Shown here in pieces: positions 1-57,129 of a stretch of DNA of 57,129 nucleotides. The stretch is taken from assembly GCA_017401985.1 (NCBI GenBank), contig JAFPNK010000063.1:1-57129 (forward strand). The letters run 5' to 3'. Position 1 is the stretch's first letter. Every line of letters begins with the position of its first letter. The translations under genes and the position numbers were made by a program. The notes beneath the pieces were generated by a model, which was given only the letters and a program-made list of their open reading frames with translations, made no database searches and was not told where the DNA came from. The DNA comes from Paludibacteraceae bacterium. Lineage in GTDB: Bacteria; Bacteroidota; Bacteroidia; Bacteroidales; Paludibacteraceae.

Positions 1-2142
1 ACCGATATAACAGGTGTACGCTACCTCAATCAATCCGCCTTCCTGCGGACAGAGGTAGATCGGGTTTTGGGCATCCGTCATCTTCACCTCGCCATTGGCC
101 AAGCGCTTGAACTCCCAGTGGAAATCCGTACAAGGTTCGGTGGTATGGTTCTCATAGCCTTCGAACTTGTTCATGACGTGCGAGGTGTTGTGGAACTTAA
201 TCTTGCTGGTACACTCCTCGTAGATAGGCTCCATCGTATAGTCCGGAACCGGGAAACGCGGCGCGGAAAGGGTACTTATCTCGAAGTAACAAGCGGGCTG
301 CTCCACGAAAGACACACGGCAGGTATAGGTCTGCCGGCTGGCATCTACGATCAGTTCCTGCTTGGTGCTGACTATCTCACCTTGCTCATTATGCCACTCG
401 TACGCGAAACCATCCGGTGCCTTACAAGTGATGCTGGCGTCGTTACCACAGTTGTTGGTCTCGATGTGTGCGTTAGCGCAATCTACGGTGAAGTACGCAT
501 ACGCATAGTGTCCACTCCAGCCGCAGTCAAGGGTTGTGAAACGCACCTTGATTGTCTGACCATGGTAGTAGTTACCCTGCGGGTCTCTACCCATGAGGCT
601 AAGACCGACGGTTGTCCACTCTTTCCATGCTACCGAGTTATTTTTCGTAATATGCCATCCCGCAGCACCTTCAGCAGCACCATCCGAATAGGTAAAGTTG
701 GCCTGACCGCAGAGATCATCAATCACCTGACCATTCTGATTCAGGATCTCCAGTTTGAACGCCGGTTCATCCTCTGGCGGGTGTCCTCCCGGGTTCTCAA
801 AGACGATCGCGTATTTCACGAGGAGAATACCTTGGTTGGCCGTATCAACGACAATATCGTAGGTGATAGACTCTGCCTCACCACCCCACTTCCAGTTACC
901 AAGTCGAACGGAAGCGAGTGCGCCGTCAGGCACGGTATGCAGCAGGCTGTCGGTTCGCGGATCGAGTTCCGTCGGATCAATATGCAGCGTGTGCCTACTC
1001 TCCTCCGCATCCGGGCCAAAGTCAATGATACCGATGTTATCGTACGGCGTAGCACCGGCTTGTGCGTTCGGATGGTGTCCGTACGTACAAACGACACTCG
1101 GGTTGTGGAGATCAATATAATTGATACAGTGGTTCTCCGGACAGTACATGAGGATGTTCGACTTATAAACGAAACTGGTTCGTAAGTCCGGTTCAGAGCC
1201 CACGCCGGGCGATACACCCCGCACACGCACTTCGTACGAGCCCTCCAAGATACGCGGCAGCAGATAGGAACAGTTCGTACCATCAGTACGTGTGAATCCC
1301 TCCATGCCATCGGTCAAACCGTTGGCTTTGCTCCATTTGGCAGCACCTAATTTGCGGTACTCGATATCAAACTCCGCCAGTCCGCTCTCCCAAGAGATCA
1401 ACAGCGTGGAGTCTTCGCACTGCGGAACCACCTGCAGATTGGTCGGTTTCTTAAGCGACGCCGAGTTAATCTGCACATTATCAATAGCAATGGAAGAACG
1501 GTTCAACGAATCGATCTGATTGCAGTTCTGCCATATGAAGACAATAGCAAAGACCCGAGCGGAGTTCGCTGAATTGACATTAATCGGTCGGGTGGTTACT
1601 ACGTTTTGCCAGGTCTCACTACCGCACACGAATTTCTCTCCCGATTCGCCTAACTGCAAGCATACCGATTCAGTGGCATTGGAAAGACGTCCTTGTGTGT
1701 TGTTTACAATCGTGCTGAGATTATATGCGCCCGCTTGCGTCAACGCTACCTCCGGACAGACGATCACATAGAGTTTCGAATCGGTTGAGTCTCCCATACC
1801 TTTCCAATCAAAACTCAGTTCGTAGTTCTGCTGAGCAGGCATGGTAGGGAACTTATAGCGCAGATAAGACACCACCACATTCTTTGCCTTCGCGTAGTTC
1901 GGGTTAGCGCCGTCTGTAGATATATACAGCGACTTCTTTCCCTCGCTATGCACAGCCGTTCCGACCATCCACCGATCGACAGTAGATGCCGGCGCACCGG
2001 CATTGAGCACCCAATGCGTGAGGAGCGAGTCGTGCTCAAATCCGCACTCATAGGGCAATACCGTGGAGGGCGTCGTACCTTGCTGCGGCCAAGCGAGAAG
2101 GCTGAACAAAAGGGCTATATGTAAGAAGAGCAGCCTCTTCAT
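1..2142 (-). CDS. Large secreted adhesin-like protein (partial, 3' end outside window)
   Basis: The frame is open from the ATG at 2142 to the left edge (714 codons, no stop), so the C-terminus is missing. Residues 1-20 form a signal peptide with a hydrophobic core. About residues 30-200 resemble a cleaved-adhesin / choice-of-anchor-J module: GFEHDSLLTHW near its start, then SLYIS and FDWKGMGDS. The same module recurs in the two giant neighbours. About residues 230-315 look like an FN3 domain (ISWESG..FDIEYRKLG..YEVRVRG). Downstream lie a module with RLGNWKWGGEAESITYD and a Cys-containing PKD/Ig-like stretch (CGNDASITC). It is last in an operon behind the OmpA-family gene, 36 bp away, and that gap is a 7-bp repeat array. 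The likely role is surface adhesion or scaffolding. Export by type IX secretion is inferred from its relatives, because its own C-terminus is not visible. Confidence 0.8.
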   Translation of the reverse strand, partial: MKRLLFLHIALLFSLLAWPQQGTTPSTVLPYECGFEHDSLLTHWVLNAGAPASTVDRWMVGTAVHSEGKKSLYISTDGANPNYAKAKNVVVSYLRYKFPTMPAQQNYELSFDWKGMGDSTDSKLYVIVCPEVALTQAGAYNLSTIVNNTQGRLSNATESVCLQLGESGEKFVCGSETWQNVVTTRPINVNSANSARVFAIVFIWQNCNQIDSLNRSSIAIDNVQINSASLKKPTNLQVVPQCEDSTLLISWESGLAEFDIEYRKLGAAKWSKANGLTDGMEGFTRTDGTNCSYLLPRILEGSYEVRVRGVSPGVGSEPDLRTSFVYKSNILMYCPENHCINYIDLHNPSVVCTYGHHPNAQAGATPYDNIGIIDFGPDAEESRHTLHIDPTELDPRTDSLLHTVPDGALASVRLGNWKWGGEAESITYDIVVDTANQGILLVKYAIVFENPGGHPPEDEPAFKLEILNQNGQVIDDLCGQANFTYSDGAAEGAAGWHITKNNSVAWKEWTTVGLSLMGRDPQGNYYHGQTIKVRFTTLDCGWSGHYAYAYFTVDCANAHIETNNCGNDASITCKAPDGFAYEWHNEQGEIVSTKQELIVDASRQTYTCRVSFVEQPACYFEISTLSAPRFPVPDYTMEPIYEECTSKIKFHNTSHVMNKFEGYENHTTEPCTDFHWEFKRLANGEVKMTDAQNPIYLCPQEGGLIEVAYTCYIG

Positions 2143-2176
2143 TTATGATTTCAAATTTATGATTTATGATTTGTGA
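2142..2176. repeat. Heptanucleotide repeat array between OmpA-family gene and adhesin
   Basis: There are five consecutive 7-bp units. Three are TTTATGA on the plus strand, and TTTCAAA and TTTGTGA are variants. The array runs from the first base of the adhesin ATG almost to the upstream stop codon. The same TTTATGA/TTTCAAA unit types occur at the gldJ-gcvH junction (24023-24057). Confidence 0.8.
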
Positions 2177-2178
2177 TT

Positions 2179-4473
2179 TTATTCAAATACTTGTTCGATG
2201 TCAGCGCCATCGGTTCCGGTGATGATGAACTCGACGCGGCGGTTGAGCTGACGTCCCTCTTCGGTGTCATTGTCCGCTACCGGTTCTTTCTCACCCTTAC
2301 CTTCCGCTGTCATACGCTCAGGAGCGATGCCACGGTCGATGAGGTTCTGACGAACGGCGTTAGCACGTCCCTCGGACAGGATCTGGTTCGCCTCATCCGT
2401 ACCCACTGCGTCGGTGTGACCGATAATATGGATGGTGACGGTCGGGTTCTGGAGGAGGAAGTTCGCCAGATCAGACATTGCCTGCTCGGACTGCGGGAGG
2501 ATATACGTCTTGTTGGTAGCGAAGAAGAGGTTCTCGATCTTCACTTTGATACCCTCCTTAATCGGTTGCATGAATACATCGACGGTATCCTGAACGAAAT
2601 GGATGGTATCCTCCTTCGGCATGTAGCCTTGAGCGGTCAAGTGTGCAATATAATCGCCTGCAGTAAGCGGAGTCTCAACGAATCCGTCATCCGCAGCCTG
2701 TGCGGCATAGAGAGCGGTGGTGTCGGTAAGCGCAGTGAAGCGTACGGCAGCCTCCACCGGTTCGTTCGATTCCTCGTCCAGCACATTCATACAGAGCGTA
2801 GGAATGATCGGAGCAGGGATACGTCTGAGCGGCAGACGCAGTGTATCAAACGTGAACACCTCCACATTCTGGATAACGGTATCGGACGGATAATAGCCGT
2901 TCTTGGTAGCCGAGATACGATACTCGCCCGGAGCAAAACGGCCCTGCAACAGACCTTGCTTGTTGGTGCTCTTGTTGAGTTTCTTTCCTGTCTCAACACT
3001 GGTGATCTCCACCGCCACGCCGCCGAGAGCGGAAGAGGAGGCTTCGTCAAACAAGAACACACCCATACGCGGAGTCGGAGCCACCGGCAGTTCCTGCATC
3101 TGCTTCTCTTTACGCGGCAGTTCGAGCCAAACGGCCACCTTCGCACCTACGAGGAAGGGGTTCACCTTCGCGCTCGCAGCCGAAGTGGTAGCCAAAGCCG
3201 ACTGCATATCAAAATTGAGCGGGTTCTCATCCGCCAACATAACGGTCGGCAGGTCTAAGGTAGCATTCGGGCGTCCGGTGATAGCTTCCGGAGCCTGGTA
3301 CTTGAGCACATTGAGGAATCCGTAATCAGCGAAGACCGACACGCGTATCTTCGCCGCCGAATTGATCCACGGGTCGAGGTTCACACCGACCTCCGCCGTA
3401 GCGGCCACGTTGAGGCCGAAGCTGACTTTGGTAGCGGGACGCTCAAGCGCCTTATCCGTTACGAGGGCGTGGTTGTACATATCCAGCAGGTTACCGATCA
3501 ACTCTTTGTCCTCTATGTCGGTAGTATAGGTGCCGGAGAACGTAGAGCGCTCCCACAGACCGATACCGGCCTTAACACCGACTTGCCAGAAGAGCGGAAT
3601 AGAGCGGTGCTCCATACCGAAGAGGAGAGGCAGTTGTGCAAATCCGCCGATGAGCTTCTCGTTAAGCGGGTTGAAGGCATAGTGGAACGTCATGGTCGAA
3701 GCGTACGGTTCCATGCCATACGAGAGAGCGTAGGTGCCGTCCTGCTGGTTAGAGATACCCATGATAGAGTTGTAGGTGTTGATCTCCGCGCCAACGGTCA
3801 TGAGGAACTGCTTGTAGCGCAACTGGTAACCGAGTCCGGCGCCACCACCAACGAATCCCTTATCGTGGTTCTGGAAACCGGTCGGATTGCCCGGGTTGGA
3901 GAACGTAGGATCACTGAACGCAATACCGGAAGTGAACAGGTTGCTATAACCGGCCATACCCCAGATACCCAGCCGATGGCTGATATCCCGTGTGTTATAG
4001 GCTTCAGCGCGCTCGTTGGCACGAGTGATAGCTGCTACCTCGGTCATATACTGCTCTTTCTCCTGCTCCGGGGTCAGTGCAGGAGCAGCCTTCGGTTTGG
4101 AAGGGTTCGATTTGGCTTTCGCTTTAGCTTTATCGGCCGCTGCTTTGGCTTTCGCCTTGTCGGCTGCTGCCTTAGCTTTTGCTTTCTCCGCCTCCGCCTT
4201 CGCTTTCGCTTTCTCTTTCTCCTTATCGGCTGCTGCTTTGGCTTTGGCTTTGTCTGCCGCCGCTTTCGCTTTCGCTTTCTCTGCAGCCGCTTTGGCCTTC
4301 GCTTTTTCAGCCGCAGCTTTCGCCTTGGCTTTTTCCTTCTCTTTCTGCGCTTTGGCCTTGGCCTTATCATCGACTGCATAAGCCGACGCAACAGAATTGT
4401 CCACTACGGAAAGCACAGGAGCCATCACTCCCAAACCCATTGCAAATAGCAGTATGTAAAGTGTACGTTTCAT
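2179..4473 (-). CDS. OmpA-family protein with Lys/Ala-rich spacer, barrel-like region and two regulatory-like domains
   Basis: 764 aa. Residues 1-33 are a signal peptide ending ASAYA. Residues about 36-120 are a TolA-like Lys/Ala-rich segment of 9-residue units (KAKAKAAAE/D), likely a long helix. Residues about 140-455 resemble an outer-membrane beta-barrel related to the neighbour at 4479-5438. Two carboxypeptidase-regulatory-like beta-sandwiches follow (about 463-555 and 560-640). The C-terminus (about 641-755) is an OmpA peptidoglycan-binding domain with GHTD, the N..LS..RA region and NRRVE. It probably tethers the outer membrane to peptidoglycan. PorE of the type IX system also combines a regulatory-like and an OmpA domain, but I see no TPR or WD40 region, so I do not call it PorE. 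It starts 5 bp after the upstream stop and is probably translationally coupled. Confidence 0.85.
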   Translation of the reverse strand: MKRTLYILLFAMGLGVMAPVLSVVDNSVASAYAVDDKAKAKAQKEKEKAKAKAAAEKAKAKAAAEKAKAKAAADKAKAKAAADKEKEKAKAKAEAEKAKAKAAADKAKAKAAADKAKAKAKSNPSKPKAAPALTPEQEKEQYMTEVAAITRANERAEAYNTRDISHRLGIWGMAGYSNLFTSGIAFSDPTFSNPGNPTGFQNHDKGFVGGGAGLGYQLRYKQFLMTVGAEINTYNSIMGISNQQDGTYALSYGMEPYASTMTFHYAFNPLNEKLIGGFAQLPLLFGMEHRSIPLFWQVGVKAGIGLWERSTFSGTYTTDIEDKELIGNLLDMYNHALVTDKALERPATKVSFGLNVAATAEVGVNLDPWINSAAKIRVSVFADYGFLNVLKYQAPEAITGRPNATLDLPTVMLADENPLNFDMQSALATTSAASAKVNPFLVGAKVAVWLELPRKEKQMQELPVAPTPRMGVFLFDEASSSALGGVAVEITSVETGKKLNKSTNKQGLLQGRFAPGEYRISATKNGYYPSDTVIQNVEVFTFDTLRLPLRRIPAPIIPTLCMNVLDEESNEPVEAAVRFTALTDTTALYAAQAADDGFVETPLTAGDYIAHLTAQGYMPKEDTIHFVQDTVDVFMQPIKEGIKVKIENLFFATNKTYILPQSEQAMSDLANFLLQNPTVTIHIIGHTDAVGTDEANQILSEGRANAVRQNLIDRGIAPERMTAEGKGEKEPVADNDTEEGRQLNRRVEFIITGTDGADIEQVFE
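4114..4368. repeat. 27-bp imperfect coding repeats (Lys/Ala-rich segment)
   Basis: This stretch of the OmpA-family gene encodes residues about 36-120, built from 9-residue units KAKAKAAAE or KAKAKAAAD with KEKEK interruptions. Low complexity also creates long open frames on the other strand, which I treat as shadows. Confidence 0.8.
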
Positions 4474-4478
4474 CCTTT

Positions 4479-5438
4479 TTATCGAATTGATTGGTTACCA
4501 CCGCGTTTACGATAATCGCGGTCCACTTTCTTAGAGTCGTAAATATATGATTTGCCGTGTTTCGGCATTTCGAATGCGATTGTATATTTGAAACCTATGT
4601 TGAAGTTCCGGAACGTAGCTCCGTCAGCCAGCGAACTGCGGAGAAGGGGTTGGATATAGAACTGAACGCCCTGATCCGTTTCGCGGTACTCGAAGATAGG
4701 CGCGCCTCCGGAATTGCTGTGCAGGTTAAGGAGTCCGAAATCCACATAGGCTGCGACATACATACGCACCTTGTCCGGATTGAGGCGGAACTGCTGGTGA
4801 CGGTACATATGTCCGACGCGTCCGCCGACCTCCAGGTGGGCGAGTATCTGCATGTTCCATCCCAGAGGCAGCAAACCGCTGCTCATCGGTTGTCCGGAAG
4901 CGAACTGGTGGTTCGGCATGTCGTAGAAATCATCGTAGTACTGCTCATACTCGCCGTAGGTAGTCACCAGCGCCGTCGAGGAAGTAGAACCGTACAGGTT
5001 AAGCGACAGTTTGGGACCTACCAGGAAGTAGAACCGCTGCCACTCGCCACCGAAGAGAATAGGAATATTCACATTCGCCATGTGGCTCAGGTCGCGCGAT
5101 TTGTCCACCTGGACATGCATATCAAAGTAATCGCCCTCGGTATCCGTCATCGGGATGGACACATCGAGTTTGTCCAATTGGTTGGCGTTCAGTTCGTACA
5201 TCGCCTCTGCTCCGACGGAGAAAAGGAAGTTGTTGTAGTTCAGCCGATAGTCCACGCCGAAGCACGTGTTCGCACCCACAGCGGGTTTCTGTCCCTGAAT
5301 GTTATGGAGCAAAGAAGAGTAGCCCGCGTCGATGTGCAACCCTACAAAATTGGTCACGTCGGGCGAGAGAGCAGTATATGCACTCATACCAGCGCAGGAG
5401 AGCGCCATACATACTATGAATACGTACCTTTTAAGCAC
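4479..5438 (-). CDS. Outer-membrane beta-barrel protein (paralogue of 27341-28390)
   Basis: 319 aa with an N-terminal signal peptide (MLKRYVFIVCMALSCAGMSA). The rest alternates short amphipathic strands with polar loops, typical of a barrel of roughly 8-12 strands; I cannot count strands reliably. It shares a signature with the protein at 27341-28390: STALVTTYGEYEQ here and STALLTTYGRYGQ there, both followed by an MP..QF segment. The barrel part of the OmpA-family protein looks like a third member. It is first in an operon behind the promoter at 5469-5499. A structural or adhesin-associated role at the outer membrane is inferred. The family was not recognised by name. Confidence 0.75.
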   Translation of the reverse strand: MLKRYVFIVCMALSCAGMSAYTALSPDVTNFVGLHIDAGYSSLLHNIQGQKPAVGANTCFGVDYRLNYNNFLFSVGAEAMYELNANQLDKLDVSIPMTDTEGDYFDMHVQVDKSRDLSHMANVNIPILFGGEWQRFYFLVGPKLSLNLYGSTSSTALVTTYGEYEQYYDDFYDMPNHQFASGQPMSSGLLPLGWNMQILAHLEVGGRVGHMYRHQQFRLNPDKVRMYVAAYVDFGLLNLHSNSGGAPIFEYRETDQGVQFYIQPLLRSSLADGATFRNFNIGFKYTIAFEMPKHGKSYIYDSKKVDRDYRKRGGNQSIR

Positions 5439-5468
5439 CTTTTGTTACAAACAAACGCAATTGGGCGG

Positions 5469-5499
5469 CAAAATTACAAAAAAATTCTCAAATATGCAA
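5469..5499 (-). promoter_or_regulatory. Bacteroidetes-type promoter for the barrel/OmpA/adhesin operon
   Basis: Read on the minus strand: TTG (-33), 20 nt, then TAATTTTG (-7). The predicted start lies near 5464, leaving a leader of about 26 nt. Confidence 0.75.
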
Positions 5500-5551
5500 G
5501 TTTTTGCTACATTTTTCGCATATTTTCTTCTTTTTGTAAGTCATTTTACAC

Positions 5552-5578
5552 AAAAAGGGCTGCCGAAGCAGCCCCTTT
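5552..5578 (-). terminator. Rho-independent terminator of the 2515-residue adhesin gene
   Basis: On the minus strand GGCTGC and GCAGCC flank a TTCG tetraloop closed by C-G, followed by CCTTTTTG. It lies 26 bp past the stop codon. Confidence 0.8.
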
Positions 5579-5603
5579 CGCAGTTATTTGAGTAAACCAA
5601 TGT

Positions 5604-8600
5604 TTACTTCACTTTACGTCCAGTCAGGTCGTAGATTACGCCGTTAACGAGGATGTAAACATGGTCGTTCTCGATGAACTTGATAGCCTGTACGCCCTCA
5701 GCGTCCGTACCACCGATAGCAGTCGGATAGTCGAGGTGCTGGATGTGGATGTTATCCACAGCAGCAGGGTTCTGCGTACCGGTAGAGTTATCATTGCGCC
5801 AAGCGAATACCAACTGGTAGTAACCCGGAACGATATTCTCAACGACTACAGACTTGTTCTGCCATGCATTGCTGAGGTTCAGTTTCGAACCACCGTCAGC
5901 AGCCTTCCAACCAGTCGGCAGACCCGTTGTAGAGAAGCCAGACGGAACCGAAGTAGCAGCAGCCAATTCAACCGTAGCAGGAACGATAGCTACACGCAGG
6001 TAGTCGTAGTTCGACTCACCGTTAGCACGCCAATCGTACGATACGGTATAGCTACCAGCCTTGTCGAAGTTGAATACCTTAGCAGCGTAAACGATTACAG
6101 GAGAAGTAACGGTGTACTCGAAGGTGGTACCACCATCGTTAGAGATGTAGAGTGCGTTACCGTTTTCGGTAGCCGCAGTACCTACTGTCCAAGCGTTGGT
6201 CATCGTACCGTTAACAAGCGACCAGCTGTTACCGTTCTCGAAGTCTTCGTCATACGGCAGTGCCGTAGCAGCCATAACCGTAGTGAACGACTGGAAGAGA
6301 ATCGGGCTCTTGCCGTTAGCACATACCTTGCGCATGAAGAACAGGTAAGCGGTTTGCGGAGCGAGCGTATCGATTGTCACTTCGTTCACAAGCGCAGTAC
6401 CCGTGAAGTCTGCATCAGCCGGTACGAAGGTGGTTACGGTGAAGGTATCCAGTACCAAACCGTACTCCCAAGTTACATCTTCTTCTGCATTCCATGCGAA
6501 GGTAGCCAATGTATCACCAATCATGTCAGCATGGAGACCGGTCGACTTCGGACATTCCGGAATCAGCGATACCGTAATATCGTCGATGCAGCAGCTCCAC
6601 TGACTGGTATAAGACCAGAGGAATACCAATTGCGATGCCGAAGCAGGCAGGGTATCCAACGAAGTCTCGTAGAACGCCATTTCCTTAGCCACGGTTCTAT
6701 CGTAGGTAGTGATCGGATTGAAGGTATTCGGATCCTCCTCCGTGATATAACCCAAGTACAACGTACCATTCGTAGCGCTCTCCATAGCTGCCCAGAAGCT
6801 GATTTGTGCCGTATTCAGCGGCTCAGCGAACTTAGGCATGATAGCGAAGCAGTTACCACTACCGTAGAACGTCAGGGCCTTGGTTCCCTCATGCGTCCAG
6901 TAGTAAGAACCGGAACCGATTACGTGCGGAGCTACGCTACCGTCAGTACCAGCCTCCCAGCATACGGGAACTTCACCGTTGGCGTCGTTGTAGGTCGAAC
7001 CTTGATAAGCCTCAAAGCCCTCTACATAATCTGCAGCAGCCAGCGAGATAAGTTCGCACTCCGTAGCAAACGTCATCGACTTGCTCCATGCGCTGGTGTC
7101 ACCTACTGCGCAGATAGCGCGTACCTTCACCTCATAGTTAGTTGCAGCCGTGAGGTTGCTCAAAACATACGGTTTAGCATTTACTTCAATCGTGTCACCG
7201 TTGAGGCAGAGTTGCCACTGAGCAGCAGTAGACTCCCAATTGAGGACTGCGCTGTCGGTACCGATTTCAGAAACAGCCAAGTTAGCCGGCTCGAGACAGG
7301 AAGGAATCTCCTCCAGTTCTACGTCGTCAACATGAACACCGCTGTACGAAGTAGCCGGAACCGGTAACTTGAATGCAGCGTACAAACCTTCACCTGTGTA
7401 CTCACCGAACGAAACCACAAACGGCTCGTAGGTGATAGCAGCAGGACGGATCGTATCGATAGCCACGAAGGTAGCCGCATCGGTCGGATCGGTCATGATA
7501 CCAACTACGAGAGTGCCTTCATAAGAAGCCGAATACTTACGTGCATTGAACTTCATACGCAAAGCGTTCAGGCCTTCAACAGCCGGCAGGATAGCGTACT
7601 GATCCGCATAAGACGTACTTGCATCGCTATAGAACTTCAGCGAGTTGGTACCCGAATTAGCATAGCTTTCGCTTGCATAAGCCGTCGGGAGGTAAGCATA
7701 GGAAGAACCACCGTTGAGGTAACTCCAGCAATCAGGCAGTACGTTCGAAGAAGTCTGACCGGTAATACCGTCAAAGTTCTCAACAACCGTAGTAGCCGGA
7801 GCACAAGCGGTCTTGAAGGTCTTAGCAGAAGAGAATGTATTCTCATCGCAAGCAGCAGCCACTTTCACCTTGTAGGATGTGTTCGCATCGAGACCGTTGA
7901 TGGTATATGTACCACCGGTTACCTCTACCGTGTCAGCGTATGCATTACCAATACCATAGGTAAGGATGAAGTCACTCTGACCATAGGTATTCCAAGTGAT
8001 GACAGCCGACGAATCGGTAATAGAAGCTACCTCAAGGCCGTCCGGCTTCTGACAAGACTTAGCCGTCTTGAACGAAGCACGTGCACTCCATGCACTGAAG
8101 TTACCCTCACCGCAGTTCGCGCGTACGTAAACATAATAGGTGTGCTCCGGAAGGAGATTCTCTACCGTGTACGGGTTCGCACTAACAACAGTCTGAATTG
8201 CGTCGGAATCCTTATTGAAGGAAGCGATGGTATCCATAGCGAGGATCCACTCGGTCTGGCCTTCATCAGCAGTCCACTCGATGATTGCGGAAGTAGCAGT
8301 GATATTTGCCTTCTCAATCTTCAGACCAGTCGGTTTGCCACAGAGCACTTTCGTAATGCTGAAGTTATCGACAGCAGCAGGAGTTTGAGTTCCTATACTA
8401 CCATCGTTACGCCACATGAATACAACATTGTATGTTCCTGCAGGAACTGCAATCTCATCACTGGTGTAGGTAGCCCATGCGGAAGAGAGGTTCTGCTTTG
8501 TACCACCATCGATAGCGATGAGTCCTTCAGGAAGTGCAGTAGATGTAACACCGGTCGGCAGCGAGGTACTTGCAGCCAGATCAACCGAAGCAGGAACAAG

Positions 8601-11600
8601 CGCTACACGCAGGTAGTCAGACGAGCTCTCGCCATAAGCCATCCAGTCGTATTGGAATGTATACGAACCGGCAGCAATATTGAACGGCTTCATTGCATAA
8701 ACGACTGCAGCAGTGGTAATAGTATAAGCATTGTGCGCGCCACCATCGTTAGAGATATAGAGCGCCTTGGTGCTTCCCTCACCATTGTGAGCAGCGGTAC
8801 CAAGTACCCATGCGTTGGTAAGCGTACCATTCTCAAGCGTCCAGAGGTTAGCGCCCTCGAAGTCATCAGCGAAACCATCACCGAGGTCAATCGGGAGTTG
8901 CTTGGTTTGGAATGCAGCAGAGAGAGCAACACTATGGCTGGTCGCGCACTCAGTACGCAGGTAGAGTTCATACTCCGTACCTGCAGCCAGGCCTTCTACC
9001 AAGATCGTATCAGCGGTTACACCAATAAACTCAGTCGGCTCAACGCCAGCCAAAACAACAGCGTACGAAAGGCTGTCACCTTCTGCTGCTGCAGTATAGG
9101 TAAACTTCACGCTGTTGGTCGTTGCTTCAACCACTTGGATACTTGCAGGTTCGAAGCAGTCAGGAATCAGCGATACTTCGATATCATCAATACAGCAGCT
9201 GTATTGACCGCTATAGTACCAACGGAATACCAAACGGTGTGCTTCGGTCGGAATAGTATCCAACATTGCTTCATGTTTTACCATGGTCTGGTAACTGTTT
9301 GTAAACGTTGTCAAAGCATGGAAGGTGGTGAAATCACCCGGATCTTCATCGGTAATATAACCAAGGGTCAAGACACCGTTCGAAGAACTTTCCATAGCCG
9401 ACCAGAACTTAATCTGAAGCGTATTCAACGGGTCTGCAAACTCCGGTAAGGCTGCATAGCAATTGCCCTTACCATGGAAGGTCAGCGCCTTCGTTCCATC
9501 ATGAACATAGTAGTACGAGCCCGATCCGATAACGTGAGGCAGCACTGTTGCACCTCCGTCAATTCCCACATTCCAGCATGCAGGAGCCACACCGCTGGCA
9601 GCATAAGTTGTACCCTCATAGGCCTCAAAGCCTTCCGTATAAGCTCCCTTTTCGGCGATAGACCATACGTCACACTCGGTAGCAAAACTGAAGGATGCGC
9701 TATAATCGGAAATCGTTGCCGAATCCTCCGGGTTACACCAAGCAGCTACCTGTACTTCGTACATCGAAGCAGCTTGCAAGCCCTCGAGCAAGAACGGATG
9801 AGCAGTTACAGGCTCTGTGAGAGCCGTCCACTCAGCATCTGTTGTCTTTTTGTACTGAACAAGCCAATTAGCTTCGCTACCCTGGGCATCCCAGTCGATG
9901 AGAGCCGAGTTGGTAGAGATGCTATCAGCAGCCTCAGCGAGACGTACATTCTCCGGACGAACACAGAGTACCTGCGCAAACTTGAAGTTATCAATTGCAC
10001 CGGCCGGTGTCTGTGTACCGGTAGAACCGTCGTTACGCCAGATAATCACTACTTTGTAGGTACCCGGAGTAAGGTCTGCATCTACGCTATTGTGCTGCCA
10101 GTTAGCCTGGAGGTTCAGTTTACCACCATCGAGCGAGATCCAACCTGCAGGCAGTTCAGAACCAAGTGCATTACCGGAAGTAGAAGACAGTCCGGAAGGC
10201 AAAGCCGTACCAGCCTCCAATTCTACATCAGCCGGAGCAAGCGCTACACGGACAAGATCCCAAGTGGACTCACCCTGGCCCTTCCAGTCATAACTTGCGT
10301 TATACTTACCTTCCTCTTCGATCTCGAAGGTCTTGGTAGCATAGATAGTGGTTGCGCCGTGGGAGTACTTGTTGGTTACGCCATGATCATCGGATACATA
10401 GAGCGACTTCGAACCACCATTGTTGGTAGCCGAACCGATGACCCAGTTGTTGGTCATGTCGCCATTGAGCAGAACCCAGCTCTCAGCGCCCTCGAAGTCA
10501 TCCTCAAACGGCAGGGTTGCCGGAGTCTGAAGTGTGCGAACACGACGGGTAATATATTCACTGTATGCGCCACCGCAGTCACGACGAACAAAGAAGATAT
10601 AATTGGTATTCTCTTGGAGTTCGTCGATAGTAGCCGTATTCTCGGTAGTAGTAGCTGTGAAGTCCTCATCAACTGGCACGAAGGTAGTAACCGTGAAAGT
10701 ATCTACTACGAAGCCGTATGCCCACGTAGCACCTTCAGCCTCATCCCACATGAACGATGCAGACGAAGAGGTGACACCTGCTCCTTGCAGACCGAGAGGT
10801 TTCTCACAGTCCGGAATGGTATCGATGCTTATGTTAGCGATATGCAGATAGTTGCTTCCGCCAGCCACGGTGGACTCACCGTAGAATGCGAAGGCTATCT
10901 TATCAGCAGCATAGTCGGTCAAGTCGATCTTCACCATCTCACCTTCCGCCGAGCAGTTAATCTGATCGTAGGTAGGTTCGGTAGATACGTTATCACGCGT
11001 GTAAAGTTCTTCCCAGCTCTCGCCACCATCCGTAGTAATGAGTACTGCAAACTTGTCGTCTGCTTGCTCACCAGCCTCTGCCGGTTGCAGCGAACCCGAG
11101 CTCTTAGTCAAAGCCAAATCGAAGGTCAACTGCATATTTACAGTCGGGTCCATCTCGATGAACGGCGAAACGATCCAGTGCTGAACAGCATCACCATAAA
11201 CCTGCAGTTTGAGGTGACCATCATAAGCCGGGAACACACCGTTACTGGTGGACGAAGCCAACCAACCGGCGCTTACCGGCGTTGTCGGAACGGTATCCGC
11301 TGCGAGCACATCGTCCAACGGCACTTTGTAACGTGTCCAGTCGTCCGGAAGCGAGGTGAGGTTGAAGCTCTCGGCAAACGGAGCAACCGCTGCCGTCTTG
11401 AAGGAGATAGCTTTGCTATACTTGCTCGTTCCGTCTTCAGCCAAAGCGTCGCAAAGAGCAGCCACTTGTACATCATAATTGGTATAAGGATCGAGGTTCT
11501 CCAACGTGTACGGATTCTCCGTCACAATGAGTTCCTGCCAAGCTTTCTCCGAGCTCTTCTTGTACTGAAGAATCCAAGCGTCCTCGCTGGTGTTAGCAGT

Positions 11601-13151
11601 CCACTCGAGTTCAACAGAAGTGCTGGTCACGCTATTTGCCACAACAGCTAAATCGGTCGGCTTGAAGCAAGAAGGAATGTAGTCAACAAGAATGTTGTCA
11701 ATGTGCAGGTAGTTGTCACCTCCGGAAGCGGTAGATGCACCATAGAAAGCGAGCTGAATATTCTCACCATTGTATGCACTCAGGTCGATAGCCACTTCTT
11801 CGCCTTCCAACGCGATGTTGTCATAAACATATTCCGAACCGGCATTGTCCCACTGACGAAGAATCGTCCAAGTAGCCATACTGTCGGTCGAAATCAGCAC
11901 AACGAACTTATCGTCGTCTTGAGTACCAGGAGTGATTGCCGTATATGCCGACGAGCTCTTGCTCAAGACCATATCGAAGGTCAATTGCACGTTATCCTCC
12001 ATCGGAAGAACCGGCGATACAACCCAGTACTTGTACGTACTCCAGATGTTAACGTACATGTGCTTGCTCTCGAACACACCGGTAGTACTCGAGCTGAATG
12101 TCCAACCGGAAGAAACAGCAGAACCAAGAGTTGTTGTTCCGGACAATACATCATCAATCAACTTTCCGCTATAACGTTTCCAATCAGTAGAAGGGAAAGC
12201 AGAGAGAGCATCGAAGTTCTCCTCGAACGGCAGGCCGATCATTGTCTTGAAGGAAACGGTCTTCCATGAACTGGTAGGGTTGTCTTGATTGTCAGCACAA
12301 ACGCTCTGAACGCGAGCCTGATAATCGGTGTTGGCCTCGAGGTTCATCAAGTCGGCTGTCAGCAAGGTGGTAGCGCTCAGGAACGGAGTCCAGTCCTCAT
12401 CCGAAGCTTTCTTGTACTCTACGTTGTACACGCCACTACCATCAGCCCAAGCCAAAGTAGCCTGATGTGCAGTCACATCCGAAGCGGTAATGCCAGACGG
12501 CTTGTCGCAAGGAATGACCGTTGCGCCACCCGAAACGATGTCAAGGGTGATGACATTACGTTTAGCAAGTCTTGTTCCTGACACATTCGGATTGGTAATG
12601 TCGTACGCACTGGCATCACGGTATGCATACAACGACATGTACGCATTTTCCGGAGCATCATCAACACGGCAGTTGAAACCGCTTGAATAATCACCAGTGT
12701 TGTTTGCGATCGCAATCAACAAGTTGCTGGTACCACTGTAGGAAAACGGATTTTCCAGTTCAAAGGTAGTAGCTTCCAGGTTCGATGAGCTGGTAGGCAA
12801 ATCAGCCTTGTTCAGTGTACCTGAATACACTAAATTGTCCTCTGAGAGAGCGACCCAAGCAGTAGCCGTAGCGAATTCCTCATCATCCACTTCTACCATG
12901 TAAATAGATACATCTATACTCGACAAAGAGCCGGTGTAGTACATCCACATGGAAAGAGAGTTGATTGTTCCCGCTGTGCCAATCTCATCAGCAGTAAAAA
13001 TCTGCTGAGAGTAGCCGTAGTTGAAGAGTGTGTAGAACGGGACATAGGTAGAGAATGTAGTACTCTCCTCGTCTCCGATCGTTACCTCTGTTGCTTGCAC
13101 TGTAGTAAACATTGTACAGAGAAGCATCAACAAAAGTAGGATTTTTCTCAT
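5604..13151 (-). CDS. Giant secreted adhesin with alternating FN3 and choice-of-anchor-J-like modules
   Basis: 2515 aa. A signal peptide is at residues 1-20 (MRKILLLLMLLCTMFTTVQA). After a distinct N-domain the protein alternates FN3 domains (C..P..L......WxVQYKK...W....L...TxYEVQVxA.C) with jelly-roll modules of the cleaved-adhesin / choice-of-anchor-J kind. I place eight of these near residues 309, 594, 887, 1170, 1430, 1790, 2045 and 2304. Some are recent duplicates: LYISNDGG and YDWRANGES-type motifs recur, as does DTFTVTTFVP. The last 25 residues (AIKFIENDHVYILVNG, then YDLTGRKVK) match the tail of the next giant protein and probably act as a type IX sorting signal. It is transcribed alone from the promoter at 13228-13258. 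The role is probably surface adhesion; the ligand is unknown. Confidence 0.88.
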   Translation of the reverse strand: MRKILLLLMLLCTMFTTVQATEVTIGDEESTTFSTYVPFYTLFNYGYSQQIFTADEIGTAGTINSLSMWMYYTGSLSSIDVSIYMVEVDDEEFATATAWVALSEDNLVYSGTLNKADLPTSSSNLEATTFELENPFSYSGTSNLLIAIANNTGDYSSGFNCRVDDAPENAYMSLYAYRDASAYDITNPNVSGTRLAKRNVITLDIVSGGATVIPCDKPSGITASDVTAHQATLAWADGSGVYNVEYKKASDEDWTPFLSATTLLTADLMNLEANTDYQARVQSVCADNQDNPTSSWKTVSFKTMIGLPFEENFDALSAFPSTDWKRYSGKLIDDVLSGTTTLGSAVSSGWTFSSSTTGVFESKHMYVNIWSTYKYWVVSPVLPMEDNVQLTFDMVLSKSSSAYTAITPGTQDDDKFVVLISTDSMATWTILRQWDNAGSEYVYDNIALEGEEVAIDLSAYNGENIQLAFYGASTASGGDNYLHIDNILVDYIPSCFKPTDLAVVANSVTSTSVELEWTANTSEDAWILQYKKSSEKAWQELIVTENPYTLENLDPYTNYDVQVAALCDALAEDGTSKYSKAISFKTAAVAPFAESFNLTSLPDDWTRYKVPLDDVLAADTVPTTPVSAGWLASSTSNGVFPAYDGHLKLQVYGDAVQHWIVSPFIEMDPTVNMQLTFDLALTKSSGSLQPAEAGEQADDKFAVLITTDGGESWEELYTRDNVSTEPTYDQINCSAEGEMVKIDLTDYAADKIAFAFYGESTVAGGSNYLHIANISIDTIPDCEKPLGLQGAGVTSSSASFMWDEAEGATWAYGFVVDTFTVTTFVPVDEDFTATTTENTATIDELQENTNYIFFVRRDCGGAYSEYITRRVRTLQTPATLPFEDDFEGAESWVLLNGDMTNNWVIGSATNNGGSKSLYVSDDHGVTNKYSHGATTIYATKTFEIEEEGKYNASYDWKGQGESTWDLVRVALAPADVELEAGTALPSGLSSTSGNALGSELPAGWISLDGGKLNLQANWQHNSVDADLTPGTYKVVIIWRNDGSTGTQTPAGAIDNFKFAQVLCVRPENVRLAEAADSISTNSALIDWDAQGSEANWLVQYKKTTDAEWTALTEPVTAHPFLLEGLQAASMYEVQVAAWCNPEDSATISDYSASFSFATECDVWSIAEKGAYTEGFEAYEGTTYAASGVAPACWNVGIDGGATVLPHVIGSGSYYYVHDGTKALTFHGKGNCYAALPEFADPLNTLQIKFWSAMESSSNGVLTLGYITDEDPGDFTTFHALTTFTNSYQTMVKHEAMLDTIPTEAHRLVFRWYYSGQYSCCIDDIEVSLIPDCFEPASIQVVEATTNSVKFTYTAAAEGDSLSYAVVLAGVEPTEFIGVTADTILVEGLAAGTEYELYLRTECATSHSVALSAAFQTKQLPIDLGDGFADDFEGANLWTLENGTLTNAWVLGTAAHNGEGSTKALYISNDGGAHNAYTITTAAVVYAMKPFNIAAGSYTFQYDWMAYGESSSDYLRVALVPASVDLAASTSLPTGVTSTALPEGLIAIDGGTKQNLSSAWATYTSDEIAVPAGTYNVVFMWRNDGSIGTQTPAAVDNFSITKVLCGKPTGLKIEKANITATSAIIEWTADEGQTEWILAMDTIASFNKDSDAIQTVVSANPYTVENLLPEHTYYVYVRANCGEGNFSAWSARASFKTAKSCQKPDGLEVASITDSSAVITWNTYGQSDFILTYGIGNAYADTVEVTGGTYTINGLDANTSYKVKVAAACDENTFSSAKTFKTACAPATTVVENFDGITGQTSSNVLPDCWSYLNGGSSYAYLPTAYASESYANSGTNSLKFYSDASTSYADQYAILPAVEGLNALRMKFNARKYSASYEGTLVVGIMTDPTDAATFVAIDTIRPAAITYEPFVVSFGEYTGEGLYAAFKLPVPATSYSGVHVDDVELEEIPSCLEPANLAVSEIGTDSAVLNWESTAAQWQLCLNGDTIEVNAKPYVLSNLTAATNYEVKVRAICAVGDTSAWSKSMTFATECELISLAAADYVEGFEAYQGSTYNDANGEVPVCWEAGTDGSVAPHVIGSGSYYWTHEGTKALTFYGSGNCFAIMPKFAEPLNTAQISFWAAMESATNGTLYLGYITEEDPNTFNPITTYDRTVAKEMAFYETSLDTLPASASQLVFLWSYTSQWSCCIDDITVSLIPECPKSTGLHADMIGDTLATFAWNAEEDVTWEYGLVLDTFTVTTFVPADADFTGTALVNEVTIDTLAPQTAYLFFMRKVCANGKSPILFQSFTTVMAATALPYDEDFENGNSWSLVNGTMTNAWTVGTAATENGNALYISNDGGTTFEYTVTSPVIVYAAKVFNFDKAGSYTVSYDWRANGESNYDYLRVAIVPATVELAAATSVPSGFSTTGLPTGWKAADGGSKLNLSNAWQNKSVVVENIVPGYYQLVFAWRNDNSTGTQNPAAVDNIHIQHLDYPTAIGGTDAEGVQAIKFIENDHVYILVNGVIYDLTGRKVK

Positions 13152-13227
13152 AAACTTAGAATTAAATTAAACAATAAAATAAACAAACTATCTTAATATA
13201 GTATCTGTAAATAAACAATTTGGGCGA

Positions 13228-13258
13228 CAAAGGTACAAAAAATTTTCGATATGCGCAA
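13228..13258 (-). promoter_or_regulatory. Promoter of the 2515-residue adhesin
   Basis: On the minus strand: TTG, 20 nt, TACCTTTG. The leader is about 70 nt and AT-rich. Confidence 0.75.
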
Positions 13259-13322
13259 GTTTTTTTAAGAAAAATCGCCACATTGCAACATTTTGCAAAC
13301 TTTACCTTACAAAATGGCACAC

Positions 13323-13353
13323 AAAAGAAAGCGCCCGATGGACGCTTTCTTTT
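13323..13353 (-). terminator. Rho-independent terminator of the 3329-residue adhesin gene
   Basis: An 11-bp perfect stem AAAAGAAAGCG / CGCTTTCTTTT surrounds a 9-nt loop. On the minus strand it ends in CTTTCTTTTG, about 100 bp past the stop codon. Confidence 0.75.
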
Positions 13354-13387
13354 GCACTTATTTACCCGACCTCATCGAGACCGCATC

Positions 13388-13409
13388 GAGAGAGGACCGA
13401 GAGAGGACC
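13388..13409. repeat. Two tandem copies of an 11-mer
   Basis: GAGAGAGGACC occurs twice without a gap, followed by GAGAC. It lies between the stop codon of the 3329-residue gene and its terminator. Confidence 0.6.
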
Positions 13410-13450
13410 GAGACAATTACAAGAGTGATACCCCTATTTACCCCACCACT

Positions 13451-16400
13451 CTACCATAAGGACTGTGTGCGGGGGTTAGCCACTTTCTGGCCGGCAGCGT
13501 TGTACCACTCATCGTTGATGATGATGTACAGGTTGTCGTTGATAATGACTTTGCGAGCTCCCTTACCGTCGGCATTAACGATATCGATATCCTCATGCGC
13601 GTCGTAGATAGTGAGCGTGTGAATGAGCACAGTGGAGCACTGTGTTCCTTGTACCGCTACGGTATCCACATAGACTCCCTTCTCGGTGCCGGCAGCATAG
13701 TAAATCGGAGCCTGACCGACTACATACGGGTGCTGCGGATCCTCGTAGGTGTACGGCAGTTCGTTCAGCTCAACGCGTTCCTCGACGAAGATGGTATCTT
13801 CGGAGCCCTCCACGTAGGAGACAATGAGGGTCTCGATACTGTCACAACCCAGCGAGGAAACGAGTGTATCCGTATAGAGACCGGCACGATTATACGGTTT
13901 GTCGTTCCACATATAGGTCTCACCCGGGCATATGCTGACGAGTTGTTCCTCAGCATAAGTTCTCGGAGTGACGAAGAGGTTGAGCGTAACGATACTGTCA
14001 CAACCGTGTACAGACTCCATCTTACGGCGGTAAACACCTTCCTGCGTCTTGTCGTGGAAGTTCGCATCGGTATAGGTGTCACCCTCACAGATGGTGTCGC
14101 TATAGAACACTTCCGTAGCCGGATAAACCTCCACTTCGAGTGAGTACACTAAGTCACGTGCACCGGCTTTCGCCTCTTCGTCCGAAGCGTAGTTGCTCTT
14201 CGGATAGATATGAATACCCGGTTGGGTCGTCTCGCCAGGAAGGACGATGTCTCCAATGACGATATCCTCGTACTGGCAGCCGGATGCGTGCTCGATCTCC
14301 TTATCGAAGTACGCGAGGCGCACGTTGTCCACGTGAACAGCGATACCGGTGTTCAAACTGGTCTTCGCCTCACGATAGAGACCGATGCGGACGTTCTTGC
14401 CGGCATAAGCAGCCAGGCTGAGACGTACGTTCATACCGGTAGCCGGGATGTCACGAAGTTGCTGTCCTACCGCGTTGGTATTCTGCCACTTAGCGATGAT
14501 GTTCTCGCTCTTCCACGTAGCACCGCCATCCTCGGATACCACAACCATGAAGTAGTAGTCGTTGGCCATGTCGCTCTCCGAGACGGCAGCACCCGTAGCC
14601 GTATGAGTGGTGTTGAGTGCCGTGAGTGCCAGATCCATCGAGAAGTGTACACTATCGTTCTCCGGCAGGTAGATGGCAGGGGTGATCATCCAGTTGTAGT
14701 CCAAATAGTAACCGGCGGATGTATAGTGCGAGCCGGTCAGACCGTAATCGTTGGTGATACGCTTGAATCCATAGGAGTTATCGGTTGTAGAAGTAGCTAC
14801 GTTATGGTCAAGGATATCATCCGCATGACTGCTGGAGAAGATCCACTCCGAGGTACTTACCGCCGCGTTGAACGGTTCGTAATAGTACGGGCTGATGAGC
14901 GTCTTGAAACTCTCTTTCTTCGCGAAGTCGCTCTCGCCCTGGTTACCGCTGCAGATCGCTTGAACACGCCAGTAGTAGGTGGTCTTCTGCTCGAGTCCGG
15001 TCACGGTATAAGGCACAGCATCAATCGTTTCGTTGAACGCGAAGGCGTCTTCGTCCGCGAAGTACTGATCCTCGGATACCTGGAGGACGTAGATGGAGTC
15101 TCCGCCTTGCCAGCTGAGGGTAGCATCTACCGCTCCGAGACGCGTTACCGTGAGCTCGGTCGGCGCTTTGCAGTCCTGACGATGCTCGAAGGAGATATCA
15201 TCAATCCAGATATAGTCGCTGTTCTGACGCGTATCCGCACCCTTCGCATAGAACGAAGTCATGAAGGCTACATACGGACCGGTAGCACCCGCCAGTTCCA
15301 CTTTCATCTGTTGGTACAGATAATGGTTGCCGGCTGTCGCTTCATCGGCGGTAGAGAGCGTACCCTCATAGGTGACGGTGTCGATAGCCACGAACGTAGC
15401 GGCATCCGTCGGGTCGGTCATGGTACCTACGATGATGGACTTGGAGTAACTGCTACCTGTGTAGGAGACAGCCACTCTGTTGTTCGAACGGCGGATATAA
15501 GCCGGACGGATCCAGAAGGATACCTGGAGCGTGTCATAGGACGTGATGTCCATAGCCGGCATTGCGATATACGGCTGGTAGGACGTGCCATACGAGCTGT
15601 AGGAAGCACGCATAGCTACGGCCGTAGAGTCGGTGCGGCTATACGCGTAGTTCTCGGTGTTGGACTGGTTCTGCGGGTCGTAAGTGGCGTTTTTCCATTC
15701 GCCCTGGATAGCATCGCCATAGGTCCAACACATGGTCTGCAATGCCGTCGTCTGGCCCTCGATGAACGCGGAACCTTCCTGTGCCTCAAAGCCGCAGGTA
15801 TAATCCGGCGCGATAACCACACAGTCGGTGTGGAACTCGAGCACCGTCGTCTCCGGCGAGTTGTTGGTCAGATCGGTCTGGTAAACATACCACTGGTAAG
15901 CCGTACCCGGAACGAGGTCTGACAAGGTATAGGAAGTTGCGTTGATCGTATCGCGCAGCAACTCTTCACCGGCTGCGTTGAGCAGTACCACTACAGACGA
16001 CAGTTCCGGATGACGTACCTCCCAAGAGAGGACAGCCGAAGCGGATGTGATGTCCGAAGTGAGGGCTCCGACAGGCGCAAAGAGTGTGTTCGCTGCCGAC
16101 TTGACACTCAGGTCATCGAGGAAGAAGAGACCCGGAGCCGGCTGGAAGAGGACGATGTATTGTCCCTGTGCACCGGCCAACGGCGCCTGCATTTTCTCCC
16201 AGTACTTCAGACCGGCAGGATCGTTATTGACATTATCGTACGAACTGAGGTTCGTCTGACGGTAGGTCAGCGTATCCAGTACCTGGAGGGTCGAGAAGTC
16301 ATTCGGGTCGGTCAGTGTACCAACTACCATCGAGTGGCTATAAGCAGCACCGAGATAGTTAGCACCCACGATCTTGCCTTGGTTGCTCGTCGTTTCGTAC

Positions 16401-19400
16401 TCGTCGTCATAGTTGACGAAGCAGCGTCCGTAGAACTCAACCATCATCGTATCGAGGTTGCAGTTCAATGCCGGCAGCACGAGATACGAGGTCAAGTAGT
16501 TCGAGGTCGTATGTACGCGCAGCGCCGATGAGTTGTCACGGCCTACCTCGTAGTTCGCATAGCTATTACCGCTGATAGCGGACGAATAGTAGTCGTAACC
16601 CTTACGCTGTACGAGCCACTGGTAACCGTTCACCGGCGTCTCGTAGGTAATACCAACGTTGAAGCAAGCGGGTTTGAGATAGAGCGAGTCACCGGAGCCC
16701 GAGAGGATGTCATTGGCTTCCCACTCGTTCTCGGAATCAAAGTCCCAAGTGAAGGCACCATTCTCATCCGGTTCGAGTGCCTGGCAAACGGTACGGAAGG
16801 AGAGCTTGGACGTAACGACATAGTCGGTCTTGCTCGGTGCGTTCGCTGCGGTCAGTACCACGGTGTAGTCCGAACGCGGCGAGAGGTTGTTCACGAGTTG
16901 CGAAGTGGTGGTGAGGTTGGTGTATTGCATAACCGGATCACCGTTCACATCGAGAATATCGAGGTTCCACGGGCCACCGATGTTCTGCCACTCTACGAGC
17001 GCAGTGGTACCGTTGAGCGGCGTCACTTTCTCGAGGTTAACCAGACTGTATCCCTTCGCCTCGCCGAGTGTTACATCGTCGATGTAGAGGTATGTGGTCA
17101 GCGACGGCTGCTTCGGCGCATGGATAACCATCTGTTTGTCCGCCATCGTTGCAGAGTCAAGATCCAAGGTATAATAGCTGTAGAGGTAGTGGTTATCCTC
17201 CTCAGCTGCCTCCTTGGTATCCAATTTATCCAAGCGGATAGCTACGAGCGGTTCGTAGGTATCGAAACTACGGTTGCGATCCACGGTACCGATTTCCAAG
17301 ATAGCGTCTGCAGAAACGGCAGGTTGCATAGTCAGCGCCGATATATAAGCCGGGCGCACCTTCAGTTCGAAGGAACGAGCCTGCGCTTGATCGATAGCCG
17401 GGAAGATGACGTATGCGCCGAAATAGTTCGCCGACGAGGTCATCGACAGCGCACCGGTACCCGTATGCGAGTAGAGGTAGGCTGTGGTGTTCTCCAAGCT
17501 GTACGGATAATAGTTATAGGACGAAGACGTAGCGCCGAGCGTGTCACGATCTGCTACCAAAGCCGGGTGGATGTAGTAGTTGTCACTCGTGGAGTTCGTA
17601 CTGCGCTCCCACAGTTCGGTCTTCTCGAAGCCGAAGAAGTAATCTTGCTTGAAGAAGAAGTTGGTGTGTACCTTGAGCGGGTTCTTGGTCCAAGCACTAT
17701 TGCCCAAAGCGCCGCCACAAATGGAACGCGCATAGACATTATAGGTAGTGGCCGATGCCAGATTCGAAATGGTGACGAAGTTGGTATCCACACGCAGCTT
17801 AGCGGACGTAGTGTCGAGATACTTATTCAAGTCACGAATCTTAGTCAACTCAGACTCAGAGATCACGACGATATCCCACAGGTCAGCGTCAGATGTTATC
17901 TCCACCTCTGCGGCGCTCGCAGAAGTCGTCACGGTTTTGAGTTTCGGAATATGACATCCGGAGATGAGGTTCAGACCGATATTAGTGATATAGAGGTCAT
18001 TGGATGTACCACCGGACTGGAGACCGGAGGTGAAGACCAGACGGTCATAAGCCAGGTTATAGTCACCGAGGTTCACCTCAAAGCGCTGGAACTCCGAGCC
18101 GCTGAGTGCGAACGAAGCAGCCTGCACAAACGTAGTCGGGTCTTCCGGATCAGCCATGGTACCCATGTAGAGGGTAGCGCTGGATGTAGCACCACCGCCA
18201 TAGGTACGAGCTTCGAAAGAAGCCTGGAGGTCAGACAGGTTCGCCTGAACGGCCGGCACTACGATATATCCGTTGTTACCGGAACTGGTGGTGTAGAGGT
18301 CGATAGCGTGGATCGTTTTTCCTTCGGAAGTGGTCGGCGCTTTGACCTTGGTCCAGCTCGAACCACGGAAGATCCAACAACCCGGATCGACATCATCTAC
18401 CTCATAGCTCATAAAGTCCTCGAAGAACGGCAGAGGTACACCTCCGGAAACCGGACAAGTCGTACGAACCGATGCGTAGAGCAAAGATATATCGGTGCTG
18501 TCGCCATCATCGCAAATACCCTGTGCATACACATAATAGGATGTAGCCGGCAGGAGGTTGGTTAAGCGAACGCGGTCCGCATGATCCACGATAGAATCTA
18601 CCAGATAGGAGTAGTCCGCTTTCTCGTCATCCGTCAAGGCCTTATCCGCTACCAAGAGGCGGTAGGTAGATTGATAACCCTTCCAGCTAACGACAGCCGA
18701 GTTCTCGCCTACACTGTCCACCGTAAAGGAAGAAACAGGACGGCAGCTCGGGATGAGCGTTACAGAGATCTCGGATATATACGCATAGTTGGTAACACCA
18801 AACTCAGAGAGGAATATGATGTTCGTACCCATTTCGCCCATATAGTCACCGGCGTAATTCTCAAATCCGACGCTATACGGTTCATAACCGGTATGGCTGA
18901 GGTTGATGGTATCCACCGGCACGAAGGTGTTCAGGTCACTCGGGTCACTGATGATACCGACGATGATCTGACTGTTGTAGGAGGTGGAGGTATTACCACG
19001 GCCCCAGAAGTTAACTTGATACTTGTTAATCGAATCAACGAACAACTCCGGCATAATAGCATACGCACCTACGTAGTTGGAAGTGGTACCATATACGTAG
19101 TCATAGATATAGAGGTAGTTATGTCCGTTGTGCATATAGGTCGATGTCGTTCCGACCGATGGAATATAACTGGAAGTGGCACTCAAGCCCGGTGTTTTGC
19201 TACCATAGGTCCAACAAGGCAGATTACGGTTGCTCGTACCCGTAACATAGCCCTCCTCCGTAGAGAAGGTGATGGTACCCATAGAAGCCGGCTTCAAAGC
19301 CAAACACGGCGTGGTGAAGGTGATCGAACTCCATTGCGAAATGACAGAGTCACACGACGAAGCGGTATAAACGTAGTATTTGGTCTGCTCCGAGAGGCCG

Positions 19401-22400
19401 CTTACGCGTTTCGAACGGGTATCGATGGTGTCGTAGTAAACCACGTAATCTGCCGGCACACGATAGGTCGATGACAGCAGCGAATCGGTATTGAGTTCGT
19501 GGTTGGAGATCAGCAGCAACCAGTCGTTATCCACACGCAGACCACTGCTGATACGTACCGTTTGCGCCGTCAGATCCGAATAACTCGGCTTGGTGAACGG
19601 ACAGTTCATCTTCATGATCGACACATCGTCCAGATACAGCGAACTATAACTGCTGGAAGTCAGATACGGTGTACGCCAAGCGAAGTACTTCGCCGTAGCC
19701 GGAATGAGTGCCTCGTACTCACTCAGATCGTAAGTATAGGCCTCACTGTTTCCGGTTCCCTTGACAGAGTCAAGCACAACGAAGGTGCTCAGATCCGTCG
19801 GGTCGCTCATCACACCGCATACCCACGAGTAGGAAGAGGAAGCGTACATATAGAACGTAACCGCCAACTCCTTCATGTGGTCGATGTCAATCTCAGGCGA
19901 AACGACATACGCCGGACTGGAGGTTGTCGAATAGCCGTACATATGATACGACTTCGAACCGGAATTGGAATAGGACGACGAGTTATAGATGTACGGCAGA
20001 TACGAGGTCGATGCATTCGCATTACGGTTACCGGTCGTCCAGCACTGTGCTTGATAATTCTCGCTATATGAAGAACCGCCGGCATAAGACTCGAAGGTCT
20101 CTTTGTTCGGTTGGGTCGGATCCATCTTCTCGCACGCCGTCTGGATCGGATCTACCGTCCATACACTATCGCCGCAAAGAGCGCGGATATAGACATAATA
20201 GGTAGATATCGGTTGCAGGTCCTCAACATGGAAGGTGCGACCGGTGAAGACGGTGTCGTTGATGATCGCCACAGTCGCCGTATCGTAATTGCCTGCAGCC
20301 ACTTTGTCCAGCGCCACATTCTTGTTTAGGATACGGAGCTCCCACTGGTCGTTGGTGGTCAAGCCATCCCAAGCGAAGTCCACCGAGTGCTCGTCCTCAT
20401 TGGTCTGGCGGAAGTTATACGCCTCCAGACAGGTAGCGTCGCGCAGTTCGATGTTATCAATCAGCACATCGCTCGCGCCCGACATACCGGACGAGAAGGC
20501 GATCTTATCATACGCCAGGTTGTAGTTGCTCAACAGGAGTTTCACTTTCTGGAACTCTGTTCCACCCGTGTTGCGGATGGTGTCAAACGGAACGAACGTA
20601 CTCTGGTCATCTATGTTATCCATCGTACCGACGTAGAGCACGGATGTAGAAGTAGTACCCGAGCTCCACGAACGGGTCTCGAAGCACAACATCATCGTGG
20701 AGAGATCACCCTCAATAGGCGGCATGATCGCCACGTTACGGTGCGTCGTACCGGTGGTCCACAACTCTAATGTCTTACCGCCATTTGCGCTATAGATCAA
20801 CGGATAACCGGAACCCAGATAATCGACCATCTGCCAGCAACCCATCTGCGAAGTAGCGACACCTGTAGAATAGCTCTCGAAGGTCTCTTTATACGGGAAG
20901 CTTGCGTTCGGGCAAGGCGTTGAGAACGGTAGTTCGGTCCACCAAGCAGCGTCTCCGTTGCAGACCGTACGGATGTACATCACGTAGTCGGTCTGGTCTT
21001 TGAGGCCACCGATACCGAACTCCGGATCATCATGCTCATCGCCCATCCAAACAAGCGTATCGGCAAAGACCACTTTACCCAAACGAGCGATCTCCTCGAA
21101 GGTCTTGTCTTTCTCCGCTACCGTCAAGGCAGAATTCTTCACAATAGCTACCTCCCAGTAGTTCTGCGATGAGGCCGCCCAGGTTACCGTGACGGAATCG
21201 GACATCGCATCCAAAGCGATACTCTGAGGAGGAGCACACTCCGATACATGCTCTACGCGCAACTCATCAATATAATTGATGGTATTCTCTGCCATCGCAC
21301 GTACATCGTCCCAAACGATAGCGATGACGCCGTCCTTCGGGCCGGTATACGTCTTGAAGTTAGCGTAGCACATGGTATAACCGTCAGCAGTCAGCGTGAA
21401 GCTGGCCACCTTATGGAACGTATTGATATCCATCGGGTTGGTCATCACGCCGAGCGTAGCATGCGCTTTCTTGTAGGTGTTCGCGCTGGCTCCACCGCTG
21501 AGGTAGAACTTCACCTGTACACTATCCAGATCTTCCACCATCGGCAGGGTGATCCATGCATCCGTTCCGGCTACCTTGTCCATATACAGGCACTGGCTGC
21601 CTTTGAACTTGTTGGTCGTGGTGAGCGACGGGTATTTGGCGTCGTTACCAAAGAGGTTAACGCGCTTAATCTTCTGCTCAAAATCCACAACATACGGCTC
21701 GGTACTCATCGTGTCGAGCGTCACAAACGGATAGCGATACGACCAGTCGGCACCTACCGCCTGCACATAAGCATAATATGGGTGGTTGTTCCAACCGTGG
21801 TAAGCCTCGAGCGAATCGGTACGATACGAATTCGTAGTCACCGTAGCCTGATCGACAATAGCTGCCGGATCGGGGTTAGCGGGGTTAACTTCCGCATTGG
21901 TAATCAGCACGTTATACGATGCCGCATTCCCCTCCCACTCGATGGTAGCAAAGGTATCACGCGGGTTGACGCTGATTCGGGTCACTTTCTGAACCTGCGG
22001 GATATACTCGATCGAAACATTATCGATATAGAAGAGGTTCTGACGGTCGAAATCACTCACGAAACCGATGTATGCGCCGTTACCGGTATAGGAAGACAAC
22101 TCCACGATATTCTCCTGGAACGCCTTGTTTCCCCATACGGTCACGGTATCAACCGGAACGAAGGTAGTGATATCATCCGGATCGTCCATCACACCCACGA
22201 TCAGACCACGACCGTACTGACGGCCGACATAGGTGTAAACGGTACTCCAGAAATGCACCTGACATCTGTTGATAGCAAAATCAGGATTGAGGGTATCAGC
22301 CAAGGCCGGTGTAGCTACAAAAGCATACTTACCGGCTGTGATCGGCGCACCCACTACAATCTTTCCGCTGGAGTTCAAACCGGAGAAAATAACCGCTGAA

Positions 22401-23440
22401 GTGGTATCGTTGGAGTACTTTGCCAACTCGGACTTACTGGTTACTTTCGAGTTCACCCACGGCGTCAACGCCGTAGCGCCTACGCTGTTGTGCCAAGTCC
22501 ACTCGGGATCCTGGCTCTGGGTTTTTGGGTACGCAAAACGCTCCGTGAACGGCACCTGCTTGGTGGCACGTACGCGGAAATGGTACGGCAGTCCTTCCGT
22601 CTCCTCACTGCTCCAGAGACTAATCTCGTTCTCGCATATGGAGCGGATATAGACGTAGTACTCCTCGCCCGATTCAAGGGTGAGGTCGTAGTTCTGCTGC
22701 AATCCATTAACCAGTCCGTGGAAGGTCAGGGTCGAATCCAACTCCTCCGTGATCTCATACGGATTGATCGTATCTTTGGACACAATTAACTCGAACTGCA
22801 CAGCATCCCAACTGGCCGCCCATGCAATGTTCACGCGGTTGGAGCCCTTGTTGCTGACAAAGATGTCATGGGGCACGGTACACTCAGGCGCCGAACGCAG
22901 TTTGATGCTATCCAGCACGATACCACGGCCCAGGTTATCCGAGCCCTCGAACGCGATCTGATACACCGGACCTACTTCCGGTAACTCCAGCGTCACTTTC
23001 TGCCAATTGGCCATAGCGTTGCTGTACTCAGCCAACTGTTTCCATTTGGCATTCAGACCGGTACGATACAACACGCGCAAGGTATCGCGGTCTGCCGCCC
23101 ACTTGGGGTTCGCATACCAGAAGATCAACTGAGGCTGGTACACTTTACGCGGACTAAGGTCCATCGCCTTACTTACCAAACGGGTCTTATAGCCTTGCGT
23201 TTCACCGGTAGTGTTACGCAGATAAGCACGCTTTGTACCTTGCTTCACCGTTCCCGGCCAAGACAAACCGTCCTCCACATCTTCTACAGCCCATGCCGTG
23301 TGGCCCGTCACATACTCTTGCGTCCACACACTGTCCTGAATACCATTCTCAAAGCCCTCATCAATAATAATTGTTTGTGCATTGAGACTCATTACCGTAG
23401 CCAAAATGGCTACTAATAACATGAGTAAATGTTTCTTCAT
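13451..23440 (-). CDS. Giant secreted adhesin, 3329 aa, with about eleven choice-of-anchor-J-like modules and GCDS repeats
   Basis: Residues 1-21 are a signal peptide (MKKHLLMLLVAILATVMSLNA). Modules opening with GFE/TFES/DFE and an aromatic (jelly-roll, cleaved-adhesin-like) start near residues 22, 300, 583, 850, 1113, 1390, 1670, 1933, 2232, 2550 and 2853. They are separated by FN3 domains. Many modules carry MxDPxDxxTFVxxDT, which also recurs in the 2515-residue neighbour. Near residues 3113-3210 are two copies of the Bacteroidota secreted-protein repeat CEGDTY / CPGETY ... GxY ... GCDSI.TL. The C-terminus (KVIINDNLYIIIND, WYNAAGQKV) matches the tail of the smaller giant, plus ten extra residues. 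It is a single-gene transcript. Surface adhesion after type IX export is inferred; the ligand is unknown. Confidence 0.88.
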   Translation of the reverse strand: MKKHLLMLLVAILATVMSLNAQTIIIDEGFENGIQDSVWTQEYVTGHTAWAVEDVEDGLSWPGTVKQGTKRAYLRNTTGETQGYKTRLVSKAMDLSPRKVYQPQLIFWYANPKWAADRDTLRVLYRTGLNAKWKQLAEYSNAMANWQKVTLELPEVGPVYQIAFEGSDNLGRGIVLDSIKLRSAPECTVPHDIFVSNKGSNRVNIAWAASWDAVQFELIVSKDTINPYEITEELDSTLTFHGLVNGLQQNYDLTLESGEEYYVYIRSICENEISLWSSEETEGLPYHFRVRATKQVPFTERFAYPKTQSQDPEWTWHNSVGATALTPWVNSKVTSKSELAKYSNDTTSAVIFSGLNSSGKIVVGAPITAGKYAFVATPALADTLNPDFAINRCQVHFWSTVYTYVGRQYGRGLIVGVMDDPDDITTFVPVDTVTVWGNKAFQENIVELSSYTGNGAYIGFVSDFDRQNLFYIDNVSIEYIPQVQKVTRISVNPRDTFATIEWEGNAASYNVLITNAEVNPANPDPAAIVDQATVTTNSYRTDSLEAYHGWNNHPYYAYVQAVGADWSYRYPFVTLDTMSTEPYVVDFEQKIKRVNLFGNDAKYPSLTTTNKFKGSQCLYMDKVAGTDAWITLPMVEDLDSVQVKFYLSGGASANTYKKAHATLGVMTNPMDINTFHKVASFTLTADGYTMCYANFKTYTGPKDGVIAIVWDDVRAMAENTINYIDELRVEHVSECAPPQSIALDAMSDSVTVTWAASSQNYWEVAIVKNSALTVAEKDKTFEEIARLGKVVFADTLVWMGDEHDDPEFGIGGLKDQTDYVMYIRTVCNGDAAWWTELPFSTPCPNASFPYKETFESYSTGVATSQMGCWQMVDYLGSGYPLIYSANGGKTLELWTTGTTHRNVAIMPPIEGDLSTMMLCFETRSWSSGTTSTSVLYVGTMDNIDDQSTFVPFDTIRNTGGTEFQKVKLLLSNYNLAYDKIAFSSGMSGASDVLIDNIELRDATCLEAYNFRQTNEDEHSVDFAWDGLTTNDQWELRILNKNVALDKVAAGNYDTATVAIINDTVFTGRTFHVEDLQPISTYYVYIRALCGDSVWTVDPIQTACEKMDPTQPNKETFESYAGGSSYSENYQAQCWTTGNRNANASTSYLPYIYNSSSYSNSGSKSYHMYGYSTTSSPAYVVSPEIDIDHMKELAVTFYMYASSSYSWVCGVMSDPTDLSTFVVLDSVKGTGNSEAYTYDLSEYEALIPATAKYFAWRTPYLTSSSYSSLYLDDVSIMKMNCPFTKPSYSDLTAQTVRISSGLRVDNDWLLLISNHELNTDSLLSSTYRVPADYVVYYDTIDTRSKRVSGLSEQTKYYVYTASSCDSVISQWSSITFTTPCLALKPASMGTITFSTEEGYVTGTSNRNLPCWTYGSKTPGLSATSSYIPSVGTTSTYMHNGHNYLYIYDYVYGTTSNYVGAYAIMPELFVDSINKYQVNFWGRGNTSTSYNSQIIVGIISDPSDLNTFVPVDTINLSHTGYEPYSVGFENYAGDYMGEMGTNIIFLSEFGVTNYAYISEISVTLIPSCRPVSSFTVDSVGENSAVVSWKGYQSTYRLLVADKALTDDEKADYSYLVDSIVDHADRVRLTNLLPATSYYVYAQGICDDGDSTDISLLYASVRTTCPVSGGVPLPFFEDFMSYEVDDVDPGCWIFRGSSWTKVKAPTTSEGKTIHAIDLYTTSSGNNGYIVVPAVQANLSDLQASFEARTYGGGATSSATLYMGTMADPEDPTTFVQAASFALSGSEFQRFEVNLGDYNLAYDRLVFTSGLQSGGTSNDLYITNIGLNLISGCHIPKLKTVTTSASAAEVEITSDADLWDIVVISESELTKIRDLNKYLDTTSAKLRVDTNFVTISNLASATTYNVYARSICGGALGNSAWTKNPLKVHTNFFFKQDYFFGFEKTELWERSTNSTSDNYYIHPALVADRDTLGATSSSYNYYPYSLENTTAYLYSHTGTGALSMTSSANYFGAYVIFPAIDQAQARSFELKVRPAYISALTMQPAVSADAILEIGTVDRNRSFDTYEPLVAIRLDKLDTKEAAEEDNHYLYSYYTLDLDSATMADKQMVIHAPKQPSLTTYLYIDDVTLGEAKGYSLVNLEKVTPLNGTTALVEWQNIGGPWNLDILDVNGDPVMQYTNLTTTSQLVNNLSPRSDYTVVLTAANAPSKTDYVVTSKLSFRTVCQALEPDENGAFTWDFDSENEWEANDILSGSGDSLYLKPACFNVGITYETPVNGYQWLVQRKGYDYYSSAISGNSYANYEVGRDNSSALRVHTTSNYLTSYLVLPALNCNLDTMMVEFYGRCFVNYDDEYETTSNQGKIVGANYLGAAYSHSMVVGTLTDPNDFSTLQVLDTLTYRQTNLSSYDNVNNDPAGLKYWEKMQAPLAGAQGQYIVLFQPAPGLFFLDDLSVKSAANTLFAPVGALTSDITSASAVLSWEVRHPELSSVVVLLNAAGEELLRDTINATSYTLSDLVPGTAYQWYVYQTDLTNNSPETTVLEFHTDCVVIAPDYTCGFEAQEGSAFIEGQTTALQTMCWTYGDAIQGEWKNATYDPQNQSNTENYAYSRTDSTAVAMRASYSSYGTSYQPYIAMPAMDITSYDTLQVSFWIRPAYIRRSNNRVAVSYTGSSYSKSIIVGTMTDPTDAATFVAIDTVTYEGTLSTADEATAGNHYLYQQMKVELAGATGPYVAFMTSFYAKGADTRQNSDYIWIDDISFEHRQDCKAPTELTVTRLGAVDATLSWQGGDSIYVLQVSEDQYFADEDAFAFNETIDAVPYTVTGLEQKTTYYWRVQAICSGNQGESDFAKKESFKTLISPYYYEPFNAAVSTSEWIFSSSHADDILDHNVATSTTDNSYGFKRITNDYGLTGSHYTSAGYYLDYNWMITPAIYLPENDSVHFSMDLALTALNTTHTATGAAVSESDMANDYYFMVVVSEDGGATWKSENIIAKWQNTNAVGQQLRDIPATGMNVRLSLAAYAGKNVRIGLYREAKTSLNTGIAVHVDNVRLAYFDKEIEHASGCQYEDIVIGDIVLPGETTQPGIHIYPKSNYASDEEAKAGARDLVYSLEVEVYPATEVFYSDTICEGDTYTDANFHDKTQEGVYRRKMESVHGCDSIVTLNLFVTPRTYAEEQLVSICPGETYMWNDKPYNRAGLYTDTLVSSLGCDSIETLIVSYVEGSEDTIFVEERVELNELPYTYEDPQHPYVVGQAPIYYAAGTEKGVYVDTVAVQGTQCSTVLIHTLTIYDAHEDIDIVNADGKGARKVIINDNLYIIINDEWYNAAGQKVANPRTQSLW

Positions 23441-23501
23441 AAACTATATAAATTTATCTACAAAAATGATTATATGCCTTAAATAAACACAATTTAGCGT
23501 G

Positions 23502-23532
23502 CAAATTTACACAAAATATTTCAATTTGGCAA
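23502..23532 (-). promoter_or_regulatory. Promoter of the 3329-residue adhesin
   Basis: On the minus strand: TTG, 20 nt, TAAATTTG, giving a leader of about 57 nt. Confidence 0.75.
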
Positions 23533-23585
23533 CATTTTGTATAAAAAAGTGCCTTTTTTGTGTTTTTTGCAAAGTTAATTTTACA

Positions 23586-23620
23586 CAAAAAAAAGCAACC
23601 CTAAATCGGATTGCTTTTTC
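23586..23620 (-). terminator. Terminator of the gldJ-gcvH operon
   Basis: On the minus strand AAAAAGCAATCC and GGGTTGCTTTTT form a stem with one mismatch around a short A/T-rich loop. A run of T follows. It sits 23 bp past the gcvH stop. Confidence 0.75.
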
Positions 23621-23642
23621 CTTAATAATATACGCGTGCGCG

Positions 23643-24017
23643 TTAGAGGCTTGCCTCGTATGCCTTCGCGTCCATGAGGCTATCCAATTCAGCCGGATCT
23701 TTAACAGCGATACGGATGATCCATCCCTCGCCGTACGGGTCGTTGTTCACCAATTCCGGCTGTGCGTCCAGTGCGCCGTTGATTTCCAGCACCTCACCGC
23801 TAACCGGCATGTTGAGGTCACTAACCGTTTTAACAGCCTCTACGCTACCGAACACTTCGCCTTGACCAACGGTCTCGCCCAGCGTCGGCACGTCGATAAA
23901 CACAATTTCTCCCAACTCAGACTGTGCGTAATCAGTAATACCTACATACGCTTCATCACCCTCTACACGAATCCATTCGTGCTCGCTGGTATAGCGAATA
24001 TCTCCAGGAAATTGCAT
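23643..24017 (-). CDS. gcvH: Glycine cleavage system H protein
   Basis: 124 aa, full length for the family (about 125-130). It carries lipoate on a lysine and shuttles the aminomethyl group between the P, T and L proteins of glycine decarboxylase. The lipoyl lysine is in FGSVEAVKTVSDL. The N-terminal strand HEWIRVEGDEAYVGITDYAQ and the C-terminal NDPYGEGWIIRI are family hallmarks. It lies 37 bp behind gldJ in the same direction, and that gap is largely a 7-bp repeat array. The rest of the gcv system is not in the window. The function of the H protein is clear. Whether its co-transcription with a gliding/secretion lipoprotein gene means anything is not. Confidence 0.95.
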   Translation of the reverse strand: MQFPGDIRYTSEHEWIRVEGDEAYVGITDYAQSELGEIVFIDVPTLGETVGQGEVFGSVEAVKTVSDLNMPVSGEVLEINGALDAQPELVNNDPYGEGWIIRIAVKDPAELDSLMDAKAYEASL

Positions 24018-24022
24018 AGTTA

Positions 24023-24057
24023 TTTCAAATTTTTGATTTATAATTTATGATTTATTA
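24023..24057. repeat. Heptanucleotide repeat array between gldJ and gcvH
   Basis: Five 7-bp units on the plus strand, of types TTTCAAA, TTTTTGA, TTTATAA, TTTATGA and TTTATTA. The last unit contains the gldJ stop codon. Two unit types are identical to those at 2142-2176. Confidence 0.8.
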
Positions 24058-25674
24058 GCGAGCTACAGGTGTGCCCGGGATTTGGTCGCCCAGCGTGGAC
24101 ATAGCGCAGCGGAAGCCGATCTTAGACGAGGACTTATCCTGATCCAGATAACGACGAGTGGACGGGTTGAGCCAGAAAATACGGTCAGCCCACGAACCAC
24201 CTTTGTACACGCGGCTGGTCTTCGTGATCTTCGGAGCCAAGATATCGGTAGGATCCGGTTTGTACTGATAATCCGGAGCCAGATTAGCCATACCGACGGA
24301 ATCCAACGGATAATCGGTATCAATCAAGCTGGCGAAATCACCATCGAGCACGTCACGCTTATCTTCCTCTTTACCCCAGGTAATCTTCACACAACCGGTA
24401 GAATCAATCTGGTAACGTCCGTCCTCATCCAGCACCTCGTGGCTGAAGATATTACCACGGAAGGAGTTGTACTCGGTGAACTCTTGGAACGTAGTCTCAC
24501 GGTATACATCAAGCACCCACTCGTTCACGTTTCCGGCCATGTTGTACAGACCGAAATCATTCGGCTCGAACGCATCAACCGGGTTGGTGATGACATAGCG
24601 ATCGTTCAGCGCACCGCTGACACCCATCATGTCACCTCGACCACGGATGAAGTTCGCTTGCATCTGACCAAGGTTCTTCTTCGACATATCGCGCGGATGA
24701 TAACCCGACCACGGATATACCTTACCCTCTATAGTGAGGCCATCCTCTCCGGCAACCGGAGCATAAGCAGCAAACTCCCACTCAGCCTCGAGCGGCAGAC
24801 GATAACCGGTCACAAAAACGCCATCAGCAACCGTTACCTTACGCTCGATGCCATGGAACAGATCCTGCTTCGGATGACGACCGAAAGCGGGCTGATAGGT
24901 ATCGTCCAACAGATATTTCTCGGTATTGAATACAAACTTATCACGGATATACTCGAAGCTCAGGCGGTAGTAGGTCTCCGTCTCGCCCTCTTCGCCATCC
25001 TCAACGGGACGTTCAGCAGCCACCAACTCGTAACCAGGATGCTCCTGTTGCCACTCTTCTACCTCGTCCTCTTCGAACTCCTGGAGAAGGCCGGGGAAAT
25101 CAGGAATCTCCATTGCACCACAGTTGATAAGCGCCATCTCGTTCACACGGTCGGTACGCCACTGGCAATAAGCCATGGCCTGATCCCAGCTCACACCCAC
25201 GATCGGATAGAACGAGAAAGCAGGGTGCTGGAAATAGTTATCCTCATACGGGTCGTTGTAGGCCATGTCCTCACGCCAAACAGTGTGATCCGGACGTGCT
25301 TTGTCCACTAACTCCGGAGCGATATCTCCAAACACGATCTCCAACCAGTGAAGATACTCGTTCCAGTTGAGGTTGGTTACCTCGTATTTGTCCATGTAGA
25401 ACGAGCTAACCGTGATCTGACGGCTCTCGTTGTTGATGGACGTGGTGAGGAACTCATCTTTCGGTCCAAGCGTCATCACACCACCTTGAATAGGCACCAT
25501 TCCGGGAGGGTTGACATTACCCACGCCTTCATTCGCCTCAAAATTGGTAGTTTTGCGGTCGAAATAATTCCAACCCGTGGTGTTACTCACGCGGGTGTTC
25601 AACTCACGCTGTTGGCAAGCTGTGGCACCCATTACCACCGAAACAATCAAAAGATACTTAAATACACTTTTCAT
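24055..25674 (-). CDS. gldJ: GldJ-like lipoprotein (formylglycine-generating-enzyme fold)
   Basis: 539 aa. The signal peptide ends in a lipobox, VVMGATAC, with lipidation at Cys20. The mature start TTGWNYFDRK..NFEAN followed by GMVPIQGG resembles GldJ, where TGW and a G-x-x-x-I-x-G-G segment precede the sulfatase-modifying-factor-like domain. That domain is visible as MDKYEVTNLNWNEYLHW, VGVSWDQAMAYCQWR, GYRLPLEAEWEFAA, NVNEWVLDVYR, KGGSWADRI and KIGFRCAM. In Flavobacterium, GldJ stabilises the GldK ring component of type IX secretion and gliding. GldK/PorK shares the same fold and is the main alternative. No type IX core genes are adjacent; gcvH follows. It starts 80 bp after the promoter at 25755-25786. 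Confidence 0.8.
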   Translation of the reverse strand: MKSVFKYLLIVSVVMGATACQQRELNTRVSNTTGWNYFDRKTTNFEANEGVGNVNPPGMVPIQGGVMTLGPKDEFLTTSINNESRQITVSSFYMDKYEVTNLNWNEYLHWLEIVFGDIAPELVDKARPDHTVWREDMAYNDPYEDNYFQHPAFSFYPIVGVSWDQAMAYCQWRTDRVNEMALINCGAMEIPDFPGLLQEFEEDEVEEWQQEHPGYELVAAERPVEDGEEGETETYYRLSFEYIRDKFVFNTEKYLLDDTYQPAFGRHPKQDLFHGIERKVTVADGVFVTGYRLPLEAEWEFAAYAPVAGEDGLTIEGKVYPWSGYHPRDMSKKNLGQMQANFIRGRGDMMGVSGALNDRYVITNPVDAFEPNDFGLYNMAGNVNEWVLDVYRETTFQEFTEYNSFRGNIFSHEVLDEDGRYQIDSTGCVKITWGKEEDKRDVLDGDFASLIDTDYPLDSVGMANLAPDYQYKPDPTDILAPKITKTSRVYKGGSWADRIFWLNPSTRRYLDQDKSSSKIGFRCAMSTLGDQIPGTPVAR

Positions 25675-25754
25675 GTTGTTTTGATATATTTAATATATAC
25701 TGAATTTATCTAATTTTAGGTACGTGTATGTATACGCACACACGTTTCAGCCTG

Positions 25755-25786
25755 CAAATGTACTGCTTTTTTTGCACATACGCAAA
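25755..25786 (-). promoter_or_regulatory. Promoter of gldJ-gcvH
   Basis: On the minus strand: TTTG, 20 nt, TACATTTG. It is divergent from the folP promoter; the two -33 boxes lie about 36 bp apart. Confidence 0.75.
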
Positions 25787-25822
25787 TTTTTGTTCGTTTT
25801 TTTTGCATATTTGCTATTTTTT

Positions 25823-25854
25823 TTTGCACATTCGGATTTTTTGTAGTAATTTTG
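25823..25854 (+). promoter_or_regulatory. Promoter of folP-cdaA, abutting the start codon
   Basis: TTTG, 20 nt, TAATTTTG, then only four bases (CAGC) before the GTG start of folP. The predicted transcription start therefore falls on or next to the start codon. The same 15 bases, TAATTTTGCAGCGTG, precede and include the prmC start. Confidence 0.75.
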
Positions 25855-25858
25855 CAGC

Positions 25859-26584
25859 GTGAAAGCGCAAATAATGGCCATTGGCAACGTGACGCCGGAT
25901 AGTTTCTATGCGGCCTCGCGTTTGCAGGAAGAGTCCCGGGTGGTTGCCTGGGCGCAAGAGGCGGTAAGGCAAGGTGCGGATATATTGGATATCGGTGCTT
26001 GTTCGACCCGTCCGGGCAGTATGCCGGTGGAAGAAGCGGAAGAATGGCGTCGTTTGGCACCGGCCTTGAAGGCCATTCGGGAAATGCTACCGGATGTGCG
26101 TTTATCGGTGGATACGTTTCGTCCGAGCGTCATGGAGCGAGCGCTCAATGAGTTCGGACCGATGATGATCAACGATATCTCCGGAGGATGTGAAGCCATG
26201 TATGCGCTTGCGCGCAACTATCGCGTGCCGTATATATGGACACTCCGAGGGAATCTGGAACTGCCTGCGCAGCATCCGGAACTGCAGGACTTGGACTTGA
26301 TCTTGGATCCCGGATTCGGGTTTATCGGCAGTGTGGAAGCGGATTATCAGTGCATGCGGCAGATGGAACACTTGCAACAATACCACCGACCGGTGTTAGT
26401 GGGTGTGAGTCGTAAGTCGATGCTCTGGAAACCGCTCGGTCTTCGTCCGGATGACTGTCTGTCCGCCACACAGGTGCTCCATTTTTATGCGCTGCAACAC
26501 GGAGCGACTATTTTGCGCGTACACGATGTAGCCGAAGCGGTACAGACGATACAACTATACGAGCGTCTGACCATTAACCATTAA
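25859..26584 (+). CDS. folP: Dihydropteroate synthase
   Basis: 241 aa. It joins p-aminobenzoate to the pterin pyrophosphate in folate synthesis. Family motifs in order: NVTPDSF near residue 10, DIGACSTRPGS (family DIGGESTRPG), SVDTF, MINDISGG, LDPGFGF, VGVSRKSML with the pterin-binding lysine, and LRVHDV at the C-terminus. It is somewhat shorter than the usual 260-280 residues because the N-terminus begins almost at the first motif. The GTG at 25859 lies right behind the promoter. An ATG at 25873 (MAIGNVTPDS) is a possible alternative that would leave a leader of about 14 nt. The stop codon is inside a 7-bp repeat array and cdaA follows 18 bp later. Confidence 0.93.
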   Translation: MKAQIMAIGNVTPDSFYAASRLQEESRVVAWAQEAVRQGADILDIGACSTRPGSMPVEEAEEWRRLAPALKAIREMLPDVRLSVDTFRPSVMERALNEFGPMMINDISGGCEAMYALARNYRVPYIWTLRGNLELPAQHPELQDLDLILDPGFGFIGSVEADYQCMRQMEHLQQYHRPVLVGVSRKSMLWKPLGLRPDDCLSATQVLHFYALQHGATILRVHDVAEAVQTIQLYERLTINH

Positions 26585-26605
26585 TCATTAAATAGTAATA
26601 TAATG
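26571..26605. repeat. Heptanucleotide repeat array across the folP stop and cdaA start
   Basis: Five 7-bp units: CCATTAA twice, then TCATTAA, ATAGTAA and TATAATG. The second unit provides the folP stop and the last ends in the cdaA ATG. The array also encodes the final TINH residues of FolP. Confidence 0.8.
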
Positions 26606-27379
26606 CATTTACTGTCTTTTTCGTTTGGATTCAAGGATGCGATAGACATCTTGCTTGTCGCTATCATTCTATACGAGACCTATCGTCTACTGCGCCGAAC
26701 AGGAGCGTCTAATCTGTTTTGGGGTATTCTGGCGTTTATCGTAGTATGGTTTTTGGTTAGTTTTGTTTTTCAGCTCGACCTTACCGGCGCGCTGTTCGAC
26801 CGTATCATCTCCGTCGGAGCCATCGCACTAATAGTCATCTTCCAAGAGGAGATACGCATGTTCTTCTATCGAATCGGTTCGCGTTTCTCGTCCTGGCAAC
26901 TATTCCGCAGACGTACGCCGGAAGGCGAAGGAGCCAAACGGCAATTGATTTTGGAAATCACCCAGGCATGCCGCCACATGGCGTCCACAAAAACCGGTGC
27001 GCTTATTGTGCTGGCCGGAGCAGGCAACCTGAAAGAGATCGTGGATACGGGAGAACGCCTGGACGCACATGTGTCTGCACGACTGATTGAGAACATCTTT
27101 TTCAAAAATACTCCGCTTCACGACGGCGCGCTCGTTATTCGCGACGACAAGATGCTGGCTGCTGCATGTATCCTGCCTGTCAGCAAGGATCAGAACATCC
27201 CTCAGCACTACGGTTTGAGACACCGTGCTGCACTAGGTTTATCAGAAAAATCGGACGCCACCTGCATTGTGGTATCCGAAGAGAACGGCCATATCTCTGT
27301 GGCTGCTGACGGAAAAATACGTGAAGTGAAGGAGGATGAATTATTCCTCGTACTGCATTCCTCTACTACTGCCGTGTGA
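26603..27379 (+). CDS. cdaA: Diadenylate cyclase (c-di-AMP synthase), CdaA type
   Basis: 258 aa, typical length for CdaA (about 270). It condenses two ATP into cyclic di-AMP at the inner membrane. Three membrane helices lie in about residues 12-95 (DILLVAIILYETY, FWGILAFIVVWFLV, ISVGAIALIVIFQEE). The catalytic domain follows, with HDGALVI (the DGA motif) and RHRAALGL (the RHR motif), both intact. It is the second gene of an operon with folP. In Firmicutes the same enzyme sits with cdaR and glmM instead; neither is here. The last 39 bp overlap, tail to tail, the end of the barrel gene on the other strand. Confidence 0.93.
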   Translation: MHLLSFSFGFKDAIDILLVAIILYETYRLLRRTGASNLFWGILAFIVVWFLVSFVFQLDLTGALFDRIISVGAIALIVIFQEEIRMFFYRIGSRFSSWQLFRRRTPEGEGAKRQLILEITQACRHMASTKTGALIVLAGAGNLKEIVDTGERLDAHVSARLIENIFFKNTPLHDGALVIRDDKMLAAACILPVSKDQNIPQHYGLRHRAALGLSEKSDATCIVVSEENGHISVAADGKIREVKEDELFLVLHSSTTAV

Positions 27380-28390
27380 CTTAGCGGAAGAGCGATAAGC
27401 ATCGCGACAGATGACGCACTGGCCGGGCTCCGGCAGTTGGAAGAGAACGGTGAACTTGAGGCCGACAACAAGATTGTTGACCGAAGCCGCAAATCCCGAG
27501 GTGGACATGATATCGTTCATCACCAGATTATCTACCATCGAGGTAGTATTGTACACCGGAACCGTCGTACCTGAATTGTAGCTCAAATTCCCCTCAATCG
27601 GTAATATCTGGTCGTGATTAGCCGGGTTATAGGTACCCAAAGCCAACTGATCGCGATGGTAGTGAATATCTACCAATCCGTAGTCCACGAATCCGGCCAA
27701 ACGATATTCTACCTGCCGTTTCGGCACGTCATATCCCACCGCACTGGTAACCAACCCGAGACGACCTCCTATTTCAAAACTGAGGTCGATATCCATTTTC
27801 AAAGTCGTACGCACACCACCGGTGATAGGCAAATCATCAAAGAACTGGTACTCCGGCATGCTGCGGAACTCATCGAACTGGCCATACCGGCCATAGGTAG
27901 TAAGCAGCGCAGTGGAATGGGTCTTGGTCCAGACATTCATACCCAGTTTGGCACCCGCCAGCATGTAAAATCTCGAATAATGAAAACCGATGAGCAACGG
28001 CACTTGGGCCGCGATATTGGTATATTGATCGTGACGGTCGTTCACTTCATACACATAATCAAACGTCATGTCGCCATCCAAATCCGTTTGGTTAGGAAGC
28101 GTAGCGGTCATGCTACTGCCTTGCATAAAACTGGTGGCACCACCCTGAGCGCCCACGCCGATCTGCATTAAGAAACGGGCAGGGCTGTAAGCTCCTCCAG
28201 CCTGTAACTCATATACAAAGCCCACGCCGCCTACTCCACCGAAACTCGGACCGAAATCACTCTCTTTCGGCAGCAATGACCATTCCCCTGCTTGGACATA
28301 CCCGCCCAAATAGTTGTATACTTTTGCCTGCATCGTCGTGCTAAGAAGCACCATGAGGAGCAAAACCCAATATGATTGATGTTTTTTCAC
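27341..28390 (-). CDS. Outer-membrane beta-barrel protein (paralogue of 4479-5438)
   Basis: 349 aa with a signal peptide (MKKHQSYWVLLLMVLLSTTMQA). Repeated amphipathic strands include PARFLMQIGVGAQGG, FYMLAGAKLGMNVW and RLAGFVDYGLVDIHY. It shares STALLTTYGRYGQFDEF..MPEYQF with the protein at 4479-5438. The C-terminal strand FTVLFQLPEPG is followed by a 28-residue hydrophilic tail with a CxxC pair (CVIC). The tail encodes the region overlapping cdaA (39 bp), so it is compressed against its convergent neighbour. It has its own promoter at 28479-28510. The function is unknown beyond being an outer-membrane protein. Confidence 0.75.
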   Translation of the reverse strand: MKKHQSYWVLLLMVLLSTTMQAKVYNYLGGYVQAGEWSLLPKESDFGPSFGGVGGVGFVYELQAGGAYSPARFLMQIGVGAQGGATSFMQGSSMTATLPNQTDLDGDMTFDYVYEVNDRHDQYTNIAAQVPLLIGFHYSRFYMLAGAKLGMNVWTKTHSTALLTTYGRYGQFDEFRSMPEYQFFDDLPITGGVRTTLKMDIDLSFEIGGRLGLVTSAVGYDVPKRQVEYRLAGFVDYGLVDIHYHRDQLALGTYNPANHDQILPIEGNLSYNSGTTVPVYNTTSMVDNLVMNDIMSTSGFAASVNNLVVGLKFTVLFQLPEPGQCVICRDAYRSSAKSHGSSRGMQYEE

Positions 28391-28398
28391 CGAAATTA

Positions 28399-28430
28399 TT
28401 TGTATTTTTCATTTTTTTGTTGTACCTTTG
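28399..28430 (+). promoter_or_regulatory. Promoter of metG
   Basis: TTTG, 20 nt, TACCTTTG, giving a leader of about 120 nt to the ATG at 28557. It points towards the barrel-gene promoter at 28479-28510, so the two leaders overlap. Confidence 0.75.
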
Positions 28431-28478
28431 CAGCCGATTTCGGATTAAGGTTACAGCACAACGCTCAAATTGCGACCG

Positions 28479-28510
28479 CAAAAGTACAACTTTTTTTCGA
28501 AATACGCAAG
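28479..28510 (-). promoter_or_regulatory. Promoter of the barrel gene 27341-28390
   Basis: On the minus strand: TTG within CTTG, 20 nt, TACTTTTG. The predicted start near 28474 lies about 40 bp inside the metG leader, on the opposite strand. Confidence 0.7.
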
Positions 28511-28556
28511 AAAATTAACTATTTTTTTTACTTTTAGTATAAAAATTACACAAAAT

Positions 28557-30632
28557 ATGGCATTTAATCGCACTTTAATCACAGCAGCACTCCCTTATGC
28601 GAACGGTCCGGTGCATATTGGTCACCTTGCAGGAGTGTATGTTCCCGCGGACATTTATGCCCGCTATCTGCGTCTGAAAGGACAAGAAGTGCTCTTCGTT
28701 TGCGGAAGCGATGAGCATGGCGTTCCTGTAACGATTCGCGCACGAAAAGAAGGTATCACGACCCAGCAAGTGGTGGATCGTTATCATGAATTGATCAAGC
28801 GTTCGTTCGCTGATTTCGGTGTATCGTTTGACATCTACTCGCGCACCACTTCCGACATTCATCACAAGTTCGCAGCGGATTATTTCCGTCGCATGTACGA
28901 TGCAGGACAGTTTGTAGAGGAGACTTCTGAGCAGTTCTACGACCCGGAGACCGGTCACTTCTTGACCGACCGCAATATCCGCGGCGAGTGCCCCCGTTGC
29001 CATTCGTTAGGCGCTTACGGTGATCAGTGCGAGAAATGCGGTGCTACCCTCTCGCCGGACGAGTTGATTAACCCGTATAATGCCGAGACTGGCAATGCAT
29101 TGGCAAAAAAAGAGACCAAGCACTGGTATCTGCCGCTTGACCAATACCAGGCATGGTTGGAGGATTGGATTCTCAATAATCATAAAGAGTGGCGTCCAAA
29201 CGTATATGGACAGTGCAAGAGTTGGCTGGACGGCGGACTGAAACCTCGCGCCGTCACCCGTGATCTGGAATGGGGCATTCCCGTGCCGGTAGAAGGTGCG
29301 GAAGGCAAAGTGCTGTACGTTTGGTTTGATGCCCCGATCGGCTATATCTCCAATACCATTGAGTTGTGCGAGAAAGAGCCCGAGAAATACGGCAATTGGG
29401 AGAAATGGTGGAAGCAGGAAGACACCAGAATGCTCCATTTCATCGGAAAAGATAACATCGTTTTCCATTGCATTGTATTCCCCGCTATGCTCAAAGCACA
29501 AGGATACAATCTGCCGGACAACGTACCAAGCAATGAGTTTCTGAATTTGGAGGGAGACAAGATTTCCACCTCGCGCAACTGGGCTGTATGGTTGAATGAG
29601 TATCTGGATGATTTCCCGGGCAAGCAGGACGTACTGCGTTACGTACTGACGGCGAATGCACCGGAGACGAAAGATAACGATTTCACATGGGCTGATTTCC
29701 AGGCACGCAACAACAACGAGTTAGTGGCTATCTACGGTAACTTTGTCAATCGCGCACTGGTGCTGACCAACAAATATTTTGAAGGCCGCGTACCGGCATG
29801 CGGAGAGTTGACCGATTACGACAAAGCGACGATTGAGGAATTCAAGAACGTGAAGGCCACGCTGGAGCAGCTGATTGAGAATTTCCGATTCCGCGAAGCG
29901 CTCAAAGAGGCAATGAACCTGGCGCGTATAGGCAACAAATATCTGGCAGACACAGAGCCGTGGAAGTTGGCCAAGACAGACATGGATCGCACGGCTACGA
30001 TCCTCCATGTAGCATTACAGATTGCTGCCAACTTAGCGATTGCTTTTGAGCCATTCCTCCCGTATTCATCGGAGAAGTTAAAGGCTATGTTGCAATTGGA
30101 TTCCTCCATCGGTTGGGATGATTTGGGTCGCATTGATTTGCTGGCTGAAGGTCAGACACTGGGCGAAATATCGCTGCTGTTTGAGAAGATAGAAGATAGT
30201 GCCATTCAAGCCCAACTGGATCGTTTGGAGCGCATCAAAGTAGAGAACGAGAAAGCTGCGCAAGAAGAGGCACTCAAGAACTGGCGTCCCGAACCGATCA
30301 AAGAGGCTACTACTATCGATGAATTCGACAAAAATGACATCCGCGTAGCCACTGTATTAGAGTGCTCGAACGTCAAAAAATCCGACCGTCTGCTTCAATT
30401 TAAGTTGGATGATGGAATGGGCGGGCGTACTATTTTAAGCGGTATCGCGCAGAGTTATCCGGATCCATCGGTGTTAGTGGGCAAACAAGTGCTCTTCATC
30501 GCCAACTTCCCGCCACGCAAAATGATGGGCATTGAGAGTCAAGGAATGATTCTCTCGGCTGTAGATGCAAACGGCAAACTGGTGGTGACCACTGTTTCCG
30601 CTCCGGTTAAAAACGGATGTGCGGTAGGATAG
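28557..30632 (+). CDS. metG: Methionyl-tRNA synthetase with C-terminal tRNA-binding domain
   Basis: 691 aa from the ATG at 28557, which begins [24 protein letters not shown]. An in-frame extension upstream to 28470 lies downstream of the promoter but encodes no conserved sequence and is rejected. The class I HIGH motif is HIGH in PVHIGHL. Zinc-knuckle cysteines are visible in [17 protein letters not shown]. The KMSKS-type loop is KISTSRN. A C-terminal EMAP/Trbp111-like OB fold (about residues 590-691) has the [24 protein letters not shown] and [17 protein letters not shown] signatures. Dimerisation through this domain is known for the family. It is a monocistronic gene. The sigma-54 promoter begins two bases after the stop codon. 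Confidence 0.96.
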
Positions 30633-30633
30633 T

Positions 30634-30650
30634 TTGGCACGATTATTGCA
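30634..30650 (+). promoter_or_regulatory. Sigma-54 (RpoN) -24/-12 promoter
   Basis: TTGGCACG, four bases, TTGCA: a full match to the consensus TTGGCACGnnnnTTGCW. GG and GC are separated by exactly 10 bases. It starts two bases after the metG stop and 69 bases before the next start codon. Transcription would begin near 30661. Confidence 0.75.
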
Positions 30651-30718
30651 ATGACTGACATAACTGCGAGATAAGTCGCGGTCAATAGACATTATTAACC
30701 ACATAAAATCAAACAGTT

Positions 30719-30979
30719 ATGAAAGCAAAAATGTTAACCGTGGCACTATTGGTTGCCGCAATGATGAGCGTTTCCGTAAGCGCAAGTGCACAAAGTCGTA
30801 GGTGTGTTGTGAAGGGTCGCAAAGGCAATGTGGAGAAAGTGATTATTATTCGCAACGGCAATAAGACCCAGATCATTAAATTCCAAGATGCTCGGTTCGG
30901 AGCAAGGCGATGCCCCGATGCACGATTCTTCAGGGAGCAAAGGCCATGTAAGCATCGTCGGCATATGCATCGCAGATAG
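30719..30979 (+). CDS. Small basic secreted protein of unknown function
   Basis: 86 aa. A clear signal peptide, MKAKMLTVALLVAAMMSVSVSASA, leaves a mature peptide of about 62 residues. It is rich in Arg, Lys and His: RRCVVKGRKGN, a beta-hairpin-like VEKVIIIRNGNKTQIIKF, then RRCPDARFF and a tail CKHRRHMHRR. The three cysteines have no recognised pattern. It is flanked by a perfect sigma-54 promoter and a strong terminator, which supports a real single-gene transcript. I do not recognise the family. A periplasmic or extracellular, nucleic-acid- or polyanion-binding role is only a guess from the charge. Confidence 0.7.
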   Translation: MKAKMLTVALLVAAMMSVSVSASAQSRRCVVKGRKGNVEKVIIIRNGNKTQIIKFQDARFGARRCPDARFFREQRPCKHRRHMHRR

Positions 30980-30981
30980 AG

Positions 30982-31012
30982 AGAAAAAAGCGTCCTCGTG
31001 ACGCTTTTTTCT
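30982..31012 (+). terminator. Rho-independent terminator after the small secreted protein gene
   Basis: A perfect 13-bp stem AGAAAAAAGCGTC / GACGCTTTTTTCT surrounds the loop CTCGT, three bases after the stop codon. Confidence 0.9.
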
Positions 31013-31020
31013 GTAAAGGC

Positions 31021-31051
31021 TTGCATATTTCAAAAAAAAGCAGTAATTTTG
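31021..31051 (+). promoter_or_regulatory. Promoter of psuK-psuG
   Basis: TTG, 20 nt, TAATTTTG. It starts nine bases after the preceding terminator and leaves a leader of about 16 nt. Confidence 0.75.
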
Positions 31052-31071
31052 TACCCGAAATAGGAATCATC

Positions 31072-31968
31072 ATGGAAACACTCATCTCTGTTATCGGAGG
31101 GGCGAATATTGATCTATCCGCCACATTGACGGACACGTTCATTGCTTCAGACTCCAATCCCGGCCATATAGAGGTTGGTTACGGTGGTGTAGCGCGTAAT
31201 ATCGCACACAATCTATCATTACTTGGTGCGCAAACACAGTTGCTCACCATCTTCGGTGATGATTTGTTTGGTGGTTTACTACGGGATTACTGCAAGCAGC
31301 AACACATTGATGTACATTTATCCGACAAAGAATCCCACCTTCGATCCGGCATCTATTTGTGTATCAACAACCACGGAGGTGAGATGATTGCGGCGGTGGC
31401 AGACACCGATGTTGTTCGCGCCATCACACCGGAGTGGTTGGAGAAACGCAGCGGGGACATCAACCGCTCGGATTATATTGTGGCCGATGCCAACATATCG
31501 GAAGATTCTATTCGTTGGTTGATGGAGAACGTGACGGTTCCGCTTTTTATTGACGGCGTGAGCAGCACCAAGGCGCACCGTATTGTCAATGCGCTGCGTA
31601 AATGTAAACTGCCCTATGTACATTCGCTCAAACTGAATCTAAAGGAGGCACTTGCCGTAACGGAGAGCGCTACGTATGCAGAAGCGGCGCAGCGATTGCT
31701 GGACATGGGTGCGGCTCACGTATATATCACCATGGGCGGTGACGGGGTGTACTGCCGCAACGCAGCAGAGGAATGGATTTTCCCCGCTCTACCCGGCGAG
31801 ATTGTCAATACGACCGGTGCAGGTGACGCTTTTCTTGCTGGAGTGATATACGCGTATACAAAAGGCATCGATTTTCCGCAAACAGCTCAATACGGACTAA
31901 TGGCAGCACGCGCCACCTTGATGAGCTCCAAAGCAGTTAATCCGGAGATAGGTAACATATTATTATAG
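31072..31968 (+). CDS. psuK: PfkB-family sugar kinase, probable pseudouridine kinase
   Basis: 298 aa from the ATG at 31072, which lies downstream of the promoter; a longer frame from 31021 would start inside the promoter. PfkB motifs are VIGGANIDL at the N-terminus, the GYGGVARNIAHNLSLLG substrate region, DLFGGLL, and the C-terminal ATP/anion-hole signature NTTGAGDAFLAGV with catalytic Asp. The kinase makes pseudouridine 5'-phosphate, the substrate of PsuG. The pairing with psuG 20 bp downstream is what points to pseudouridine; on its own the sequence could be another nucleoside or ribose kinase. Cytoplasmic. Confidence 0.85.
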   Translation: METLISVIGGANIDLSATLTDTFIASDSNPGHIEVGYGGVARNIAHNLSLLGAQTQLLTIFGDDLFGGLLRDYCKQQHIDVHLSDKESHLRSGIYLCINNHGGEMIAAVADTDVVRAITPEWLEKRSGDINRSDYIVADANISEDSIRWLMENVTVPLFIDGVSSTKAHRIVNALRKCKLPYVHSLKLNLKEALAVTESATYAEAAQRLLDMGAAHVYITMGGDGVYCRNAAEEWIFPALPGEIVNTTGAGDAFLAGVIYAYTKGIDFPQTAQYGLMAARATLMSSKAVNPEIGNILL

Positions 31969-31988
31969 ATTATAACAAAAAGAGAGTT

Positions 31989-32897
31989 ATGAACCCATAT
32001 TTAGAAATATCGCCGGAGGTGCAGGAAGCACTGAAGGCAGGCAAACCGGTTGTAGCATTGGAGTCAACCATTATTAGCCACGGCATGCCCTATCCACAGA
32101 ATGTAGAGACGGCTATGCGCGTAGAACAAACGATCCGCGATAACGGTGCTATTCCGGCCACGATTGCCATTATCGGTGGCAAGCTCAAAGCCGGTTGTAG
32201 TCCCGATGAAATCGAGTATTTAGGCAAAAAAGGTCAAGCGGTTATTAAAGCATCCAGACGTGATTTGCCGGTATTGATTGCCCGTAAAGAAGATGGTGCC
32301 ACTACCGTCACCACCACGATGATTATCGCTGCTATGGCCGGTATTAAGGTCTTTGCCACGGGAGGTATCGGAGGTGTGCATCGCGGCGCGCAACAGACTT
32401 TTGATATCTCTGCCGACTTGGAGGAATTGGCTCAAACGCCCGTTATGGTCATTTGTGCCGGAGCCAAGTCGATCTTGGATTTAGGATTAACCTTGGAATA
32501 TCTGGAGACCAAAGGCGTTCCTGTGATTGGTTACGGAACCGACGAACTGCCGGCTTTCTACACACGTCACAGCGGCTTCGGAGTCGACTATCGCATTGAC
32601 AGTCCGGAAGAGTTGGCCGCAGCTTTCCAAGCTAAAATCGCCTGTGGATTGAAAGGCGGCATGCTAGTCACCAACCCGATCCCCGAGCAATACTCCATGC
32701 CAAAAGAGACCATTGACGCCGCCATTGAACAGGCTCTCCGCGAGATGGAAGCAGCAGGTATTCACGGCAAACAATGTACTCCGTTCCTACTCGCGAAGGT
32801 TAAAGACTTGACCGGAGGAGACAGTTTGGACGCCAATATTCAATTAGTACTTAACAACGCACGTCTGGCAGCTCTCACCGCAGCGTGCTTCAAATAA
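31989..32897 (+). CDS. psuG: Pseudouridine-5'-phosphate glycosidase
   Basis: 302 aa, family length (about 300-315). It reversibly splits the C-C bond of pseudouridine 5'-phosphate into uracil and ribose 5-phosphate. Family motifs are VALESTIISHGMPYPQN, the catalytic-lysine and metal region ATIAIIGGKLKAG, KASRRDLP, ATGGIGGVHRGA, VICAGAKSILDLG with the second conserved Lys, ETKGVPVIGYGTDELPAFY, and NPIPEQ. The C-terminal GKQCTPFLLAKVKDLTGGDSLDANI is also typical. It follows psuK in one operon. The lipoprotein gene starts 8 bp after its stop. Confidence 0.95.
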   Translation: MNPYLEISPEVQEALKAGKPVVALESTIISHGMPYPQNVETAMRVEQTIRDNGAIPATIAIIGGKLKAGCSPDEIEYLGKKGQAVIKASRRDLPVLIARKEDGATTVTTTMIIAAMAGIKVFATGGIGGVHRGAQQTFDISADLEELAQTPVMVICAGAKSILDLGLTLEYLETKGVPVIGYGTDELPAFYTRHSGFGVDYRIDSPEELAAAFQAKIACGLKGGMLVTNPIPEQYSMPKETIDAAIEQALREMEAAGIHGKQCTPFLLAKVKDLTGGDSLDANIQLVLNNARLAALTAACFK

Positions 32898-32905
32898 TCC
32901 ATAGT

Positions 32906-33649
32906 ATGAAAAAGACTCTTCTCTTCGTTCTCACACTTAGTGCAACGATGGTGTTTCAGGCTTGCCATAAGCCTCAGCAAGTGATCGGTGTCACGACAGA
33001 AGCTATTGCTATTGACGCATCCTTGGATTCGATTCAAGACACCACCTACCTGGCTCAATTAGCTCCTATTCAAGCCGATTTGGCACGCGAGATGGACGTA
33101 CAGATCGGTTATGCACCAGAAGATCTGTATGTAGCCGGACCCGAGTGCCCGATGCTCAACTGGGCCAGTGATGCATTATGGGAAGCAGCCAAGAAACTAT
33201 ACGACGGTCAAGTAGATATCGCTATTGTGAATATGGGAGGTATGCGCTGTGCATGGCCGAAGGGCCCCATCACTCGAAGAAGCGTATTTGAATTGATGCC
33301 GTTTGACAACCGTCTGGTTGTATTGACGCTAAAAGGATCGGACATCATTGACTTATGCCAATCGTTCGCCCAATACGGAGGACAAGGTGTAGCCGGCATG
33401 CGCGTCAAGATTGTTGACGGACAGTTGGCCGACGTGCAAGTAGGAGGCAAAGCGATTAATCCGGAGGCGCTCTACCATGTAGCCACCAGTGATTATCTGT
33501 CCGGAGGAGCCGACCACATGGATGCGCTCACACGGTACTCGGAATTATGGGATAGCGATGCGCTGATCCGCGATCTGTATCTAAAGATTGTTAGTGAGCA
33601 GGACACCGTCCGGTCCGCAGTGGATGGACGCATGACCATGTATCCATAA
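32906..33649 (+). CDS. Orphan 5'-nucleotidase C-terminal domain lipoprotein
   Basis: 247 aa from the ATG at 32906; the longer frame from 32885 adds residues overlapping psuG. The signal peptide ends MVFQAC, with likely lipidation at Cys20. The mature part is the C-terminal substrate-binding domain of UshA-type 5'-nucleotidases: CPMLNWASDALWEA, VDIAIVNMGGMRCAWPKGPITRRSVFELMPFDNRLVVLTLKG, and YHVATSDYLSGGADHM. The N-terminal metallophosphatase half is absent. In many Bacteroidales the two halves are encoded by neighbouring genes, but no metallophosphatase is next to this one here. Its place behind psuKG suggests nucleotide salvage in the periplasm. The last 69 bp overlap the convergent LD-carboxypeptidase gene. 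Confidence 0.85.
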   Translation: MKKTLLFVLTLSATMVFQACHKPQQVIGVTTEAIAIDASLDSIQDTTYLAQLAPIQADLAREMDVQIGYAPEDLYVAGPECPMLNWASDALWEAAKKLYDGQVDIAIVNMGGMRCAWPKGPITRRSVFELMPFDNRLVVLTLKGSDIIDLCQSFAQYGGQGVAGMRVKIVDGQLADVQVGGKAINPEALYHVATSDYLSGGADHMDALTRYSELWDSDALIRDLYLKIVSEQDTVRSAVDGRMTMYP

Positions 33650-34450
33650 TGGCATATTGTGCTCCACATGCCCTATCGGGGCATCGAAAATGACAGGGTA
33701 GTTGTAATCAGCAACTACCTTTTTTATGGTCTGATAGACAGAGCAGGACATAGACGGATCATCTTCGCAATCAGAGAACTGGCCGACAATCAATCCACTA
33801 AGATGTGCTAACACCCCACTCATGCGCAGGTTACGCATCATGCGGTCAATATGATAATGCCGCTCCGCTATGTCTTCTATGAGTAGAATGGGGAATTGAT
33901 AACTGAACTTATGCAGTCCGTACGGCGTGCCTTGCAGTCCGTACAGCACCGATAAGTTACCTCCCACTATCGGTGCGCAGGCATCGCCCATTTGATTGAG
34001 CGGATGATTGGCCCATTGATAGGTCAACGGTTCCCCCGCCAAAGCCTTACGAAGAGCCATTATGGGTTCGCTATTCTCCGGAAGGGTCGCAATGTGTTTG
34101 CACATGATACCATGCAGCGAAGCTTGCCCGGATAGACCGGAAGCCTGGTGGAGTTCGGTGATATCGCTGAAACCGACTATCGGTTTGTTGATCGCCGGCA
34201 CTCTGTCTATGATACGCTGCAAGCCATACCCGCCACGTGAGCAGAGGATGATATCCACGGTGGGATCGTTCAATGCTTCTGCTATATCCGACAGTCTGTC
34301 TTCATCCGTTCCTGCAAATCGTCCCCATGTGTCGCGTGCGTGCGCGCCCTCGCTCACTATATACCCCCACGCGCGCAGACGCGAGGTAGCGCCATCGATA
34401 TATGCGGGATCTATGGCTCCGGAAGGGGAGATGATTCGAATCTGTTTCAT
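33581..34450 (-). CDS. ldcA: LD-carboxypeptidase (peptidase family S66)
   Basis: 289 aa, about the family length of 300. It cleaves the terminal D-Ala from murein tetrapeptides in the cytoplasm during peptidoglycan recycling. The N-terminal ISPSG, LCSRGGYG and the nucleophile Ser in VGFSDIT are visible. GGNLSVLYGLQGTPY follows, then the catalytic Glu in LLIEDI and His in GHVEHN. It is last of a four-gene operon and its ATG overlaps the dehydrogenase stop by 4 bp (ATGA), so translation is likely coupled. The C-terminal 22 codons overlap the convergent nucleotidase gene. Confidence 0.92.
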   Translation of the reverse strand: MKQIRIISPSGAIDPAYIDGATSRLRAWGYIVSEGAHARDTWGRFAGTDEDRLSDIAEALNDPTVDIILCSRGGYGLQRIIDRVPAINKPIVGFSDITELHQASGLSGQASLHGIMCKHIATLPENSEPIMALRKALAGEPLTYQWANHPLNQMGDACAPIVGGNLSVLYGLQGTPYGLHKFSYQFPILLIEDIAERHYHIDRMMRNLRMSGVLAHLSGLIVGQFSDCEDDPSMSCSVYQTIKKVVADYNYPVIFDAPIGHVEHNMPLWIHGHASIHCGPDGVLLTNNL

Positions 34451-35232
34451 GCGTACACCTTATACTCTAACCAGTTCACCAAGCGCTTAGGAAGGATACG
34501 GTCGAGGAAACACAGTATTCGATAACTGAATCCTCCCACATACTGCGGTTTGGGGCTTCGGCAGGTAGCGATGCGGTAGAACAAGCGCGCCATCTGCACC
34601 GGAGACATTCCACCCCGCTCATCTTTCTCCATCGTAGTCACCGCCTTATCCGCTCCACGATACACTTCCGCTCCGGCCGATGACTTACGCCGCGCATCAG
34701 TAAAGCCGGTACTAACATCACCTGGCATCATGACGGAAACCGATATTCCGAATTCCCGCACCTCATTCGCCAATGCCAACGCTAACGCATTGATAGCAGC
34801 TTTAGAGGAGGAATAGAACGATTGGTAAGGAACAGGCAGCGGAGCCGCCACGGAAGAAGTATAGATGATACGCCCTGCGCGTTGCTTCCGCAATTGTGGC
34901 AACACGGCCTGCGTTAGACGGACAGCCCCCATAAAATTGACATCCATCTGTTTCTCCGCTTCCGCTATATCGGTAAACTCTACCGGGCCGGAAATACCGA
35001 AACCGGCATTGGAGATAACCACATCTATATGGTCTGTCTGTGTGAGCACCTGTGCAATGGCGTCACGAGTACTGTCACTATGACACACGTCGCAATTCAC
35101 ATGAATGATACGATCGTGCGACACGCCGTGACGACTAAGTTCAAAAACACGCCAGCCCCGCTCTGCAAAGAGTGAGGCTGTCGCTTTTCCTATACCAGAA
35201 CTACCTCCGGTGATAACTAATACTTTAGTCAT
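34447..35232 (-). CDS. Short-chain dehydrogenase/reductase, candidate 3-ketosphinganine reductase
   Basis: 261 aa classical SDR. The cofactor loop is TGGSSGIG; the Asn motif is SNAGFG; the catalytic Ser is in IYTSSVAA and the catalytic Tyr and Lys in YSSSK. The C-terminal third (about residues 195-261) has basic and hydrophobic stretches (YRIATCRSPKPQYVGGFSYRILCFLDRILPKR) that could associate with a membrane. It follows spt by 20 bp. The second step of sphingolipid synthesis is NADPH reduction of 3-ketosphinganine by an SDR, so this is a good candidate. That is inference from context; generic SDRs look similar. Stop and start codons at the spt junction lie in a 7-bp repeat array. Confidence 0.85.
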   Translation of the reverse strand: MTKVLVITGGSSGIGKATASLFAERGWRVFELSRHGVSHDRIIHVNCDVCHSDSTRDAIAQVLTQTDHIDVVISNAGFGISGPVEFTDIAEAEKQMDVNFMGAVRLTQAVLPQLRKQRAGRIIYTSSVAAPLPVPYQSFYSSSKAAINALALALANEVREFGISVSVMMPGDVSTGFTDARRKSSAGAEVYRGADKAVTTMEKDERGGMSPVQMARLFYRIATCRSPKPQYVGGFSYRILCFLDRILPKRLVNWLEYKVYA

Positions 35233-35255
35233 TAGCTTTTAACCTTTAGCCATTA
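35221..35255. repeat. Heptanucleotide repeat array across the spt stop and SDR start
   Basis: Read on the coding (minus) strand there are five TAA-initial 7-mers, such as TAATGGC and TAAAGGT. The first supplies the stop of spt, the fourth contains the ATG of the dehydrogenase, and the fifth encodes its next residues. Confidence 0.85.
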
Positions 35256-36437
35256 CATCTCCGGTGCTCCTTCACGCAATACACGCGCAATGATTTCCAC
35301 CGCCTCATCAATAACCGGCTCAGTATGGGTAGCCATGAGCGTGGTGCGCAGCAAGCACTCGCCTTCCACGCATGCCGGCGCAATAACCGGATTCACGTAT
35401 ACACCCTCTTCAAACATCTTCTTGCCGAAGTAGAGCGTATCCAATGTCTTGTAGGTAAAGATCGGCACGATAGGAGTCGGAGCCTCGATGATCTTCACAC
35501 CGTTCGCTAACAGTTGTTTCTGGAAGTAGCGCGCGATATTCATCAGACGCGTGGGACGCTCCGGGTCGAGTTGGAGTTGATGCAATGCTTCTAAGGCTGT
35601 AGCAGCCGAACAGGGTGTGATAGAAGCAGAGAAGATGAACGGACGACTCACATGGCGCAACCAATCGGCTACATGATGAGAGGTAAGCATACAACCACCG
35701 ATAGAAGCCAACGACTTAGAGAACGTCAGCATCGTGATATCCACCTTATCCGTCAAGCCGAAGTGCGCAGCTGTACCGCGTCCGCCAGGGCCGAGTACAC
35801 CGAATCCGTGGGCATCGTCCACCATGACGCGAGCGCCGTATTTCTCCGCTAACGCGCATATCTGCGGCAGTTTACAAATATCTCCACGCATAGAGAACAC
35901 ACCGTCGGTGATGATTAACTTACCGGCATTCTCCGGAATCGACTTCAACTGACGCTCCAGATCCTCCATATCCGAGTGACGATAGCGCAAAACTTTCGCA
36001 TAACTCAAACGGCAAGCATCGTAGATAGACGCATGGTTCTCGCGGTCGTTGAGGATATAATCATCCTTACCGGCAATAGCCGAGATGATAGCGAGGTTCG
36101 TTTGGAAACCCGTCGAAACGGTCATACACTCCTCATAACCGGTAAAAGCAGCTATCTCGCGTTCCAACTGCAGGTGTAGATCCAGCGTACCGTTCAAGAA
36201 ACGGCTACCGCTGACACCCGTACCATACTTATCCAACGCAGCATGACCGGCTTTGATCACCTCCTCGTTCTCCGTGAAGCCCAGGTAGTTATTACTACCG
36301 AGCATGATCACGCGGTGATTCTCCATTTGCACGATCGGTGCCTGTCGGCTCTCCAGCTCGTGGAAATAAGGATAGATCCCTAATTGGCGAACATACTTGA
36401 GAGTCTCAAAATGGTCGCATTTTTCGAACAAATCCAT
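35253..36437 (-). CDS. spt: Serine palmitoyltransferase (alpha-oxoamine synthase family)
   Basis: 394 aa, the same length I recall for the Bacteroides enzyme. It condenses serine with an acyl-CoA (or acyl carrier) using pyridoxal phosphate, the first step of sphingolipid synthesis. Motifs are GIYPYFHELES, MLGSNNYLG, KYGTGVSGSRFLNGTLDLH, STGFQTNL, VDDAHGFGVLG, the PLP lysine in TFSKSLASIGG, FIFSASITP, and the C-terminal LRTTLMATHT. The C-terminus matches the Bacteroides type rather than glycine C-acetyltransferase or 8-amino-7-oxononanoate synthase, which are the alternatives. It starts 1 bp after the mdh stop. A reductase follows, supporting the sphingolipid assignment. Confidence 0.87.
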   Translation of the reverse strand: MDLFEKCDHFETLKYVRQLGIYPYFHELESRQAPIVQMENHRVIMLGSNNYLGFTENEEVIKAGHAALDKYGTGVSGSRFLNGTLDLHLQLEREIAAFTGYEECMTVSTGFQTNLAIISAIAGKDDYILNDRENHASIYDACRLSYAKVLRYRHSDMEDLERQLKSIPENAGKLIITDGVFSMRGDICKLPQICALAEKYGARVMVDDAHGFGVLGPGGRGTAAHFGLTDKVDITMLTFSKSLASIGGCMLTSHHVADWLRHVSRPFIFSASITPCSAATALEALHQLQLDPERPTRLMNIARYFQKQLLANGVKIIEAPTPIVPIFTYKTLDTLYFGKKMFEEGVYVNPVIAPACVEGECLLRTTLMATHTEPVIDEAVEIIARVLREGAPEM

Positions 36438-36438
36438 A

Positions 36439-37380
36439 TTAGAGGACGTTAAGTTCTTTCAAAATAGCGGTTGTTTTGCGGACTGCAGCCTCAGACTCGT
36501 GCAGTTTAGCGCGTTCAGCCTCGCTGATATTCAACTCCAGAATCTTCTCGATACCGTTCTTACCAATGATACACGGAACACCGATGGTGATATCCTTCAT
36601 ACCGTACTCACCCTCGAGGGCAGCGGAGCAAGGAATCATCTTCTTCTGGTCCTTGATAATAGCCTCAGCTACGGAAGCAGCAGCAGCACCCGGAGCCATC
36701 CATGCACTGGTACCGAGCAGGCCGGTCAGCGTAGCACCGCCTACCATCGTGCTCTTAACTACATTCTCCAACTCCTCTTCGCTCAGGAACTCGCGAACAT
36801 TGATACCCTTATAGGTAGTGAAGCTCGTCAACGGAATCATGGTCGTATCACCGTGTCCACCGATAACGAATCCGTCTACGTCGTTTGCGTTGCACTTCAA
36901 AGCCTGGCTCAAGAAATATTTCAGACGGGCACTATCCAGCGCACCACCCATACCGATCACGCGATTGCGCGGCAACTTGAGCGCATGGAGTGTCAAATAA
37001 GCCATTGTATCCATCGGGTTAGAAACAACAACTAGAATAGCGTTCGGGCTGTACTTGAGAACCTGGTCACAAACACTCTTTACGATGCCGGCATTGACAC
37101 CAATCAACTCCTCGCGAGTCATACCCGGTTTACGGGGCAGACCGGAAGTGATAATCACTACGTCCGAACCGGCAGTGCGGCTATAGTCATTGGTGACACC
37201 TTCTACCACTGTGTCAAAACCCATGAGCTGCGCCGTTTGCATGATATCCATTGCTTTACCCTCTGCAAAACCCTCCTTGATATCAATCAGACATACTTCG
37301 TTAGCCACTTCATTAACGGCCAATACATTTGCGCAAGTAGCACCTACGTTTCCTGCGCCTACTACAGTAACTTTACTCAT
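36439..37380 (-). CDS. mdh: Malate dehydrogenase
   Basis: 313 aa, LDH-like MDH type. It interconverts malate and oxaloacetate with NAD in the cytoplasm, in the reductive fumarate branch of Bacteroidales. Motifs are the Rossmann loop GAGNVGATCAN, DIKEG at the end of beta-2 (Asp favouring NAD), GLPRKPGMTREELIGVN with the substrate arginines, VVSNPMDTM, GMGGALDSAR and the catalytic His in GGHGDT. The P-R-K-P-G-M-T-R segment separates malate from lactate dehydrogenases. It is first of the mdh-spt-SDR-ldcA operon and spt starts one base later. Confidence 0.95.
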   Translation of the reverse strand: MSKVTVVGAGNVGATCANVLAVNEVANEVCLIDIKEGFAEGKAMDIMQTAQLMGFDTVVEGVTNDYSRTAGSDVVIITSGLPRKPGMTREELIGVNAGIVKSVCDQVLKYSPNAILVVVSNPMDTMAYLTLHALKLPRNRVIGMGGALDSARLKYFLSQALKCNANDVDGFVIGGHGDTTMIPLTSFTTYKGINVREFLSEEELENVVKSTMVGGATLTGLLGTSAWMAPGAAAASVAEAIIKDQKKMIPCSAALEGEYGMKDITIGVPCIIGKNGIEKILELNISEAERAKLHESEAAVRKTTAILKELNVL

Positions 37381-37443
37381 AATGGTATAATTTTAATTAG
37401 TTAATTTTCTTAGTTATATGCACTTTAATCTTAAAAAAGCCTG

Positions 37444-37474
37444 CAAATTTACTACTTTTTTTTCAATTACGCAA
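37444..37474 (-). promoter_or_regulatory. Promoter of the mdh-spt operon
   Basis: On the minus strand: TTG in CTTG, 20 nt, TAAATTTG, about 60 bases before the mdh ATG. Confidence 0.75.
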
Positions 37475-37501
37475 GCGCGCGCGCAATTTTATGCAAAAAA
37501 T

Positions 37502-38473
37502 CTACTTTTTGCAATGCAAAACGGCTAAATATTCCTGCTCCGGTTGTCCGGGAGTGGGTATGAGTTCAATGAGAGATTTGTGGTTTTCGAACAATCCCAG
37601 AGCGGCCAAATCCATAATCGTCGAGTAGCCCGAGCGAGCTATAATATGCTTTGCACCAAGGAAAGCCTTCGCCAATTCCTCATCATTCAAATACGGCACG
37701 ATAGTTATGTTCCCTCGCCGGAACCGCGTATTGGGTCTATTCATTAGTCCTTGTACAATGAGTACACGTTCTTCGCTTCCTGCAAAGCGCTGTTTAATCT
37801 CAGCCTCCAATCTACTTCGCTGAGGTTCCAATCCGCTAAGCACCGCCACCACATCGAATGAAGGAGTAACAGCATGAGCGTATAAAGGAATGAGCGAGAA
37901 GCGACTCAACGGACCAATATAGGTAAAGACGCACGATGAAGAGGAAACCGATGACAGGTGACTCAGTTCGCCGGCAAGGCTCTTGCGGATATCTTCATAA
38001 TCCGGTACCCACACGGCATTATAGTGCTTATACACCCACGAGTGCACTCGCGATGCGAGCGGTTCAGCCCAGCGCCATCCTTGAGGTAGAAAAATACGCA
38101 ACTGGTGGGTCAGATAGATACATTCTGTAGCCGGGTTATACAATCCAAATCGATTATCGCTCACTACCCGATCAACATGTTCTTCGCGCAAGACCGCTCG
38201 AAGCATGGTATGATCTTTGATAGACCAAACTATCAAACGAGGTATAGCTTTACAAATAGCCCATACCTGTCTATTAGAACTGCTATACCTCAATTGCAGC
38301 GGCGCGAGATAGACATAGCGCAGGTTGGGAAAATGGCGGCGCAAAAGAGTGAGGCTCTCTCCGTCGCCACCTAAAATGACCTCATGCCCTTCCAACAAGA
38401 AACGATGCACCAGTGGTACACATCGGCTGGCATGTCCCAACCCCCAGTTCAATGGTGCAACAAGGACTTTCAT
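37502..38473 (-). CDS. MurG-like (GT28-type) glycosyltransferase family protein
   Basis: 323 aa. The N-terminal MKVLVAPLNWGLGHASRCVPLVHRFLLEGHEVILGG is the glycine-rich GT-B opening. The C-terminal half has the donor-binding features of the MurG/UGT class: VPYLNDEELAKAFLGAKHIIARSGYSTIMDLAALG and LIPTPGQPEQEYLA. The acceptor and sugar are unknown. An internal segment (YLTHQLRIFLP, YKHYNAVWVPDYED) resembles the conserved Bacteroidota protein group often just called glycosyltransferase. It is last of a seven-gene operon starting at 45771. The gap before it contains three 8-bp TTAGTGA-type repeats. No terminator is evident downstream. Confidence 0.75.
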   Translation of the reverse strand: MKVLVAPLNWGLGHASRCVPLVHRFLLEGHEVILGGDGESLTLLRRHFPNLRYVYLAPLQLRYSSSNRQVWAICKAIPRLIVWSIKDHTMLRAVLREEHVDRVVSDNRFGLYNPATECIYLTHQLRIFLPQGWRWAEPLASRVHSWVYKHYNAVWVPDYEDIRKSLAGELSHLSSVSSSSCVFTYIGPLSRFSLIPLYAHAVTPSFDVVAVLSGLEPQRSRLEAEIKQRFAGSEERVLIVQGLMNRPNTRFRRGNITIVPYLNDEELAKAFLGAKHIIARSGYSTIMDLAALGLFENHKSLIELIPTPGQPEQEYLAVLHCKK

Positions 38474-38499
38474 GGGTTAGTGAATTAGTGAGTTAGGCA
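38474..38499. repeat. Short 8-bp-period repeat between the radical SAM and glycosyltransferase genes
   Basis: TTAG recurs at 38477, 38485 and 38493, in the context TTAGTGAA, TTAGTGAG, TTAGGCAG. The third copy contains the stop codon of the radical SAM gene. It is like the 7-bp arrays but with period 8. Confidence 0.6.
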
Positions 38500-39260
38500 G
38501 AAATGATCACATCGTATCCTTTTTGAATCAAAGGAGCAGCTATTCGCTCCATTTCATCGGGAGAAATCTTCTCTAAATGTTCTTCGGGTGTTTGTCGATC
38601 AATGACATACATCATAATCTGTTTGGGGTGCAAAATATGCACAGCATCATACCAAGCCTCCAGCTGCTCAGGGGTGGTATTATCGATGGTTAGCCCATTA
38701 TGCTCTCCGCGCAAGAAACAGGTCTGAAGTGTAAAATCGCCCTTGAACTGCTGCAGCCATCCCATTATTCGATTTACCGTCAGTTCTTCGCTGACCGGCA
38801 TATCAATGCGCCGCATCATCTCATCCGTAGCCGCATCGAGTTTGAGGATTCGGTTATCACACAACCAAAGCGCCTCCACCACATCGGGTCTGCCCAACTG
38901 CGTAGAGTTGCTCAACACGCTCACTTTAGCCGCAGGACAATAGCGGTCACGTAATGTACATGTGTCTCGGATTATTCCGATGAAATCGGGGCGCAACGTA
39001 GGTTCCCCATTGCCGGAGAAGGTAATAACGTCCAGCACTATGCCTTCCTGCTGCAAGGCCTGCAATTTAGTCTCCAAAGCGGCGCTCACTTGCTCACGCG
39101 TAGGGAGAACCGGTTTATGAACAGGTTGATTCCATCCACATTCGCAATAGACGCAGTTGAAGGTGCATAATTTATGCTCCAGCGGCATGATCTCCATGCC
39201 GAGGCTTACTCCCAAACGCCGGCTATGTATCGGTCCATATGCGATGCTTTGAAAAAGCAT
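38493..39260 (-). CDS. Radical SAM protein (COG0731-like)
   Basis: 255 aa. The [4Fe-4S] cluster motif is CTFNCVYC (Cx3Cx2C) near residue 32. The N-terminal IAYGPIHSRRLGVSLGMEIMP and the FSGNGEPTLRPDF glycine-rich SAM-binding motif (GGE-like) are typical of a widely conserved small radical SAM group. VSVLSNSTQLGRPDVVEAL is also conserved. The substrate is unknown; related proteins are annotated near wybutosine or molybdenum-cofactor enzymes without proof. It is in an operon between dnaG and the glycosyltransferase. Confidence 0.87.
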   Translation of the reverse strand: MLFQSIAYGPIHSRRLGVSLGMEIMPLEHKLCTFNCVYCECGWNQPVHKPVLPTREQVSAALETKLQALQQEGIVLDVITFSGNGEPTLRPDFIGIIRDTCTLRDRYCPAAKVSVLSNSTQLGRPDVVEALWLCDNRILKLDAATDEMMRRIDMPVSEELTVNRIMGWLQQFKGDFTLQTCFLRGEHNGLTIDNTTPEQLEAWYDAVHILHPKQIMMYVIDRQTPEEHLEKISPDEMERIAAPLIQKGYDVIISA

Positions 39261-39284
39261 GGATGTAATTGAGTTACTATTCGT

Positions 39285-41186
39285 TTATATATTGATTACC
39301 CGATTGCCGAGCACTTTGCATATATCATTGCGATCTTGGAGCAACTTGGGCTGATGTGCCAAAAGAGCCATCTGTTTGTTCCAATCATTATCCTGCTGCG
39401 CTTGTTTCAGCTCCGCATCCAATTGCTCAATCTGCATATTGATAACCGTCAGTTTGATCTCAAACAGCAATCTTGTCACCAGTTGCCCCATTTGCGTTTT
39501 GTCGGTTGTCGACTGCACAAATTGATATTTCTCCGCTATCATCTCAATGGCCGTTGCACTCACCTGCGGATCCGGATGGAATTTATAGAACGATTCAGCC
39601 TTAAAGCCCTTGTCTTGATAATGCCGTTTGTACTCATCTATGATGGTTTGGTAAATGGGATTTGGCGCTTTGATTTCATCCGCCTCCAGCGAATATATGA
39701 TCACTTCACCGATGGCGTAACGCGTGTCGCCTATCTCGACCTGTTGCTCGCCGTAACGGACAATCAACTGTATAAGATTATAATAATTCTGCTCCAGCGG
39801 ACTAATTGGTTTAGGTAATTCAACCTGTTCTTTTTCCTCTTTTTTCGGTTGCTCCGGAGCAGATTTTTTACGCAGTTTCAACACTTCCACCGTGAGCACT
39901 TTCTCGCTCATATGCAGTCGTTCCGCCGTATCTTTGATATAGACCTGACGGGTGATTATATCCGGAATGATAGCGATGGAAGCGGTGATATCCTTAATCA
40001 GTTCTGCTCGTTTGAACGGATCCTCTCCTGCATCTTTACTCAGCAGTGCGGATTTGAAACGAATGAAGTCCGTCTGGTGCTCCTCTATATATCGGATAAA
40101 CTCGGTGGAATCGTGGTTTTGCGCATAACTATCGGGGTCTTCCCCATCGGGCAGCAACACCACTTTGACATTGAATCCGGCCTCCAAAAACATGTCTATA
40201 CCTCGCAGCGCGGCATGTATGCCGGCAGCATCGCCATCATACAATACCGTGATATTGCTTGTGAAGCGTTTGATGAGCCATATCTGCGGTTTGGTAAGAG
40301 CTGTACCTCCACTCGCCACCACGTTCTCAATGCCGGACTGATACATAGAGATCACATCCATCTGTCCCTCTACCAGATAGCACATATCCGCGCGGGCAAT
40401 GGCCTGTTTGGCTTGAAAAAGTCCGTACAACTCGTTCGTTTTGGAGTAAATGAGCGAGTCGGGCGAATTGACATATTTGCCAACGTTATCTTTCTTTTTG
40501 AGAATACGTCCGGCGAAAGCAACCGGTTTGCCACTTACCGTGAAGATTGGAAACATAACACGGTCACGGAAACGGTCATAGAGTCGTCCGTCCTCACTCT
40601 TGCCCACCACACCGACACCAATTCGGGTATCTACGTTATTGACAATATACTCCTCCTTGAAACCTTCTTTTTTCAATGCAGCGGCCAGAGGATTTCCTTT
40701 TTCGGGCGAGTAGCCGAGCTGATACTTACGGATGATATCATCGCGCAATCCTCGCTCGCGAAAATATTTGAGTCCTATAGCCTGTCCTTCCGGTGTATCC
40801 CATAATTGCCGCTGGAACCACTTATTGGCAAAGTCGTTGACTACAAACATCGATTCGCGGTTGTCTTGCCGCTGCTGTTCCTCCTTGGTCAGTTCACGTT
40901 CCTCAATCTCTATGTGGTATTTTTTTCCTAACTGCTTGAGTGCCTCTACATAACTGCACTGCTCTATCTCCATAATGAAACCGACCGCGTTACCGCTCAC
41001 GCCACAACCAAAACACTTATAGATACCTTTGGAAGGGCTGACGGTGAATGAACCCGTTTTCTCGTTATGGAAAGGACACAAGCCGATCAAGTTTGCACCG
41101 CGTTTGCGCAAGGTGACATAGTCGGCAACGACTTCTTCTATTTTCGCTGCCGCATTGATTTTCTCTATGGTTTCGTGAGGAATCAA
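39285..41186 (-). CDS. dnaG: DNA primase
   Basis: 633 aa, typical for Bacteroidota. It makes RNA primers for DNA replication. The N-terminal zinc ribbon is CPFHNEKTGSFTVSPSKGIY followed by CFGCG (Cys, His, Cys, Cys). The RNA-polymerase core contains YSPEKG and RVMFPIF. The TOPRIM domain shows LVEGQMDV and LYDGDAAG with catalytic acidic residues. The C-terminal helicase-binding region is helical (QQVEIGDTRYAIGEVIIYSLEADE...). The start is a TTG: an in-frame TAA lies five codons upstream and the next ATG is far inside the zinc domain. The upstream gap is a 7-bp repeat array. Confidence 0.96.
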   Translation of the reverse strand: MIPHETIEKINAAAKIEEVVADYVTLRKRGANLIGLCPFHNEKTGSFTVSPSKGIYKCFGCGVSGNAVGFIMEIEQCSYVEALKQLGKKYHIEIEERELTKEEQQRQDNRESMFVVNDFANKWFQRQLWDTPEGQAIGLKYFRERGLRDDIIRKYQLGYSPEKGNPLAAALKKEGFKEEYIVNNVDTRIGVGVVGKSEDGRLYDRFRDRVMFPIFTVSGKPVAFAGRILKKKDNVGKYVNSPDSLIYSKTNELYGLFQAKQAIARADMCYLVEGQMDVISMYQSGIENVVASGGTALTKPQIWLIKRFTSNITVLYDGDAAGIHAALRGIDMFLEAGFNVKVVLLPDGEDPDSYAQNHDSTEFIRYIEEHQTDFIRFKSALLSKDAGEDPFKRAELIKDITASIAIIPDIITRQVYIKDTAERLHMSEKVLTVEVLKLRKKSAPEQPKKEEKEQVELPKPISPLEQNYYNLIQLIVRYGEQQVEIGDTRYAIGEVIIYSLEADEIKAPNPIYQTIIDEYKRHYQDKGFKAESFYKFHPDPQVSATAIEMIAEKYQFVQSTTDKTQMGQLVTRLLFEIKLTVINMQIEQLDAELKQAQQDNDWNKQMALLAHQPKLLQDRNDICKVLGNRVINI

Positions 41187-41189
41187 GAC

Positions 41190-41224
41190 TTTTACTGTTT
41201 AGTCGTTTACCATTTACGATTTAC
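41190..41224. repeat. Heptanucleotide repeat array before dnaG
   Basis: Read on the coding (minus) strand there are five 7-bp units of the form GTAAATC or GTAAATG, becoming degenerate towards dnaG. The first contains the stop of the upstream barrel gene and the array ends three bases before the dnaG TTG. Confidence 0.75.
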
Positions 41225-41937
41225 TTGTACCAAAGGTACATACCTACCTTGATAGACCATTGGTCGAGTCGACCACGGGTATATCGATCATCCAACGATG
41301 CACTGAACTTCTGCTCTTTATACGGATTAATCAATCCGAAGTCGTATCCTCCGCGCAGGAAATAGCGCTGGTATTGGAAGCCTGCACCGAGCCCCCATGT
41401 GATATTGAGATGGCGAAGCGGGTCGGAAGTCTCATAGCGATTGGAAAGCACAGATGTACGGTTAATGGAACCATCAAAGTTCTGTATCTCTGTATCTAAA
41501 CGATCTTTGAAAGCCACACTGTACTGAAGAGACGGACCAGTATACAGCATTAGATAGGTCTCCTTAGCCACCTCAAATTTATATTGCCAATCCACAAATA
41601 GTTCAAATTCGTGATAGGTTGTCACCGTACGCATACGAGGATAATTGGTAATACCAGTTGTCTTCCAAGCGGAATGTCCGGCTGCGAATGTGTAATTGAT
41701 TCCTACCGTGCTACCAAAACCGGCCACATAAGTAGCATCATACACGACACCAACCTTCAATCCATTCAGTTTTGTTACATTCATCAACGAATCTTTTGGA
41801 AGCAGCAAAGCATCGTTTTGCCTCAAAATAGGTTGTGCCCATCCAATTTGGAATCCAAGTCCGCTTTTAGGCATCTCTTTTGCCCATGCGCCCATAGCAA
41901 GACAAGCTATGACAATCGCTAAAAATACTTTTTTCAT
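41221..41937 (-). CDS. Small outer-membrane beta-barrel protein
   Basis: 238 aa. The signal peptide is MKKVFLAIVIACLAMGAWA. The mature protein alternates strands and short loops (LGFQIGWAQPILR, GSTVGINYTF, FELFVDWQYKFE, YLMLYTGPSLQY, QYQRYFLRGGYDFGL) and ends with the aromatic strand WSIKVGMYLWYK typical of outer-membrane barrels, probably eight strands. The size and context are like PorT of type IX secretion, but I do not see the PorT sequence signature, so I leave it unnamed. It lies between the OstA-family gene and dnaG in the operon. Confidence 0.72.
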   Translation of the reverse strand: MKKVFLAIVIACLAMGAWAKEMPKSGLGFQIGWAQPILRQNDALLLPKDSLMNVTKLNGLKVGVVYDATYVAGFGSTVGINYTFAAGHSAWKTTGITNYPRMRTVTTYHEFELFVDWQYKFEVAKETYLMLYTGPSLQYSVAFKDRLDTEIQNFDGSINRTSVLSNRYETSDPLRHLNITWGLGAGFQYQRYFLRGGYDFGLINPYKEQKFSASLDDRYTRGRLDQWSIKVGMYLWYK

Positions 41938-41949
41938 ATTGCAATATTA

Positions 41950-43503
41950 TTATTTTTGTACTTTTCTAAACACATCATCCGGCCCGGTTGGTCTCACATC
42001 ATCCGCCCAGAAGAACAGCGCCAGTTTATCAGCTCCGGACGGTATTTTATCCATGGGATAAAGCACACCGGTCGTTTCTTTGGTAAAACGAATATGATGA
42101 ATCTCCTGATTCTCCACGTAGATACGAATAAAACTACTCTCAGTAGTATTGATTCCCACATACTCGCCATCATCCTGCTTGGGGTAATAAATGGTCAGCG
42201 CATTGCCGCTCATATCAATCAGTTTCACTTCGCCATCATTCAAATAAGCGGTCACTTCTTTTCCACTCATCTGGTTGTAGAAGTTAACAGAATCTTCCAT
42301 CACGCAGAGCGCATTACCGTAGCCTACCGCATGCTCCACCGTTCCGTCAACCAGAAAAACAATCATACTATCTGCCGACAACTGCTGGTTCTCGCTCCAG
42401 CAGATGGGTTTCCTATACAGGTGCATGGTTGAATCAGAGCCCATATAGATCAGCGAATCGCAAGTCATCTGCATATCATCCCGATACACTCGCACCCCGT
42501 AATGCCCTCTCACTCGGCGATAAGTGCTATCCATAAGCGCACTATCGGTATAGTTCATCTCCTCCGTAAACAATGTATCCGCATGGATATACGTATAATG
42601 CACAGAGTCAGACCAATCGACCATCAATGCGCTGTCAGTGGCATACCCGCGGTTGTGCTCTTCCCACATCTGGCCATACTCACCGTAGAGCGTGATTTGC
42701 TCTGCTGAGTCTACCATCTGCATATTGCCCAATACTTGTCCGAAACCGATGCGCTTGTCATAATAGATAGTATCACCCGTCATAAGATTGCCATCCGCAT
42801 GATGCACCACCGACCGATCCAACAACATAGACTGCTCGGTGTCAGTGTTATACCATCCTCGCGAAGACGTGATATCCGTCTCCTCTTCATATACTATCTG
42901 CGTCGGACTGACGATATCTGCCACTTTGGTATCCGTGTTATACAACAACGTGTCACTCGTCAATACAAATCGCGGATTGGTAAGAACCACTGTCTTGCTA
43001 AACACCGCCTGCTTGGTTTTCGGCCGGTAGTTACCGCGCACAGATGTGAGAGTATTGAGCGTATCTTTCACTTCCCCTCCGGTATAGTAGTATGCTACCC
43101 CTTCCATACGGTCATAATTCAGACTATCCGTAGTTAATATCGTTGGGTTCTCATTCGCTTTTCCATGCACAAGTGACACATGTCTCCGCAATCGCGCTAA
43201 CTTGGTATTCCCGTCATAAAAGAGCAGGTCACCAAATCCCTGCAATGTATCTCCTTGCACAAAACGCACGTGTCCGAAGGCATCCAAGGAATTGGTGTTT
43301 TCGTAAAAATAGGCACTGTCACAATACATCAGCGCTTCATCATGCCGAAAAACCACATTGCCTTTCAAAATCTGGGCATGAGCTATACGCAGTTCATCAT
43401 AACTAAGGTTCTCCGCTCGCTCCAAATAGACCATTGTCTGGGAGGAAAGGGAATGCGGAAAAAGAAACATGGACAAAAGACCGAATACTATCGGTCGAAT
43501 CAT
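41950..43503 (-). CDS. OstA/LptA-like protein
   Basis: 517 aa from the ATG at 43503, chosen because MIRPIVFGLLSMFLFPHSLSSQ is a clean signal peptide. An upstream ATG at 43530 would add nine residues, two of them acidic. The body is a run of repeated beta-jellyroll strands of the OstA type: LKGNVVFRHDEALMYCDSAYF, FGHVRFVQGDTLQGFGDLLFYDG, and MTGDTIYYDKRIGFGQVLGNMQM. Such proteins form the periplasmic bridge that carries lipopolysaccharide (LptA and the N-domain of LptD). The Bacteroidota version is long and its exact role is unproven. It lies 36 bp behind surA, consistent with envelope assembly. Confidence 0.82.
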   Translation of the reverse strand: MIRPIVFGLLSMFLFPHSLSSQTMVYLERAENLSYDELRIAHAQILKGNVVFRHDEALMYCDSAYFYENTNSLDAFGHVRFVQGDTLQGFGDLLFYDGNTKLARLRRHVSLVHGKANENPTILTTDSLNYDRMEGVAYYYTGGEVKDTLNTLTSVRGNYRPKTKQAVFSKTVVLTNPRFVLTSDTLLYNTDTKVADIVSPTQIVYEEETDITSSRGWYNTDTEQSMLLDRSVVHHADGNLMTGDTIYYDKRIGFGQVLGNMQMVDSAEQITLYGEYGQMWEEHNRGYATDSALMVDWSDSVHYTYIHADTLFTEEMNYTDSALMDSTYRRVRGHYGVRVYRDDMQMTCDSLIYMGSDSTMHLYRKPICWSENQQLSADSMIVFLVDGTVEHAVGYGNALCVMEDSVNFYNQMSGKEVTAYLNDGEVKLIDMSGNALTIYYPKQDDGEYVGINTTESSFIRIYVENQEIHHIRFTKETTGVLYPMDKIPSGADKLALFFWADDVRPTGPDDVFRKVQK

Positions 43504-43539
43504 TTTGGTATGTTTCCTTTCCTCGAACATAATGAGCGT

Positions 43540-44892
43540 TTAATCATGAATCCATCCCGGGTACTCAAAATCACAACCCTGCCACCCCGGAGCAATCTGA
43601 ATGAAAGTGGTCTGCTGCTTCTTCAATATCCATTTCTGTAAGAACTCAGCGCTCATTTTTTGCTCCAGCATCGCCTTGATTGTTTGGAAGTCGTCCGTGA
43701 GATTCGCACGATGGACATCTGTTTTTTTCTTCACCCGAACGATAGCACAGACCTCGCGATTCTTGGTCTGATCCATCATCACAAACGGTTGAGAAATCTC
43801 TCCTTCTTGAAGATTGTATATCTGCTTTGCAATCTCCGGCGCCAATTCCTGGTATTCAAACTGGCTACCTCCTGTATTCGGATTAATCATCAAGCCGGCA
43901 TTCATCACCGTGTTTTTATCTTCGGAGAAACGAATAACCGCCTGCTCAAATTGCAAGCTGTCCGCCACAACCAGTTGGCGAATACTATCCAGTTTGTTGA
44001 TGGCGTTGATTTTATCCGTAGCGCTGATGCGCGGCCGCAGCAGGATGTGACGGCAATTGATACGCTCGCCTTTTTTCTCAATCAGTTGAATAATATGATA
44101 CCCGTACTCCGTCTGAACAATACGGCTGACGCGTCTTGGGTCGTTTAAGTTAAATGCCACATCGGCGAATTCGGTCACCAATTGTCCGCGTCCTACAAAT
44201 CCCAGTTCACCACCACGCTTGGCACTCTCCGTGTCTTCGGAATAGAGTCGCGCTAACATTCCAAAATCCGCACTGCCGTTCTGCACACGTTCGGTGAACT
44301 CGCGCAAACGCTGTTTGATGCGCTCTATCTCCTCCACCGGCACAGGGGGCTCGAAACTCAGGATCTGCACCTCCACTTGCGCGGGCATCATCGGAATAGA
44401 ATCCATCGGTAGCGAATTGTAATAACGCCGAATGTCGGCCGGAGTCGGTTTGATATCCGCTGTCAGCCGCTGCTGCATCTGCTGAATAATCATCTGATTA
44501 CGCACAGTCGTCATCAGTTCTTCGCGTATCTCACTGGTCGGTTTGCGGAAATACTCCTCCATCTTCTCTTTCGAGCCGATTTGGTTGATATAATAATTGA
44601 TACGCATATCCACCTGATGGCTCACCGTCGATTCGTTGGCATCAATCGAATCGATTACCGCTTGGTGCAGGAACAGTTTCTGAATAGCTAACTGCTCGGG
44701 GATGATACAATATGGGTCTCCTGCTATCTGCTGTCCTTCGTATAGCCATCTCAACCGCTCTTCCTCTACCTCAGAACGTAGGATTGCCTCATCGCCGACC
44801 ACCCAAATCACCTCATCTATTACTCCTTGAGCCTGCACCATAAGACTAATGAGAAGGCAGATGAACAAACTATTTCGTTTTAACGCACTCAT
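43540..44892 (-). CDS. surA: SurA-like periplasmic peptidyl-prolyl isomerase/chaperone
   Basis: 450 aa. The signal peptide is MSALKRNSLFICLLISLMVQAQG. An N-terminal SurA chaperone domain begins VIDEVIWVVGDEAILRSEVEEE. Two parvulin-like regions follow. The first has MMPAQVEVQILSF ... GSADFGMLARLYSED with GGELGFVGRGQLVTEFADVAFNL and VQTEYGYHIIQLIEK. The second has CRHILLRP ... FEQAVIRFSED. It assists folding of outer-membrane barrels in the periplasm. It overlaps neither neighbour; the gaps are 12 bp upstream and 36 bp downstream. Confidence 0.92.
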   Translation of the reverse strand: MSALKRNSLFICLLISLMVQAQGVIDEVIWVVGDEAILRSEVEEERLRWLYEGQQIAGDPYCIIPEQLAIQKLFLHQAVIDSIDANESTVSHQVDMRINYYINQIGSKEKMEEYFRKPTSEIREELMTTVRNQMIIQQMQQRLTADIKPTPADIRRYYNSLPMDSIPMMPAQVEVQILSFEPPVPVEEIERIKQRLREFTERVQNGSADFGMLARLYSEDTESAKRGGELGFVGRGQLVTEFADVAFNLNDPRRVSRIVQTEYGYHIIQLIEKKGERINCRHILLRPRISATDKINAINKLDSIRQLVVADSLQFEQAVIRFSEDKNTVMNAGLMINPNTGGSQFEYQELAPEIAKQIYNLQEGEISQPFVMMDQTKNREVCAIVRVKKKTDVHRANLTDDFQTIKAMLEQKMSAEFLQKWILKKQQTTFIQIAPGWQGCDFEYPGWIHD

Positions 44893-44904
44893 ACCAACTG
44901 ATTA

Positions 44905-45771
44905 TTATTCGTTATAAAAATTCACTTTCTTATCTTGTATCGCTTCGTTATACAACCGTTCGCGCTCTTTTTGCAAGAACTCCACCTGCCGCGCGTTGAG
45001 GATCATTTTTTCTATCTCCGGCCGCGCATATTCAATTGGCATTTGCGCACCGAGGAGATGTTTCTCTGTAACCTGAAGGATGTATATCTGAAGCGAATCT
45101 GACGCCTCTATCTGATTTTTGTTTTTCAGCGCTGTTTCCAGTTCGGCACGCTCGATAGGTATATGAGCCATCATTTCGGTAGTCGTCATCCATTTGTTGG
45201 TAAACAACTCATAGCCACTCGCATTCTGATAGGCATATTTCTCGATAGCATCTAACTTATCCTCCTTCAGATTACCGTTAGCCTCTTTTACCTCAGCCAG
45301 CATTTTTTTCAATTGCGGCAGTTTCGGAGCATCCAGCGGAACCACTAACAGCAAACCCTTCAGTATGCTTTCGTCCAATTGGAAACGATCCGGCATCTGC
45401 AGATACACTTGCTCGACCATGGTGTCAGACACTGTCTTTGGCATACGCCGCTCCACCAGATAGGCCTCATACGCCTGCGCGTACAGCGTGCGCCTATAGT
45501 CCTCCACCATCTGCTCCATCTCGGAGATGGCATGCGACTTAGCCGCTTCGTAAAGCAAGATATCTTTTGCCCACTGACTGATATATTGCTGCGCCACACG
45601 CAGGCTATCCTCACTTGACATTCCGACCGTCAACGAATCCAAGGTCGAACGGTATATATAATTACCATTCAACTCCACTACCGCTCCAACGCGTTGTTTT
45701 TTCTCCAATGCTGTACAAGCGCCACACAACAAGCATGCCAAGAGTACAGATACTATTCCAATTTTTTTCAT
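44905..45771 (-). CDS. SurA-like lipoprotein lacking an evident parvulin domain
   Basis: 288 aa from the ATG at 45771. An upstream in-frame start at 45819 is rejected because it lies in the promoter. The lipobox is LLCGAC, with Cys19 lipidated. Then VGAVVELNGNYIYRSTLDSL resembles the start of a SurA N-domain, and helices follow (AAKSHAISEMEQMVEDYRRTLYAQAYEAYLVE). I see no parvulin motif in the C-terminal half. It probably acts as a periplasmic chaperone next to surA. It is first of the operon that runs to 37502. Downstream of ribD by 54 bp, but it has its own promoter in the gap. Confidence 0.75.
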   Translation of the reverse strand: MKKIGIVSVLLACLLCGACTALEKKQRVGAVVELNGNYIYRSTLDSLTVGMSSEDSLRVAQQYISQWAKDILLYEAAKSHAISEMEQMVEDYRRTLYAQAYEAYLVERRMPKTVSDTMVEQVYLQMPDRFQLDESILKGLLLVVPLDAPKLPQLKKMLAEVKEANGNLKEDKLDAIEKYAYQNASGYELFTNKWMTTTEMMAHIPIERAELETALKNKNQIEASDSLQIYILQVTEKHLLGAQMPIEYARPEIEKMILNARQVEFLQKERERLYNEAIQDKKVNFYNE

Positions 45772-45788
45772 ATTACGCAAATTTGGTG

Positions 45789-45820
45789 CAAAGGTACAGA
45801 AAATTTTGCATATATGCAAA
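45789..45820 (-). promoter_or_regulatory. Promoter of the surA-ostA-dnaG operon
   Basis: On the minus strand: TTTG, 20 nt, TACCTTTG, about 17 bases before the ATG at 45771. The -33 box lies five bases past the ribD stop codon. Confidence 0.75.
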
Positions 45821-45825
45821 TTTTT

Positions 45826-46854
45826 CTACTTTTTTATCGTATATAATCGATGTCCGTCCACCTGCTCATATTTGTCAGGCAGGGCTATCTGCGGAGCGGG
45901 AACTCCGTCTCCTATCTTCAGTTCCGGAGCCACCTCGATGTGTATTTCATCCCAAATACCGGTGTTCAAGATATGTGCCAGCAACGTAGGCCCTCCTTCC
46001 ACCAGGATGGAATGAATATTCCGCTTAGCTAGGTCCGCCAGCACCTGTGGCCATTCCGTATGCTCACGATACACGATCGTCTCGCTTTCATCGGATAAAA
46101 TACGTGCATCAGAAGGTATAACGCCATGTCTATCCAGCGTTACTCGGATGGGATTTCTTCCTTCCCAATGGGTATTCAGTAACCGTGGGTTATCCAGCAG
46201 TACTGTCCGCGTACCCACCATGATCGCCATATTCTCTGCCCGCATGCGATGCACGATTGACTTGGTGGCCGGAGTTGAAATGGCTAATGCACCATTGAGG
46301 TGCGTATGGGTGGAGGAGGAGAGATGGGTGATTTCTCGTTTGTAATCCACAAAACCATCTGCGGTCTGCGCCCATTTAAGAATCACGTACGGTCGTTTTT
46401 TCTCATGCAGACACAGAAAACGCTTATTCAATTCGCGGCACTCCTGTTCTAACACGCCCACCACCACTTCTATACCGGCTTCCCGTAATAGTTGCACACC
46501 TTTTCCCGCCACCAGAGGGTTGGGATCCAGCATTCCTACCACCACGCGTCCGACACCTTTTTCGATAATTAGTTTGGCGCACGGCGGTGTCTTGCCATAG
46601 TGACTGCAGGGTTCGAGGCTGACAAAAAGAGTACACTGCGACAAATCGATATTTGGATATTTCGATGTTTCGAGATTTTTAAAACAATTGACTTCCGCAT
46701 GCCCTTCGCCGTATTTTTCGTGCCAACCCTCCGCTATTATCTGCTCATCCGAGTTGCACACCAAAACGGCTCCGACCATAGGATTTGGAGCTACATAGTA
46801 TTCTCCCCGTCGTGCAATTTCAATACATCGTGCGATATAATTTGCGTAATCCAT
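45826..46854 (-). CDS. ribD: Bifunctional riboflavin biosynthesis deaminase/reductase
   Basis: 342 aa. It carries out the deamination and reduction steps that convert the GTP-derived pyrimidine toward riboflavin. The N-terminal deaminase (about residues 1-145) has the zinc ligands in HAEVNC and PCSHYGKTPPCA. The C-terminal reductase (about 150-342) shows RPYVILKWAQTADGF, VGTRTVLLDNPRLLNT and SILVEGGPTLLAHIL, all typical. Its start is 22 bp from the prmC start on the other strand, and the prmC promoter covers the ribD start region. I found no TAnnTTTG box for ribD in the gap, so its promoter must lie within prmC. Confidence 0.95.
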   Translation of the reverse strand: MDYANYIARCIEIARRGEYYVAPNPMVGAVLVCNSDEQIIAEGWHEKYGEGHAEVNCFKNLETSKYPNIDLSQCTLFVSLEPCSHYGKTPPCAKLIIEKGVGRVVVGMLDPNPLVAGKGVQLLREAGIEVVVGVLEQECRELNKRFLCLHEKKRPYVILKWAQTADGFVDYKREITHLSSSTHTHLNGALAISTPATKSIVHRMRAENMAIMVGTRTVLLDNPRLLNTHWEGRNPIRVTLDRHGVIPSDARILSDESETIVYREHTEWPQVLADLAKRNIHSILVEGGPTLLAHILNTGIWDEIHIEVAPELKIGDGVPAPQIALPDKYEQVDGHRLYTIKK

Positions 46855-46872
46855 TTTTTTTTTGTAATTTTG
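46841..46872 (+). promoter_or_regulatory. Promoter of prmC, overlapping the ribD start
   Basis: TTTG, 20 nt, TAATTTTG, then CAGC and the GTG start of prmC. The -33 box lies inside ribD codons 4-5 (minus strand) and the ribD ATG falls in the spacer. Confidence 0.75.
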
Positions 46873-46876
46873 CAGC

Positions 46877-47716
46877 GTGATTCCGATTATACAACATATT
46901 GCTTCGCTATTACAAGCCGTTTATTCACCCGATGAATCGGAGGCATTAGCTTGGTGGATCGTGGAAGAAGAGACCGGTCTCTCCCGCACGCAATTGCAAT
47001 TCGGGCGCAAAGATACTACTTTTTCGCCACATATGCAAGAAATAATCCACCGTTTATTGCATTTTGAGCCTATTCAGTACATTTTCGGCCACACTTTATG
47101 GCACGGTTTGGATTTGAGAGTCACTCCCGCCACACTCATTCCGCGGCCGGAGACAGCGGAACTGGTAGAGAAACTTTCAACGTTCCGGGTTCTGTCTTCC
47201 ACTACGCCCGTAAGGGTGCTTGATATCGGTACGGGAAGCGGCTGTATTGCCATTGCACTCAAAAAAATGCACCCGGACTGGCAGATTACCGGCATCGATA
47301 TATCGGAAGAAGCACTAGCGGTAGCGCGAGACAACGCGCAGCGAAATGAGGTAGATGTTACATTCGAGCACGGGGATATTTTCTCCGAATCCATCGGGCG
47401 AAAACGATCGTACGACATCGTCGTATCCAATCCTCCCTATATATGCGAGCATGAAAAAAAGGCCATGCGGCCTAATGTATTGGATTACGAACCAGCCATC
47501 GCGCTGTTTGTTCCGGACGCCGATCCGTTGCTATTCTACCGACGCATCGCCTCGTTGCAGTTGGGTTCACACTTGTTTTTTGAAATCAACGAAACCTATG
47601 CCGCCGAGATGGAGATGATGCTGCGACAAGAGGGGTACGAAACCATTCGTGTAGACAAAGACATGTATGGAAAAGCACGAATCGTATCAGCTCACTTGCC
47701 TATTCGTTCTTTTTGA
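46877..47716 (+). CDS. prmC: Peptide chain release factor N5-glutamine methyltransferase
   Basis: 279 aa. It methylates the GGQ glutamine of release factors with S-adenosylmethionine. An N-terminal helical domain (about residues 1-70) has the PIQYIFGHTLWHGLDLRVTPATLIPRPETAELVE segment with the conserved PRPETE-like motif. The SAM domain has DIGTGSGCIAIAL, then DISEEALAVARDNA and the catalytic VSNPPYI. The only usable start is the GTG at 46877; the next in-frame Met is within the N-domain. The GTG lies four bases after the -7 box, so the mRNA is probably leaderless. The last 17 bp overlap the convergent recJ gene. Confidence 0.95.
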   Translation: MIPIIQHIASLLQAVYSPDESEALAWWIVEEETGLSRTQLQFGRKDTTFSPHMQEIIHRLLHFEPIQYIFGHTLWHGLDLRVTPATLIPRPETAELVEKLSTFRVLSSTTPVRVLDIGTGSGCIAIALKKMHPDWQITGIDISEEALAVARDNAQRNEVDVTFEHGDIFSESIGRKRSYDIVVSNPPYICEHEKKAMRPNVLDYEPAIALFVPDADPLLFYRRIASLQLGSHLFFEINETYAAEMEMMLRQEGYETIRVDKDMYGKARIVSAHLPIRSF

Positions 47717-49415
47717 TATCCTGCGCATTCATTTGTAAGGTCGTTCGGCCGCGATAACTATTCTCCTCGAGATAGAAGCATACATCCACCGACTTGCCAT
47801 TCTGCAAGTGGGTCGCTTTTTCGCCTTGTCCGAACGCGATTCCATCCATAGCCACGACGCGATCGGTTAGATCCAAATGGAGGTGTTTGCCATCGCTCAC
47901 TGCTCGCGTATTGCGGTTATTAATCAAATGACGACACAGGAAGAGCGGTCGTTCGTTGCCCGGTCCGAATGGCTCAAGGCACTGCAGGATCTTGTACATC
48001 TTCCAGTTCATATCACTCAACTCCACTTCGGCTTCTATATCCAGCGTCGGCACCTGTTGCTCCGGCGTGATATGAGCGGCAACGTACTCCTCAAAACGAC
48101 GCTGAAACTCCGGTAGATCTTTGAGATGCATACTCAGTCCCGCAGCGAACTTATGTCCGCCGAAGTTCGTCAGCAGGTCACGACAGGAATCGATGGCCGT
48201 ATAGATATCGAAATCACTCACGGACCGGGCGCTACCACTGATAAGATCATCATCCGAAGCCGTCAACACAATCGTGGGGCGGTAATAGGTCTCTGTCAAT
48301 CGGCTGGCTGCTATTCCTACTACTCCTTTATGCCAATCGGGCGAATAGACCACCGTGGTGTATTTGCTTGCATTCAACGGATCTTTTTGCAGTTGCTCCA
48401 AAGCTTCATCCGTAGTCTTGCTGTCATAATCGCGGCGATCCTGATTATAGGAATCTATATCTTGCGCGAAGCGGAAGGCATTCTCCGCATCATCGGTGAT
48501 TAAGAGTCGTACGGCTTCCGCACCGCTTTTGATACGTCCGGCGGCATTGATTCGCGGACCTATCTTATAAACCAGATCACTGATGGTGATGGTCTTACCT
48601 TCTATCCCAGCCACCTTCATGATAGCCTGCAATCCGACGGAGGGTTGTGCGTTCAGTGCCCGCAAACCATAAAAAGCCAAGATGCGGTTCTCACCGGTAA
48701 CAGGCACAATATCGCTGGCGATAGACATCGCCAGCAAGGGGAGTAGGCGATAGACTTCCTGCATCTCCAAGCCACGCCGCTGAGCGTAGGCCTGCGCCAG
48801 TTTGAACCCTACTCCACAGCCGCTCAGTTCTTTGAACGGATAGAGACAATCCGCCCGCTTCATATTCAGCACCGCCACTGCTTTCGGAATGATCGTACCG
48901 GGGGTATGGTGGTCACAGATTATGAAATCCACACCGATACTATTGGCATAATCCATCTTCTCAACCGCCTTGATACCACAGTCAAGTGCGATAACCAAGG
49001 TGCATCCTTTCTCTTTAGCAGTATCTATACCTTTGGTGGAAATACCGTAGCCTTCGGTATAACGGTCAGGGATATAATAAATCAGGTTATCGGTCTGCGT
49101 GCGCAGGAAGGAATACATCAGTGCGACTGCGGTGGTGCCATCCACATCGTAGTCGCCATACACCATGATACGCTCGTTGTTATCTATCGCCTTGCATAAC
49201 CGATCCACTGCAGCTCCCATATCGCGCATCAAGAACGGATCGTGCAAGCTGTCCAGAGAAGGACGGATATAAGCTCGCGCCTCCGCACCGGTTTTCAATC
49301 CTCTTCCGGCCAATATACGGGCAGCCGCCGGACTGATATCCAGTTCGGTGCTCAACCGCTCAGCAGCCTGCTGCTGCTCAGCAGTCAGTTCGCGTATATG
49401 CCAGTTAATATCCAC
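47700..49415 (-). CDS. recJ: Single-stranded-DNA exonuclease RecJ
   Basis: 571 aa, family length. It is a 5'-3' ssDNA exonuclease of recombination and mismatch repair. DHH motifs are YGDYDVDGTTAVAL and FIICDHHTPG, with LDCGIKAVEKMDYA between them and GCGVGFKLAQA after. The DHHA1 domain carries NFGGHKFAAGLSM, and the C-terminal OB fold contains LEPFGPGNERPLFL. The start is a GTG at 49415, one base past the preceding stop codon. It is last of the nfeD-floA-amidase-recJ operon. The C-terminus overlaps prmC by 17 bp. Confidence 0.95.
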   Translation of the reverse strand: MDINWHIRELTAEQQQAAERLSTELDISPAAARILAGRGLKTGAEARAYIRPSLDSLHDPFLMRDMGAAVDRLCKAIDNNERIMVYGDYDVDGTTAVALMYSFLRTQTDNLIYYIPDRYTEGYGISTKGIDTAKEKGCTLVIALDCGIKAVEKMDYANSIGVDFIICDHHTPGTIIPKAVAVLNMKRADCLYPFKELSGCGVGFKLAQAYAQRRGLEMQEVYRLLPLLAMSIASDIVPVTGENRILAFYGLRALNAQPSVGLQAIMKVAGIEGKTITISDLVYKIGPRINAAGRIKSGAEAVRLLITDDAENAFRFAQDIDSYNQDRRDYDSKTTDEALEQLQKDPLNASKYTTVVYSPDWHKGVVGIAASRLTETYYRPTIVLTASDDDLISGSARSVSDFDIYTAIDSCRDLLTNFGGHKFAAGLSMHLKDLPEFQRRFEEYVAAHITPEQQVPTLDIEAEVELSDMNWKMYKILQCLEPFGPGNERPLFLCRHLINNRNTRAVSDGKHLHLDLTDRVVAMDGIAFGQGEKATHLQNGKSVDVCFYLEENSYRGRTTLQMNAQDIKKNE

Positions 49416-49427
49416 TCTAACCTCTAA
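49414..49427. repeat. Two 7-bp repeats at the amidase stop / recJ start
   Basis: On the minus strand TTAGAGG is followed by TTAGAGT. The second copy carries the stop of the amidase gene and its last two bases begin the recJ GTG. Confidence 0.6.
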
Positions 49428-50202
49428 TTTTTACCTCGTATTCGTCCGCTTCTTCCCATTGGGGCAACACTTCGCGGAAATGACGCAGTTTCTCGATAGA
49501 GAAATCCACAATTCGTGTCCCTGCCTCATAATCGTCAAAACCGGCCAGATCGTGCAACCAGGTATCATATGCTACCGAATGACCGACATAGTCAAGTTGC
49601 AATCCATCCGTTCCGACCATATTAACCGCTACCGCATAGCAATGGTTCTCTGCCGCCCGGGCTTGTATCAACGCATCCCAATACTGAATGCGAACGGTAG
49701 GCCAGCATGCGACGCATATGAACAGGTCGTACAAGTTCTGCTTATCCTGCCGTAACCACACCGGGAACCGCAGGTCGTAGCACACGGCAAGCCGTATTTT
49801 CACCCCTCTGAACTCCCATATCGTTCGTTCGTTGCCGGGGGTAAAGAACTCTGCTTCTCCGCCACTTTTATACAGGTGATGTTTGTCGTACCAGGACGGG
49901 TTCTCGTGTGGCCGGAACATGAATCCGCGGTTGTATAACCGGTTTTGCTCTGTGACCATTAACGAACCGACGATCGCCATGTCGTAGGTGTCCGCCATCT
50001 GCTGCAAGGCTTGACAGACCGGTCCAGTTCCCCACTCTTCAGCCAATCCGGGTCTGTCGGTGCAGAACCCGGTGCTGAACATCTCCGGCACCACTGCTAT
50101 ATCCGCTTGTCCGGCAATAGCCCGCAAGCGTTCGTCCAATAAACCTACGTTCGCCTGCGGGTTAGCCCATTCAATCGGATATTGCAACAATGCAACCTTC
50201 AC
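49417..50202 (-). CDS. Nitrilase-superfamily amidase (omega-amidase / YafV type)
   Basis: 261 aa. The catalytic triad is visible: Glu in VVPEMFSTGF, Lys in YDKHHLY and Cys in AVCYDLRFPVW. DALIQARAAENHCYAVAVNMVGTDG is also typical. Members deaminate alpha-keto acid amides such as 2-oxoglutaramate, or related metabolites; the exact substrate cannot be read here. The start is a GTG at 50202 that overlaps the floA end zone within a 7-bp repeat array. It is cytoplasmic. Confidence 0.88.
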   Translation of the reverse strand: MKVALLQYPIEWANPQANVGLLDERLRAIAGQADIAVVPEMFSTGFCTDRPGLAEEWGTGPVCQALQQMADTYDMAIVGSLMVTEQNRLYNRGFMFRPHENPSWYDKHHLYKSGGEAEFFTPGNERTIWEFRGVKIRLAVCYDLRFPVWLRQDKQNLYDLFICVACWPTVRIQYWDALIQARAAENHCYAVAVNMVGTDGLQLDYVGHSVAYDTWLHDLAGFDDYEAGTRIVDFSIEKLRHFREVLPQWEEADEYEVKIRG

Positions 50203-50221
50203 CTTTATCCTTTAGCCTTTT
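50194..50221. repeat. Heptanucleotide repeat across the floA stop and amidase start
   Basis: Read on the coding (minus) strand there are four 7-bp units: AAAAGGC and GAAGGTT flank TAAAGGA and TAAAGGT. They encode the last residues of FloA (KAKG), its stop, and the GTG start and next codons of the amidase. TAAAGGT is identical to a unit at the spt junction and to one inside mrp. Confidence 0.75.
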
Positions 50222-51194
50222 TACCTTTTTCTCCACCCGCTATATTCTCGCGCATAGCGGTATCGGCCTGCATATTCTGCATACGGTAATAATCCATGAT
50301 TCCCAGATTACCGTTACGGAATGCTTCAGCCATAGCCTGCGGAACCAATGCCTCCGCCTCAATCACTTTCGCGCGAGCTTCCTGTGCTTTGGCTTTCATC
50401 TCCTGCTCACTGGCAATAGCCATCGAGCGACGCTCTTCGGCTTTAGCCTGAGCAATATTCTTATCAGCCTCAGCCTGATCCATCTGGAGTTGGGCTCCGA
50501 TGTTCTTACCAACATCAATATCTGCTATATCGATGGAGAGTATCTCAAATGCCGTGCCGTCATCCAAACCTTTGGACAGCACCAGTTTGCTGATCGAATC
50601 CGGATTCTCAAGCACTTGCTTATGGCTCTCTGCGCTACCGATAGAGCTCACAATACCCTCACCGACACGCGCCAGGATAGTATCTTCTCCGGCACCACCG
50701 ACCAATTGTTTAATATTCGCACGTACGGTGACACGCGCTTTAGCAATAAGCTGAATACCGTCTTTTGCCACTGCGGTTACAGGCGGGGTATCAATCACTT
50801 TGGGGTTCACCGACATCTGCACAGCCTCGAACACATCGCGGCCGGCCAGATCAATAGCGGTAGCCATCTGGAACGGAAGGGTAATACCGGCTTTGCTGGC
50901 GGAAACGAGAGCATGTACCACGCGCTCAATATGACCACCGGCCAGATAGTGTGCCTCCAGTCCGTCACGTTTAACATCCGTCAGACCGGCCTTGTGGGCC
51001 TCGATCAGACAGTTTACAATCTTTGCGGGTGGTACCTTACGAATACGCATCAGGAAGAGTTGGATTAAACTGATATGTACTCCACTAACGGCAGCATTAA
51101 TCCATAGCATGAAAGGCACATAGTACAAGAAAATGATTACACCAATGCCTATCAATCCGATCAGCACCAGTTCAAGAATTCCGAATTCCATCAT
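50205..51194 (-). CDS. floA: Flotillin-like SPFH protein FloA
   Basis: 329 aa, family length. An N-terminal hydrophobic hairpin ([28 protein letters not shown]) anchors it to the inner membrane. The SPFH domain follows ([96 protein letters not shown]). Then comes a long coiled coil ([43 protein letters not shown]). Flotillins organise membrane microdomains with NfeD partners, whose gene is just upstream. The ATG at 51194 has an AAGGAG six bases upstream, unusually good for this phylum; a second ATG follows immediately. The C-terminus EKGKKAKG is encoded by the repeat array. Confidence 0.95.
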
Positions 51195-51227
51195 AATGAC
51201 TCCTTTTTTAATATTATTTGTAGTGAA

Positions 51228-51560
51228 TTAGTCTTCTTTCTTCTCCGACTTATCCTCTTCCTTTTTCAACTTATTGTTCGCCAACTCGACATGACTGTCA
51301 ATCTTGGTATCAAGCGCCATCTTATCGAGCGCCCGGCTGCGAAGGAATCCCCAAATAGCCAGCGCCATAAGGAGCACACAAGCAGCCAGCGTAATCAGAC
51401 CGGCGACCTGACCCAGCATCAACCATGCCACCACTACTGCTCCAATCAAGCATGCGAAACCGCCCACACCCGCAATACCGAAACCGGGAAGAAGGAACAT
51501 CTCCATTAATAATAGCGCGACGCCCGCGAGCACTAATAATACGACTAAAAAAATATCCAT
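51228..51560 (-). CDS. NfeD-like membrane protein
   Basis: 110 aa. Two or three membrane helices are visible (MDIFLVVLLVLAGVALLLMEMFLLPGFGIAGVGGFACLIGAVVVAWLML and VAGLITLAACVLLMALAIWGFL). A charged C-terminus ends LKKEEDKSEKKED. The PGFGIAGVGG segment is typical of NfeD membrane domains. It lacks the C-terminal OB fold of longer NfeD proteins (about 150-450 residues), so it is the short form. It sits upstream of floA, a widely conserved pairing, and is first of the operon behind the promoter at 51610-51640. Confidence 0.85.
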   Translation of the reverse strand: MDIFLVVLLVLAGVALLLMEMFLLPGFGIAGVGGFACLIGAVVVAWLMLGQVAGLITLAACVLLMALAIWGFLRSRALDKMALDTKIDSHVELANNKLKKEEDKSEKKED

Positions 51561-51609
51561 GCAAGTGTTTTTATAAAAAATTTACAACTATTTTTTTCTA
51601 AATCGGCTG

Positions 51610-51640
51610 CAAAGATACTAAATATCTTTGATATATGCAA
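51610..51640 (-). promoter_or_regulatory. Promoter of the nfeD-floA-amidase-recJ operon
   Basis: On the minus strand: TTG, 20 nt, TATCTTTG, about 50 bases before the ATG at 51560. It is divergent from the topA promoter, with the -33 boxes about 16 bp apart. Confidence 0.7.
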
Positions 51641-51655
51641 GCGTATATAAAAAAA

Positions 51656-51687
51656 TTTGCACAAATAAATTAATTATACTACTTTTG
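51656..51687 (+). promoter_or_regulatory. Promoter of topA
   Basis: TTTG, 20 nt, TACTTTTG, with a leader of about 35 nt to the ATG at 51727. Confidence 0.75.
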
Positions 51688-51726
51688 CAGCCGTTTTTTG
51701 AGGTTACTCCTTATTTAATAGTGACT

Positions 51727-54042
51727 ATGAGCAAGAATTTAGTAATAGTTGAGTCTCCGGCCAAGGCTAAGACGATTGAGAAATTTCTGGGTAGCGAATA
51801 CCACGTATTGAGCAGTCAAGGTCATGTGCGCGATATTGAGCCGGTAGGAAAGAATTCGATGGGTATTGATTTTGATCACGGTTATCAACCTCATTATGCG
51901 CTTGATCCTCACAAGGAGCATCTGATTGAGCAGTTGCAACGCGAGGTGAACAAAGCGGAGACGGTGTGGTTGGCATCCGATGAAGACCGCGAAGGAGAAG
52001 CGATAGCATGGCATTTGAAAGAAGTGTTGGGTTTAGCGCAAAAGAACACCAAACGTATTGTATTCCACGAGATTACCAAGTCCGCCATTCAGGACGCCAT
52101 CCTTCATCCGCGCGATATAGATTATAATCTGGTCAATGCACAGCAAGCCCGCCGTGTGCTGGATCGTATTGTAGGATTTGAATTATCTCCTATTCTTTGG
52201 AAGAAGGTAACCACGGGTTTGTCCGCAGGTCGTGTTCAATCCGTAGCGGTACGGTTGATTGTAGAGAAAGAGCGGGAGATTGAGTCCTTCCGCGCCTCCT
52301 CATCCTATCGTGTTTTTGCCGATTTCATCGGAGTAAATCCTGGCGATGCATCGGTACTCAAATGCGAGTTGAATCATCGTTTCTCTCACAAGAAAGATGC
52401 GATTGAATTCTTAGAGAGCCTCAACACCTCACAGTTCATTGTGCGGGATGTGCAGCGCAAGCCGATCAAGCATCTGCCGGCACCTCCGTTCACCACTTCC
52501 TCATTGCAACAGGAAGCGGCTCGCAAACTCAAATTCACAGTCTCTAAGACGATGCGTTTGGCGCAGTCGTTGTACGAAAGCGGTCATATCACCTATATGC
52601 GTACCGACTCGGTCAACCTGTCCACACTGGCGCTGGGAACGAGTAAGGAAGTGATTGCAGAGCAGTACGGAAAAGAGTATGTACACACCCGTCAGTTCCA
52701 CACCAAATCCAAGGGTGCGCAAGAGGCGCATGAGGCCATCCGCCCGACGTATATGAACACCTTGAGTGCTGGAGCGACTAAAGATGAGCAGCGGTTGTAT
52801 GAACTGATTTGGAAACGCACGATTGCTTCTCAGATGGAAGAGGCGGAGAGCGAGAAGACCACGATAGAAGTCTCTATTCACGGAAGCAAGTATGCTTTCG
52901 TTGCCACCGGAGAGATCATCACGTTCGACGGTTTCACACGCGTGTACGTACAATCTACGGATGAAGAGACGGAAGAGCGCCGTATATTACCAGCCATGTC
53001 GCCGCGGGAGCGTTTGCGTTTGCAAAACGCAGAAGCTGTGCAGACCTACGCCAAGCCTCCCTATCGTTACAACGAAGCTACGCTGGTTAAGCGAATGGAG
53101 GAATTAGGTATTGGTCGTCCTTCTACCTATGCCACGATCATTGAGACTATTCAACACGTTAAATACGTAGAGCGCGGATCTGTAGCCGGTCAAAAACGAG
53201 ATACTTCGGTGCTGACGCTCAAGAACGGCATGGTGAACGAGAAGCAGAAATCCGAGATGTACGGAGCGGATGCACAACGTCTGCTGCCAACCGACCTGGG
53301 AATCATCACCAACGATTTTCTGGTAGAGCATTTCCCGGCAATATTGAGTTACGATTTCACCGCGCACGAAGAAGAGCAATTCGACAAGATAGCGATCGGA
53401 CGTGCCGACTGGGTGCAGACGGTAGATGCCTTCTATAAGACCTTCCAACCGCTTCTTTCTGCGATTCCATCGGGAAAAGTAGCCGGTCGTCTATTAGGAA
53501 CCGATCCTGTAAGCGGACAACCTATTTACGCCAAGATCAGTAAGATTGGTCCGTGCGTACAATTAGGTGATGCAGTGGATGAGAAACCGCGTTTCGCCAG
53601 TCTGAAGAAAGGTCAGTCTATTTTCTCTATCACGCTTCCGGAAGCGCTGGATTTGTTCAAGACCTCTCTGCCGATGAATTTAGGCGAATACGAAGGTAAA
53701 GAAGTGATTATCGGCGAAGGCAAATACGGTCCTTACGTGCATTACGACAAAGCTTTTATCAGTATTCCGCGCGGCAAAGACCCGTTAAGCATGACTATGG
53801 CGGAGGCCATCGCGCTGATTATAGAAAAGCAGCAGACCACCATGCCGATTCAAGAATGGGGCAATGTGCAGGTGCTAAACGGTCGATATGGAGCATATAT
53901 CCATACGCCGGAAGGCAATTATCAATTACCAAAAGGCTTGACCGCAGAAACGGTTACGGAGGCAGAAGTACGGGAAATAATGGCTAAAAACGAGCCTATT
54001 AAGCCCGGAAAACGTACTTTTCGCAAAAAAAGTACAAAATAA
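51727..54042 (+). CDS. topA: DNA topoisomerase I
   Basis: 771 aa from the ATG at 51727; an in-frame extension to 51628 spans the promoter and is rejected. It is a type IA enzyme that relaxes negative supercoils. The TOPRIM domain has VIVESPAKAKTIEKFLG and ASDEDREGEAIAWHL. Further on are QQARRVLDRIVGFELSPILWKKV and SAGRVQSVAVRLI. The active-site Tyr is in HITYMRTDSVNLS, and RPTYMN and RYNEATLVKRMEELGIGRPSTYATI follow. The C-terminus has the Topo_C repeats (IGEGKYGPYVHYD, LNGRYGAYIHTPEGNYQLP) and no zinc fingers, unlike E. coli. No convincing terminator follows; the tRNA promoter begins at the next base. Confidence 0.96.
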   Translation: MSKNLVIVESPAKAKTIEKFLGSEYHVLSSQGHVRDIEPVGKNSMGIDFDHGYQPHYALDPHKEHLIEQLQREVNKAETVWLASDEDREGEAIAWHLKEVLGLAQKNTKRIVFHEITKSAIQDAILHPRDIDYNLVNAQQARRVLDRIVGFELSPILWKKVTTGLSAGRVQSVAVRLIVEKEREIESFRASSSYRVFADFIGVNPGDASVLKCELNHRFSHKKDAIEFLESLNTSQFIVRDVQRKPIKHLPAPPFTTSSLQQEAARKLKFTVSKTMRLAQSLYESGHITYMRTDSVNLSTLALGTSKEVIAEQYGKEYVHTRQFHTKSKGAQEAHEAIRPTYMNTLSAGATKDEQRLYELIWKRTIASQMEEAESEKTTIEVSIHGSKYAFVATGEIITFDGFTRVYVQSTDEETEERRILPAMSPRERLRLQNAEAVQTYAKPPYRYNEATLVKRMEELGIGRPSTYATIIETIQHVKYVERGSVAGQKRDTSVLTLKNGMVNEKQKSEMYGADAQRLLPTDLGIITNDFLVEHFPAILSYDFTAHEEEQFDKIAIGRADWVQTVDAFYKTFQPLLSAIPSGKVAGRLLGTDPVSGQPIYAKISKIGPCVQLGDAVDEKPRFASLKKGQSIFSITLPEALDLFKTSLPMNLGEYEGKEVIIGEGKYGPYVHYDKAFISIPRGKDPLSMTMAEAIALIIEKQQTTMPIQEWGNVQVLNGRYGAYIHTPEGNYQLPKGLTAETVTEAEVREIMAKNEPIKPGKRTFRKKSTK

Positions 54043-54074
54043 TTTGCATATATAAAAAAAAAGCAGTACCTTTG
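54043..54074 (+). promoter_or_regulatory. Promoter of tRNA-Pro
   Basis: TTTG, 20 nt, TACCTTTG, directly after the topA stop. The predicted leader of about 105 nt before the mature tRNA is long. Two copies of the 7-mer AATCGAG lie in it (54129-54142). Confidence 0.65.
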
Positions 54075-54183
54075 CACCCGCTTTTGAAGGAAAGCGTGTA
54101 GAGCGAGAAAATTATTGCCTGCAAAAATAATCGAGAATCGAGAAAATTTGCGCAAGCAAATAATCGAAGCGAACGAAAGTGAG

Positions 54184-54256
54184 CGAGAAGTGGCGCAGTT
54201 GGTAGCGCACTACGTTCGGGACGTAGGGGTCGCGTGTTCGAGTCACGTCTTCTCGA
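54184..54256 (+). tRNA. tRNA-Pro (anticodon CGG)
   Basis: A complete cloverleaf can be folded. The acceptor stem CGAGAAG pairs with CTTCTCG; the D arm is GCGC / GCGC; the anticodon stem CTACG / CGTAG holds the loop TTCGGGA with anticodon CGG at 54217-54219. The T arm has the loop TTCGAGT, and the discriminator is A. No CCA is encoded. It reads proline codon CCG. Confidence 0.95.
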
Positions 54257-54260
54257 CGAA

Positions 54261-54290
54261 AGAGTCATCAACAAGATGGCTCTTTTTGTT
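54261..54290 (+). terminator. Terminator after tRNA-Pro
   Basis: AGAGTCATC and GATGGCTCT form a 9-bp stem with one G-T pair around AACAA, followed by TTTTTGTTT. It starts five bases after the tRNA. Confidence 0.85.
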
Positions 54291-54334
54291 TGATAACAGC
54301 TATGATGTTCTTCTTAACCCTTCGGATACGATTA

Positions 54335-54718
54335 TCATAACCCTTTGTAGATGTTCCAGATCCAGTTGAGAGCGATGACAACCGCTACAATAGCAAGCAC
54401 CCATGTGGGCCAATTGCCCATTAACACATTACGTAGCGTTTTGGTTCCTCTATAGCAGTCAATGAACTCCCAAACGGGTGCGACGATTAGAAAAAGTATC
54501 AGCAATACGGAAAGAGGGTTGATGGTAATGGCGGTCCACACCTGTCCGTGCAGGAGTGCGATGAGTGCTCTTGTTCCTCCGCATCCGGGACACGGCAGTC
54601 CTGTGATTGCCTTGAACGGGCAACCAATCGGTAATTGAAAATATGCGGCACCGAGTACAAGTACCAGTGCCGCAAACTCAATTAACACGAGCCATATGAA
54701 TGGCCTGAATCGAGCCAC
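54335..54718 (-). CDS. DUF2752 membrane protein
   Basis: 127 aa. It has three hydrophobic segments and, between them, the DUF2752 signature GCPFKAITGLPCPGCGGTRAL. The four cysteines (GCPF, PCPGCGG) may bind metal, but the family function is unknown. A GTG start at 54718 lies six bases after the TM2 stop and in the same operon. The two families often occur together, as far as I recall. It is convergent with the tRNA gene; the 44-bp gap holds nothing further that I can identify. Confidence 0.88.
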   Translation of the reverse strand: MARFRPFIWLVLIEFAALVLVLGAAYFQLPIGCPFKAITGLPCPGCGGTRALIALLHGQVWTAITINPLSVLLILFLIVAPVWEFIDCYRGTKTLRNVLMGNWPTWVLAIVAVVIALNWIWNIYKGL

Positions 54719-54724
54719 GTAGGA

Positions 54725-55078
54725 TTAAGCGATGCCTTGAGCTGCAAGAGCCTCTTTAATCTTACCGAAGTTGAACTCTTTAGCACGGTTCTTAGCGCTG
54801 AACCAGTCGATGATAGCCCAAATGCTGCAACCACCGCAGGTCAGAAGTTTCAGAACACCGAGACCAGCCTGGCCGAGATAGAAACGGTCAACACCGTAAC
54901 CACCCAAGAAGATAGCGAGCAACAGAGCTACTTTCGGGTCTTTCAGTTTAATAGCCTCAATGCTGATCATTTGATCGTCATTAATCTTTGCCAAAGCTGC
55001 CTTCAACTCTGCAACTTTCTCCTCAGGAAGCATTCCGGCGTTTTTTGCCAAGTAAGCTTCAATTTTTGCTTGATCCAT
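54725..55078 (-). CDS. TM2-domain membrane protein
   Basis: 117 aa. The TM2 signature is in the second half: KVALLLAIFLGGYGVDRFYLGQAGLGVLKLLTCGGCSIWAIIDWF, two membrane helices joined by the DRFYLG loop. The first 50 residues are a charged helical region (MDQAKIEAYLAKNAGMLPEEKVAELKAALAKINDDQM) that is not part of TM2. The function of bacterial TM2 proteins is not established. It is first of a two-gene operon behind its own promoter. Confidence 0.9.
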   Translation of the reverse strand: MDQAKIEAYLAKNAGMLPEEKVAELKAALAKINDDQMISIEAIKLKDPKVALLLAIFLGGYGVDRFYLGQAGLGVLKLLTCGGCSIWAIIDWFSAKNRAKEFNFGKIKEALAAQGIA

Positions 55079-55146
55079 AGTAATAATTTAAAATTTATGC
55101 CTACTCTTCAGCGGATTTTCGGCACCCTCCGTAAAATAATCGCCTG

Positions 55147-55177
55147 CAAAGGTACTATTTTTTTTTCAAACATGCAA
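55147..55177 (-). promoter_or_regulatory. Promoter of the TM2/DUF2752 operon
   Basis: On the minus strand: TTG, 20 nt, TACCTTTG. The leader is about 65 nt. Confidence 0.75.
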
Positions 55178-55256
55178 GATTTTTCCTATTTTTTTTCCAA
55201 TATACCACTTTTTTTATCTTTTTCGTAATAATTTGTGCCCATCAGAGACGAAAAAA

Positions 55257-55287
55257 TTGCAAGAAAGCAAATTTTTTTGTAATTTTG
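55257..55287 (+). promoter_or_regulatory. Promoter of the mrp gene
   Basis: TTG, 20 nt, TAATTTTG, with a leader of about 37 nt to the ATG at 55329. Confidence 0.75.
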
Positions 55288-55328
55288 CATGCCTTTTCGA
55301 TAGGCGTTGAGAAAAAAGGATTAAATCT

Positions 55329-56375
55329 ATGTATCCACAACAGATTATTGATGCGTTGCGCCACGTGCGCTATCCGGGAACCGGCAAAGATTTGATAGAA
55401 AGCGGTATGCTGGAGGATGACATCCGCATATCGGGTTATGAGGTATCGTTTTCACTTATCTTCCAGAAGGATAACGATCCGTTTATGAAATCGGTAGTGA
55501 AGGCTTCCGAGGCTGCGCTGAAGACCTATATTGATCCGAATGTGGCACCGCATATTCATGTAAAGGTGAAAGGTGAAAGGTTAAAGGCGAAAGTTGAAAG
55601 TCCTCGGATTCGTGCCAAGCATGTAATCGCTATTCATAGTGGTAAGGGTGGCGTCGGCAAATCGACCGTCACGGCTAATCTGGCGGTTGCTTTAGCGCAA
55701 GCGGGTTACCGTGTAGGGCTGCTAGACGCCGATATACACGGCCCGTCGATGCCGAAGATGTTCGGCACGGAAGACTGTAGACCGGTGTCGGTAGAGGAAG
55801 AGGGACGCACATTGATTGAGCCGATTGAGCAATACGGAGTGAAGATGCTGTCCATCGGGTTCTTTGTTAATCCGGAGCAGGCGGTTATCTGGCGTGGCGG
55901 CATGGCCAGCAATGCGATTAAGCAACTGATTGAAGATGCGCATTGGGGTGAATTGGATTATTTCTTGATTGACCTACCGCCCGGCACGAGCGATATACAC
56001 CTCACCTTGATCTCGGAACTGCAGTTAACGGGTGTGATTGTCGTGACGACACCGCAACCGGTAGCCTTGGTGGATGCGCGGAAAGGCGTGGAGATGTTCC
56101 GTAACGAGAAGGTGAATGTGCCTATTCTCGGTTTGGTAGAGAACATGGCATGGTTCACGCCCGCCGAACTGCCGGATCATAAATACTATATCTTCGGCAA
56201 GGAGGGAGGCAAAGCCTTAGCGGAAGAATTAGGTATTCCCTTGTTAGGCCAGATTCCGTTGGTTCAATCGATTCGCGAAGGAGGCGATAATGGTTTACCT
56301 GTTGCGTTGCAAATGGGTCATCCGGCTGCCGCGGCATTTGACCACATTGCCCAAAAGCTGATAACTAAAGTCTGA
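55329..56375 (+). CDS. mrp: Mrp/ApbC-family iron-sulfur cluster carrier ATPase
   Basis: 348 aa. A MIP18/DUF59-type N-domain covers about residues 1-75. A linker of about 20 residues comes from the 7-bp repeat array. The ATPase domain (about 95-345) has the deviant Walker A SGKGGVGKSTVTANLA, LLDADIHGPSMPKMFG, and VIWRGGMASNAIKQLIEDAHWGELDYFLIDLPPGTSD. Mrp proteins usually bind a bridging [4Fe-4S] cluster through a CxxC late in the domain. Here the region reads VENMAWFTPAELPDHKYYIFGKEGG with no cysteine pair, which I recall as common in Bacteroidota. A role in Fe-S delivery is inferred from the family. The MATE gene starts one base after its stop. Confidence 0.9.
   Translation: MYPQQIIDALRHVRYPGTGKDLIESGMLEDDIRISGYEVSFSLIFQKDNDPFMKSVVKASEAALKTYIDPNVAPHIHVKVKGERLKAKVESPRIRAKHVIAIHSGKGGVGKSTVTANLAVALAQAGYRVGLLDADIHGPSMPKMFGTEDCRPVSVEEEGRTLIEPIEQYGVKMLSIGFFVNPEQAVIWRGGMASNAIKQLIEDAHWGELDYFLIDLPPGTSDIHLTLISELQLTGVIVVTTPQPVALVDARKGVEMFRNEKVNVPILGLVENMAWFTPAELPDHKYYIFGKEGGKALAEELGIPLLGQIPLVQSIREGGDNGLPVALQMGHPAAAAFDHIAQKLITKV
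55561..55602. repeat. In-frame 42-bp heptanucleotide array inside mrp
   Basis: Six 7-bp units of the type TAAAGGT or GAAAGGT (last two GAAAGTT and GAAAGTC) add exactly 14 codons between the DUF59 and ATPase domains. They encode a basic linker starting KVKGERLK. Unit TAAAGGT is identical to intergenic units at the spt and floA junctions. Confidence 0.9.
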
Positions 56376-56376
56376 T

Positions 56377-57129
56377 ATGTCCAGAACGACCGAACTCGGC
56401 ACAGCGCCGGTACATAGCTTGCTGTTCAAGTACGCGCTACCCGCCATCATTGCGATGACGGCGAGTTCGTTGTACAATATAGTGGATAGCATCTATATCG
56501 GTCACGGTTGCGGAGCGTTGGCGTTAGGAGCGCTGACGGTGGCGAAGCCTTTCATGGACATATGCGCTGCCTTCGGAAGCCTGGTGGGTGTAGGCGCATC
56601 GTCTCTGCTGGCTATTTATCTGGGAGAGAAAGACTACGACCGAGCCAACCGGGTACTGGGTAATGTAATTGTGCTCAACATCATCCTATCGGCCATTGTG
56701 ATGGTGATCGGTTTGATTTGGTTGGATCCTATATTGATGGCTTTCGGTGCGAGTGAGGACACGTTGCCTTACGCGCGCGATTATATGGAGATCATTTTAT
56801 ACGGCAATATACTGACGCATATCTATTTCGGATTGAATGCGATGTTGCGTTCGGCAGGTCACCCACGTTTCTCCATGGCGGCCACTATAGTGGCTGTAGG
56901 GGTGAATATTATTCTGGATCCGATTTTCATCTTCGGCCTGGATATGGGCGTCCGCGGCGCGGCTTTGGCGACGGTAATCAGCCAAGCTGTAGCCGTTGTA
57001 TGGCAGTTCACCAAATTCATGGATAAAAACGAATTAGTTCGATTCCATCGGGGTATTTGGCGTTTGAACCGTCATATCACGTTGCGTGCTTTAGCGATAG
57101 GTATGTCGCCGTTCTTATACAACATTGCG
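56377..57129 (+). CDS. MATE-family efflux transporter (partial, 3' end outside window)
   Basis: 251 codons are visible, about the first half of a 440-460-residue protein. It begins MSRTTELGTAPVHSLLFKYALPAIIAMTASSLYNIVDSIYIGHGCGALAL, the canonical MATE N-terminus. Further features are VGVGASSLLAIYLGEKDYDRA and LYGNILTHIYFGLNAMLRSAGHPRFSM, and GVNIILDPIFIF in the sixth helix. Such proteins export drugs or metabolites in exchange for Na+ or H+; the substrate is unknown. It starts one base past the mrp stop and is probably in its operon. Confidence 0.93.
   Translation, partial: MSRTTELGTAPVHSLLFKYALPAIIAMTASSLYNIVDSIYIGHGCGALALGALTVAKPFMDICAAFGSLVGVGASSLLAIYLGEKDYDRANRVLGNVIVLNIILSAIVMVIGLIWLDPILMAFGASEDTLPYARDYMEIILYGNILTHIYFGLNAMLRSAGHPRFSMAATIVAVGVNIILDPIFIFGLDMGVRGAALATVISQAVAVVWQFTKFMDKNELVRFHRGIWRLNRHITLRALAIGMSPFLYNIA

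Follow-up and report, generated by a model that had tools for sequence, protein, structure and literature searches.

Heptanucleotides are, according to Mrazek (2007) as cited in PMC4679880 and PMC4692102, the most abundant class of long-unit repeats in most genomes, where they occur scattered over lineages. In the excerpts that we draw on here, PMC4679880 also cites from Mrazek (2007) the proposal that slippage is tied to the length contacted by the polymerase, and in both papers the cause of the heptanucleotide excess appears to be proposed yet untested. More specific systems have been described within this broad pattern. Direct repeats of TAACTGA are found in Beggiatoaceae, cyanobacteria, and five Bacteroidetes including Paludibacter propionicigenes (PMC4679880, in excerpt). 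These heptamers lie near start codons, and some overlap upstream stops; in forward orientation they place a stop in each of the three frames. Indels of 7 nt distinguish two closely related Cyanothece strains, and arrays are missing from some relatives (PMC4679880, same excerpt). In the Nostoc trnL intron, the P6b region is composed of the heptamer classes TDNGATT and NNTGAGT, one class repeatedly replacing another at one site (PMC4476775, in excerpt). The heptamers GGGNATC and GGGGAYT of Xanthomonas and Nostoc are of the G-quadruplex type, and intergenic heptamers vary in length and sequence between two Xanthomonas species (PMC4692102, in excerpt). Heptanucleotide excess is known already, and for one fixed unit so are indels of 7 nt that separate close strains (PMC4679880, in excerpt). 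An earlier note on the DNA considered here knew of no description of such repeats in Bacteroidales; this needs qualifying given the TAACTGA heptamers of five Bacteroidetes in the excerpted PMC4679880, and stands for gut Paludibacteraceae, for which the openly licensed papers searched yielded no description of heptamer arrays.

The window is the whole stretch of 57,129 nucleotides that was analyzed, and belongs to a 1.95 Mb assembly (G000) in 121 contigs. By its aminotransferase (93-97% identity), the closest named relatives are assemblies titled Paludibacteraceae or uncultured Bacteroidales, and their record titles name goat, cattle, yak, and deer gut among others. The arrays of the window and the genes adjoining the array at 35221-35255 are as follows.

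2142 to 2176, minus strand: period-7 array, TTTATGA type on the plus strand, directly after an OmpA-family gene (3′ side), with no clear co-directional gene following
24023 to 24057, minus strand: period-7 array after an FGE-sulfatase-domain gene, whose stop it holds, and before the glycine cleavage H gene
26571 to 26605, plus strand: period-7 array, CCATTAA type; within it lie the last codons and stop of a DHPS-like pterin-binding enzyme as well as the CdaA start
33581 to 34450, minus strand: LD-carboxypeptidase (Peptidase_S66); heptamer arrays occupy its loop at about residues 170-194 in some congeners but are absent from that loop in the window
34447 to 35232, minus strand: short-chain dehydrogenase (SDR), 261 aa, the downstream gene
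35221 to 35255, minus strand: degenerate period-7 array, in mRNA sense TAATGGC TAAAGGT TAAAAGC TAATGAC TAAAGTA, holding the aminotransferase stop and the SDR start
35253 to 36437, minus strand: aminotransferase class I/II, 394 aa, the upstream gene
38474 to 38499, minus strand: period-8 array between two co-directional genes
41190 to 41224, minus strand: period-7 array separating dnaG from an outer-membrane beta-barrel gene and containing the upstream stop only
50194 to 50221, minus strand: period-7 array between floA and a carbon-nitrogen hydrolase gene
55562 to 55601, plus strand: period-7 array, AAAGGTG, in frame in mrp, in the linker between the FeS_assembly_P and ParA domains

All eight arrays of the earlier note are present in the window sequence, and seven of them exceed expectation, with P <= 0.0075 against dinucleotide shuffles (any lag 5 to 11) and P <= 0.0053 in a 30-nt context (any lag 5 to 12). 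The exception, 49414-49427 (6/7 matches), does not rise above dinucleotide shuffles (P = 0.058, and 0.36 in its 30-nt context, over the same lags). Lag-7 matches amount to 21/28 at both 2142-2176 and 24023-24057, 17/28 at 26571-26605, 18/28 at 35221-35255, 19/28 at 41190-41224, and 15/21 at 50194-50221, while 38474-38499 has 13/18 matches at lag 8. Tandem Repeats Finder at low threshold reports 2141-2179, 24029-24055, 26570-26591, 38477-38496, 41206-41224, and 50202-50220, and misses the degenerate array at 35221-35255. An extra strong array, absent from the earlier note, lies inside mrp at 55562-55601 (28/33 matches; 55562-55600 by Tandem Repeats Finder).

The placement of the five main arrays at operon junctions does not extend to 2142-2176, which is at no evident operon junction because the ORF that follows on the minus strand (80 aa or longer) lies at 816-1310 and has no Pfam match. 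The co-occurrence of stop and start codons within one array, which had been claimed for three junctions, is borne out in ORF coordinates at 35221-35255 (stop 35253-35255, ATG 35230-35232) and 26571-26605 (stop 26582-26584, ATG 26603-26605), and at 50194-50221 (stop 50205-50207, GTG 50200-50202) provided that the GTG start is right. The start of the glycine cleavage H protein (24017) falls outside the array at 24023-24057, as does that of DnaG (TTG, 41186) outside 41190-41224. Also in the window are very long minus-strand ORFs at 5604-13151 (2515 aa, with fibronectin type III matches) and 13451-23440 (3329 aa), coding repeats at 4106-4335 in the OmpA-family gene with periods from 6 to 93 nt and units that look lysine/alanine-rich, and the sole tRNA gene found there, a tRNA-Pro (cgg) at 54184-54257.

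A scan of intergenic gaps for a seven-base period, the comparison with shuffled sequence that the earlier note had proposed, reveals a clear excess: 8 lag-7 arrays in 15.8 kb of gaps in the window genome against 0.0 in shuffles, and 46 in 89 kb in named relatives against 0.2. At other lags, the window genome and the relatives have, respectively, 0 and 25 gap arrays at lag 11, 0 and 11 at lag 8, 2 and 1 at lag 10, and 0 and 2 at lag 9; lags 4, 5, 6, 12, and 13 give zero in the same gaps of both. With genes taken from our own uncurated ORF calls, lag-7 arrays occur in gaps at 50.5 (window genome) and 51.5 (relatives) per 100 kb, versus 4.3 and 6.2 in coding sequence. Across 1.83 Mb of the genus, defined by leaving out L066 and the other-group loci L068-L070, L072, L073, and L075-L100, exact runs of at least 10 nt number 194 at lag 7 and 54 at lag 11, where a second-order Markov control yields 1 and 3, respectively.

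This excess has a restricted distribution. Array density is about 0.10 per kb in the genus (191 lag-7 arrays in about 1.83 Mb) and about 0.02 per kb in 29 sister genera of the family (15 lag-7 arrays in about 700 kb, in 8/29), and falls to zero lag-7 arrays in 340 kb from 13 genomes belonging to other families of the order (most of lower G+C), in which exact lag-7 runs equal the control (2 vs 2). Within the genus, lag 7 leads over the whole sequence in 5/6 sampled genomes; the exception is G011, where lag 11 is ahead of lag 7 by 6 to 1. G014, G017, and G000, the window's genome, count among the 7-rich genomes. One congener stretch of 19 kb (G058) holds zero lag-7 arrays. The 7:11 mix differs among genomes beyond any of 2000 permutations (195 + 49 arrays in 48 genomes, many with few arrays; L036 and L074, which are one genome, and L038 and G003 were pooled here and in the counts of unit likeness). 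As in G011, 11-nt arrays outnumber 7-nt arrays in L041, L043, L060, L062, and L063, each with only one to three arrays. The arrays thus share with Mrazek-type long repeats a tandem structure beyond composition, 7 nt as the leading long unit (11 in G011), and a concentration in non-coding sequence, yet 84/191 lie in ORF calls. They differ in that the same sites can be tracked across congeners with different units, protein loops included, and in that at least one genome favors 11 over 7.

Comparison of orthologous sites was made between species, with one genome per species. At a strict threshold, seven junctions surveyed over 132 loci contain 25 arrays, 16 of period 7 (0.4 in period-7 shuffles) and 3 each of periods 11, 8, and 15; these counts are low because the threshold passes over degenerate arrays, among them two in the window (35221-35255 and 41190-41224). 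Two of the seven junctions have an array in 0/7 loci at this threshold. Counting all periods, the aminotransferase-SDR junction has arrays in 6/39 loci with 6 different units, and the mdh-aminotransferase (malate dehydrogenase) junction in 10/39 with 7 units. Unrelated units occupy the same aminotransferase-SDR position, namely, ATTGGTA in L074, AATCAGC in L054, and an 11-mer in L036, and the stop-to-start distance there ranges among congeners from overlap to >100 nt (gap lengths tabulated at both junctions include the 3-nt stop codon). At the mdh-aminotransferase junction, stop and start are spaced 1 or 2 nt apart in many species and arrays intervene in others; distances span 1-2 nt to >100 nt, with or without arrays. 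The array common to L023, L037, L044, and L071 looks inherited. DHPS-CdaA gaps run from overlap to 36 nt in closer relatives, with varied short repeats. The alignment of orthologous junctions that had been suggested, carried out here between species, finds arrays that vary, a sister species having no array, another 7-mer, or an 11-mer at the same junction. What is new with respect to the described systems is that many units replace each other at the same sites within one genus while the step is unchanged.

By eye, some long mdh-aminotransferase gaps (L026, L034, L039, and L074) hold one heptamer array in direct orientation and, beyond a spacer, another in inverted orientation, and an imperfect long hairpin is possible there. 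Also by eye, a short repeat with a GACCGCTTCGCTGAC-like core recurs in gaps of L025, L030, and L044 and in frame in the M20-type peptidase loop of L034 and L029; it is possibly a separate small element.

Unit replacement extends into proteins, where three genes were checked by alignment and orthologs without arrays were judged by eye. A loop in the C-terminal domain of LD-carboxypeptidase holds arrays of GTCAAAT, CAATTCT, AATTCAA, TCAGCAG, TCAATTC, or GATTTAA in six species of 29 aligned (four rows were set aside, three on account of their length and one because it has a stop), and is short and plain in many other species, the window included. In Mrp, arrays are located in the linker between the FeS_assembly_P (4-66) and ParA (96-344) domains, where the window has AAAGGTG units and L222 resembles it; the units are AATCGTC in L235, AATCATC/AATCACC in L236, and of the CCAATAG type in L231 and L241. 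By eye, the linker is without array in many of the 27 orthologs read (mrp was looked for on both strands, and 3/30 loci were not found). The third unit of the window's mrp array has the codon TTA where a perfect AAAGGTG array would give TGA. Among nine aligned M20-type peptidases, L021, L031, L032, and L067 bear different heptamers in one loop. Among 70 ORF-internal arrays, some of which may sit in false ORFs, 17 units carry a sense stop versus 39 an antisense stop, a deficit that is as expected if arrays arise regardless of coding and stops are then weeded out. Arrays in coding sequence are tolerated if stops are avoided, and therefore the supply of stops and starts cannot be their general purpose.

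The unit vocabulary is non-random and partly genome-specific. Identical units make up 1.2% of between-genome pairs versus 0.2% with permuted letters, and pairs within one mismatch have a frequency of 0.118 within a genome versus 0.080 between genomes, which 0/1000 label permutations reach (relatedness and linkage being uncontrolled). G or C is confined to one strand in 125/191 units (96 expected, sd 5). The TA-step ratio is 0.59 for 7-mers, which avoid TA, and 1.29 for the TA-rich 11-mers, against a background of 0.83-0.84; the window's own degenerate arrays contain TA. For 22 arrays, units lie no nearer to their own junction's empty orthologs (mean distance 1.52) than to other junctions (1.64; P = 0.20), and with respect to neighboring gene ends the sense strand is closer than the antisense (P = 0.001). 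A direct partner accompanies 15/102 noncoding arrays; an inverted partner within 150 bp accompanies 7/102 versus 3 in the control, and a general hairpin nature is thereby rejected, while individual cases exist.

In the excerpted description, the TAACTGA repeats have one fixed unit; TAACTGA is the consensus of 0/191 units here (9 lie within one mismatch, about 6 expected). As to the forward, stop-bearing orientation upstream of starts that TAACTGA has, the present arrays show a weak bias toward sense stops: stops are sense-only in 35 and antisense-only in 19 of 103 arrays (89 co-directional plus 14 near ORF ends; P = 0.04). Like Nostoc trnL P6b, related lineages have different heptamer classes at the same site, and TDNGATT is over-represented (26/191 units vs 4.5 to 7 expected; 17/170 distinct genome-unit pairs). 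However, P6b is a paired intron stem, whereas the present arrays mostly lack an inverted partner and reside in gaps and coding loops, and most units fit neither TDNGATT nor NNTGAGT, the latter matching only 1/191. The likeness to the GGGNATC/GGGGAYT repeats is in intergenic heptamers that vary in length and sequence among close relatives; the G-tract units themselves are absent bar 1/191 GGGNATC, with GGGGAYT at 0/191.

Most probably, in our judgment, the arrays are the product of lineage-specific, slippage-like growth with a preference for 7 nt, sometimes 11 or 8 nt, and are kept at permissive sites. Such growth would mean that short tandem duplications arise frequently and preferably in steps of 7 nt (11 or 8 nt in some lineages), most likely through replication slippage. 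New units probably copy sequence already at the site, which would explain why the unit differs from site to site while the step is constant. Arrays would survive where they do little harm, in short co-directional gaps, gene ends, and flexible protein loops and linkers, and those reaching a gene end would take in stop or start codons. Because 7 is not a multiple of 3, a unit with a sense TAA, TAG, or TGA gives stops in every frame from three units on. The codons found within arrays have the look of a side effect, not of a switch. Among the possibilities raised in the earlier note, slippage-driven growth is the best fit, one junction's stop-start distance varying from 1-2 nt to >100 nt among congeners. 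Some observations sit less easily with it. Units resemble their own junction's empty orthologs no more than they resemble other junctions. The vocabulary is also more restricted than composition would lead one to expect, and units are somewhat more similar inside a genome, neither of which plain slippage calls for. Furthermore, adding 7 nt inside a coding loop shifts the reading frame, and therefore coding arrays need multi-unit or compensated events. An unlikely alternative is a heritable ruler acting in trans, either a variant polymerase or an enzyme that copies reiteratively, which would place several 7-nt units per event, and 11 nt in some lineages, writing new sequence into junctions and in frame into enzyme loops. 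From the period excess, its lineage distribution, the different units at orthologous sites, and the coding arrays, all observed directly, to any enzyme is a step that we infer. Loss of mismatch repair is rejected as a cause, with a MutS-family match in 61/61 family genomes and MutS1 over the curated cut-off in 56/61, including all four genomes of the genus in that sample. Loss of SbcD is likewise rejected: SbcD is over cut-off in the array-rich window genome, and in 18/61 family genomes, but in none of three congeners sampled.

A role in translation, in which arrays would set coupling or termination at operon junctions through stops in every frame and a landing site for ribosomes that is A/T-rich and unstructured, strikes us as rather doubtful. 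In its favor, the excerpted PMC4679880 proposed a translational role for the TAACTGA repeats. Arrays are also found at 89/1056 co-directional versus 16/309 convergent or divergent junctions in raw counts (9/158 and 7/151, respectively), or 0.88 versus about 0.2 per kb of gap, an excess that is partly due to shorter gaps; stops are sense-only in 35 and antisense-only in 12 of the 89 co-directional arrays, and the surplus of units with a strand free of G or C points the same way. Yet co-directional gaps account for 89 of the 191 arrays, ORF calls for 84, convergent or divergent gaps for 13, and edges for 5, and with so many inside ORF calls they are no dedicated junction device. Moreover, 33/39 and 29/39 congeneric loci have no array at the two best-sampled junctions (at the strict threshold, which misses degenerate arrays). 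Coupling as a general purpose is not supported, given arrays that come and go at one junction, change unit, and sit inside coding sequence; since sense-strand stops are mildly favored at junctions, a small role in termination or initiation may nonetheless exist. Slightly more doubtful still is an origin in tiny heptamer-built mobile elements of several families, some with inverted halves, which would insert at permissive sites and leave the arrays as their remains. The direct array, spacer, and inverted array seen by eye in some gaps (L026, L034, L039, L074) would suit such elements, as would units common to loci beyond composition, more so within genomes, and the whole-region replacement argued for Nostoc trnL P6b in the excerpted PMC4476775; against them, only 7/102 noncoding arrays have an inverted partner (3 in the control), no fixed element ends were noticed in passing, and unit sequences differ at orthologous sites. 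A single mobile short repeat, a mobile repeat being another option of the earlier note, does not fit on the same account of differing units, though the vocabulary is non-random. Chance in A/T-rich gaps or an assembly artefact is very improbable: the arrays are short and the window's assembly is fragmented, but shuffles yield essentially none, arrays recur at orthologous sites in separate assemblies, and the 13 genomes of other families, most with lower G+C, have none at lag 7.

This genus provides many sister species with the same junctions and protein loops, array-bearing or not, and genomes favoring step 7 or 11. What sets the step is testable, because the replication and repair genes of 7-rich and 11-rich lineages can be compared within the genus. 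Were the ruler to exist, its length would be a lineage trait able to switch within one genus. The arrays in coding sequence suggest, finally, that repeat growth is a route for rewriting enzyme loops.
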